Shown: in pieces, positions 1-41,764 of the stretch
How the letters are laid out: each line of letters starts with the position of its first letter
Position numbering within the stretch: the first letter of the stretch is position 1
Source: Bacteroidales bacterium
GTDB taxonomy: Bacteria > Bacteroidota > Bacteroidia > Bacteroidales > UBA932
DNA length: 41,764 nt
Reading direction: 5' to 3'
Assembly (NCBI GenBank): GCA_017446775.1
Contig: JAFSQE010000003.1
Coordinates: 1 to 41,764, forward strand
The notes under the pieces: generated by a model
Told to the model about the DNA's origin: nothing
Seen by the model: the letters and a program-made list of their open reading frames with translations, nothing else
Databases searched by the model: none
Made by a program: the position numbers and the translations under genes

Positions 1-644
1 GTCAGCAGGATGCACATCAACACCATCAGGAACACGCCCAGAACGGGGTGCTGGGGGTAATTGTGGCCGTTGAGTATCAGCGGGAAGTGCCAGAAACCCC
101 AGATGACGCCTATTATCAGTGCCACGGTGAGGAATTTGCGGCCCTTGAATTCCTTATACAGGAAGCCGCGCCAGGCGACCTCTTCTCCAAAGGCAAAAAA
201 GGAATTGATGGTGGCTCCGGCAAGCATTCCGCTGAAGGTGCTCAAGGCTATAAAGCCCCAGAGTCCGGCGCCGCCCATCTGTGCGGAAGCCTGCTTAACG
301 ACCTCGCTTTCTGTGGCAAGAGCCTCGCCTGGCATCAGCAGACTCACGCCCAGGGTGGCCAGAGCTATAACCGGCATCAGCAGCCAGCCGATCCACCACC
401 AGCGGTTGAAGCGCAACGATACGCCGCATCCGCTTAACACCTTCTCTTTGAAGATCAGCTGCGTGAAGATTACAGCCAGCATCGGTATCAGCATAGAGCC
501 GGCGCTGAAAATAAATGCAAACAGAGCGTTGGAGTCAGCAGCGGTCATATCTATACCGCCGGACTGGTGCTTGATTACCAGCCCCACCGCCATCATCGGC
601 AGGTAAGCCAGCAGAAGGAATACTATCAGTTTCTTTGCTTTCAT
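1..644 (-). CDS. CPBP-family intramembrane metalloprotease, 3' end cut by window
   Basis: The frame is open from the ATG at 644-642 to the left edge, so about 214 N-terminal residues are visible and the C-terminus is missing. The protein is strongly hydrophobic with several membrane segments (about residues 5-25, 42-65, 84-104, 128-150, 172-190). It has the CPBP (CaaX protease/bacteriocin-processing, Abi) hallmark EExxxR in GEEVAWRGFL at E154/E155/R159 and the second motif FWHFP with H186, which supply metal-binding and catalytic residues in the family. Such proteins cleave or process membrane peptides in the cytoplasmic membrane; the substrate here is unknown. A Bacteroidetes -7 box sits 21 bases upstream of the start. 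Family assignment is firm, physiological role is not. Confidence 0.85.
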   Translation of the reverse strand, partial: MKAKKLIVFLLLAYLPMMAVGLVIKHQSGGIDMTAADSNALFAFIFSAGSMLIPMLAVIFTQLIFKEKVLSGCGVSLRFNRWWWIGWLLMPVIALATLGVSLLMPGEALATESEVVKQASAQMGGAGLWGFIALSTFSGMLAGATINSFFAFGEEVAWRGFLYKEFKGRKFLTVALIIGVIWGFWHFPLILNGHNYPQHPVLGVFLMVLMCILL

Positions 645-665
645 GGTGACACTTTCGGAATGCTA

Positions 666-696
666 CAAAGATAGCACTATTGGTAGACGATGTCAA
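666..696 (-). promoter_or_regulatory. Bacteroidetes-type promoter of the CPBP protease gene
   Basis: On the minus strand TATCTTTG (673-666) matches the -7 consensus TAnnTTTG. TTGA (696-693, within TTGACA 696-691) lies 19 bases upstream as the -33 element. It lies in the gap between the protease and the acyltransferase stop at 709. Confidence 0.6.
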
Positions 697-708
697 TGGT
701 TTATCTCG

Positions 709-1845
709 CTACTTCTTCTTTTCTCCGAAAACGCACCAGCGGATAAACGGGATGCGGCGCAGGATCTCGTACAGCAGCGGCGAGAGGGCGAACACGGCCA
801 CCGTGAGGATAATGTACATGGCCACGGGCGGCAGGTTGGTGTACACTTTCATCATATAGCCCAGGCTGGCGATTACCAGATAGTGGATTATGTAGATGCC
901 GTAGCTGCTGCGGGTCATATAGCTTGCGAAGGGACAGGTGCGGTCGAATTTGGCACTGAACCAGCCCATCAGCCCCAGGCATGCCAGCCAGCCGTAGATG
1001 CAGTTCAGCGGGCTGCCCAGATACTGCGGCGAGGTGTTGTCCTGGCCAAAGGTGGTGGCTATGAGCACGATGCCGGCTGCGCATGCGGCGCTGAGCAGCG
1101 GAATCCACGCCTTCTTTACACGTTCCTGAACCTCGTTGTGAGAGAACACGAAGTATCCCATCAGGAAGGGAATCAGGTAGAAGAGCGGCTTGTAAAGGTT
1201 CAGGAGGCCGTCTGCCGATTCTGGACGGGGCTCCTTTATCAGAGTCTGCTCCCCAAGCCAGAACAGAACGCCCAGCAGTATGATTACCACGATGTTGGAC
1301 TTGCCGCACAGGCTCCAGAACTTATCTTTTTTGTCTATTGCGCGCACAATAAGCAGCACTATGCAAAGCAGCCACAGAAGCTGGATGAACCACAGCGGGC
1401 CAATGCCGGAAAGCGACCAGGCGAACCACTTGATTACGCCCCTCACCGGAGCGGGAACGGTGTCCGGGACGGCCCCCAGCAGGTCCTGCCCCTGTACATA
1501 GCCGGATACGGCAGTATTAAAGTAGCCGGTCAGCCACTGGAATACGAACAGGCCTATAGTGGCCGGTACCAGTAACTTGAGCGTGCGGGAACGGAACCAC
1601 TCCTTGGCAGGTTTTTTCTCCAATGCATACCTGGCGCTGATTCCCGCCAGCAAGAACAGCAGCGGCATGAACCAGGGGTAGAGGATATACATCACGATAT
1701 CCTGGTACTGCTTGTACTGCGGCCACTCTCCGAAGCCTCCTATGCCGCCGAATACCTCTTTGTTGTTATAGAAGTAGATAACATGGTAAAACAACACCAG
1801 CAACACTGTAACCCAACGCAGGTTGTCAATCCAATGCTTTCTCAT
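709..1845 (-). CDS. Acyltransferase family 3 membrane protein (OafA/MdoC-like)
   Basis: The 378-residue polytopic protein resembles acyltransferase family 3, which transfers acetyl, succinyl or other acyl groups to surface or periplasmic carbohydrates. Its first helix carries the family pattern R-x10-H (R10 and H21, in NLRWVTVLLVLFYH). About ten hydrophobic segments follow, separated by short loops. There is no soluble SGNH domain, so it is the stand-alone membrane form. Its ATG overlaps the TAA of the upstream AbrB-like gene by one base, implying translational coupling. The acyl acceptor cannot be told from sequence. Confidence 0.85.
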   Translation of the reverse strand: MRKHWIDNLRWVTVLLVLFYHVIYFYNNKEVFGGIGGFGEWPQYKQYQDIVMYILYPWFMPLLFLLAGISARYALEKKPAKEWFRSRTLKLLVPATIGLFVFQWLTGYFNTAVSGYVQGQDLLGAVPDTVPAPVRGVIKWFAWSLSGIGPLWFIQLLWLLCIVLLIVRAIDKKDKFWSLCGKSNIVVIILLGVLFWLGEQTLIKEPRPESADGLLNLYKPLFYLIPFLMGYFVFSHNEVQERVKKAWIPLLSAACAAGIVLIATTFGQDNTSPQYLGSPLNCIYGWLACLGLMGWFSAKFDRTCPFASYMTRSSYGIYIIHYLVIASLGYMMKVYTNLPPVAMYIILTVAVFALSPLLYEILRRIPFIRWCVFGEKKK

Positions 1846-2051
1846 TACTGGAGCCCCTCCATGGCCTGGTCTATAGCGGTTTGGAACACCTCTGTCTTGA
1901 GGATGGCCATCCCTTTCTGGTCGCCCAGCACCAGCAGGGCATCGCCCGGTTTGATATCATAAAGCTTGCGGGCATCGCGCGGAATCACGATCTGCCCCTT
2001 GTCGCCCACCTTCACAACACCGAAGATGTATTTGCCGTCTTTCTCTTGCAT
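1845..2051 (-). CDS. AbrB/MazE/SpoVT-family DNA-binding protein
   Basis: The 68-residue protein has the swapped-hairpin AbrB fold signature: VGDKGQIVIP at about residues 16-25, then a DARKLYDIKPGD segment and a short strand MAIL. These domains dimerise and bind DNA as transition-state regulators or as antitoxins. No toxin gene is adjacent. The next gene, overlapping by one base, is the acyltransferase, so it more likely regulates its own operon. This resembles the regulator-plus-membrane-protein pairs of AbrB-family genes rather than mazEF. A good promoter lies upstream. Confidence 0.8.
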   Translation of the reverse strand: MQEKDGKYIFGVVKVGDKGQIVIPRDARKLYDIKPGDALLVLGDQKGMAILKTEVFQTAIDQAMEGLQ

Positions 2052-2077
2052 TTGTGGTAAAAGTTAGAATTTTCCCA

Positions 2078-2107
2078 CAAAGGTAACTTTTTTCCTGCGT
2101 ATCCAAA
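2078..2107 (-). promoter_or_regulatory. Promoter of the AbrB-acyltransferase operon
   Basis: The minus strand shows TACCTTTG (2085-2078), a perfect TAnnTTTG -7 box, with TTTG (2107-2104) 18 bases upstream as -33. The start codon is 26 bases beyond the -7 box, leaving a short leader. Confidence 0.65.
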
Positions 2108-2137
2108 AAACTTTAGTGGATAATGACGCATTCTCAC

Positions 2138-2145
2138 TACCTTTG
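2138..2145 (+). promoter_or_regulatory. -7 promoter box of the secreted glycosidase-like gene
   Basis: TACCTTTG fits TAnnTTTG. The -33 element is unclear (TTTA-like bases near 2112-2115). Same core TACCTTTGGCA as the box at 13764 in front of the large operon. It is divergent from the AbrB promoter. Confidence 0.5.
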
Positions 2146-2163
2146 GCATATATAGATTGAACC

Positions 2164-4572
2164 ATGAAATACCATCTTCTTGCCGTTATAGCCCTTCTGG
2201 CGGCGTTCACAGCCGTAAATGCACAGCCTTACCCCGTTGCGGGCGCAGATGAAAAGACCCCTTCCAAGGCAGAGTATTTCACATGGATGAGCCATACTAA
2301 CGAGGGGCCTTCCGAGGCGCAGACTTATGCTGAGCTGGAATTTTTCCAATGGCTGCACGACACTTACGGCATGGAGCTGGACATCTTTGCGTTTGACGCC
2401 GGAATGCTGGACGGTCGCCATTTCTACGGCTCGACCCGCTCCGAGCGATTCCATAACCAGTATCCGCACGGCCTGGCTCCCATCCGCGACAAGGCGGCGG
2501 GATTTGGTGCGAGCCTTGGCGTCTGGGGCGGCCCCGACGGCTTTGGCGACACGCCGGAAGAGGCTGCTGAGCGCATGGACATGGTTGTTGAATTCGTACG
2601 CGACTACAATCTTGGCCTGTTCAAGATGGACGGCGTCTGCGGCCAGCTGCGCAGCTCCAAGTACGATTATTTCAACGAGATGATGACCCGTGTGCGGGAG
2701 ATCCGCCCCGATTTTGTACTGCTCAACCACAGGCTGAACCTCGGACCCGGGATGAAGCACTCCACCACATATCTGCTGGGTGGCGATGAGACCTACATAG
2801 ATGTCTTTATGACAAACACTATGACAGCCCCGCATCACCGCGCCCAGGCCATCGCCCGCAAGGCACCGGAGAACCTGACCCGACTTACGGAAGACCACGG
2901 AGTGTGTCTTAGCTCTTGCCTGGATTACTGGGAGGACGACCTGATTCTGCAGGCATTCGGCCGCGAACTGATAATGGCGCCGCAGATTTACGCCAACCCC
3001 TGGCTGCTTCGCGACGACGAGTACCCCACGCTGGCGTTCATATATAACCTCCACCGCCAGTACCGCGACATTTTGGTGGACGGCTTCCGCTTGCCTGAAG
3101 AGCAGTACGGCCCTGAGGCGCTCAGCCGCGGCGACGGGGCTACCCGCTTTTTAACGCTGCGCAACCTTAGTTGGGAACCGGTGAAATACACCATCAATCT
3201 GGATGAATCCACCGGCCTGGAGCCCGCCTCCCGCGTGAAGGTGCGCCAATATCATCCTTATATATACGACCTCGGCAGCCACAAGTACGGCTCAAGGATA
3301 GAGGTGGAGGTGCTGCCGTTCCGCGCTGCTCTGATCAAGCTCACTACCGTCCCGGAGCAGGACAAGGTGGCGCTAAGCGGCATTCCGTACCAGATTATAA
3401 ACGATAAGGTTGGCGACGAAGTTGAGGTGAAACTGCTGGGTATGCCCGGCACAAGTTACACCGCCAGGGTAGAGAAGGGGGCTGTCAGGTTCACCGGAGC
3501 CACTCTGGAAGGAAAGAGCCGTCCTTCGCTCGCGCGTGGTGCTTCGTTTAAAGTTAAGTTCCCCGGCGAGCCTCTCAAGCAGGCTTATCACCGGCGGCTG
3601 GCCGAGTTACAGCGCACGGAATATCCTCGCGAAGGTCAGTGTATTTACGATGCTATGACGTACGCTGCGGACAACAATGCCCTAGAGCTTCGCTCTTTGA
3701 AGCGCTCCGGCCCTACCACCATCCCTCAAGTGCAGGCTGCCCGTGATGCCTTGTTCGGCCAGCGCTCGTTCGCCATACGCGACTGCTGGGATCGCTTCAT
3801 GTTTGATGACGATTCCAACACCTCTTTCTCTGTAGCCATCCGCGATGGATTCTTCAAACCGTTCACCACAGCCCTCAATCTGGATTTGGGTGAGATAACT
3901 ACTATGGACAAACTGGTGATTGATACCTACGATGAGTACTCGCTGCTGCCGTATTACATAGAAGAAGGCGCAACCGCGTATGTTTCCAAGGATTTGAAAA
4001 GCTGGAAAACAGTCACTTTCCTGAGCGATACCAAGATGGAAGTCGATCTGGGTGATGCCGGGCCATTCCGCTATTTCCATCTTGATTTTACTCCGCTGCG
4101 GATTACCGAAATCAGTGGCTGGAAGGACGGGCGGCCGGTGGACCGCACCTTGTGGCACGCAACGAATCTCTTCCCGACCTACTGGATGAAGAAAGGTGAG
4201 TTTGTCGAATGGAAAGGCTACTGCTTCACGAAAGAAATCACGCTCGACGAGATACCTCAGGGTGCATATTTGTGCATTGCCATAGACGGCAAGTTCCCCC
4301 GAGAGGGGGCTTGGGCCGCTCTCAAGATAGACGGTGAGTGGAGGGGCTGTCCCGATCGTGCACCTTCATACAGTTGCAACCCCTGGGGCTGGGAGGTCTG
4401 GCTCAACGATACCGAGGGTAATTATACCTACTACTATCCTCTCACAGAAGACCTCAAGGGCAAGACCATCGAAGTCTGGGCCGTTTCCGCCACCTCAGCC
4501 GACATCCAACCCACCGTCTGGCTCTCTGCCTATCCCATCCCGTTCGAGAGCAAGGTCCTCAAGATGCGCTAG
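2164..4572 (+). CDS. Secreted TIM-barrel glycoside hydrolase-like protein (clan GH-D/GH36-like) with C-terminal beta domains
   Basis: The 802-residue protein begins with a Sec signal peptide (hydrophobic residues 5-18, likely cleavage near VNA-QP). Residues about 35-330 look like an alpha-galactosidase-type (beta/alpha)8 barrel. The segment LFKMDGVCG puts D156 after K-M, where GH27/GH36/GH31-like enzymes carry the nucleophile (usual form K-x-D). SCLDYWEDD follows later in the barrel. A beta-sandwich follows at about 330-400, and residues about 560-680 resemble an F5/8-type carbohydrate-binding module. The family call rests on motif reading; the distance to true GH36 is large and it could belong to an uncharacterised GH-D-like family. 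It stands alone with its own promoter. Confidence 0.6.
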   Translation: MKYHLLAVIALLAAFTAVNAQPYPVAGADEKTPSKAEYFTWMSHTNEGPSEAQTYAELEFFQWLHDTYGMELDIFAFDAGMLDGRHFYGSTRSERFHNQYPHGLAPIRDKAAGFGASLGVWGGPDGFGDTPEEAAERMDMVVEFVRDYNLGLFKMDGVCGQLRSSKYDYFNEMMTRVREIRPDFVLLNHRLNLGPGMKHSTTYLLGGDETYIDVFMTNTMTAPHHRAQAIARKAPENLTRLTEDHGVCLSSCLDYWEDDLILQAFGRELIMAPQIYANPWLLRDDEYPTLAFIYNLHRQYRDILVDGFRLPEEQYGPEALSRGDGATRFLTLRNLSWEPVKYTINLDESTGLEPASRVKVRQYHPYIYDLGSHKYGSRIEVEVLPFRAALIKLTTVPEQDKVALSGIPYQIINDKVGDEVEVKLLGMPGTSYTARVEKGAVRFTGATLEGKSRPSLARGASFKVKFPGEPLKQAYHRRLAELQRTEYPREGQCIYDAMTYAADNNALELRSLKRSGPTTIPQVQAARDALFGQRSFAIRDCWDRFMFDDDSNTSFSVAIRDGFFKPFTTALNLDLGEITTMDKLVIDTYDEYSLLPYYIEEGATAYVSKDLKSWKTVTFLSDTKMEVDLGDAGPFRYFHLDFTPLRITEISGWKDGRPVDRTLWHATNLFPTYWMKKGEFVEWKGYCFTKEITLDEIPQGAYLCIAIDGKFPREGAWAALKIDGEWRGCPDRAPSYSCNPWGWEVWLNDTEGNYTYYYPLTEDLKGKTIEVWAVSATSADIQPTVWLSAYPIPFESKVLKMR

Positions 4573-4629
4573 TACTCCGTCGGCAGAAAGGGCTGGTGTG
4601 TAAATGCCACCCATTCAATATTTTACGAC

Positions 4630-4661
4630 AACCAACCCGCACGAATCCGTGTGGGTTGGTT
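4630..4661. repeat. REP-like palindrome copy 1, upstream of RAYT gene
   Basis: The core CCAACCCGCACG-AATC-CGTGTGGGTTGG (4632-4659) forms a 12-bp stem with one G-U type mismatch and a 4-base loop. A near-identical copy lies at 8352-8381. It falls between two plus-strand genes and could also serve as a hairpin terminator for the glycosidase-like gene, although no run of T follows. Confidence 0.75.
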
Positions 4662-4698
4662 CGCGTATTTACCTAATCATCAACAAGATACCTACCAG

Positions 4699-4730
4699 TT
4701 TGCTTTTTTACTAGATGCGTGGTACCTTTG
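4699..4730 (+). promoter_or_regulatory. Promoter of the RAYT transposase gene
   Basis: TTTG (4699-4702), a 20-base spacer, then TACCTTTG (4723-4730) match the Bacteroidetes -33/-7 consensus closely. The start codon at 4751 is 20 bases after the -7 box. Confidence 0.7.
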
Positions 4731-4750
4731 CTACGACTAACTAGACGGAT

Positions 4751-5674
4751 ATGAAGGGAAGGATTTCTTTTAAGGCTGGTGCTGTTCAGCACATTTACCA
4801 AAGGACAAACCATGGTTTTCTGGTTTTCTATTCAGTGAGGGACTATCTTGTGTTCTTCACAATCATCATGACCGTTGCCAGACAACACAAAGTCAATATC
4901 TTGGGGTTATGCTTTATGGTAGATCACATACATCTTCTGGTGGAGGTTGATTCCAGAGAAACCCTCTCTTCGTTTGTACAACATTACACCACATGGTTCT
5001 CGCAGGAGTGGAATCGGCATCACGGCCAGTCCGGTTCTCTTTTTGCCAGACAGTTTGGGTTCGCCTCCAAAGACAATGACAAATCCATCCGCAGTGCTAT
5101 TGCATATCTGTTCAATAATCCTGTAGAAAAAAAGCTGTGTTCCCGGCCAGAGCATGCACGTTGGAATTTTCTGGCATATGGATCAGGTCGAAGTCCCTTT
5201 TCTGAACCAATCAAAAAAGCCAGCGCCAGAACCGTATTCAGAAAAGCACTTAACCTTGTAGATTCAGCGTATCGGCATGACCGGCCGCTTGGGTACACCC
5301 TTCTGGGCAGGATTACTGAAAAACTGGAAAGGCAAGAGCATCTTCAAATAACCGATTACATCATTACAAGATACAACGCCATCGATTATCAAAAGACAAT
5401 CAGTTATTTCGGTACATACGACAGTATGATAACTGCTGTAAATACTGCCAAAGGGAGTGAATACGATATAAGGGAAGTGTTTTCTTCCGGTTCTGACCAG
5501 ATATATGCAACATTAACATCGGCACTCCTGCGCAGAGGTATCATATCCAGTGTAGAAGAGTTGTTGAAACTGCCGCCGGAGCAGAGGCGGGATTGTCTTT
5601 ATTGGATGTCAATGGAAACAGGCGCCAGCTTTGCCAAGATAGCAAAGTATCTTCATATCGCCCTTTCATCTTGA
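4751..5674 (+). CDS. REP-associated tyrosine transposase (RAYT, Y1/HUH superfamily)
   Basis: The 307-residue protein belongs to the IS200-like Y1 transposase superfamily, single-strand nucleases that act on hairpins. The HUH motif is in VDHIHLLVE (H59 and H61). The conserved AYLFNNPVEKKL segment (Y119, NP at 123-124) corresponds to the RAYT block Y-I-x-x-NP. The first 135 residues form the nuclease. The rest is an alpha-helical extension whose end (RRDCLYWMSMETGASFAKIAKYL) resembles a helix-turn-helix, as in other long Bacteroidetes RAYTs. RAYTs are usually single-copy housekeeping-like genes that mobilise REP palindromes, and two REP-like palindromes flank this region. Base composition is clearly more A+T-rich than the neighbours. 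Confidence 0.85.
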   Translation: MKGRISFKAGAVQHIYQRTNHGFLVFYSVRDYLVFFTIIMTVARQHKVNILGLCFMVDHIHLLVEVDSRETLSSFVQHYTTWFSQEWNRHHGQSGSLFARQFGFASKDNDKSIRSAIAYLFNNPVEKKLCSRPEHARWNFLAYGSGRSPFSEPIKKASARTVFRKALNLVDSAYRHDRPLGYTLLGRITEKLERQEHLQITDYIITRYNAIDYQKTISYFGTYDSMITAVNTAKGSEYDIREVFSSGSDQIYATLTSALLRRGIISSVEELLKLPPEQRRDCLYWMSMETGASFAKIAKYLHIALSS

Positions 5675-5694
5675 ATAGAAATTATTTACATTTG
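5664..5694 (+). promoter_or_regulatory. Putative promoter of the BACON/LRR lipoprotein gene
   Basis: TTTC (5664-5667), a 19-base spacer, and TACATTTG (5687-5694) resemble -33/-7 elements. The box begins 12 bases after the RAYT stop and would give a leader of about 100 bases before the ATG at 5801. Confidence 0.5.
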
Positions 5695-5708
5695 TATATC
5701 CCGCGATA

Positions 5709-5731
5709 AAGCAGAGTAAATAATTCTGCTT
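5709..5731 (+). other. Leader hairpin upstream of the BACON/LRR lipoprotein gene
   Basis: AAGCAGA (5709-5715) pairs perfectly with TCTGCTT (5725-5731) around a 9-base A+T-rich loop. It sits just after the putative transcription start in the 5' leader. It may protect the messenger or modulate translation; no known riboswitch is recognised. Confidence 0.4.
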
Positions 5732-5800
5732 GCGAGAAGAAGATACGATTATTCTTTTCGTTAATACCATTTAGAGTTTAACCAAGAGAGTGAATTCCCT

Positions 5801-8269
5801 ATGAGAAATGCAATCAGATTGATAATTGCGCTATATGTATGTTTTATCTTCTTTTCATGCGACCATCAAGAAGAGGTCAAGACTGAGATAATAATACCTG
5901 AAGAATTTCAAGAAATATTTGATAAAGGTGTCAGATTTGATGCTGCTTCTACTTCTGATACTGGAAGCTCCGCTCCAGAACAGACTCCGTCTGAATCGCT
6001 GACACAATCCCAAACCATACAGTTCACAGCGACAGACAAGTGGACAACCATAATAACTGAGACAGAGTCCGCAGCCTGGATTACAGTTTCTCCGGAGAGC
6101 GGCGACGCAGGTGATGCCACGATTACAATCACTGTTGACCCCAACACTAGCCAGGAGCCCCGCTCTGTCGTCATTACTATCCAATGTGGAGATCGAACAA
6201 TAGATATTACTGTAATCCAAGATGGCATTCCAGAAACGCCATTGAGGTATCTGACGTTTATCTCTGAAGGGAGTAGTACAATTGCCCTAAAGAGTCTGGG
6301 CCTTGATATAGATGTTAAAGACCCTATCCTGTATTACTCAAGAGATACAAAGAATTGGAATTTATGGGATTACTCGGAGTTAACATTCACAAAAGAAAGC
6401 CCGGTATACATTTACGGAGATAATAATGCCGGGTTCAACTATTTTCCCGGCAGCGGTTATCCATACTATTATAGCTATTTTGTTCAAGACGGAGACCAAT
6501 TTGAGATAACAGGAGATATCTGTTCGTTGTTGGATGGTTATGAACGTATTGACGAAGCTCCTTCCCCGGGATGTTTCTTTGGTTTGTTCTATGGTTGCAG
6601 AGGTTTGAAGAAAGCCAACGGTCTGGTGCTTTCGTGCATGTCGCAATATTGCTATGCCTATATGTTTAGCGGCATTGGCTTGACTTCGCCGCCGCAACTA
6701 CCTGCCAAGGAACTTGCTCCATACTGTTATCAGTATATGTTTTTGAGTTGCACCGACTTGGCATCAGCGCCCCAACTCCCTGCTACAAAACTGGCAGTAG
6801 GTTGCTATTGTTATATGTTCGGGCATTGTACAAGTTTAACATCTGCCCCAGAGTTATCGGCCACAGCGCTCGCTGATTGGTGTTGTCAGTGTATGTTCAA
6901 AGATTGTACGGGTTTGATATCTGCCCCAGAGTTATCGGCCACGGCGCTCGCGGATGGGTGTTATCAAAGAATGTTTGAAGGTTGTTCAAGTTTACTTGCT
7001 GCTCCTGCTTTACCAGCTAATAAACTGGCTAATGGGTGCTATTTCGGCATGTTCAGTGGCTGTACAAGTTTATCATATTCTCCGTTATTACCAGCCAGTA
7101 AACTTGAACCTAACTGCTATTGTGATATGTTTAAAGGCTGCACTGATTTAAAGAATGTAAAATGCCTTGCCATTGAAGCATACAATGGGAACAATACTTA
7201 TGATTGGGTGTTAGGTGTCGGAGAGAGAGGGGTGTTCTTAAGAGGCCCTAATTCATATATGTGGCCTGTAGGGGACTCGGGGATTCCAGAAGGCTGGGTC
7301 GTTAAATATTATCTTGGCTGTCATGATTTGCAGTCATTAGATGACCCACTGTTGTGCGATTGTTTTGGTGGCGGTTTTGATTTGATCTTACCAGAAGGGA
7401 CTCCGTGGACTATTATTGGCGGCGATGGCGGTGTTGTTGTGCAACCGGAATCCAGTAATGGCGAAACCAGTATTGCCACCTTAGTCATTGAAGAAAACGA
7501 TGGAGACGAAGATCGTGAGTTTGTCCTTCATTATACCATCGGAGAAGGAGATGCTGCTACGATGGGTGATATTCGAATTATCCAAACATCGCTTTCTCTT
7601 ACGATAGGTGATTATAAGTATAAAATAAAAAAGATGTTAGATGGCAGATGGTGGATGGTAGAAAACCTTCACTACGTGCCCGAGGGCGTTACAATTGGTG
7701 ATGGACAATGTGGCATCTGGTATCCTTGCAGCGATACCGCACTTGAATTTGACACAAGTGAGGAAGGCATTATCTCGAAGGGTCTTCTTTATTCTGATGA
7801 GTTTGCGTTCAATTGTCACATTACCAGTACCACAGCTAAAAGGTTGGAAGGCGCTCAAGGTATCTGTCCATCAGGTTGGCACATCCCAACTCTATCAGAG
7901 TTTATGGCTCTTGTGGGTAAGAGCACAAACTCTAATCTTGAGGTAAATACCGAGGCTCCTTACTACGATCCAGCTTGCGGCCACGGTTCCCTCTCCATAC
8001 TGGACGAAGCTGGTTTCAATACTACCATGGCTGGTTACGTGCAGGGTAAGGGCAAAGGCTTCGAGGCAAATGGTGACATTCGGGGTTATCTAGCCTCCAT
8101 GGGATATATCGTCAACAACTATATTTTCTGCTCAACCGTATATTTCTCTTCGATGTGGTATGCCCTTGTCTTCAACAGGGCAGCAAACACCGCCGATGTG
8201 GGTATGATGAGTAACTCCACCTCCTCCCGTCCGTTCGCGGGCAGTGTACGCTGCATTAAAGATGAATAA
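5801..8269 (+). CDS. Surface lipoprotein: BACON, Cys-rich leucine-rich repeats, second BACON-like domain, Fib_succ_major domain
   Basis: The 822-residue protein starts with a lipoprotein signal (FIFFSC, lipid Cys near residue 20). Residues about 70-147 form a BACON domain (WITVSPESG then VVITIQCG). Residues 266-446 contain seven tandem repeats of 26 residues of the type C-T-x-L-x-S-A-P-x-L-x-A-x-x-L-A-x-x-C-Y-x-x-M-F-x-x, a BspA-like leucine-rich variant with unusual regular cysteines. A degenerate second BACON-like region follows at about 520-600. Residues about 605-822 form a Fibrobacter succinogenes major-paralogue domain (WWMVENL, CPSGWHIPTLSEF, ending SVRCI). Likely exported, surface-exposed and involved in adhesion or glycan contact. 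A+T-rich relative to flanking genes, suggesting acquisition. Confidence 0.85.
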   Translation: MRNAIRLIIALYVCFIFFSCDHQEEVKTEIIIPEEFQEIFDKGVRFDAASTSDTGSSAPEQTPSESLTQSQTIQFTATDKWTTIITETESAAWITVSPESGDAGDATITITVDPNTSQEPRSVVITIQCGDRTIDITVIQDGIPETPLRYLTFISEGSSTIALKSLGLDIDVKDPILYYSRDTKNWNLWDYSELTFTKESPVYIYGDNNAGFNYFPGSGYPYYYSYFVQDGDQFEITGDICSLLDGYERIDEAPSPGCFFGLFYGCRGLKKANGLVLSCMSQYCYAYMFSGIGLTSPPQLPAKELAPYCYQYMFLSCTDLASAPQLPATKLAVGCYCYMFGHCTSLTSAPELSATALADWCCQCMFKDCTGLISAPELSATALADGCYQRMFEGCSSLLAAPALPANKLANGCYFGMFSGCTSLSYSPLLPASKLEPNCYCDMFKGCTDLKNVKCLAIEAYNGNNTYDWVLGVGERGVFLRGPNSYMWPVGDSGIPEGWVVKYYLGCHDLQSLDDPLLCDCFGGGFDLILPEGTPWTIIGGDGGVVVQPESSNGETSIATLVIEENDGDEDREFVLHYTIGEGDAATMGDIRIIQTSLSLTIGDYKYKIKKMLDGRWWMVENLHYVPEGVTIGDGQCGIWYPCSDTALEFDTSEEGIISKGLLYSDEFAFNCHITSTTAKRLEGAQGICPSGWHIPTLSEFMALVGKSTNSNLEVNTEAPYYDPACGHGSLSILDEAGFNTTMAGYVQGKGKGFEANGDIRGYLASMGYIVNNYIFCSTVYFSSMWYALVFNRAANTADVGMMSNSTSSRPFAGSVRCIKDE
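6596..7138 (+). repeat. Seven tandem 78-bp coding repeats (26-residue LRR units)
   Basis: The units are mostly exactly 78 bp. The two central units share long identical DNA stretches (the bases encoding SAPELSATALAD at about 6840-6870 and 6918-6950), which indicates recent duplication and possible unit-number variation. Confidence 0.7.
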
Positions 8270-8351
8270 CCATCGTTTCAGTAGTTGGCAATAGCGAGAT
8301 TCCTTTGTTTAGGACTGGTTTATAATCACCATTAAGTAAGTAATTTACGCA

Positions 8352-8381
8352 AACCAACCCGCACGGATTCGTGTGGGTTGG
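8352..8381. repeat. REP-like palindrome copy 2, between convergent genes
   Basis: CCAACCCGCACG-GATT-CGTGTGGGTTGG (8354-8381) has the same arms in the same orientation as copy 1, including the same G/T mismatch. The loop is GATT instead of AATC, its reverse complement. It lies between the convergent lipoprotein and SDR genes and may double as a bidirectional terminator. Confidence 0.75.
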
Positions 8382-8424
8382 CTTATCTAAAAACTTAACT
8401 ATAAACGGTTTACGCCCCAGGGTT

Positions 8425-9156
8425 CTAATCAAACGCCAAAGAGGAATAGCGGCGGAGGTAGAACTGGTCTATGGTGCCGCGGCCCTTGCGGGTCACAAGG
8501 AAGCGGACGATTTCTGCAATCTCTTCTGGCTGGAGGAGTTCATCCGGTTTGATGTCGGGGCGCATCTCCTTCACCATATCGGTGGCGACGCCGCCGGGAG
8601 AAATCAGGTGGACGCGGATGCCGAATGGCTGGACCTCTTTGGCGAGAACTTTGGTGAAACCGGTGAGCGCATGCTTGCTGGATGAATAAACCGACTGATT
8701 GATATATCCTTTGAAGCCCACCACCGATGCGATATTGATGATAACCGGCTTCTGCGACTGCTTTAGATAGGGTAGCGCCTCCTTGCAGATGAAAAAAGGA
8801 GCCTTGGCATTCACGGCAAAGATTCTATCCCATTCGGCGGGTTCCACATCGGTAAAGCTGCCCTGCTGCGCCAGCCCGGCACAGTTCACCAGCAGGTCGA
8901 TGCCGCCAAACTCCGCCACTGTCTGGGCCACGATGCGACTGTAGGCTTCTTCCTGCGCCAGGTCGGCGGCAATCGTCTTTACGCGGACGCCGTGCGCGGC
9001 TTCAATCTCCGCTGCCACCTGTTTCAGCGCATCTTCTCCGCGCGCCACCAGCGCCAGGTTGTAGCCAACATCGGCCAGTTCGCGGGCAATCGCGAGCCCG
9101 ATGCCGCGGGAGGCGCCCGTCAGCAGCGCCGTCCTCTTTTCAGCACCGCCAACCAT
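8425..9156 (-). CDS. SDR-family oxidoreductase (FabG-like short-chain dehydrogenase)
   Basis: The 243-residue classical short-chain dehydrogenase has the Rossmann dinucleotide motif TGASRGIG near the N-terminus. NCAG stands in place of the usual NNAG, and the catalytic set is Ser in NIASVVG and Tyr-Lys in YSSSK. PGGVATDM follows as in the usual PG motif after the active site. It reduces or oxidises a carbonyl/alcohol with NAD(P)(H) in the cytoplasm; FabG-type 3-oxoacyl-ACP reductase or a general ketoreductase are both possible. It is the last gene of a four-gene operon, 4 bases after the bcp-like gene. Redox neighbours give no clear pathway. Confidence 0.85.
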   Translation of the reverse strand: MVGGAEKRTALLTGASRGIGLAIARELADVGYNLALVARGEDALKQVAAEIEAAHGVRVKTIAADLAQEEAYSRIVAQTVAEFGGIDLLVNCAGLAQQGSFTDVEPAEWDRIFAVNAKAPFFICKEALPYLKQSQKPVIINIASVVGFKGYINQSVYSSSKHALTGFTKVLAKEVQPFGIRVHLISPGGVATDMVKEMRPDIKPDELLQPEEIAEIVRFLVTRKGRGTIDQFYLRRYSSLAFD

Positions 9157-9160
9157 CGCC

Positions 9161-9616
9161 CTATCCCTCCAGTATCTGGCCGGCGGCGTTTTTGGTGTCG
9201 ACCTTCTCTATGATGCGCTCCAGGATGCCGTTTTCGTCAAAAATGAATGTGCGGCGCAGGGTGCCCATAGTGGTTTTGCCGTACAGCTTCTTCTCGCCCC
9301 AGGCGCCAAAGTCCTGCAGCATCTGCAGTGAGGTGTCGGCCAGCAGACGGAAGGGCAGCTCATATTTGGCACGGAAGCCGCTGTGGCTCTTGGCGCTGTC
9401 CTTGCTAACGCCAACCACATTGTAGCCGGCAGCGGTGAGTTCTGCATAATTGTCGCGGAAGCTGCAAGCCTCTGCAGTGCAGCCGCTGGTGTTGTCTTTC
9501 GGATAAAAATAGATGATGGTCTTGCGGCCGTTGCCGATGAACTCCTTACTGTTCACCATTTTGCCGTCCTGGTCCATTACCTCGAACGCAGGCATGCTGT
9601 CGCCAATTTTAAGCAT
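9161..9616 (-). CDS. bcp: Bcp/PrxQ-type thioredoxin-dependent peroxiredoxin
   Basis: The 151-residue protein matches bacterioferritin comigratory protein peroxiredoxins in length and motifs. The peroxidatic Cys46 is in DNTSGCTAEAC and the resolving Cys51 five residues later, as in the atypical 2-Cys form. It reduces hydroperoxides in the cytoplasm using thioredoxin. The start at 9616 (MLKIGD) was chosen because the frame can be extended upstream only into the preceding TlpA-like gene with non-homologous sequence. It lies 32 bases downstream of that gene and 4 bases upstream of the SDR gene. Confidence 0.9.
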   Translation of the reverse strand: MLKIGDSMPAFEVMDQDGKMVNSKEFIGNGRKTIIYFYPKDNTSGCTAEACSFRDNYAELTAAGYNVVGVSKDSAKSHSGFRAKYELPFRLLADTSLQMLQDFGAWGEKKLYGKTTMGTLRRTFIFDENGILERIIEKVDTKNAAGQILEG

Positions 9617-9648
9617 GATATTCGTGTTTAAACGTTTGTAATCTGAAA

Positions 9649-10203
9649 CTATCGCCGGAGTGCGTCGGCAACCTTGGAGGCCACCACCGTGCCCAGTTCT
9701 ATACGTCCTTTGGCATCGATAAGATACAGAGACGGTATCCACTTTACATGATATGCTTCGCCAACCTTGGATTCCTTCTTGCCGGCAGGGTCGAACAGCT
9801 GTATTCCCGGCAGGTCGTTCTCTGAGGCAAACTTCTTGAGCGTGTCAAAATCGCGGTCGTAAGAGACCGAGACAAAGGCCACCTTTGCATGGTCGGCTGC
9901 AGCATACATCTCCTTGAGTTCAGGTACCTCCGCACGACAGTCGGGGCACCACGATGCCCAGAACACCAGCACCACGCGTTTCCCCTTGAATTCGCTCAGC
10001 CTTACCGTGTTTCCGTCCAGGTCTTTCAAAATAAAGCCGGACGCCACCGTCCCCGCCTTCAACAGTTCCGTGGCGTACTTCGCATCCAGGTCCTCCTCCT
10101 GAGGCTGTTGCTCCTGCTGGGGTTGCGCCGCCTGTGTCGCCTGCGCGCTAACCGTCACGCCGGCCAACATCATAGCCATAAACAATATCAGTTTTTTCAT
10201 CAT
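9649..10203 (-). CDS. TlpA/ResA-like periplasmic thioredoxin-fold protein
   Basis: The 184-residue protein has a Sec signal peptide (residues 3-20, cleavage after VSA) and a Gln/Glu-rich linker. The thioredoxin domain from about residue 55 has the redox motif WCPDC in FWASWCPDC. A cis-Pro segment WIPSLYLID comes later, as expected for AhpC/TSA-Redoxin folds. It probably reduces disulfides in the periplasm. Its start (ATGATG) overlaps the stop of the carbonic anhydrase gene by four bases, giving tight coupling. Confidence 0.88.
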   Translation of the reverse strand: MMKKLILFMAMMLAGVTVSAQATQAAQPQQEQQPQEEDLDAKYATELLKAGTVASGFILKDLDGNTVRLSEFKGKRVVLVFWASWCPDCRAEVPELKEMYAAADHAKVAFVSVSYDRDFDTLKKFASENDLPGIQLFDPAGKKESKVGEAYHVKWIPSLYLIDAKGRIELGTVVASKVADALRR

Positions 10204-10736
10204 TTTATTTCCGTTAATTGTCCTGTTACAGAATCGATAATAAAGCCGCGTACGGTCACGTCTTTGGGCATTAGGGGGTGGTTTACGATGCTTGCGACTG
10301 TCTTGCGGACAGAGGCCTCGGTGTCGTGGAAGCCCTCAAGCCACTCTGTGATGCCGCGCCTCTCCCATTGGGTCAGAGTATCTGCGGCAATGCCTCGCTC
10401 TGTCATATGCGGCCGGAACTCTTTGTAACTCATGTGGCATGCGCCGCAGCCGGAATGGTGCACCACCATTACCTGCTGCACGCCAAGCTCATAAATGGCC
10501 ACCAGCAGGGAACGGATTGCAGAATCTGTCTGGGAAAGCACCAGCCCGCCGGCGTTCTTTATTATTTTGGCATCGCCGTTTTTAAGCCCCAGCGCCTTAG
10601 GGAGCAACTCCGTCAGCCTGGTATCCATGCAAGTGAGCACCGCCAGCTTCATGGCTGGGTACTTATCGGTCACATAGGGCTCGAAGCCCTTCTGCTCTAC
10701 AAAACGTTTGTTGAAAAGAAGAATTTTGTCAATCAT
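10200..10736 (-). CDS. Beta-class carbonic anhydrase
   Basis: The 178-residue protein interconverts CO2 and bicarbonate. Zinc ligands fit the beta class: C36 in LTCMDTR with the D38/R40 dyad, and H94 and C97 in HHSGCG. Length matches the short prokaryotic beta-CA branch (plant-type and longer forms exceed 200 residues). It is first gene of the operon carbonic anhydrase-TlpA-Bcp-SDR. The promoter lies so close that the start codon is only 4 bases beyond the -7 box, implying a leaderless messenger. Confidence 0.92.
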   Translation of the reverse strand: MIDKILLFNKRFVEQKGFEPYVTDKYPAMKLAVLTCMDTRLTELLPKALGLKNGDAKIIKNAGGLVLSQTDSAIRSLLVAIYELGVQQVMVVHHSGCGACHMSYKEFRPHMTERGIAADTLTQWERRGITEWLEGFHDTEASVRKTVASIVNHPLMPKDVTVRGFIIDSVTGQLTEIK

Positions 10737-10740
10737 ACCC

Positions 10741-10772
10741 CAAAGCTATTCATTTTTGAGCGTTATTACAAA
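10741..10772 (-). promoter_or_regulatory. Promoter of the carbonic anhydrase operon (leaderless)
   Basis: On the minus strand TTTG (10772-10769), a 20-base spacer and TAGCTTTG (10748-10741) match the consensus. Only 4 bases separate the box from the ATG at 10736, so transcription should start at or within a base or two of the start codon. Confidence 0.7.
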
Positions 10773-10786
10773 AAGGGATATATTTG
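10755..10786 (+). promoter_or_regulatory. Promoter of the exonuclease-TIGR04076 gene pair (near-leaderless)
   Basis: TTTG (10755-10758), a 20-base spacer and TATATTTG (10779-10786) match the Bacteroidetes consensus. The ATG at 10794 is 7 bases after the box. The -33 element lies between the boxes of the divergent promoter, so the two interleave. Confidence 0.7.
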
Positions 10787-10793
10787 TAACGAT

Positions 10794-11288
10794 ATGACAG
10801 ACTTTGCCGCGATAGATTTCGAGACTGCGAACGAGTGCCCCAGCAGCGTGTGCAGCGTGGGGGTGGTGGTCGTGCGCGGCGGGCTCATTACGGATACTTT
10901 TTACAGCCTGATCCACCCAGAGCCGGAGTATTACAAGTGGTTCTGCCAGCAGGTGCACGGGATTTGCCCGGAGGATACCGAAACCGCGCCGGTGTTCCCG
11001 TTCGTCTGGGAAAAGGTCGCTCCGCTTATAGAGTCTCTGCCGCTTGTTGCGCACAACGCCCGTTTCGACGAAGGATGCCTGAAGGCGGTGCACCGCGTCT
11101 ATCAGATGGACTATCCCGATTATCGGTTTTACGATACGCTGGCGGCATCACGGCGCCACTTTGGCAGATTGCTGCCCAACCATCAGCTGCATACGGTGGC
11201 GGCGGCCTGCGGCTTTGACCTTACCAATCATCACCACGCGCTTGCCGATGCCGAGGCCTGCGCCCATATCGCATTGCAGTTATTATGA
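10794..11288 (+). CDS. DnaQ-like DEDD-family 3'-5' exonuclease
   Basis: The 164-residue protein has the exonuclease motif I DFETAN (residues 7-12, acidic D7 and E9). A central AHNARFDEGCL corresponds to motif II (LVAHNARFD), and the C-terminal HHALADAEACAH to motif III (H..AL.DA...A). This is the compact single-domain form of the DNA polymerase III epsilon/RNase T superfamily, processing DNA or RNA 3' ends. The start was set at 10794 by the conserved MTDFAAIDFET and the promoter. The frame is open further upstream but that overlaps the carbonic anhydrase. It overlaps the next gene by four bases. Confidence 0.9.
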   Translation: MTDFAAIDFETANECPSSVCSVGVVVVRGGLITDTFYSLIHPEPEYYKWFCQQVHGICPEDTETAPVFPFVWEKVAPLIESLPLVAHNARFDEGCLKAVHRVYQMDYPDYRFYDTLAASRRHFGRLLPNHQLHTVAAACGFDLTNHHHALADAEACAHIALQLL

Positions 11289-11587
11289 AGAACGTTAAAA
11301 TCACCGCCATGCGGCGGACGGAGTATCCCGATTTGATGAAGATTTACGAGAATCCAATCGAGTATGCATGCGATGTATCGGTGGGGCGGGAGTGGATATC
11401 GGTGGACGGTGGCAAGCCGGAGGGGCTCTGTGTGTCTGCCTGGGAGTCGATGCGACCCTTTGTGGAGGCGCTCGCCCGCGGCGAGGGGAATTTCTACGAC
11501 GGATGGATGCGCAACCCCTTTAGCGCGATGGTCAGCTGCAACGACGGCTTCCGTCCGGTGAGCTTCTATCTCGAGGCTCTGGACTAG
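11285..11587 (+). CDS. TIGR04076-family small protein
   Basis: The 100-residue protein opens with KNVKITAMRR and carries GLCVSAWESMRPFVEALA and MVSCNDGFRPVSFYLEAL, matching the general layout of TIGR04076 proteins (PEG-C-x-W-A-W then C-x-DG-x-RPV). Three cysteines (in YACD, GLCV, VSCN) recur at family positions. Function is unknown; a metal or redox role has been guessed from the cysteines. It is translationally coupled to the exonuclease and faces the radical SAM gene, with 4 bases between the two stop codons. Confidence 0.7.
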   Translation: MKNVKITAMRRTEYPDLMKIYENPIEYACDVSVGREWISVDGGKPEGLCVSAWESMRPFVEALARGEGNFYDGWMRNPFSAMVSCNDGFRPVSFYLEALD

Positions 11588-11591
11588 CGGT

Positions 11592-12605
11592 TTATTTTCC
11601 CAGGATCGGGTCGGGGAGGGAGAAGGTGCCGTAGAGTTGTTCGCTGGCGGCGCGGCAACCGCCATTACATTTGGACAGGCGGTCGCAGCCGCTGCATTTC
11701 TCCGGAATCGCGGCGTAGCGGGCGGTAACTTCAGGGTCTGTAAGGATTTCTCCGATGGGGCGCTTGTGGATATTTCCCAGCACATGGGGCGAGTGGTTGC
11801 AGAAGCGCACGTCGCCGGTCCAGCTCACCGCCACGGGGCGGCGGCTGAAGTCTGTGCTGCACCACGACGACAGGATGTGTGGATATTCGGCCTGGTCAAG
11901 CAGGCAGGCGGGGGTGCACACGCCGCTCACGATGTGCATGTCGCCGGCCGCGGCAGCGAAGGCCTCCACATCGGCAAAAGCCCGCTTCAGTGTATCTAAA
12001 TCCATCGACAGTTCATCCAGGTTCCGGATGCCCATGCCGCCTATGTTGAAGCGGTTTACCATTACGTTATGGACGCCCGTTTCGCGGATCATCTTCAGGG
12101 TGGCGGTAACGCCGGGCGCGTTGACTTTGGTGATGACCAGCACGGCGTAGGCTCCCTGCGGAAGCGCTGAAACCACGCGGGAGAGCGCCGCCCGCGCCTT
12201 TTCCCACGAGCCGGGGAGCGAGGTGAGATGGTCGTGGATGCTGCTTTCTGCGCTCAGCAGCGGAATCTGTATGGCCCCAACGCCCAGGCTCACAAAGTTG
12301 GCGACGGCATCTTCGCCAAGCAGCGTCCCGTTGGTGAGTATATTGACGTGGCTGCCGCGCATGCGGGCGTACATGGCCATATCGTGGATGTTTTTAAGCA
12401 GCATCGGCTCGCCGCCGGAGAATGATATCGTGCCTACGGAGGCCTGGGAGAGCAGTTTGCGCAGGGTGCGGCGTGCGGTGGAGGGGTCGGGCGCGGCTAT
12501 CGGGCTGCTCCCGTCGCGCCAGTAATTATAACAGAACCTGCAACACTGGTTGCAGGCTCCTGTAAGTTCGTAAACTATATTGCCAATCTGAAAGCCGCCT
12601 TTCAT
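11592..12605 (-). CDS. Radical SAM/SPASM-domain protein, candidate peptide or lipoprotein maturase
   Basis: The 337-residue protein has the radical SAM cluster motif CxxxCxxC (C18, C22, C25 in ACNQCCRFC), the GGEPM motif at about residue 64, and a C-terminal SPASM-type region with C-S-G-C-D and CNGGCRAA near residues 305-320. SPASM enzymes usually carry auxiliary iron-sulfur clusters and modify peptides or proteins. The ATG at 12605 overlaps the TGA of the upstream small gene (TGATG); a TTG one codon earlier is the only alternative. Tight coupling to two paralogous small membrane proteins suggests these are its substrates, as in Bacteroidetes rSAM/lipoprotein systems (TIGR04133/TIGR04134). 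Family membership beyond radical SAM/SPASM is inference. Confidence 0.85.
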   Translation of the reverse strand: MKGGFQIGNIVYELTGACNQCCRFCYNYWRDGSSPIAAPDPSTARRTLRKLLSQASVGTISFSGGEPMLLKNIHDMAMYARMRGSHVNILTNGTLLGEDAVANFVSLGVGAIQIPLLSAESSIHDHLTSLPGSWEKARAALSRVVSALPQGAYAVLVITKVNAPGVTATLKMIRETGVHNVMVNRFNIGGMGIRNLDELSMDLDTLKRAFADVEAFAAAAGDMHIVSGVCTPACLLDQAEYPHILSSWCSTDFSRRPVAVSWTGDVRFCNHSPHVLGNIHKRPIGEILTDPEVTARYAAIPEKCSGCDRLSKCNGGCRAASEQLYGTFSLPDPILGK

Positions 12606-13135
12606 CAAAGAATCGAGATGGATCTGGAGCCGACAAAATCGTCGGTCTGCTGCTCATCTTCTGTTTTTACACCCGAAATCTCTACCAGAGCTTCTCCCCG
12701 GAATCCGGTCTCAACAATCTCGAGGTCAAAGTTTGCGACGGACAGATTCTTGTCCGCAATCTCGAAGACATTGCTCTGAATAACCTGCGACTCATCTTCT
12801 GCAGAGAGGACTTTTACGCGGTATATCTCGTATGCGGGGTCGTAGATGCGCACCAGAAGGGTGTCCCCGATGTGCAGCTGGCAGTCGCCGCCCTTCTTGG
12901 GCCGGACATTGATCTCGTTGGGTGGAGACGGGGGCTCGTAGCAGGTTACCTCCGGTGGCGGCGGTGCCTGTCCGCTTGCAGAGAGCAGGGCCCAGGCGGC
13001 TATCATCGCGCCTCCGAGCTTATATTTGGTACGGATTGCCTTAGCGTTCTTGCCGTGCGAGAAGAACACCCAAAGGGAAACGGCTGCAAATGCAGCACCA
13101 AGGGTTATATAGACCAGAAGGGCTTTTGTTTTCAT
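12605..13135 (-). CDS. Twin small membrane protein B, partner of radical SAM gene
   Basis: The 176-residue protein has two hydrophobic segments (about 6-25 and 41-53) separated by a basic loop (GKNAKAIRTKYK). A Pro-rich link with VTCYEPPSPPN follows, then a soluble, acidic, beta-rich domain of about 100 residues. Of its first 56 residues, 42 are identical to the neighbouring paralogue, while the C-terminal part is much more divergent. The paralogue's possible lipidation Cys56 is Gln here (SASGQ). No known family is recognised. It is 12 bases after the paralogue and overlaps the radical SAM start by one base. Possibly a modified or exported precursor or structural protein. Confidence 0.75.
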   Translation of the reverse strand: MKTKALLVYITLGAAFAAVSLWVFFSHGKNAKAIRTKYKLGGAMIAAWALLSASGQAPPPPEVTCYEPPSPPNEINVRPKKGGDCQLHIGDTLLVRIYDPAYEIYRVKVLSAEDESQVIQSNVFEIADKNLSVANFDLEIVETGFRGEALVEISGVKTEDEQQTDDFVGSRSISIL

Positions 13136-13147
13136 AGCATAAACTTA

Positions 13148-13678
13148 TCAGATGATAGTGATGGCATCGCCACCGATATAAGTCTCGGTCTCGACATCGT
13201 TTTCAGTGGCTACGCCAAAGACTTTGAGTATCGCAACCCCTTTGTAACCATTATCTGCAATCTGTAGCTCAAAAGTTGCTACAGCCTGGCTTTTGTCGGC
13301 AAAATCGAAGGATTCGCTCTGCAAAAGTTGCGGCTGGTCGTCAATGGTGTAAAGTCTGACCGTAAATTTGTCGTATGTCGGATCGGAAATCTGGATTAAG
13401 AGGATATCGCCGCTGTTCAACGCGGGATCTTCGGTATCCTTGGGCGTTATATACACCATATTGAGAGGCGACGCAGCATCGTAGCAGGTAACAAAAAGAC
13501 CTGGACCGTTACAGCTTGCGGCAGAAAGCATCGCCCACGCGGCAATCATTGCCCCGCCGAGGCGGTACTTGGTGCGGATGGCCCTGGCATTTTTCCCCCT
13601 GCAAAGTAAAACCCATAGCGAAACCGCTGCAAATGCAACACCAAGCGCGATATATACGATAAAAGCTTTTGTCTTCAT
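13148..13678 (-). CDS. Twin small membrane protein A (possible lipoprotein), partner of radical SAM gene
   Basis: It is a 176-residue paralogue of the next gene with the same architecture: hydrophobic segment 6-25, basic loop RGKNARAIRTKYR, hydrophobic segment 41-53, here ending LSAASC with Cys56 in a lipobox-like setting. VTCYDAASP and a beta-rich C-terminal domain follow. The start at 13678 makes both paralogues exactly 176 residues; an in-frame ATG two codons upstream (13684) is possible. Function is unknown. The strongly conserved N-terminus and variable C-terminus resemble a shared leader or anchor with diversified cargo. Confidence 0.75.
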   Translation of the reverse strand: MKTKAFIVYIALGVAFAAVSLWVLLCRGKNARAIRTKYRLGGAMIAAWAMLSAASCNGPGLFVTCYDAASPLNMVYITPKDTEDPALNSGDILLIQISDPTYDKFTVRLYTIDDQPQLLQSESFDFADKSQAVATFELQIADNGYKGVAILKVFGVATENDVETETYIGGDAITII

Positions 13679-13709
13679 ATCCAATAGGTTGTTATGCAGA
13701 TGGTAAATG

Positions 13710-13717
13710 CAAATTTA
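13710..13717 (-). promoter_or_regulatory. -7 box of the twin-protein/radical SAM operon
   Basis: The minus strand TAAATTTG fits TAnnTTTG, 31 bases before the ATG at 13678. No clear -33 TTTG is seen at the expected distance, so confidence is limited. Confidence 0.45.
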
Positions 13718-13763
13718 ACAATAAAATCACATAATCTGCCAATATTTTCTCGGGAATAATACT

Positions 13764-13771
13764 TACCTTTG
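13764..13771 (+). promoter_or_regulatory. -7 box of the 15-gene polysaccharide-utilisation operon
   Basis: TACCTTTG fits TAnnTTTG and is followed by GCA as in the box at 2138. A good -33 TTTG is not evident, which is common for activated PUL promoters. The next candidate internal promoter is only at 17880-17920. Confidence 0.5.
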
Positions 13772-13777
13772 GCAGAG

Positions 13778-13795
13778 AAGTCAATCGAATGACTT
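13778..13795 (+). promoter_or_regulatory. 6-bp dyad in the leader of the PUL operon
   Basis: AAGTCA (13778-13783) and TGACTT (13790-13795) are perfect inverted repeats around ATCGAA. Located just downstream of the predicted start site, it could be an RNA hairpin or an operator for a dimeric regulator. Confidence 0.35.
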
Positions 13796-13806
13796 GCCTG
13801 TAAAGT

Positions 13807-16593
13807 ATGATTAAATCCGTTTTTAAAATCGCATTGGCGACGATGGCCCTGGCGGTCGCTTACATCGCTTCACCCACAGTCGTAAACGCCAGGCAAACAG
13901 CCACAGACGTTCCGGTAACAAGCGCAGCCTCTTCTGCCCTTAGTCGCATAGCGCCTGCGGAGCGCCCCTATACCCATATCCTCAAATCGCAGAAAGAACA
14001 TGGCGGCGATTATGTCTGGAAGATGAAGAAGGCTTCAGATGTGGGTGTGCCTGCAGAGAAGCTCTCGCTGCCGGGCTTTGATGATACAGACTGGATGGAG
14101 GCGATTGTGCCGGGCACGGTGCTGCATTCGCTGGTAGAGAACGGCGTCTACCCCGACCCGTATTATGCCGACAATAACGATATCGAGAAGAACCTGATTC
14201 CCGACCTGGCGCACGCCGGCCGCGACGAATATACCTATTGGTTCCGCACAAAGCTGGAGTTTCCTTACGAAACGGACCCCGGCCGCCGTATCTGGATGCA
14301 GCTGAACGGTGTGAACTACCACGCCGAGGTGTGGCTCAACGGCCGCCTGCTCACCACCTGGACCGGAATGTTCTGGGAGGAGAGGGTAGAGATAAGCGAG
14401 TTTATCCGGCTGAAAGGGGAGAACGTGCTGGCCATAAAGGTGACCCCGATTGACAGCCCCGGTACGCTGGCGGGCCGCACATGGGGCGCCGGCAAGGAGT
14501 TCCACAACGGTGGCGACGGCTGGATAGGCCGCAACGTGACCATGCTTATGAGCGCTGGCTGGGACTTTACATTCTACGACGGTGTGCGCGACCGCAACAC
14601 CGGCATCTGGAAGGATATCAAGATTTATCAGACCCGCGAGGCGAGCGTCTTCAACCCGTTCATAAAATCAGAACTTTCCCATCCCAACTACGACCAGGCC
14701 CGCGAGACTATCTCCGTAGAGGTGCTCAACAACACTATGGGCGAGCTTAACCTTGATGTGGAGGCGGAGATAGAGGGCACCGGCATCGTGGTCTCGAAAC
14801 CGGTAAAACTGCTCCGCTGCGAGAAGCGGGAGGTGACCTTCACCCCGGAGGAGTTCCCGCAGCTGGTAATCAAGAACCCCAAACTCTGGTGGCCCGTAAA
14901 CAAAGGTCCCCAGAATCTGTATAACCTAAAGGTGAGGGCGGTGATCCGCGGCACCAGGGTCGACGAGGCTAAGATCCGCTTTGGTATCCGAGAGGTACGT
15001 GCCGACCGCAATACCCCCGACAAGTCCAAGACCTTCTATGTGAACGGCCGGCAGATATTCATCCAGGGCACCAACTGGATTCCGGAGGCGATGTGCCGTG
15101 CAGATGATGCGCGTATCTACGCCCAGCTGCGCTACACCGCCCAGACCGGCATCAACCTGCTGCGCCTGTGGGGAGGCGGCATTACCGAGAGCGACTACTT
15201 CTACTCCCTGTGCGACGAACTGGGTATCCTGGTGTGGGAGGAGTTCTGGATGACGGGAGATACCAAGCACCCCGTGGACCAGGGCGTCTACCTTAAGAAC
15301 GTGGCATCTGCCATAAGGCGCACCCGCACCCATCCGTGCCTGGCATTTTACGTATGCTCCAACGAGTCTACCTACACCCAGGGCGTTCCCGAGCTGGTAA
15401 AGATGCTGGACGGCACGCTCCCTTATCAGATGCAGAGCGAGTGCGACGGCGTGCACGACGGCAGCCCCTACAAGACGGTGAATCCCATGAGTTATTACGA
15501 GAACACCGCATCGGAGCGTGGCAGCCGGGTGGACGGCTTCAACCCGGAGTACGGCGCCCCCTGTCTCCCCACGGCAGAGTGCATAAAGGAGATGATGGAT
15601 GAAAAGGACTGGTGGCCCATCGGCGGCCCGGTGTGGAACTATATGGAGGGCAACGGCTTTTACAAGATGACCACCCTCTACAAGGATATGACCGACCAGT
15701 TTGGCGAGTCGAACAACATAGACGAATATGCAGAGCGCGCCCAGATAGTGGGAGCGATGATGTACCGCGGCATCAGCGACGTATGGCGCTACAACCAGCT
15801 TGGCAGCGGTGACCGTTTCTGCAGCGGCTACCTGTTCTGGTTCCACAACAGCCCGATTCCCCAGACCCCCAGCCGCATGTGGCACTGGAGCCTGGAGCCC
15901 ACTGCGGCCCTTTACGCCATGGCCAATGCCAGCGAGCCCGTCCATCCGATATTCGACTACATAAAGAACACCGTATCGGTTGCAAACGATTTGGTGGAGG
16001 CGCTTCCCGGCTGCAGGCTCACCGCCGAGGTGATCGACGTCCCCGGACGCCGCGTCCTAAAGCAAGAGGCCAGGGTGGATGTCCCCGCAGAGGGCACGGC
16101 ATGCGACGTGATAAAACTCGACTTCCCGGAGAACATCTATCCGGTACATTTCATCAAGCTGCGCCTGTACAATGCAGAGGGCAAGGAGACCGGCAGCTGC
16201 TTCTACTGGCGTTCTACCGATGAGTACAAGGGTGCCAACACCGTGAGCGGCCCTTGCACAGCCGGCTTCCAGGCCATCAATAACCTGCCCATGATCAAGT
16301 TGCGGGCAAAGGTTTCTCAAGGTCATGACGCGGCCGGTGAACATGTGACAACCGTTACACTTAAGAATACTGCCAGGACGGTGGCGTTCTTTACCCGCCT
16401 GCAGTGGCTGGGACCCGACGGAAAAAGCGTGCGCCCGTCGTTCTACAGCGACAACTTCTTCTGCATGATGCCGGGCGAAAGCCGCACCATCAGTATCAAC
16501 AACCTGACTAAAGATTTGCCGGCAGGCAAATACACCCTGGTTGTGGGCGGTTTCCGCCAGAGCGAGCAGCGCTTTACCGTAGAGGTTAAATGA
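13807..16593 (+). CDS. Secreted GH2-family glycoside hydrolase (beta-mannosidase / exo-beta-glucosaminidase-like)
   Basis: The 928-residue protein has a Sec signal peptide (cleavage near VNA-RQ). An N-terminal GH2 sugar-binding jelly roll (about 60-250, with WMEAIVPGTVLHSL and GVNYHAEVWLNG), an Ig-like domain (about 270-400) and a TIM barrel (about 410-700) follow. The acid/base is E520 in CSNEST and the likely nucleophile E581 in NPEYGAP. RLWGGG and the overall length resemble beta-mannosidase and CsxA-type exo-glucosaminidases more than beta-galactosidases. C-terminal beta domains complete the protein. First gene of the operon; its stop overlaps the next start by four bases. Periplasmic exo-acting removal of a terminal sugar is expected; the sugar is unknown. 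Confidence 0.88.
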   Translation: MIKSVFKIALATMALAVAYIASPTVVNARQTATDVPVTSAASSALSRIAPAERPYTHILKSQKEHGGDYVWKMKKASDVGVPAEKLSLPGFDDTDWMEAIVPGTVLHSLVENGVYPDPYYADNNDIEKNLIPDLAHAGRDEYTYWFRTKLEFPYETDPGRRIWMQLNGVNYHAEVWLNGRLLTTWTGMFWEERVEISEFIRLKGENVLAIKVTPIDSPGTLAGRTWGAGKEFHNGGDGWIGRNVTMLMSAGWDFTFYDGVRDRNTGIWKDIKIYQTREASVFNPFIKSELSHPNYDQARETISVEVLNNTMGELNLDVEAEIEGTGIVVSKPVKLLRCEKREVTFTPEEFPQLVIKNPKLWWPVNKGPQNLYNLKVRAVIRGTRVDEAKIRFGIREVRADRNTPDKSKTFYVNGRQIFIQGTNWIPEAMCRADDARIYAQLRYTAQTGINLLRLWGGGITESDYFYSLCDELGILVWEEFWMTGDTKHPVDQGVYLKNVASAIRRTRTHPCLAFYVCSNESTYTQGVPELVKMLDGTLPYQMQSECDGVHDGSPYKTVNPMSYYENTASERGSRVDGFNPEYGAPCLPTAECIKEMMDEKDWWPIGGPVWNYMEGNGFYKMTTLYKDMTDQFGESNNIDEYAERAQIVGAMMYRGISDVWRYNQLGSGDRFCSGYLFWFHNSPIPQTPSRMWHWSLEPTAALYAMANASEPVHPIFDYIKNTVSVANDLVEALPGCRLTAEVIDVPGRRVLKQEARVDVPAEGTACDVIKLDFPENIYPVHFIKLRLYNAEGKETGSCFYWRSTDEYKGANTVSGPCTAGFQAINNLPMIKLRAKVSQGHDAAGEHVTTVTLKNTARTVAFFTRLQWLGPDGKSVRPSFYSDNFFCMMPGESRTISINNLTKDLPAGKYTLVVGGFRQSEQRFTVEVK

Positions 16594-17873
16594 GACGACT
16601 ACTGACCATACTTTTGCTGGCGTTGCTGACCGTATCGTGCGGCCAGACGACGCTCAAACGCGCCATAGCAGAGGATACTCTCATGACGCAGGTAGACAGT
16701 ATGGCCCGCGCGCTGGCCGCAACCGGCTTCAACGCCGGCAGCGTGTACAAAGAGATATGGATCCGCGACTTCAACACCTTCATCGAGCTTTCGCTGGAGG
16801 TTATGCCGGTAGAGGAGATTCGCGAAGTGCTGGATACCTTTATCGATTTCAAGGCGGCTGACGGCAACATCCCCGATGCATTCGTGGAGGTGGCCGATAC
16901 TGAGGGGCTTGGCTATAAATACCGCTTCTGTGATGCCCGTCCCGGTATGGCGGCCCACAAAAACACTGTGGAGACCGATCAGGAGAGCTCTTTTGTGCAG
17001 GCGGTGGCGCAGTATGTGACCCTGACCGGCGATAAAGATTATCTTAGTGTCAACCGTGCCGGCAAAACCGTGCTGGAGCATCTGGAAGATGCGATGCTTT
17101 TCCTGCGCCGCTATAAGTGGAACGATACTTATGGCCTGATTACCGGCGCCACCACCGCCGACTGGGGTGACGTGCAGCCGGAACATGGCTGGGGCGTGGA
17201 GATTGACGAGAACACTCACTACACCATCGATATCTACGACAATGCGATGTTCGCCCTTGCGCTGGGCGATCTGGCGGCCCTCTGCGAAAAGGCAGGAGAA
17301 ACAGAGAAGGCGACCCGGTGGCATGCTCTCAGGGACAGCGTGTCGCATAATGTCCGTGCCCACCTCTGGGATGCAGAAAACCAGAAGTTCCGCCCTCACA
17401 TCTACCTTGACGGTTCTCCGTTCCCCGTGGAGTTCAAAGAAGAAGAGATTTACTACCACGGCGGTACGGCCGTGGCGGCTCTGGCGGGCATCCTCACAAA
17501 GAAAGAGGTGGCCCGGGCCAACAAGAGGATGCTGGCCAACATGAAAGCGGCGGGGGCGCAGAGCATCGGCCTTACGATGTATCCGGCATATCCCGACGGC
17601 TTTTTTGCCAACCCCATGATGGGGGCATACCAATATCAGAACGGAGGCGACTGGACCTGGTTTGGCGCCCGCTGGATACAGGCGCTGGTAAAGTACGGCT
17701 TTTTGAAAGAGGCCTATTGCGAGGCGAAACCGATGCTGCAAAGAAGCGCAGAAGTGGGCTTTTACGAATGGTATCATCTGGACGGATCTCCCGTGGGGAG
17801 CGGCACCTATCGCGGTACGGCAGGCGTCCTGTTCAAAGCCAACCGGATGATGCGCGAAGCGGCGGCCCGATAG
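16590..17873 (+). CDS. (alpha/alpha)6-barrel glycosidase-like lipoprotein
   Basis: The 427-residue lipoprotein (LLTVSCG, Cys17) is built of helical hairpins typical of the six-hairpin glycosidase superfamily (GH15/GH37/GH63/GH100, amylo-alpha-1,6-glucosidase C-domain). IWIRDFNTFI near residue 55, TADWGDV near 190 and GGDWTWFGARW near 350 match conserved surfaces around the active site in these families (WxRD, W-G-D). The precise family and substrate are not evident. It is translationally coupled to the GH2 gene and probably acts on the same glycan at the periplasmic or outer-membrane face. Confidence 0.7.
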   Translation: MRRLLTILLLALLTVSCGQTTLKRAIAEDTLMTQVDSMARALAATGFNAGSVYKEIWIRDFNTFIELSLEVMPVEEIREVLDTFIDFKAADGNIPDAFVEVADTEGLGYKYRFCDARPGMAAHKNTVETDQESSFVQAVAQYVTLTGDKDYLSVNRAGKTVLEHLEDAMLFLRRYKWNDTYGLITGATTADWGDVQPEHGWGVEIDENTHYTIDIYDNAMFALALGDLAALCEKAGETEKATRWHALRDSVSHNVRAHLWDAENQKFRPHIYLDGSPFPVEFKEEEIYYHGGTAVAALAGILTKKEVARANKRMLANMKAAGAQSIGLTMYPAYPDGFFANPMMGAYQYQNGGDWTWFGARWIQALVKYGFLKEAYCEAKPMLQRSAEVGFYEWYHLDGSPVGSGTYRGTAGVLFKANRMMREAAAR

Positions 17874-17880
17874 GGTTGCA

Positions 17881-17920
17881 TTTTTGTCAAAAAAGATTGA
17901 AATTTGTTAAAATATAATAC
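17881..17920 (+). promoter_or_regulatory. Possible internal promoter before the Gfo/Idh/MocA gene
   Basis: This 55-base gap is strikingly A+T-rich compared with its surroundings. It contains TTTG (17883-17886) and, 21 bases on, TAAAATAT, a weak match to TAnnTTTG. It may allow separate expression of the downstream genes. Confidence 0.3.
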
Positions 17921-17928
17921 ATCATCTT

Positions 17929-19383
17929 ATGAATAACATTTCCAGACGCAAATTCATAAAGGTCGGTGCAGTAGGTGCAGCCGGTGCCCTGGCCGCCACT
18001 ACCGGCCTCAACGCAATGGAGGCAATGGATCCTCGCAAGAAGAAAAAAGAACCCGCCCCCGCTCCCAAGCCGGAGAAGGTTAAGATGGCAGCTGTAGGTA
18101 TCGCCAACCGCGGCCGTCAGATTATCCAGGAATTCGATGCCACCGGCCTGTGCGAATTCGTGGCCCTCTGCGACGTGGATCCAAAGAGCAAGGAGAGCCA
18201 GATGACCATTGCAGAGCACCCCAATGCAAAGCTCTTTACCGATTTCCGCAAGCTGTTTGACGAATACGGAAAGGAGTTTGATGCTGTCTGCATCGCGATT
18301 CCGGACTTTGCCCATTTCCCCGTGGCAATGCTGGCGCTTAACCAGGGCAAGCATGTGTATGTAGAGAAACCTATGGCCCGCACCTTCTACGAGTGTCAGC
18401 TGATGATGGATGCTGCCCGCCGTCACCCGGAACTGGTGACCCAGGTAGGCAACCAGGGGCACTCCGAGGCCAATTACTGGCAGTTCAAGACCTGGTACGA
18501 AGCCGGCATCATCAAGGATGTATACCGTATCGACGCCCATTTCAACAGCTGGCGCCGCTGGTATCCGTATGACCCTTCAATCACCCGCTATCCCGAGGCA
18601 GAGCCCGTTCCGGAAGGGATGGACTGGGACACCTGGCTCACCACAGCCGCATGGCACGACTATAACGGCAAGTACCACCCGGGCAACTGGCGCGGCTGGT
18701 TTGACTTTGGCCTTGGCGCAATCGGCGACTGGGCTGCGCACATTATAGACACCTGCCACGAGTTCCTGCAGCTGGGTCTGCCCTATGAGGTCGATCCCGT
18801 GAAGATTACCGATGGCAACGACTATTTCTTCCCCAAGGAGACAACCCTCAAGTTCAAGTTCGCAAGCCGCGGCAGCATGCCTCCCGTAGAGCTCACCTGG
18901 TACGACGGCGAGAAGAACTTCCCGCCTCTGCCGGCTGGTTACGGCCCCACATCCAACGATGCCGCCGACGTGCCCGCCACCAATATGGACGGCACCTTTA
19001 CCCCGTCTTCACTCAGCCCCGGCAAGGTTATCTACAGCAAGGACCTCATCTTCCGCGGCGGCAGCCACGGCTCTACCCTGCAGATCATCCCCAAGGAGAA
19101 GGCAGAGGAGATGGCTCCCTACCTTCCCGAGGTGCCCGGAACCCCTTCCAACCACTTTGCAAACTTCTTGAACGCATGCATGGGCAAGGAGAAGACCCGC
19201 TCGCCGTTCGAGGTGTTCGGCCCTATGTGCCAGACCTTTGCGCTGGGTATCATAGCCGTGCGCACCGGTCGCAAGATTACCTTCGACAAGGTCTCCAACA
19301 CCATCCTTAACGACCCGTTTGCAAACAGCCTGCTCGCAGACCGTCTGCCGCGTAAAGGATGGGATGAATACTACAAAATGTAA
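17929..19383 (+). CDS. Tat-exported Gfo/Idh/MocA-family oxidoreductase
   Basis: The 484-residue protein begins with a twin-arginine signal, SRRKFIKVG (R6, R7) then a hydrophobic Ala/Gly stretch, so it is exported folded with its bound cofactor. After a Lys/Pro-rich linker the Rossmann part starts with KMAAVGIANRGRQI. VEKPMARTF carries the family's EKP motif, and HSEAN and the alpha/beta C-terminal domain follow. The family oxidises sugar hydroxyls with tightly bound NAD(H). Paired with the DUF1080 gene 3 bases downstream, it fits the 3-keto-glycoside route, in which a C3 hydroxyl is oxidised to labilise the glycosidic bond. Confidence 0.88.
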   Translation: MNNISRRKFIKVGAVGAAGALAATTGLNAMEAMDPRKKKKEPAPAPKPEKVKMAAVGIANRGRQIIQEFDATGLCEFVALCDVDPKSKESQMTIAEHPNAKLFTDFRKLFDEYGKEFDAVCIAIPDFAHFPVAMLALNQGKHVYVEKPMARTFYECQLMMDAARRHPELVTQVGNQGHSEANYWQFKTWYEAGIIKDVYRIDAHFNSWRRWYPYDPSITRYPEAEPVPEGMDWDTWLTTAAWHDYNGKYHPGNWRGWFDFGLGAIGDWAAHIIDTCHEFLQLGLPYEVDPVKITDGNDYFFPKETTLKFKFASRGSMPPVELTWYDGEKNFPPLPAGYGPTSNDAADVPATNMDGTFTPSSLSPGKVIYSKDLIFRGGSHGSTLQIIPKEKAEEMAPYLPEVPGTPSNHFANFLNACMGKEKTRSPFEVFGPMCQTFALGIIAVRTGRKITFDKVSNTILNDPFANSLLADRLPRKGWDEYYKM

Positions 19384-19386
19384 AAT

Positions 19387-20199
19387 ATGAAAAAGATAAT
19401 CACTATACTCGCCATTGTGGCGGTGACTGCGACTTCATGCTGCTGCAATCAGAAAAAGACCTGCGAATGCGAGAAGCCCTGCTGGGGCAAGTTTGCTGCC
19501 ATGGAAGTCGCAGCAGAGCCCAATACCCTCACAGAGGAAGAGGAGGCCGACGGATGGCAGCTGCTGTTTGACGGCAATACCACAGAGGGGTGGCAGAGTG
19601 CCCGCCCTGCCAATATGGGCAAGTTCCCCGAAGGGGGCTGGGGCATAACAGAAGACGGCCTGCTGTATGTCTTTGCCGGTGACGGCGCAGAGAGTGCGAA
19701 CGGCGGCGACATCATCACCAAACGCAAGTTCGGCAACTTTGTCCTCAAGGTCGATTTCAAGATGACAGAAGGGGCCAACAGCGGCATCAAGTACTTTGTG
19801 GACCCGTTCCTCAATACCGGTGCCGGCAGCGCGATAGGCTGCGAGTTCCAGATTCTGGACGATGACAACCATCCCGATGCCAAGCTGGGCGTGAACGGCA
19901 ACCGCACCCTGGCATCGCTTTACGACCTTATTCCCTCAAAACACACCCCGCTGGAGGCGGCATCCAAATTTGACTGGCATACCGCCATGATTGTAGTGGA
20001 CGGGTGCCACGTGGAGCACTGGCTGGACGGCGAAAAGGTTGTGGAGTATATGCGTAACAGCCAGATGTGGGATGCACTGGTAGACTACAGCAAATACCGC
20101 GACTGGCCAAACTTTGGCAACTACGAGCAGGGTTACATCCTGCTGCAGGACCACGGCCATCAGGTATTCTTCAGGAACATCAAGATCAAGGAGCTGTAG
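19387..20199 (+). CDS. DUF1080-family lipoprotein (3-keto-glycoside hydrolase/lyase-like)
   Basis: The 270-residue lipoprotein has a Cys-rich start (TATSCCCNQ). From about residue 55 it shows the DUF1080 jelly roll: [49 protein letters not shown], and the closing [16 protein letters not shown]1080 enzymes act on 3-keto-glycosides and 3-keto-disaccharides. The preceding Tat-exported oxidoreductase would make such substrates in the same compartment. The CECEKPC cluster just after the anchor is unusual and may bind metal or simply be a linker. Confidence 0.85.
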
Positions 20200-20202
20200 C
20201 GG

Positions 20203-20427
20203 ATGAAAGATACCATAATAACGGCAAAGCGTAAGCGGACTGAGATTATCTCTATCTCAGTCTGCTTTGCACTTGCGGTGTTGATAAACATCGGCTGTAT
20301 TATATACTATAAAACCACTTTCTATGAGATATTTACCCAGATGGGCTACACTCTGGTGATAACCCTTGTACTCTATCTGGTGTGGATTCTTTTAAGGCTG
20401 CTGGGCAGGCTGTTCAAGAAACGCTGA
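20203..20427 (+). CDS. Small two-helix membrane protein, unknown function
   Basis: The 74-residue protein has two predicted membrane helices (about 16-38 and 47-68), a basic N-terminal segment (AKRKRTE) and a basic C-terminus (RLFKKR), so both ends probably face the cytoplasm. It sits 3 bases after the DUF1080 stop and 4 bases before the ApbE homologue, so it is real and co-translated. No family recognised; it may be a membrane partner of the neighbouring redox proteins. Confidence 0.65.
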   Translation: MKDTIITAKRKRTEIISISVCFALAVLINIGCIIYYKTTFYEIFTQMGYTLVITLVLYLVWILLRLLGRLFKKR

Positions 20428-20431
20428 TATT

Positions 20432-21292
20432 ATGTCCGAGTTCATTTACAGCACACGCAACCCTCAGGTCCCCGTGGCGTACTCGCGCTGCAATGCGATG
20501 CATACGCAGTGCGAGATTCTGCTGCCGAATATGGCAGAGGGGGATGCTCGTGCGCTGGTAAATGACATTTGGGCGATGGTGGCTGCGGCAGATGCAGCCT
20601 ACAACCGCTTCAGAAACGGCAGCCCCCTGTCTGTCATAAACCGCAATGCGGCCCGCGAGGCGGTTGAGGTAGACGACGAGATGTTCCTGCTGCTGGAACT
20701 ATCAGAAACATTCCGTAAAAGCACCCTCGGCTGGTTCGACATCACCGCCAATGCCGCCTCGCGCCTGAGTGACAGGCATCTGGAACTGGATGCTGCCAGA
20801 CACACGGTGCGCTTCTTTTCCGACGGCATCAGTCTGGACATGGGCGGCATCGCCAAGGGTTTCGTCCTGGAAAAGACGGTCAAAATGGTGTCCGGTGCCA
20901 CCTCTGCGGCGCTGATTTCGTTTGGTGGCAGTTCCACCGCGGCTGTCGGTTCCCATCCGATGGGCGCCCCCTGGCCGGTGTCTGTGGCCCATCCGTTCTA
21001 TGCGGACAGGCCGCTGAATACATTCAACCTTGAAAACAACTCCCTCTCGGTATCGGGCAAGGACCCCTCCGGAAGGGGACATATCATAGACCCCACGACC
21101 GGCAATATCGTCTCAAAGGAGGCGATGGTGGCAGCCTGCGGAGCCTCGCCGCTGGTAACGGAGGTTCTCTCCACTGCGATGTGGCTGGCCCCGGAGAGCG
21201 ACCGTGCGGAGATACTCGCAGCCTTTACTGGCTACCAGGCGTGGGAATTACTGCCGCTGGCAACCGGCGGCGCAAAAGTCAACCGCTTATGA
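20432..21292 (+). CDS. apbE: ApbE-family FAD:protein FMN transferase homologue without signal peptide
   Basis: The 286-residue protein has ApbE landmarks: YNRFRNGSPLSVINR near residue 55, SLDMGGIAKGFVLEK (the SLDLGGIAKGY-type motif) near 135, ISFGGSSTAAVG where most ApbEs have N-x-GG, and HIIDPTTG. ApbE attaches FMN to Thr/Ser of target proteins. Most ApbEs are exported lipoproteins, but this N-terminus (MSEFIYSTRNPQ) shows no signal, suggesting cytoplasmic action or a repurposed enzyme. No clear flavinylation target is encoded nearby. It overlaps the next gene by four bases. Confidence 0.85.
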   Translation: MSEFIYSTRNPQVPVAYSRCNAMHTQCEILLPNMAEGDARALVNDIWAMVAAADAAYNRFRNGSPLSVINRNAAREAVEVDDEMFLLLELSETFRKSTLGWFDITANAASRLSDRHLELDAARHTVRFFSDGISLDMGGIAKGFVLEKTVKMVSGATSAALISFGGSSTAAVGSHPMGAPWPVSVAHPFYADRPLNTFNLENNSLSVSGKDPSGRGHIIDPTTGNIVSKEAMVAACGASPLVTEVLSTAMWLAPESDRAEILAAFTGYQAWELLPLATGGAKVNRL

Positions 21293-22560
21293 ACCGAAAA
21301 GAATTTTTGACAAATATGGGTGCGCTGGCCGCGGGGGCAATGCTTTTCCCGTGGCTGACTGCCTGCACCCCGGAAAAGCAGAAGGATGCTGCCGGAGGCA
21401 AGGCCCGTCTTGGAATAATAGGCACCGGCAGCCGCGGCCGCTTCCATCTGGCAAACCTGCTGGAAGACGATCTGGTGCAGGTGGTGGCGATCTGCGACGA
21501 CTACAGGCCACATCTGGACGAGGCGGCGGCGATGTGCCCCGGTGCGCGTCTGTATAGCGACTACCACGCCCTTCTGGAGGACAGCGAGGTGGACGGAGTG
21601 GTTATCTGCACCCCGTTGAGCATGCATTCGCAGATGACCATCGATTCTTTTGCTGCAGGCAAGCACGTCTTTTGCGAGAAGGCGCTGGCCTGGAGTGTGC
21701 AGCAGCTCACCGACATGTACTCTGCATGGAAGGCTTCCGGCAAAGTCCTGATGGTTGGACAGCAGCGCCTCTACGATCCCAAGTACGTCAAGGCGATGGA
21801 ACTAGTGGCGGGCGGTGCGATAGGTCAGGTGGTGGGCATCCGCAACTACTGGTACCGCAACAACGACTGGCGGCGGCCGGTGGACGATCCCAGTCAGGAG
21901 CGCCGTATCAACTGGCGCCTCTACCAGCAGTATTCCCGCGGCCTTATGGCAGAGCTTGCCTGCCATCAGCTGCAGAACGGCTCGTGGGCCATGGGAGGCC
22001 TCCGACCCGATTACGTTTCGGGTACCGGCAGCATAATGTTCTACAAGGATGGCCGCGAAGTCTTTGACAATGTCGCCGCTATATACCAGTATCCCAACGG
22101 GGTCCACATGACCTTCGACAGTATAATCGCCAACAAGCATTTTGCCATGGGAGAGCAGATCCTGGGCAGTGAAGGGACAATTGACCTGGTACGCGGCGTC
22201 ATGTACAGCGAGCAGCCCCGCCGCCGCGCCGGCCTTAGGCAGATGCTGGAGCAGATAGAGCAGGGGATACTATCCAACGCTGCCTTTGCCGGATCTTCGT
22301 GGGTTACCGAGGCTCCCGGCACAGACAAAGGGATCCGCTTTGTGGATAACGTCTCCGTGGTGGACGGCGCAAGCAGCGTCGGCTTTTCCGGCGATGGTTC
22401 TGTGGAGCTGATGCACGCCTACGCATTGGCGGTAATAACCGGTGTGCAGCCCGCAGAGATTGTGGAAGAGGCTTGCTGGTCTACCCTGCTGGCACTGCTG
22501 GGCGACGAAGCCACCCGCACGGCAAGCCGCATAGATATCCCTAAAGACCTGTTTGAATAA
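21289..22560 (+). CDS. Exported Gfo/Idh/MocA-family oxidoreductase, second copy (lipoprotein-like)
   Basis: The 423-residue protein starts MNRKEFL followed by a hydrophobic stretch ending LTACTP (Cys26), so it looks lipidated; the twin Arg of the other copy is Arg-Lys here. The Rossmann start is RLGIIGTGSRGRFHL, the family's CEKAL appears near residue 130, and an alpha/beta substrate domain follows. The start at 21289 was chosen because it overlaps the ApbE stop as ATGA and precedes the signal sequence; the frame extends further upstream only inside apbE. Two exported oxidoreductases in one operon suggests sequential or alternative oxidation of sugar hydroxyls. Confidence 0.85.
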   Translation: MNRKEFLTNMGALAAGAMLFPWLTACTPEKQKDAAGGKARLGIIGTGSRGRFHLANLLEDDLVQVVAICDDYRPHLDEAAAMCPGARLYSDYHALLEDSEVDGVVICTPLSMHSQMTIDSFAAGKHVFCEKALAWSVQQLTDMYSAWKASGKVLMVGQQRLYDPKYVKAMELVAGGAIGQVVGIRNYWYRNNDWRRPVDDPSQERRINWRLYQQYSRGLMAELACHQLQNGSWAMGGLRPDYVSGTGSIMFYKDGREVFDNVAAIYQYPNGVHMTFDSIIANKHFAMGEQILGSEGTIDLVRGVMYSEQPRRRAGLRQMLEQIEQGILSNAAFAGSSWVTEAPGTDKGIRFVDNVSVVDGASSVGFSGDGSVELMHAYALAVITGVQPAEIVEEACWSTLLALLGDEATRTASRIDIPKDLFE

Positions 22561-22576
22561 GCAAAGGAGTATGGAT

Positions 22577-24871
22577 ATGAAACTCTCCGGTCACTTAACT
22601 TTGGCAGTCGTCACGCTGTGTGTGATGCTTGCAGCCTTTGCCTGCACACCAGAAGAAGACGGGCAGCAGAAGATTACGGCCCTGGAGGTCGATCCTGGCA
22701 CCGTATCGTTGACAGAGGGGGAGAAACTCTCCCTGAAGGTTAATGTAACCCCGTCAGACGCCCATTATCTCTACGTGACATGGTCTTCCAGCAACGAGTC
22801 GGTGGCCAAAATCAACAAGGCGGGCACGCTCAAGGCCATTGCCCCGGGCAGCGCTACCATCACTGCCGCGCTGGACGGTGTTACGGGAACCTGCAGCGTG
22901 ACTGTGGCAGAGAATGTCACACCCGTGAGCGGAATCCACCTGGGCAGCCCCTCCATAACCATGGGTATAGGCTCCACTGAAACCCTTATCGCCACAATAG
23001 AGCCGGCCGAGGCGGTGAACAGGGAGGTTATATGGACATCTTCAGACGAATCGGTTGCCACCGTCAGCGGCGGTGTCGTTACCGCCATCGGCGACGGAGA
23101 GTGCGACATAACTGCCACCAGCGCCGACGGCGGCTTTAGAGATGTATGCCACGTGATAGTTCGCGCAATCCCCGTGGAGTCACTCTTGTTCTCAAATGGC
23201 AGCGACCTCACCATAGTCGCCGACGGCGGCAGCACATACACCCTGATAGTGAAATATACTCCGGAGAATACTTCCGACCGCGATCTGGTATGGACATCCT
23301 CCGACGAGAGCCTTGCCACCATAAGCCAGAGTGCCGCCGGGCAGGCCATAGTGAACTTTGCCCAGGATAAGGCCGGGGTGGTGAAAGTTACCGCCGCTGC
23401 AGGTAATCCTGAGCGATGCGCGGTGCAGCAGTTCTTTGTCAAGGGCGCCGAGCCGCTGGTTATCCGGCCGGACGGTATTCTGTATGCCGGCCGCAAGGCC
23501 ACCTGGAGCTTCAATACCGCCGCCTACGGCGAAGCTACCGATATCAAGTGGATAGCGGGCGGAAAGCAGTACGAAGGGGCAAGCGTGGCCTTTGCCGCCA
23601 CCGATGGGGGCGAGAGTACCGTGAGCGTATCGGCCAATTACGGCGGAGAGCAGATAACCTTTGCAGAGGAGTTCGAGGCACAGGAGTGGCTGGTTAACAT
23701 AGCCCTGAACGGAACCAATCCCCGCAACACCTATCCCGTGTTCAACAAACAGGCGACCCGGGCCTACTTCGTGACCCGCCAGCCCCGCCGCCTGTACGAG
23801 CTTAACCTCGAGGATGGCACCCTGGGCTGGATGTTCGCCATGGAGGCGGAGAAGCAGGACAATGGAGGCGACATCTGCGTCAACCCCGTAAGCGGAGATA
23901 TCTACTGTTCCAACCAGACCAGGATATTCTGCCTGGCTGCCGACGGAAGTGTCAGGTGGGAAATTCCGGTGCCGGAAGGCAGAACTCCCTCTGCGTTCTC
24001 TGGCTGCGGTCCCGGCCTGAGCAACGACTGCACGGTGCTGTTCGCTTCGCTTACAGATAAACGGTTCATCGCCGTGAAAGCTGACTCCGGAGAGATTCTC
24101 GATTCCTTTGCCATCAATCACGACCATTTCCAGTTTGCAGTTTATGGCGACAACGAGATAGTCTACCACTCCAATTCTGCAGATGGCGTCGGGGCTATAG
24201 GTTTCGTAAAGTTCAGCGGCGGACGCTTTGGACAAATCACCAGGATTGACTCCCCCAGCAAGGACGGCACCGACATCACCACCCCCGCAATCAACCGTGG
24301 CCAGACCCGGTGCTGGTTCCCATGCGCCGCCGGAGTGATGGTGGAGGTGGACCTTACCGCCAAAAAAGTCACCGCATCGCCCAAGATCGGCGACGGTTAC
24401 AACATGCAACCCTGCCTCACCCCGGACGGTAACTGGATGTACTTCGCCTCGCAGGTAAACAGTACGGTGTGCAGGATAGATCCCGGCACCATTTCCGGCT
24501 CCCCCGTGCCGTTTGTGGATTACTCCGGCAGCTCTTCCAGTATGCTCAACTTCACCTCTGTGGCCTGCGATACAGAGGGCAACGCCTATTTCTTCATAAG
24601 GGAAGACGGTGCCGGCAACAACACGTTCTTCCGCATCAGTGCCGCCGGCGAACGGTTCGTACCGGAGGTTATAGCCACCATCGGCAAACAGAACGACTTC
24701 CCCCAGGGCTTCTTTAACTTTGGCGGAGGCTGTCTGATTGGCGGTGGCGGAAGCAGCACCGTCAACCGCCTGCTGGTGCGTTGCGTGGATGCGGAGCGGG
24801 CAAAGGGCTGGTCGGGCCCCGGCGGCGACCTCTGTGCAACCAAAAATGCCAACATAGCCTATGGTGATTAA
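22577..24871 (+). CDS. Lipoprotein with Big2-type Ig domains and a beta-propeller
   Basis: The protein has about 764 residues. The start at 22577 is favoured by AAAGGAG 7 bases upstream; 22571 and 22553 are in-frame alternatives. The lipid Cys is in AAFACTP. Two Big2-type bacterial Ig-like domains (ITALEVDPGTVSLTEGE and VSGIHLGSPSITMGIG, each with a V-x-W-x-S-S-(N/D)ES-V-A core) and a third, more divergent one follow to residue about 290. From about 380 on is a PQQ-like/seven-bladed-type beta-propeller (blades such as NGGDICVNPVSGDIYC). Likely a surface glycan-binding protein of the PUL. Its end overlaps the next gene by 11 bases. Confidence 0.78.
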   Translation: MKLSGHLTLAVVTLCVMLAAFACTPEEDGQQKITALEVDPGTVSLTEGEKLSLKVNVTPSDAHYLYVTWSSSNESVAKINKAGTLKAIAPGSATITAALDGVTGTCSVTVAENVTPVSGIHLGSPSITMGIGSTETLIATIEPAEAVNREVIWTSSDESVATVSGGVVTAIGDGECDITATSADGGFRDVCHVIVRAIPVESLLFSNGSDLTIVADGGSTYTLIVKYTPENTSDRDLVWTSSDESLATISQSAAGQAIVNFAQDKAGVVKVTAAAGNPERCAVQQFFVKGAEPLVIRPDGILYAGRKATWSFNTAAYGEATDIKWIAGGKQYEGASVAFAATDGGESTVSVSANYGGEQITFAEEFEAQEWLVNIALNGTNPRNTYPVFNKQATRAYFVTRQPRRLYELNLEDGTLGWMFAMEAEKQDNGGDICVNPVSGDIYCSNQTRIFCLAADGSVRWEIPVPEGRTPSAFSGCGPGLSNDCTVLFASLTDKRFIAVKADSGEILDSFAINHDHFQFAVYGDNEIVYHSNSADGVGAIGFVKFSGGRFGQITRIDSPSKDGTDITTPAINRGQTRCWFPCAAGVMVEVDLTAKKVTASPKIGDGYNMQPCLTPDGNWMYFASQVNSTVCRIDPGTISGSPVPFVDYSGSSSSMLNFTSVACDTEGNAYFFIREDGAGNNTFFRISAAGERFVPEVIATIGKQNDFPQGFFNFGGGCLIGGGGSSTVNRLLVRCVDAERAKGWSGPGGDLCATKNANIAYGD

Positions 24872-26099
24872 AAGGATATATAACAGGTTTTTAATGGCAG
24901 TTGCCGCCTCGCTGCTAATGTCCACCGTGACCGCAAAGGCCCAGTATATCTGGGCTGCTGCCAGCAACGAGACCCTGTACAATGAAATGCTCTCTTACCT
25001 GAAGACATTCCAGACCGACCTTGTGGGAGAACAGGCCTATTATATGGCCCAAAACCTGGTGGTGGAGCTGGAGGCGGCCCACAAAAGCGACCCATACATA
25101 TGGATGACGCAGATGCACAACTTCTGCAACAAGCTGGAAGCGATCTATCCCCCTTCGCTAAGTCATCCCAAAGTCTCCAGGGCCTATGAAGACCGATACG
25201 ACAAGCTGCGCCGGGGCATCACCCGTCTGCGCGACTTCCCGATGCACGAGGTGACGATCTCTTACGAGACACCGCCCCCCGCAAGCGGCCAGGCAGAGGC
25301 CTTTACCGCCGCCAACAGACAGTGGCTGCATAACAAGCGGGAGGAGTTCTTTAGGTCCCTGCGGGGCCCCCGCCCGAGCGCAGATGAGCTCCAGATTGCA
25401 AAGTTATACAGCTCGGGAGTCGTGCTCCGTACCAAAGACGCCTGCATAGGCATAGATATCTGCTACGGGGAGGGTCTTTACGACGCGCTTTACAAAGAAG
25501 AACTGGCCGATATGCTGGATGTGCTTTATGTGACGCATGCCCACGGCGACCACTATGACCTGGAGTTATTCAGGATGATGATGGCCAGGGGCAAGCCGGT
25601 TGTGGGACCGTTCACTATGGAAGAGCGGTACTTTTCCAAGGATGTCGGCGACAAGCATTTCTGGCGCGACAGCCAGCTGGAACCGCAACTGATAGGCGGA
25701 GTGGCGACCACCCAGGCCTATATGTCGGGCCAGGGCGACGAACCCTGCCTGCTCTATCTTATCCAGATAGGCGACTGGCGCATAGTGCACGTAGGTGATA
25801 ATTCCCACCACGAAAACGAGGAGCTGATTTATCCTCTCTTCCCCAAGGCGGACGTGGTTTTTGCCCCGGTGTTCCAAGGCGTGGTGTATCTGTTCAACAG
25901 CACGCTGGCGGCTCCCAATCCGGGCAACATAGAGCAGGTATACGTGAATATCCACGAAAACGAGTGGCATCACGAAATCCACGGCCGTATCTCCTATGAG
26001 TACCTTTACAATCACAACGGCGCGTTGAATAATACCGGCCGGAAGTATCCTTCGGTTGTGATAATGGATAACGGTGAGCACATAACTCTGTATAAATAA
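24861..26099 (+). CDS. Exported metallo-beta-lactamase-fold hydrolase
   Basis: The 412-residue protein has a Sec signal (cleavage near AKA-Q, residue 27) and an alpha-helical domain of about 160 residues. An MBL domain follows with the metal motif THAHGDHYD (H226, H228, D230, H231), a later VGDNSHH and a C-terminal histidine-rich NEWHHEIHG. The enzyme class is hydrolytic or redox on unknown substrates. The helical N-terminal extension is unusual for the family. Its presence between glycan-binding lipoproteins suggests action on a non-glycosidic bond (ester, lactone or phosphodiester), which is inference only. Confidence 0.8.
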   Translation: MVIKRIYNRFLMAVAASLLMSTVTAKAQYIWAAASNETLYNEMLSYLKTFQTDLVGEQAYYMAQNLVVELEAAHKSDPYIWMTQMHNFCNKLEAIYPPSLSHPKVSRAYEDRYDKLRRGITRLRDFPMHEVTISYETPPPASGQAEAFTAANRQWLHNKREEFFRSLRGPRPSADELQIAKLYSSGVVLRTKDACIGIDICYGEGLYDALYKEELADMLDVLYVTHAHGDHYDLELFRMMMARGKPVVGPFTMEERYFSKDVGDKHFWRDSQLEPQLIGGVATTQAYMSGQGDEPCLLYLIQIGDWRIVHVGDNSHHENEELIYPLFPKADVVFAPVFQGVVYLFNSTLAAPNPGNIEQVYVNIHENEWHHEIHGRISYEYLYNHNGALNNTGRKYPSVVIMDNGEHITLYK

Positions 26100-26106
26100 G
26101 CCGGAT

Positions 26107-26985
26107 ATGAAATCATACCACATATTTGCAACAATCCTTGCGGCGGCTCTTGCAACTGCCTGCAACGGAATCGGAGAGAACGACGGCAAAAAGACCGGCG
26201 GCCAGATGTGGGTTCATGAAAAACCTCAGGTGGCTATGGTCGAGATCAGCAGCGGAGACAACGTGATAGAGACATACGAATATACCTACGATGAACAGGG
26301 GAGGATGCTGACCCTGGTCAGGACCGACCATCTGTCCAATGTCGTTATGCTGGATCTTTCGTACACATATCCCGGCGAAAACCAGATGAAGGTGCAGGGG
26401 ACCTTTTTCCCCATAAAGACCAATCGGTATATCGACGTATCCTGCAATCCCGACTCCGGCACAATCTCCTACACCGGCAGCTGGAGCGGCGCATGGAGTT
26501 ATACCACTACCGTAGGCTCTTCCGGAGTCATTTCGTCTACTGTCTGCCAGAGTAACTTCGCATCATCAGAGGGATATTACACCTCCAACATGGATTACAG
26601 CGAACTTTATACAGTCGCAGAGGGTACCGTTACGGAATCGGTCATAGGCACCGGGATAAACGCAAAGAGCAGCAAATCCACCCGGACGGCCAATTCCTCG
26701 ACCCTGAAAACCATCTATTCGAAAGGGGATCAGGCCGACCGCCAGAACTTTGCGGCCTATCTCATGCCAGACTATTTCCCCGTATGGATTGCCTCCGGAT
26801 TACCCGGCAACAAGACCCTCATCACAGGTATCAGCAGTTTTACCGGTACCATCCAGGCGCCCGAAACCACTGCGTTGGAGTATTCTTTCAATGCTGCAGG
26901 AAATATCGACTCCGTCGTCCGCACCGACCGTAACGGCAGCGAGACGGTGTTGACACGGACATATAAGTTCTTCTACAAGGAGTAA
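26107..26985 (+). CDS. Lipoprotein of unknown function (DUF4595-like)
   Basis: The 292-residue lipoprotein (LATACNG, Cys19) is beta-rich and Ser/Thr-rich. YEYTYDEQGRML near residue 60 and LEYSFNAAGNIDSV near the end resemble the Y-x-Y-D-x-x-G-R strands of DUF4595/RHS-like proteins common in Bacteroidales. It sits 7 bases after the MBL gene and 1 base before the next gene. Probably an outer-membrane PUL accessory protein. Confidence 0.65.
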   Translation: MKSYHIFATILAAALATACNGIGENDGKKTGGQMWVHEKPQVAMVEISSGDNVIETYEYTYDEQGRMLTLVRTDHLSNVVMLDLSYTYPGENQMKVQGTFFPIKTNRYIDVSCNPDSGTISYTGSWSGAWSYTTTVGSSGVISSTVCQSNFASSEGYYTSNMDYSELYTVAEGTVTESVIGTGINAKSSKSTRTANSSTLKTIYSKGDQADRQNFAAYLMPDYFPVWIASGLPGNKTLITGISSFTGTIQAPETTALEYSFNAAGNIDSVVRTDRNGSETVLTRTYKFFYKE

Positions 26986-26986
26986 A

Positions 26987-28876
26987 ATGAAAATACTTAA
27001 AACGACATTCTTCGCCGTCCTGGCCCTCCCGCTGCTCCTCTGCTGCGAGAAGGACAAGCCGCACAGCGTCTTCTGGGGCGGGGTAGAAGAGATGGAAATG
27101 CCATCGGAACAGAAGCCGGATGCCCCGGGCATTCCCGAATCTGCGCCCGATGCGGTGGAGTACTCTTCACTGCACGATCAGCTTCACAACGCCGGCCAGT
27201 TCTTTATCCCGGAGAGCGACCTGCAGCCCGAGGTGTTCTGGTATATGACCTATACCGACTATCCCCACCGGGACGAGCCCAACAGCAACGGCGACGTGAA
27301 CAGCGGTCTGCAGAACTACCTGCTGATGCAGTCGGTGGCAGGGCTGGTGAATCGCGCCTGCGCACAGGGGAAGACCAGCGTCGGGATTTGGACAGAACAG
27401 AGCGGGACGGGCTATGATATGGAGCGGGCCGATTTTGGCCGTCAGATTCCAAACCACCAGAGCGCGGTGGACCTGGCCACCAAGACATACGGAAAGGTGG
27501 ACGGGTATGACGTTACGGTGCGCACACTCTTCTCCGGCTATGTGCTCACCGACCTTATGAACAACCCGGAAAGTGCCATCGCCGCCACGGTTGCCAGCCA
27601 TGTGTATAACGCCATCATAGTGGATGTGCGCGACGAGGAGTTCTTTATCCGCAGCGGCTATACCAAAAAGTACGATTGTACCAGGATGTCCACCAGGGAT
27701 GCCTGGGATGCATTCAAGGACAAGTGCGATAACTCTGCCCTGGTGCTGATGCCGGTGAATACGGGCGAGAATCGCGACTTCGTGATCCAGAACGGGCTGT
27801 TCCTTGTGAATCTCAACAAGAAATACAATACCACCGCGGGCGGGCAGAACCTCACCCTGTTAGAGGAGATACTGGAGTGGCTCAAGCCCCACAGCCAGGT
27901 AATCGGATGGGAGCAGGGGGTAGGCGAGCACGTCTTTGTAGAACCAATATCCAGGCACGGCCACTTGATGCTGGCTGCCGACTGGAGCTACAACATGGGG
28001 GTCACCTCCCGCCACTACAGCGACCGGCAGGGCGCCGCGCTTGCCAAGTCAATCAACCCCCGCACGATAGACTACAACGCCAAGGCCAACTACCTGGGCT
28101 TTTTCCTGACCGACGGAGACAACTACCAGTGGCTCATCACCGACAACTTTGTAACCAACTATTATTCGCAGCTCTCTGCAAAAGAGGTGAAAATGGCCTT
28201 CGAACTGGGGGGACAGTCGCTCACGCAGCTGGCTCCGACACGCCTGCAGTATATCCTCAGTCGCCAGCCGTCGGCAGAATGCACCATTATGGAGACCTTT
28301 GGCGGCGGATACTATTATGCGGACCTGTTCTCTACCGCAGGCAAGGCGGCCCAGGACAGGGATGCCGGCATAAAGTTGCTGGCAGAGCGCACCGCTGCCC
28401 ACATGCGTCAGCACGGCATCAAGGTGCTGCATGTGATGGCAGGCGATTTTACATCGGCCAAGGCCCGGCAGGTGCTGCAGGCCTTTGTGGATGCCAACGA
28501 TCAGCTGGAGGGCATCACCGCCGTGTGCCGCGACCCCTACGATGCCGCCCACGGCAAGGTTTTCTGGTTTACCAACAGGCAGGGGTACGACATCCCCTGC
28601 ATCACCGCCAGCTATAAGATGTGGTCCGGCTTCAACACACCGGAGAGTATGGCCAAAACAATCGTAAAGGAGAATCAGACAAGCCTGTCGTTCAACACCA
28701 TTGCGGTGCACGCCTGGAGCACGTGGAACGGACTTAAGGCCTCCGATGCCGTGGCCCAGTGTACGCAGAACCTCCCGGAGAATTTCAAGTGCATATCCAT
28801 GCAGGAACTCATCTGGCGGCTCCGTATGCAGGAGCGGCCGGAGCAGACTCTGCAATACCTTTCAACCATCAAATAA
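26987..28876 (+). CDS. GxGYxYP-family putative glycoside hydrolase, lipoprotein
   Basis: The 629-residue lipoprotein (PLLLCCEK) matches the GxGYxYP family of putative glycoside hydrolases. An N-terminal Rossmann-like part contains the region VRTLFSGYVLTDL. The C-terminal part has LTDGDNYQWL near residue 376 and the name-giving motif at 439-445, here GGGYYYA, so the final Pro is Ala. The family is typical of human-gut Bacteroidetes PULs; activity has not been established to my knowledge. It lies 1 base after the preceding gene. Confidence 0.8.
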   Translation: MKILKTTFFAVLALPLLLCCEKDKPHSVFWGGVEEMEMPSEQKPDAPGIPESAPDAVEYSSLHDQLHNAGQFFIPESDLQPEVFWYMTYTDYPHRDEPNSNGDVNSGLQNYLLMQSVAGLVNRACAQGKTSVGIWTEQSGTGYDMERADFGRQIPNHQSAVDLATKTYGKVDGYDVTVRTLFSGYVLTDLMNNPESAIAATVASHVYNAIIVDVRDEEFFIRSGYTKKYDCTRMSTRDAWDAFKDKCDNSALVLMPVNTGENRDFVIQNGLFLVNLNKKYNTTAGGQNLTLLEEILEWLKPHSQVIGWEQGVGEHVFVEPISRHGHLMLAADWSYNMGVTSRHYSDRQGAALAKSINPRTIDYNAKANYLGFFLTDGDNYQWLITDNFVTNYYSQLSAKEVKMAFELGGQSLTQLAPTRLQYILSRQPSAECTIMETFGGGYYYADLFSTAGKAAQDRDAGIKLLAERTAAHMRQHGIKVLHVMAGDFTSAKARQVLQAFVDANDQLEGITAVCRDPYDAAHGKVFWFTNRQGYDIPCITASYKMWSGFNTPESMAKTIVKENQTSLSFNTIAVHAWSTWNGLKASDAVAQCTQNLPENFKCISMQELIWRLRMQERPEQTLQYLSTIK

Positions 28877-28885
28877 GCGCCGCCT

Positions 28886-30721
28886 ATGAAAAATCATCTT
28901 TCTGTATTGTTGACCGCGGCGCTGGTGGTTATTGCGGCAGCCTGTGCGCAGGAGTCTTCCCGGGGATACTGGGACGACAGCAGCGTCGGCACCGCCACCG
29001 TCTCTGGCGTGGTCACCGATACCTTCGGGCAGTTTCTGGAGGATGTCGAGGTGTGCTTTATCGGGACAAACATGAAGCGGGAGGTGCGTCTGGAGACCTT
29101 CTCCGACTGGGACGGATCTTTCCGTAAGGAGAACGTCCCCTCCAACGCCCGCTACGTTACTTTTTCACTGCCCGGTTATGCCACTGTGGCCTATACCATA
29201 GACCCCAGGCGCTTTGCAAAAGGGGAGGAGATCGTGCTCAACCCCGTGCTGGAGTTCTCCAACGCGGTTATCCGCGGCCGGGTGCTGAGCGCTGTAGACG
29301 GCACTCCACTTTCCGGCGTGAGGGTAGACTGCGGGGTGCAGGCCTCCACCACCGATGCCGACGGCAACTTTGAGATAACTTCACTGACGCTCAAGGACTA
29401 CACCCTGACCTACACTATTGCCGACGGCTCCATCTACCGTCGTGAGATAGCAATGGACGACTTTGTCGACAGTGCCGTCATAATGCCGACCGTCCGCCTG
29501 GGAGGTGCCGATATCCTTCCCGGCATGAAGTGGCAGCAACTGGCCGACGCCCCGCTGTGGCTGGCCAACAACTACCGCGGCTCTACCGGCTTTAGCGGAA
29601 TCAACCACTGGTCGGTGGGCTATATGAGCTCCTTTCTGTGGTACGGCGACTACCGCTACGAAGCGGAAGGGTGCGCACTGGTCAACATTTTCGAAGAATA
29701 CGACAATCCCGACCCGGACCAGTTCATCTGCTATACCTACGGTCGCAAATTTATCGACGAGGGGAACAGGATTTTCAGCGTGAATACCCGTACCCACTAC
29801 GCCACCACGGCAGAACCTGCACACTTCGGCGTCAAGGTGCTCAACCTCACCGACGGTGCCACCACTATGGAGGATGCCGGACGGTACACCTACGCCGGCA
29901 GCGAATATTCCTCCTTCTCGTTCGACCTTGGCAAATTTGTGGGCAAAGAGGTGATTGTCGCCTTTGGCATCTACTGGACCGGGTACATGTACCATCAGGT
30001 GTCCCGCCGGTTCTGCTTTGCGCCGGCGGCGGTCAAGGGCGATGATGCCCTCCCGGGCACCCCCATTGCCGGAGCCGAGTGGCGCGGCTTTACCCGCGAA
30101 AACCTCACCAGTATGATGCCCAACCCCGGCACGGTGTTCTCCGGAAGCAACTTTACGCTTAACAACACCGACGGCGACCACGGCGCCCGCCGCGTACACA
30201 ACCCCGGCGGCGACCAGGGTTTCAGCCTGTGGACTGGTACCAACCACATGATGATGAGCTGGGCGCTGCAGTATATCAGCAAGGAGGTCGAGCCGGTAAA
30301 CGAGCAGGGCTACACCCTTAAAACCCGCTCGGGCGTCGACAGCGACTATTATACACCCGAGTCGTATATCTACAGCCGCTTCCACATCACCGGTGCCAAC
30401 GACCGCGTGCACCTGTACCTTCGCACCTTCTCCAGTGCCAATCCTACGGTGTTCAGGGTCACTGCGGTGCCGCTGGAAACCTGCCGGGCAGAGGCGCTGG
30501 CCCCCGTCTCCAACACCGCCGACACTGCGGTTCCCGCCTCTAACGGATGCTGGAGCTTTGTGCACGAACGGGGCAACGGCAACCCTGCCGAATATGCCGA
30601 ATTCGTATATGATTTGTCTGCCTATACCGGCGGGGATGTTGTCATCGCCGTGGGTATCCACAAGGGGAGCAGCAAGGCCGCAGAGCAGAAGCTTTGTTTC
30701 TGTAAAATCGAAATGGATTAA
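28886..30721 (+). CDS. Lipoprotein with two carboxypeptidase-regulatory-like domains and beta-sandwich
   Basis: The 611-residue lipoprotein (VIAAACAQ, Cys20). Residues about 35-115 (ATVSGVVTDTFGQFLEDVEV) and 130-200 (AVIRGRVLSAVDGTPLSGVRV) are carboxypeptidase-regulatory-like prealbumin folds. The rest is beta-rich with two similar halves: VSRRFCFAP near 375 and AEQKLCFCK at the end, each after an IAVGIH/IVAFGIYW strand, suggesting an internal duplication of a binding domain. Likely a surface glycan-binding or assembly protein preceding SusC. No catalytic motif seen. Confidence 0.72.
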   Translation: MKNHLSVLLTAALVVIAAACAQESSRGYWDDSSVGTATVSGVVTDTFGQFLEDVEVCFIGTNMKREVRLETFSDWDGSFRKENVPSNARYVTFSLPGYATVAYTIDPRRFAKGEEIVLNPVLEFSNAVIRGRVLSAVDGTPLSGVRVDCGVQASTTDADGNFEITSLTLKDYTLTYTIADGSIYRREIAMDDFVDSAVIMPTVRLGGADILPGMKWQQLADAPLWLANNYRGSTGFSGINHWSVGYMSSFLWYGDYRYEAEGCALVNIFEEYDNPDPDQFICYTYGRKFIDEGNRIFSVNTRTHYATTAEPAHFGVKVLNLTDGATTMEDAGRYTYAGSEYSSFSFDLGKFVGKEVIVAFGIYWTGYMYHQVSRRFCFAPAAVKGDDALPGTPIAGAEWRGFTRENLTSMMPNPGTVFSGSNFTLNNTDGDHGARRVHNPGGDQGFSLWTGTNHMMMSWALQYISKEVEPVNEQGYTLKTRSGVDSDYYTPESYIYSRFHITGANDRVHLYLRTFSSANPTVFRVTAVPLETCRAEALAPVSNTADTAVPASNGCWSFVHERGNGNPAEYAEFVYDLSAYTGGDVVIAVGIHKGSSKAAEQKLCFCKIEMD

Positions 30722-30736
30722 AGGGAGGATGAGAGA

Positions 30737-33700
30737 ATGAGACAGTTTTACAGAATGATATGCATCGCGTTTTGGCTGCTGGCATCAATCGCAGCTTACG
30801 CGCAGGCGCAGATTACCGTAAGCGGAGTCGTGACCGACACCCAGGGCGAACCTGTGGCAGGGGCCGGAGTGGTTATCAAGGGGACCCGCACCGGAACCAC
30901 TACCGACCTGGACGGCCGCTATACCATAAAGGCTGCTGCAAACGCCTCGCTGGAATTCTCATGCGTGGGACTTGCCACCCGGACGGTGGCAATAGGCGGC
31001 CAGACTAAACTCAATGTAGTACTGGAAGCCGACAGCAACTTTCTCGAGACCTCTGTGGTGGTGGGCTACGGGGCCCAGAAGAAGGGCTCCATCACCGGGG
31101 CTGTGGTGGCCGTGGGTGGCGAGGAGATGATACGCACCAAGACAGAGAATCCCCAGAATATGTTAACCGGCCGCGTCTCCGGCGTCCGCGTATGGCAGAA
31201 GACTGCCGAGCCGGGTCAGTATTCGGCATCGATGGATATCCGCGGTATGGGCGCTCCGCTGGTTGTCATCGACGGTGTGCCGCGCGACATGAGCGACTTC
31301 CAGCGCCTGGCACCGTCTGATATAGAGAACGTATCGGTGCTGAAGGATGCGGCTGCGGCCATCTACGGCTTGCGCGGCGGCAACGGTGTGATCCTGGTTA
31401 CAACCAAGGCCGGCAAGGCGGGCGAGACCAAGGTCAGCTACAACGGCAACTATACCATCCAGACCCCGGCCAGCCTGCCGCGCCAGATGGATGCGCTTAC
31501 ATCGATGCTGCTGGTGAACGAGGCGGCCCGTGGCGGCATAGAGGGCGGAGCGGGAGAGTTTACAGAAGATATCCTGGAACTCTACCGCAACGGCACCCGC
31601 ACGGGAACCGACTGGAACAGCCTGATAATCCAGGATATCGCTCCGCAGAGCAGCCACGACCTCTCTATCAGCGGCGGTACCGACAAGATGCAGTTCTACT
31701 TTGGTATGGGCTATTTTTACCAGGAGGGATTCTGGAAGAGCGGCGACACCAACTACAACAAGTATAACCTGCGCAGCAACATCACCGCAGAGATAGCCCG
31801 CGGCCTCAAGTTTGGCGCCAACATATCGGGTTATATAGAAGATTTGCACAATCCGCTGGACGACCCGGAACTGATTATCCGCTACTGGTGGAAGCAGAGC
31901 ACCATCTGGGACGCCTATGCCGACCCGGAGCAGACAATGCTCAACTATAAGGACCTGGAGCTTGATTGGAACAGCGTAGCCCGCATCTATTCCGACATCT
32001 CCGGCCACCGCACGACCCAGCGCAGGAACATCAACGCCAACCTCTCGCTAAGCTACGATTTCGGAACCCTGACCGATGTTCTCAAGGGCCTTACGGCAAA
32101 GGCTATGTACAGCTACGACTACCGCGTGTCAGAGAACGAGACATATCGCAAGGAGTATTACCAGTACGCGTACAACGAACTCACCGGGGAGTATGAGCAG
32201 AAGCTCTACGCGGCCTCCTCGCCCAGCCAGCTGACCCGTCAGGATACACACAACAGGGCGTGGGTGGCACAGGCGCTGCTTGCTTTCGACCGCACCTTTG
32301 ACAAACACCATGTAGGGGCGACCCTCGGCTGGGAAATCCAGAAGAAGTTTGGCAACGGTTTCAGAGCCTTCGGCGACCTGGCATTCTCGTCGCCATATTT
32401 CACGGCGCTGACGGTGGAGGGGCATCAGGTTAGCCAGGGCGACCTGTACGAATATGCCTACAATTCTGCCATCGGCCGTCTGAACTATAACTACGACGAA
32501 CGCTATCTGCTTGAAGGCCAGTTCCGCTACGATGGCAGCTCCCGCTTCTACGAAGGGCACCGCTGGGGCTTTTTCCCATCGGTTTCGGCCGGATGGCGCA
32601 TCAGCCGCGAACCGTGGTTCAAGGATGGCGCGCTGGGCTTTATCAACCAGCTCAAACTGCGTACAAGCTACGGTATCCTGGGCACCGACGGCAGCGACTA
32701 TGAGTGGGCTACCGGTTATACATATCCGGCCTCGACCCTTTCAAATAACGGTTATTACAATACCAATGCCCCGGTATATTATCTGGGCAGCTGGGTGATG
32801 CGTGCCGACCCCAAGGCTATGCCCAACGAGGAGATTACCTGGTACACGAACCGCACCTTTGACGCCGGCATCGACTTTGAGGCCTGGAATGGCCTGCTGG
32901 GCATCACCTTTGACTGGTTCTACCGCCACCGCAGCGGCCTGATGGCCCGCAACTCCTCCGATTTCCCCACCATCGTGGGTGCCACCGCTCCGTTGGAGAA
33001 CATCAACGACGACTGTCACTTTGGCTTTGAGACGGAACTCAGCCATGCCCGCACGGTGGGCGATTTCCACTACAGGGTCAAGTCCATGATGTCTATCACC
33101 CGCAACAAGTATCTCTCCTACGCCCAGAGCACCAAATATGCCAATTCCTACGACAACTGGCGCAACAACTCCATGAACAACCGCTACCAGGGGATCAAGT
33201 TCGGCTACGAGGTCGTGGGGCGTTATGAAGATTGGGAGGATATCTGGAGCTACGACCTTAACAAGGGCAACGGAATCAAGCCGGGCGACTTCAAGTACCT
33301 CGACTGGAACGGCGACGGTCAGTTCAACAGCCAGGACGCCCACCCGTTTACATATTCCGGCAGTCCCTGGCTCAACTATTCGCTCTCCATCGAGGGTGAT
33401 TGGAAGCGGCTGGACTTCAGCATCCTGATGCAGGGTGCGGCGCTGGGCAGCGTCAAGTTTGGCGAGCCGCAGCTCAGTATATGGGGACAGCACGGTGGCG
33501 GTATGCTGGAGCAGTTTGCCGACCGCTGGCATCCTGCTCAGGAGACCAACGACGTCTATGACCAGACCCTTACCTGGATTGCCGGCACTTACGCCTACGG
33601 CGGTGCCTCTGCCGACGAGAACAGCGACTTCAACGTGCAGCCCATCGACTACCTGCGCGTCAAGGCGGTTGAGGTGGGGTATACGCTCCCTATGCCGTCG

Positions 33701-33859
33701 TCCTTGAAGGGGCTTGCCTTCAGGCTCTACGCGGCGGCCTACAACCCGCTTACCTTCACAAAGGTGAAGTATATCGACCCGGAGCACCCGGCCGACAACT
33801 ACGGGCGTCTCTATCCTCTGAACAAATCCTATACGTTTGGCCTGACGATGTCCTTTTAA
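30737..33859 (+). CDS. SusC/RagA-family TonB-dependent outer-membrane transporter
   Basis: The 1040-residue protein has a signal peptide (cleavage near AYA-QA) and a carboxypeptidase-regulatory-like N-terminal extension (ITVSGVVTDTQGEPVAGAGV). TSVVVGYGAQKKGSITGAV follows, then the plug (MDIRGMGAPLVVIDGVP) and a beta-barrel ending in SYTFGLTMSF with a terminal Phe. It imports oligosaccharides across the outer membrane with its SusD partner. A clear purine-rich ribosome site (AGGGAGGA, 30721-30728) precedes it. It stands near the 3' end of the operon, after the enzymes, the reverse of the usual susC-susD-enzymes order. Confidence 0.95.
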   Translation: MRQFYRMICIAFWLLASIAAYAQAQITVSGVVTDTQGEPVAGAGVVIKGTRTGTTTDLDGRYTIKAAANASLEFSCVGLATRTVAIGGQTKLNVVLEADSNFLETSVVVGYGAQKKGSITGAVVAVGGEEMIRTKTENPQNMLTGRVSGVRVWQKTAEPGQYSASMDIRGMGAPLVVIDGVPRDMSDFQRLAPSDIENVSVLKDAAAAIYGLRGGNGVILVTTKAGKAGETKVSYNGNYTIQTPASLPRQMDALTSMLLVNEAARGGIEGGAGEFTEDILELYRNGTRTGTDWNSLIIQDIAPQSSHDLSISGGTDKMQFYFGMGYFYQEGFWKSGDTNYNKYNLRSNITAEIARGLKFGANISGYIEDLHNPLDDPELIIRYWWKQSTIWDAYADPEQTMLNYKDLELDWNSVARIYSDISGHRTTQRRNINANLSLSYDFGTLTDVLKGLTAKAMYSYDYRVSENETYRKEYYQYAYNELTGEYEQKLYAASSPSQLTRQDTHNRAWVAQALLAFDRTFDKHHVGATLGWEIQKKFGNGFRAFGDLAFSSPYFTALTVEGHQVSQGDLYEYAYNSAIGRLNYNYDERYLLEGQFRYDGSSRFYEGHRWGFFPSVSAGWRISREPWFKDGALGFINQLKLRTSYGILGTDGSDYEWATGYTYPASTLSNNGYYNTNAPVYYLGSWVMRADPKAMPNEEITWYTNRTFDAGIDFEAWNGLLGITFDWFYRHRSGLMARNSSDFPTIVGATAPLENINDDCHFGFETELSHARTVGDFHYRVKSMMSITRNKYLSYAQSTKYANSYDNWRNNSMNNRYQGIKFGYEVVGRYEDWEDIWSYDLNKGNGIKPGDFKYLDWNGDGQFNSQDAHPFTYSGSPWLNYSLSIEGDWKRLDFSILMQGAALGSVKFGEPQLSIWGQHGGGMLEQFADRWHPAQETNDVYDQTLTWIAGTYAYGGASADENSDFNVQPIDYLRVKAVEVGYTLPMPSSLKGLAFRLYAAAYNPLTFTKVKYIDPEHPADNYGRLYPLNKSYTFGLTMSF

Positions 33860-33871
33860 AAGATTCAGAAG

Positions 33872-35938
33872 ATGAAAAAGATATTCATATACATACTCTT
33901 TGCAGCGGCGGCTCTTGCGGGCTGCGTCAATCTGGACATCCCGCCCAAGAACATAGTCTCCGACGACGATTTGATGAGCAGCCAGAGCGGTCTGCAGGTA
34001 TATCTGGCGCGCCTGTACAGCCAGATGCCGTGGGAGGATTTCAAATATATCGCCCAGAGGGGTTTTGACGGCAACTCGTGGCTGGGCTGCCTGGGCGTGG
34101 AGGGAACCGGAGAGGCGGTGACCCGCGACAATATCTGCGCCTCATTCACGGGCGAGAGTGCCTCCTGGTGGGGCAGGGCCTACACCCTGATACATGATGC
34201 CAACCACTTGATAGAGACTCTGCCAAAGTATAAGGACAACTTCCCGGAAATAACCTACAAAGAGTTCCTCGGGCAGGGCTATTTTGTAAGGGCCTATGCA
34301 TACACCCAGATGGCCCGCCGCTTTGGAGGCGTCCCCATCGTAAAGCACGAGATATCATACCCCTTCGAGGGGGAGATAGAGGTGCCCCGCTCCAGCGAGC
34401 GCGACACCTGGGATGCTATCCTGGAGGACTGGGACCTGGCGGTGGAGCACCTGCCGGTGAACGTGACCTTTGCCGATACTCCCAACCGCTATGCGGCGCT
34501 GGCCTTCAAGTCAGAGGCAATGCTCTATGCCGGCAGCGTTGCCAAGTACAACGAGAATGTCACCGGGCGCTTGACTGGTCTGGGAGAGAAGACCCGCATC
34601 CGCGTAATCGGTTTTGAAGAAGATGAGTGGTGGGAGTGTTCCAACAGATACTTCTCGGAGGCCTACAAGGCGGCCCGCGAGGTGATGGAATCGGGAGCTT
34701 ACTCTCTGTACAGGAAGTCCTGGGCGGCGGACGATCCGCAGGCGCAGTATCAGAATATGAACGACATGTGGCGCGATCTTACATCGCCGGAGAATATTCT
34801 GGTGCGGGAATACTCCTATCCGATACTGTCGCACGGTCTGGACGCATATTCTTCGCCGTGGATATATCGTATGCCGCTTTCAGCGGGCACCTGTCCCACA
34901 GAGGACCTGCTGGAGCTCTACGACGGCTTTGACCGCTATGCCGATGGTACCATCCGCGTGACCGACGGGGCCGACCATACACTGGGTACATATCTGATGT
35001 ACGACAAACCGATGGACTTCTTCGACGGAGTCGAGCCGCGCCTGAGGGCATACGTGATTTTCCCCGGTGACGTGTTCAAGAAGACCCCGATAGAGGTGCG
35101 CATGGGTATCTACACCGGGCCGCTCCCCATCGCCCCGCTGCGGGACAACTACGATTTCTCCCAGCGCGGCCGCTTCTATCAGCATATGTCGCAGTACACC
35201 GACGAGAGTAACCGTACCCTCTACCTGAGTCCCAATGTGGACACCGGTCCCGTGACATATACCGACGTGAACACCGGCGAGGAGGTGACTTGCTGGGCTG
35301 CAGGGGCGAACGGACCGTTCTTCTCCAACGCCGAGGCTACCATGACCGGCCTCTATCTGCGTAAGTATCTCGACCCCAACCGGGAGCTCAAGGATATCGG
35401 CGAGGGTAAGAGCGACCAGCCGTTCATCCTGATGCGCTACGCAGAGGTGTTGCTGGCTGCCGCAGAGGCCGCTGTGGAACTTTCCATCGCGGGTCAGCCG
35501 TCGCCCACCGGCGACGATATGCTGCAGGTGGCTACCGACGCTATCCGCGACATCCAGAACCGCGCCGGCGCAATAGAGATTTCAAAGAAACTTACCGGCA
35601 CCCTTGCCAGCCGCGACATCGTACGCAAAGAGCGTCGCAAGGAGCTGGCGTTTGAACAGAAGTCCAAGTGGGATATCCGCCGCTGGAGGGTAATAGACGA
35701 GGCCAACCGCGACGGCTTCTGGGGCGAACAGCGCGACCGCAGCTCGTGGAGCGACGGCAGCCGCTTCGCATTCAGGGGGCTCTATCCATTCTATTCCACC
35801 CAGGCTGGCAAGTGGTTCTTCGACATCTGTTTCGAGAACCGCAGAACCTTTAGCTACTCCCCTGTGAACTACTACTTTGCAATCCCCTCCGGGGAGGTAA
35901 CCAAGAGTAAATACATAGATCAGCAACCCAACCGGTAG
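33872..35938 (+). CDS. SusD/RagB-family glycan-binding outer-membrane lipoprotein
   Basis: The 688-residue lipoprotein (ALAGCVNLD, Cys18) lies 12 bases downstream of susC. It has the SusD layout: TPR-like helices (YTLIHDANHLIETLPKY, GQGYFVRAYAYTQMARRFGGVP) and the C-terminal PFILMRYAEVLLAAAEA and RKERRKELAFE segments that mark RagB/SusD. It lids the SusC barrel and binds the incoming glycan. Longer than average SusD proteins (500-600), with the extra length in the middle loops. Confidence 0.94.
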   Translation: MKKIFIYILFAAAALAGCVNLDIPPKNIVSDDDLMSSQSGLQVYLARLYSQMPWEDFKYIAQRGFDGNSWLGCLGVEGTGEAVTRDNICASFTGESASWWGRAYTLIHDANHLIETLPKYKDNFPEITYKEFLGQGYFVRAYAYTQMARRFGGVPIVKHEISYPFEGEIEVPRSSERDTWDAILEDWDLAVEHLPVNVTFADTPNRYAALAFKSEAMLYAGSVAKYNENVTGRLTGLGEKTRIRVIGFEEDEWWECSNRYFSEAYKAAREVMESGAYSLYRKSWAADDPQAQYQNMNDMWRDLTSPENILVREYSYPILSHGLDAYSSPWIYRMPLSAGTCPTEDLLELYDGFDRYADGTIRVTDGADHTLGTYLMYDKPMDFFDGVEPRLRAYVIFPGDVFKKTPIEVRMGIYTGPLPIAPLRDNYDFSQRGRFYQHMSQYTDESNRTLYLSPNVDTGPVTYTDVNTGEEVTCWAAGANGPFFSNAEATMTGLYLRKYLDPNRELKDIGEGKSDQPFILMRYAEVLLAAAEAAVELSIAGQPSPTGDDMLQVATDAIRDIQNRAGAIEISKKLTGTLASRDIVRKERRKELAFEQKSKWDIRRWRVIDEANRDGFWGEQRDRSSWSDGSRFAFRGLYPFYSTQAGKWFFDICFENRRTFSYSPVNYYFAIPSGEVTKSKYIDQQPNR

Positions 35939-36043
35939 TTTTTATGTTCTGTTTTGGCACTTTCCCCATCCCTTCTCGGTCACATAGCACCACTATGCTC
36001 CCTCGTCGGGACGGAAAAATCGCTCAAAACATCTCCATAAAAC
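35939..36043. repeat. 105-bp imperfect palindrome between SusD and DUF3823 genes
   Basis: Both halves align over about 50 bases when one is reverse-complemented: TTTTATG-TGTTTTG, TTTCC, TCCC and GG blocks are shared. The symmetric centre is CATAG-CACCA-CTATG (35983-35997). It occupies nearly the whole gap in an otherwise tightly packed operon. It may be a small mobile palindromic element or a strong RNA hairpin setting the ratio of upstream and downstream expression. Confidence 0.6.
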
Positions 36044-36054
36044 GCATAATCAAT

Positions 36055-36861
36055 ATGAAACGATACTTAATACTTATTCTTACAATCATATTGGCGGCCT
36101 CGTGCTCTGTGTTTGAGATAGACAATTACGAGCAGCCGGAAGAAACCATCTGCGGCAACATCGTAGATGCCTATACCGGCGAGTTGATTCAGACGGAGCA
36201 GAACTCGCGAGGCATCAGGGTCCGCCTCACAGAGCTCAGCTACGGTCCAAACGTAGAGCACAATCCCGACTTCTACGCCCGCGACAACGGTACATACCAG
36301 AACACCAAGCTGTTCAAGGGTTTTTACAATGTCCGCATAGACGGGCCGTTCGTCCCCATCGTAAGGGAAGACCCCCAGGGCGACACCCTGTTCAACGGCA
36401 GCGTCAACTGTGATATCGCCGGGGTTACCGAAGTTCACTTCCGGGTGCAGCCGTTCCTGCGTGTAGAGATAGTGGGGGAGCCTGAGGTCAGCGGGGGCAA
36501 GATCACCGCGCAGGTGCGCGTGACACGAGGCGTGCCGGAGCAGGACTTCCGCGAGGCGATAGAGCCGATGGGCGGCTACGACCCAGCCTTTATCAATGTG
36601 ACAGATGTGCGGCTGTACGTGGGCTATTCTTCCACGTGCAACGGCGACAATAAATACGAGGCGTGGAGCAACGCGCTGGAATACGAGGGCTCCGCCTTCG
36701 AGCCCTATCTGGGCGAGGTGCTCACCATCTCTTCCCGCGGTACCATCAAGCCAAACCGCAAGGTCTTTATCCGCGCCGCCGCCCGCATCAACTACGCCAC
36801 CCCCGTCGGCGGCGAACGCCGCTACAACTTCTCCGAAGTCCGCGAGGTCAATATTCCGTAG
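36055..36861 (+). CDS. DUF3823-family lipoprotein (SusE/F-position PUL protein)
   Basis: The 268-residue lipoprotein (LAASCSVFEIDNYEQPEET) shows the DUF3823 order: an N-terminal prealbumin-like domain starting GNIVDAYTGELIQTEQ with IRVRLTEL, then a beta-sandwich. The start at 36055 is set by the signal peptide; the frame is open back to 35944 but that part is the palindrome. Found downstream of susD in many PULs, probably a surface glycan-binding protein. Last gene of the operon. Confidence 0.85.
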   Translation: MKRYLILILTIILAASCSVFEIDNYEQPEETICGNIVDAYTGELIQTEQNSRGIRVRLTELSYGPNVEHNPDFYARDNGTYQNTKLFKGFYNVRIDGPFVPIVREDPQGDTLFNGSVNCDIAGVTEVHFRVQPFLRVEIVGEPEVSGGKITAQVRVTRGVPEQDFREAIEPMGGYDPAFINVTDVRLYVGYSSTCNGDNKYEAWSNALEYEGSAFEPYLGEVLTISSRGTIKPNRKVFIRAAARINYATPVGGERRYNFSEVREVNIP

Positions 36862-36901
36862 CCGGCCGGCACGGGGGTGAAGCCGCTGGGGATGGAATAG
36901 A

Positions 36902-36990
36902 GTGCTCCCAATGGAAAGATTTTCCCGCCATTGGGGGCAAAATGGCCCGAAAATGACGCCAATGGAAGATTTTTGGCGCCATTGGGAGCG
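36902..36990. repeat. 90-bp double-hairpin intergenic repeat, copy A
   Basis: It begins GTGCTCCCAATGG and ends CCATTGGGAGCG. Inside are two successive hairpins built from CCAATGG/CCATTGG arms (about 36905-36941 and 36957-36989). It lies between the convergent PUL end and the ABC gene. Copy B of the same layout is at 37991-38080. Confidence 0.8.
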
Positions 36991-37003
36991 GCTCTGAATA
37001 CTC

Positions 37004-37666
37004 TTACCTAAGAAGATAACCCAACCTGATCAGGTCTTCCCGCTCTTTGACGGGGAAGGTGTAACCGTCGCTTAGTAAAAATAGTTCGTTGGTAGCTTCC
37101 ATCACCGATTCGTACAGGTGATCGGAGATGATAATGCCCTTGGCTGCCTTCTTTTCATCTATGAGCCGTTGCATCTTCTCGACATATTTAGGGGCTATGT
37201 TTGAGAAAGGTTCGTCCAGGATGCAGAATTCCGCCTTGGCGTTCAGGATGAGGTATGTTTCTGCAATTCGGATGGCGCCGCCGGAGAGTTCGTACAGCGG
37301 CCGGTTCTTGTAAGAATAGAACTTGGTGTCGAAGCCTATCAGTCCTTCGTAACCCACGCCGTATAGACTGAATGCTTCGCCGAGGGTCATACTTGAGGGG
37401 ATGAATACTTGTTGAGGCAGATACTTGATCCTTTTCCCGATATGACCATAGTCCGTTTCCAGTTCTTCGTTGAACCGGATGAATATGTTCTGAGGTTTTA
37501 TGCCTCCCATAATGCACTTGAAAAGGCACGATTTCCCACATCCGTTGCGGCCCAGCACACCCGTCACGCGTCCTGTTTGGGCGGTGATGTACGCGCCGCT
37601 CAGGACCTGTTTGGTCCCGAAACTGAGGTTGACGCTGTCGACCAGGAGTGTGTTTTCAGATTGCAT
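37004..37666 (-). CDS. ABC transporter ATP-binding protein
   Basis: The 220-residue ATPase has Walker A GRNGCGKS near residue 39, a Q-loop region LPQQ, the signature LSGGAIRIAE (SGGAIR instead of the usual SGGQ/E-R), Walker B FCILDEPFS and a switch His in IISDH. Its start lies 11 bases inside the upstream membrane-protein gene, so the two form a coupled pair. Energises export or a membrane process through the very small partner. Substrate unknown. Confidence 0.9.
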   Translation of the reverse strand: MQSENTLLVDSVNLSFGTKQVLSGAYITAQTGRVTGVLGRNGCGKSCLFKCIMGGIKPQNIFIRFNEELETDYGHIGKRIKYLPQQVFIPSSMTLGEAFSLYGVGYEGLIGFDTKFYSYKNRPLYELSGGAIRIAETYLILNAKAEFCILDEPFSNIAPKYVEKMQRLIDEKKAAKGIIISDHLYESVMEATNELFLLSDGYTFPVKEREDLIRLGYLLR

Positions 37667-37973
37667 TGCCGATGGCGGAGGAGATAATCATTAGGATGAT
37701 GAAAGCAGCAAGGTCCACTGCATACGGGATTGCGTAGTACTCATTCCGGCTGATGCCGAGATTGAGGTAGAAGTACATATTCTGCTGCCGGGTCAGAGAA
37801 TTGTTCAGTATGAAGATGAGCGGGATGCTTATCAGCTTGATTATGATGCCGACAGGCAAGAGTTTCAGATTGGCGATAACCATACCGGCTGCCGTCAGAG
37901 TTATGATGGCCGATACCAGGTATATCGATCCGCCAAACTTTGCCGACAATCTGATTTTCGAGAGAAGGGTCAT
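37656..37973 (-). CDS. Small ABC-associated membrane protein (minimal permease-like)
   Basis: The 105-residue protein has three hydrophobic helices (about 17-36, 40-58, 85-102). The start at 37973 (MTLLSKIRL) was chosen because the frame upstream runs through the repeat copy B. It is far smaller than normal ABC permeases (six helices), so a homo-oligomer or an accessory role is possible, or the gene is a remnant. Overlaps the ATPase by 11 bases. No recognised family. Confidence 0.65.
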   Translation of the reverse strand: MTLLSKIRLSAKFGGSIYLVSAIITLTAAGMVIANLKLLPVGIIIKLISIPLIFILNNSLTRQQNMYFYLNLGISRNEYYAIPYAVDLAAFIILMIISSAIGNAI

Positions 37974-37990
37974 CTGTACACTAATCAACA

Positions 37991-38080
37991 GTGCTCCCAA
38001 TGGAGCAAAAAACCTGCCACTGGGAGCAAAAATAGTCAAAAATACGCCCAATGGAAGTTATCTAACCCCCATTGGGAGCA
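37991..38080. repeat. 90-bp double-hairpin intergenic repeat, copy B
   Basis: It has the same GTGCTCCCAATGG start, CCATTGGGAGCA end and two internal hairpins as copy A, in the same orientation. Between the hairpins, the minus strand reads TATTTTTG twice, matching the -7 box TAnnTTTG, so this copy could supply the promoter for the ABC pair. Confidence 0.8.
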
Positions 38081-38348
38081 GTCCGGCGCAGAGGTGAAGG
38101 CTGCCGGGGATGGTGCTTTTCTTTACGCTGCACGCTTAACCGCTTCATCACTCCTTTTCGCTGCGACGCCTCCTTTTACAGGCGCCTAACCGTCACCTGT
38201 AACGTCGTTGACGAGCTCAATTAGTGCCGTCTGCTGCGCATCCGCCCCTAACCGGAGCTCAGAAGCTGACGCACAGCTAAAAAGCACAATATCCCCTACA
38301 GCCTTCATCCCCTTATGCCGGAAGTATGCTCATAAAAATACGTCGCTA
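38081..38348. other. Unexplained intergenic stretch
   Basis: About 268 bases hold no gene I can support. Visible structure: a 5-bp hairpin CGCCT (38167-38171)/AGGCG (38180-38184), two GAGCTC palindromes framing about 40 bases, and three CTTAACCG/CCTAACCG-like words. No tRNA, riboswitch or known small RNA is recognised. Confidence 0.4.
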
Positions 38349-39560
38349 CTACTCCTTCCCTTCCATAAACAGTTCGCTCTTTAGGAAAGCGATGCTCTTG
38401 GTGGCAAACTCATAGTTGCTGGTACCAGGCTTGGCGACCTTCAGGAACTTCTCGTAATACTCCAGGGCGTGCTTGTAGTCTTTCTGCTGCTCATAGCAGT
38501 AAGCTATCATCTGAAGGGCAGATATGAACTTAGGATTATAGCGATAGGCTTCTTTGTAATGCGCGATGGCTTTGTTCCAGGTGTCTCTTCTGCCGTAATA
38601 TCCCACCGCATACTGCTGATGTATGCGTGACATCATTCCGGCATCGGGCTGAAGCATATCCAGAGCTTTATCCAGCCAGGGAATCACCTCATCCTCGAAA
38701 GAACGGCGAGCTTCCTGTTTGACGGCAGCGATTGAATACGCCAGCTTGACGTCGCTGGAATCTATCTGCCAAGCCTTCAGGAGCTCCTGATCTGCCCTGT
38801 AAATCACCTTTGTCTGCCAGTAACATTGTCCCAGATAATAATGGATTGGGTAAGTATCGTTGCCGATATCTTCCTGCCGCTGAAACACATCGATGGCCGC
38901 GTCAAAATCGTTTTTTCGATAGAGCGCAAGCCCCTTGACGGGGGCGATGGCCATGTTATCCGGATCGTTGGCCAGAAAAGCATCTGTCAGGGCGATTGCG
39001 CCGTCAAAATCCTCTTTGCCGAGCAGCACATTGGCGGCCTTCGAAACGACATTGGCGTTCTTGGGCTTGAGCGCAAGCGACTGCCTGTAATACAACAGAG
39101 CCGAATCGGGCTGATTCATCCGCTGGAAAGAATCGCCCATCGAACTTAAAACCGCCGGGATGGAGTCGAGCCTCAATACTTCCCTGCCAGCCTGAATGCT
39201 CTGCGACCAGGCCTCCATCCTCGAGAAAGTCTGCATCTGACGTATTTTGTAAAGGATGTTGTCCGGCACGCGGGAAGAGAGTAGGAAATATGTACCGGCG
39301 GCGGTTTCATAATCACCGCTCTGGAAATGACAATCCGCCAGTTCCGACATCACTTCTTCATCAAAGGAGTCCGGCCTGACGAGTGACGAGAGTTTCTCTA
39401 TCGCTTCGTCCGTCTTGTAGATGCTCTTGAGATACTTGGCCTCGGACAGCGTCTTGGCACGCTCCTGCTCAGCATTCCCATTCTGAGCAAATAGTGAAGA
39501 TGCGGAGAAAAGAAATACTACGAGCAGTAGAGACAACTTGATTTGTTTTTCAGTTCCCAT
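38349..39560 (-). CDS. Exported TPR-repeat protein
   Basis: The 403-residue protein has a Sec signal (SLLLVVFLFSASSLFAQ) and about nine tetratricopeptide repeats, e.g. PDSALLYYRQSLALKPKN, FDAAIDVFQRQ, WNKAIAHYKEAYRYNPKF, YKHALEYYEKFLK. TPR superhelices scaffold protein complexes. The start at 39560 was chosen from the signal peptide; it lies 11 bases inside the preceding TlpA-like gene, so the genes are coupled. Likely periplasmic, perhaps assisting the two thioredoxin-like proteins. Confidence 0.85.
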   Translation of the reverse strand: MGTEKQIKLSLLLVVFLFSASSLFAQNGNAEQERAKTLSEAKYLKSIYKTDEAIEKLSSLVRPDSFDEEVMSELADCHFQSGDYETAAGTYFLLSSRVPDNILYKIRQMQTFSRMEAWSQSIQAGREVLRLDSIPAVLSSMGDSFQRMNQPDSALLYYRQSLALKPKNANVVSKAANVLLGKEDFDGAIALTDAFLANDPDNMAIAPVKGLALYRKNDFDAAIDVFQRQEDIGNDTYPIHYYLGQCYWQTKVIYRADQELLKAWQIDSSDVKLAYSIAAVKQEARRSFEDEVIPWLDKALDMLQPDAGMMSRIHQQYAVGYYGRRDTWNKAIAHYKEAYRYNPKFISALQMIAYCYEQQKDYKHALEYYEKFLKVAKPGTSNYEFATKSIAFLKSELFMEGKE

Positions 39561-40701
39561 GGTAATGTCCTGCTTTAAGCACATTCTCAATAAACGCATC
39601 CAGGGCGAGACCGTGAAGGTCGCGGGCAAGGATTGTTCCGTCCGGAGCGAAAAGTATAGTGTGAGGGATGCCAGTGATGCCGTACAACTTCATTATAAGT
39701 GAAAAATCGACATTGAGTATCAGCGGCCATTCAACACCCAGTTCTTCGGCAGCTTTGAGCGATGCTTCGGGCCTGTCACTGACGGTTATTCCAAGAATAT
39801 CGAATCGGTCGCCCCGGTATTTCTTGTAAATATTCTGAAGCGCGGGAATACTTGCCCTGCAGGGGCCGCACCACGAAGCCCAGAAATCAACCAGGATATA
39901 CTTGCCATGGCCGACATAGTCGGAGAGCCGTACGGTTGAAGTCTCGGGGTGTTCCGGATCCTGGACTACTTCAAAGTCAATGAACTTGTTGCCTACCGCG
40001 CTTGCCGCATGCCTTTCTATGGAGCTTATCGTGCGCGAGGCCGTTGAATTCTTCTGAATCCTGTAAGAAAGCATTTCGGCCGCTCTGCGCAGCATATCGA
40101 AATCCTTGCAAAAATCATTCAGGTCGGATAATGCCTCAGCCCCCACGGCATTGTCGTGATTGGCCTTTATTGTTTTCATTATCATATCAGTGTAACGCTG
40201 TATGTATTCCTCCTGAAGGGTCAAAGCCTCCTGACGCACATCTTCCCCGGCCTCGTGGCGGGGCTTGAGGGGTGCAGCCTTCTCATCCATATCATCGATA
40301 ATTGCTTCTCCCGCCTTAATATAGTCCGTATATCTGGAGTGTACGCCCTTCTTGGATGAAGATGTAATCAGAGGGGCTCCCAGGTCAGCAGTCAGCGTAG
40401 TACCGTCGGCGACAAAAGGAATTGAGCGCATGCTTCCGCGGATGCTGGAAATCTCCGATATACAGGTCGGTATTTCCGCTTCGAACCGTCCGTCCACAAC
40501 AGGAACGAACACGGCCCGTTGCGCCACGCTGTCGGGTGTTATCTCCACCCAAGTCATAATTTCAACATTCTCTATCGTATCGCCTTCCGGTACCGTGCCG
40601 GATATCTTGGTGACGCTACTTGGCTTCTGCTCACACGCCGCCAGCAACACTGTAAAGGCGGCAATGGTCATCGGTATTATTGAACGTTTCATATATCGCA
40701 T
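39550..40701 (-). CDS. TlpA-family thioredoxin lipoprotein with N-terminal DUF4369-like domain
   Basis: The 383-residue lipoprotein (VLLAACEQ, Cys23). The N-terminal beta domain of about 100 residues (KISGTVPEGDTIENVEI) resembles DUF4369, a helical linker follows, and from about residue 240 an AhpC/TSA thioredoxin domain carries the redox motif WCGPC in FWASWCGPC and cis-Pro GIPHTILF. Disulfide reductase or isomerase in the periplasm. The start ATG overlaps the upstream TAA by one base; an ATG three codons further (40692) is possible. Confidence 0.88.
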   Translation of the reverse strand: MRYMKRSIIPMTIAAFTVLLAACEQKPSSVTKISGTVPEGDTIENVEIMTWVEITPDSVAQRAVFVPVVDGRFEAEIPTCISEISSIRGSMRSIPFVADGTTLTADLGAPLITSSSKKGVHSRYTDYIKAGEAIIDDMDEKAAPLKPRHEAGEDVRQEALTLQEEYIQRYTDMIMKTIKANHDNAVGAEALSDLNDFCKDFDMLRRAAEMLSYRIQKNSTASRTISSIERHAASAVGNKFIDFEVVQDPEHPETSTVRLSDYVGHGKYILVDFWASWCGPCRASIPALQNIYKKYRGDRFDILGITVSDRPEASLKAAEELGVEWPLILNVDFSLIMKLYGITGIPHTILFAPDGTILARDLHGLALDAFIENVLKAGHYHGN

Positions 40702-41764
40702 TACTTATCAAGACTCTTCTTGAAATACTCCTCAATCTCCTCCACCGTGGGATTGACAGCAACCACGATGCCGTCACGGCCAATCAGGAAGATGCCGCCA
40801 CCACCATTTCCTACGCCATACTTGGACCATACCCAATGGTCAGGCTCCATCGCCAGCAGGTTGACCCAGGGGTAGCCGTCTTTCTCCAGCGCAGCCCTCC
40901 AGGCAAGGTCGTCTTTAAGCTCGCGGGCAACCCCGACTATGGTGAAGCCCTTGTCTTTGTACCTGTCGTATAACGGTATCAAAGCCTTTGAGTGCCTGCG
41001 ACAGCCACCGCACCACGACGCCCACAAGTCCAATACGGCAATCTTTCCGTCAATCAGCTCCGACAATGAATGGCTTACGCCATCTGCATCCGGCAAAGTG
41101 AAATCCACATAATGGCTTTGACCCGCAAGCATCGTTGCATTTTCCTGAAGCTGGGCAATCTTATCGTGGAAAGGATGACCGGGGAATCTGTCGGCAAAAT
41201 CTGTCTCATAGATATCGAACAATTCGGACAGTGTCTTGTAATTATATTCATCATCCGGTCGGTCCTTGGCGTAAGTATATAATACCAGACATTCTCTGGC
41301 CAACATACAGAATGATACCAACGAACGATGAGGCCGGATATAGTTTATCGCGTAATCGTGATAATCATGTCCCAGTTGGGTCATCCCTTCCAGCACATCC
41401 TTGTATTCCTGGGAATAGGCCAAACCTTTCTGCGCCAACTCCCCCAAAGCCTCATAACAAGCATGTCGCTCGTCGTCTGAGGTGTCAGGATTGTTGGCTT
41501 TTACGTATAGCTCATTAGCTTCGGGACTCAGTCTCAAAGACGGGTTTTGCTCCAGTGCGGACATTGCCGCATCAAGAGAATCCTGCCTGGGGCCGATCAC
41601 CTTCTCCATATTGCGGTAAAACCTCCGGTATTCCTTATTGTTTTTGCCGGAATATGAAACGAGTTCCGGAGGGGTCAGGCCATTTATGGAAAAAACGATA
41701 TTCTTTTCAGGAAAGAAAGTGCAGTCGCAGCCTTGACCTTCTGCCAAATTCCATATTTGCGCCA
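40701..41764 (-). CDS. TlpA-family thioredoxin protein, N-terminus beyond the window
   Basis: The frame is open to the right edge, so the signal peptide and start are missing and about 354 residues are visible. Residues before the thioredoxin domain are helical and end with AGQSHYVDFTLPDADG. The redox motif is WCGGC in LWASWCGGCRRHSK. The TTG at 41747 is not a likely start because the frame continues upstream (AQIWNL). First of three coupled genes: this, a second TlpA-like protein, and the TPR protein. Confidence 0.82.
   Translation of the reverse strand, partial: AQIWNLAEGQGCDCTFFPEKNIVFSINGLTPPELVSYSGKNNKEYRRFYRNMEKVIGPRQDSLDAAMSALEQNPSLRLSPEANELYVKANNPDTSDDERHACYEALGELAQKGLAYSQEYKDVLEGMTQLGHDYHDYAINYIRPHRSLVSFCMLARECLVLYTYAKDRPDDEYNYKTLSELFDIYETDFADRFPGHPFHDKIAQLQENATMLAGQSHYVDFTLPDADGVSHSLSELIDGKIAVLDLWASWCGGCRRHSKALIPLYDRYKDKGFTIVGVARELKDDLAWRAALEKDGYPWVNLLAMEPDHWVWSKYGVGNGGGGIFLIGRDGIVVAVNPTVEEIEEYFKKSLDK

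Follow-up and report, generated by a model that had tools for sequence, protein, structure and literature searches.

Introduction

Most known substrates of radical SAM/SPASM maturases are short peptides. SkfB, CteB, PqqE, SuiB, anSME, and ChlB act on peptides or proteins, the substrates of the first four bear leaders, and GeoRSP has a PqqD-like partner. The SPASM pattern consists of CX9-15GX4C, followed by CX2CX5CX3C and a final Cys. The MNIO enzyme, in turn, is unrelated to the radical SAM/SPASM enzyme described here. According to PMC12452194, the precursors of MNIO-modified bufferins and oxazolins contain Cys and carry Sec signal peptides, and the recognition sequence may include the signal peptide. 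These precursors resemble the proteins reported below.

We analyzed a stretch of 41,764 nucleotides from a Bacteroidales bacterium (contig JAFSQE010000003.1), hereafter called the window. It contains a radical SAM/SPASM gene next to two paralogous genes, whose products we refer to as twin A and twin B and, together with their relatives, as partners. The combination of a radical enzyme with exported proteins that carry a hairpin leader suggests an undescribed system that chemically alters a C[YH] pair (Cys followed by Tyr or His) before export. Enzyme and partner form a real, recurrent two-part system that is unnamed in the libraries and literature searched; no description of the pair was found among the openly licensed PMC papers that the searches listed.

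Organization of the locus

The genes are transcribed from the minus strand in the order twin A, twin B, enzyme (13678-13148, 13135-12605, and 12605-11592). The relevant features are listed below with their evidence.

11592..12605, minus strand: radical SAM/SPASM enzyme of 337 aa, starting with the ATG at 12605 (Pfam, orthologues, AlphaFold)
12605..13135, minus strand: twin B, partner without lipobox Cys (Gln56), 176 aa (orthologue L055:4944-5477)
13148..13678, minus strand: twin A, partner with lipobox-like Cys56, 176 aa (orthologue L055:5477-6001)
13514..13678, minus strand: twin A leader, residues 1-55, helical hairpin (AlphaFold helices 2-25 and 31-57; invariant residues)
12971..13135, minus strand: twin B leader, residues 1-55 (twin comparison and partner alignment)
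13481..13486, minus strand: Cys65-Tyr66 of twin A, proposed modification site (invariant in alignment A3; model linker 58-73)
12938..12943, minus strand: Cys65-Tyr66 of twin B, proposed modification site (invariant in A3)
12531..12554, minus strand: CX3CX2C radical SAM cluster motif, C18, C22, C25 (invariant in the 26-enzyme alignment A5)
11655..11861, minus strand: SPASM cysteines C249, C269, C304, C307, C313, C317 (invariant in A5)

The first-pass annotation had described two paralogous genes of 176 codons, 12 bases apart, the second of which overlaps the enzyme start by one base, and all of these measured points hold: each twin comprises 176 codons from its ATG, the intergenic gap spans 13136-13147, and the TGA stop codon of twin B (12607-12605) overlaps the enzyme ATG at 12605. 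The open reading frame listed for the enzyme begins at an alternative TTG at 12608, one codon upstream of the ATG. Since the flanking frames (13807 onwards and 11285-11587) both lie on the plus strand, the three minus-strand genes represent a unit of their own.

Twins A and B are identical at 42 of the first 56 positions and at 45 of the 120 that follow, which confirms the reported divergence of the C-terminal part. We also confirmed the VTCY-x-x-x-SP block (VTCYDAASP in one twin, VTCYEPPSP in the other) and residue 56, which is Cys in twin A and Gln in twin B. The C-terminal parts are homologous as well, with an alignment score of 248 versus at most -9 in 200 shuffles. Only 18 of the 42 identical leader residues are encoded by the same codon, and we thus read the twins as an old duplication kept by selection. 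Their equal length, which had been considered notable, means little because partners range from 75 to 235 aa.

Both twins have orthologues at locus L055, where the two copies are likewise in tandem, with their order swapped relative to the enzyme (L055:4944-6001 versus 12605-13678 in the window). Twin A agrees with L055_2 at 51 of 56 positions in the leader and 53 of 118 in the cargo; for twin B and L055_1 the values are 46 of 56 and 84 of 120. The swapped order between closely related genomes suggests recombination within the tandem array.

Elsewhere in the window, positions 22553-35938 look like a glycan-uptake locus: a TonB-dependent receptor with a Plug domain is paired with a SusD-like protein, and Big_2, GxGYxYP, and carboxypeptidase-regulatory-domain proteins are encoded ahead of this pair. 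An IS200-like (Y1) transposase is encoded at 4751-5674.

The radical SAM/SPASM enzyme

The Pfam search assigned the enzyme to the radical SAM superfamily (Radical_SAM PF04055, 64.8 bits, cut-off 29.5) and also recovered SPASM (PF13186, 28.7 bits, cut-off 21.5). In A5, the alignment of 26 enzymes that also served as a broader enzyme profile, the first two parts of the SPASM pattern are invariant, and no conserved final Cys is seen after C317. C234 is also invariant, and C230 is present in at least 90% of the sequences. The HMM comparison with enzyme subfamilies, suggested by the first-pass annotation, revealed no match above the cut-off among the best 25 of the 79 NCBIfam families found at E ≤ 1. 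The top score, 103 bits over nearly the full length, was obtained with GeoRSP (TIGR04303) and is far below the cut-off of 400. Seven distant relatives of the enzyme gave similar lists, and TIGR04133 appeared in six of them at 49-60 bits.

The AlphaFold model of the enzyme (pLDDT 89) has a barrel that begins at the N-terminus. Neither A5 nor the model contains an N-terminal recognition (RRE) domain, which counts against a role in partner maturation. By contrast, the first 13 PDB matches in Foldseek, all to SkfB, CteB, PqqE, SuiB, anSME, or ChlB, speak for such a role; from rank 14 on, small-molecule enzymes (DesII, BlsE, viperins) appear too and weaken this argument. SkfB, CteB, PqqE, and SuiB represent the nearest solved folds and share the radical SAM and SPASM domains, but are only 14-18% identical in the fold alignment and differ from the enzyme in its missing recognition domain. 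Unlike those of RiPP maturases, the likely substrates are exported proteins rather than short peptides.

Conserved leader, C[YH] pair, and variable cargo of the partners

To describe the partners, we aligned 49 of them, leaving out the TonB and small types (A3). Only M1, F16, K37, G41, C65, and Y66 are invariant. In the AlphaFold model of twin A, a helical hairpin (2-25, 31-57) is followed by a lower-confidence linker (58-73) with Cys65-Tyr66 and by a beta sandwich from residue 74. A membrane leader with at least one C[YH] behind it was found in 77 of 77 tallied partners, which argues for maturation by the enzyme; the tally includes near-identical locus pairs, some pairs that consist of the lipobox Cys and a following His, and four proteins (three of L130, one of L136) that were picked via a Cys-Tyr filter, though their genes are directly adjacent, and it does not count five further proteins that all have CY, namely the partners at L067 and L080 and the second partners at L059, L060, and L065. 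The pair occurs once in 48 partners, twice in 27, and three times in two, and in the close set the motif mostly reads [TM]CY[DE][PV]. Tyr follows 101 of the 250 Cys residues of the 77 partners versus 87 of 2500 in 496 control proteins from the same loci. The pair alone is not rare, since 22 of 208 size-matched controls have C[YH] after residue 50, as do seven of 32 in the lipobox-like subset, and this counts against our interpretation.

The cargo is an Ig-like sandwich, a TonB C-terminal domain, or almost nothing. Eight partner proteins of L130, L133, L135, and L136 contain TonB_C, and the leaders of the TonB type match A3 with 94.9% probability over 46 columns (hhalign), in favor of a common maturation. 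The same holds for the five tandem partners of 75-81 aa encoded before the radical SAM gene at L134:5403-6562: they keep little beyond the leader and TCH or SCH, which is present in all five, and one is devoid of the lipobox Cys. These proteins are possible minimal substrates. As a single natural control, a neighbor at L135 that was read as TonB-like and lacks the leader has no CY in the 140 residues examined. Besides the CY close to the leader, the partners L128:5877-6437 and L129:7085-7633 have CYY or CYF at their C-terminal ends. The first-pass description of a conserved membrane leader and variable cargo beside a SPASM enzyme is therefore borne out by the wider partner family.

The median identity to the window was 0.69 for the enzyme, 0.62 for the leader, and 0.33 for the rest (n = 38 partners). 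Across the loci, leader identity followed enzyme identity with a Spearman coefficient of 0.81, versus 0.63 for the cargo (50 loci and 1225 pairs, fewer for the cargo), both values being inflated by the relatedness of the loci. The partners thus show the RiPP-type pattern, in which the leader is better conserved than the remaining protein and tied to the enzyme. Both sets of values fit leader recognition, and the correlations support the proposed maturation.

According to our reading of the sequences, in which not every site was verified as a lipobox, 67 of the 77 partners have Cys at the lipobox position; it is missing in twin B, its orthologue, and eight others. Sixteen of the 77 had been flagged, but in six of these the Cys is followed by His or placed early. 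In several of the Cys-less partners, Gln is preceded by a small residue (AVA-Q, LSA-Q, and GNA-Q are examples), and such sites suit signal peptidase I in Bacteroidota. Judged from these sites, the Cys56/Gln56 difference probably reflects two export routes (lipoprotein versus signal peptidase I) instead of a functional twin pair, and the same modification may be carried both by a lipoprotein (A) and by a periplasmic protein that is released (B).

Occurrence of enzyme and partners

One scan of genome contigs yielded 41 loci, namely 39 with close enzyme orthologues (59-90% identity) and the far L094 and L095. By title, the close orthologues belong to Bacteroidales or Bacteroidia genomes, mostly metagenome-assembled and many of them from ruminants. 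A profile search on both strands of the whole stretch around each locus detected a partner gene in 39 of 39 close loci, which argues for maturation of the partners, whereas the absence of a partner from the stretch examined at L094 and L095 argues against it. A regular expression for upstream partners matched in 37 of the 41 loci and missed those of L067 and L080; in the latter, the partner sits behind the enzyme. Only four close loci (L055, L059, L060, and L065) have a second partner, the other 35 having a single one within the stretch examined. The second partners of L059, L060, and L065 also possess leader, Cys, and CY; those of L059 (7062-7577) and L060 (7027-7542) lie behind the enzyme on the opposite strand, and that of L065 (3158-3691) lies upstream, on the strand opposite to the enzyme and divergent from the first partner. 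Our comparison of the loci uncovered no conserved third gene of 110 codons or more near the enzyme. This result is in favor of maturation by the enzyme itself and sets the system apart from the MNIO systems, where a partner protein helps.

The enzyme was found in a minority of Bacteroidales. In the relatives sample, all six strong matches fell within the 26 genomes of the window's genus (own genome included), and ten genomes of other genera in the same family gave no match of comparable strength, which is weak evidence of absence because many genomes are incomplete. The partner profile A1, built from 37 proteins and applied at E ≤ 0.001, matched in 11 of the 393 genomes sampled from the order, the window's own among them, and in the phylum sample of 395 it matched one genome other than the own. 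Ten of the 11 other A1-matched genomes carry the enzyme adjacent to one to four tandem partners; in the remaining one, G105, the partner is located at a contig end. The co-occurrence suggested as a check on the twin homologues was thus seen for every A1 match of both samples except G105, and widespread partners without the enzyme were not encountered in either.

At E ≤ 1e-40, the enzyme profile A2 matched in 21 of these 393 genomes, among them every one of the eleven in which A1 had matched. Eighteen of the 21 have one to five adjacent partners, in support of the proposed maturation: ten that A1 had also matched, and eight of the ten that it had not (L128-L131 and L133-L136). In L132 and L137, the contig end cuts the relevant side of the enzyme. 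In G105, the match (L138:1175-1708) comprises 177 codons from the inner part of the gene and lacks the radical SAM core; no partner was found on its 5.7 kb contig, which counts against the coupling. The fragment corresponds to the C-terminal half only, has some conserved Cys replaced, lies behind an unrelated gene, and is apparently an enzyme remnant. In the phylum sample, A5 matched in three of 395 genomes: the own genome, G585 with a partner, and G461 (228.8 bits), for which no partner was seen. The last case also counts against maturation of adjacent partners; it is either a possible non-member of the family or a possible genuine exception.

Close loci have one or two partners and distant genomes one to five, so that a pair of membrane proteins is not supported as an essential feature. 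Hence the earlier interpretation stands as to the leader/cargo layout and the separation from TIGR04133, but not as to the twin pairing as its core.

Discussion

Our best reading, which we consider likely, is that the enzyme recognizes the leader and modifies C[YH], and that export and leader removal follow. The cytosolic enzyme would bind the membrane-hairpin leader of the neighboring protein or proteins, most likely via the loop GK[NS]...K.K.GG, and introduce a radical modification at Cys-Tyr (or Cys-His) in the flexible stretch behind it. The modified partner would then pass through Sec, and the leader would be removed by signal peptidase II from twin A, as a lipoprotein, and probably by signal peptidase I from twin B. 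The predicted end product is an Ig-like protein, periplasmic or tethered to the membrane, whose N-terminal segment is modified. As the pair is kept while the cargo varies freely, C[YH] is the likely target. As to the product, a thioether or carbon crosslink, located inside the pair or adjoining it, is our first guess.

The chemistry could also be a ranthipeptide-like thioether that links Cys with the Asp/Glu at the second position after it (C-Y-[DE]), with Tyr needed only for recognition. In the 40 close partners, D or E is indeed the next residue after 61 of 63 C[YH] motifs (62 of them CY), and the sactipeptide/ranthipeptide-type maturase 5why ranks second in the fold list. As precedent, PapB forms thioethers between Cys and Asp/Glu and tolerates Cys-Xn-Asp spacings of n = 0-6, as stated in PMC9413430. 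However, D/E occupies this place in 21 of 31 motifs of other distant partners and in only four of 14 counted motifs of the TonB-type and small partners (the group's His count of four leaves out one L134 protein owing to a position cut), while Cys and Tyr/His stay. The frequent loss of Asp/Glu in the TonB and small types leans to Cys-aromatic chemistry, and we regard the Cys-Asp/Glu thioether as doubtful. It is rather unlikely, in our estimate, that the partners merely assist the enzyme in the membrane (as anchor or in electron or metal supply) and that the true substrate lies elsewhere. A leader that is more conserved than the rest and tracks the enzyme would suit this role, and gene adjacency also fits an enzyme needed for another process involving the partners; the presence of as many as five partners in tandem, their cargo exchanged but C[YH] retained, does not, nor does the lack of any other conserved gene of at least 110 codons nearby.

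Membership in the known TIGR04133/TIGR04134 rSAM/lipoprotein pair, which the first-pass annotation had already questioned, is highly improbable. The layout is the same, with a lipobox, a short spacer, a Tyr-containing motif, a C-terminal domain, and an adjacent radical SAM gene in the same order and even the same genome, and weak profile similarity is present round the lipobox (hhalign of TIGR04134 with A3, 55% over 40 columns; with A1, 9%; control of A1 with distant partners, 99.8%). Yet the enzyme scores 43.7 bits against a TIGR04133 cut-off of 425, and the twins match no NCBIfam family at E ≤ 1, TIGR04134 (cut-off 39.8 bits) included; as enzyme and twins both fail the models, membership was rejected. 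TIGR04134 proteins above the cut-off are encoded by 14 of 119 genomes sampled from the order. The ten that we aligned have a shorter hydrophobic leader and a lipobox followed by YGxP rather than CY, although one has CY and one CH further on. Such matches coexist with the new enzyme in G000, G068, G090, and G091. The only one in the window's genome (L001, G000:C20:22061-22510) adjoins a radical SAM gene of its own (L127:6979-8049), whose product is 18% identical to our enzyme. The new system, though not a member, may work like the TIGR04133/TIGR04134 pair.

Leader-guided modification of the C[YH] pair before export would extend the known range of radical SAM/SPASM maturases: the proteins that appear to be its substrates here belong to the cell envelope, some of them possess a TonB C-terminal domain, and the leader seems to be both recognition element and export signal. 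Tentatively, we envisage a crosslink between Cys and the adjacent aromatic residue (Tyr/His) on diverse exported proteins, including TonB-type transducers, as a portable, leader-directed modification of the Bacteroidota envelope with a redox, metal-binding, or mechanical role, unlike known radical SAM products. If maturation takes place as proposed, the tiny L134 partners would offer a minimal substrate for solving the chemistry, and part of the envelope proteome of these bacteria would bear an unseen covalent modification.
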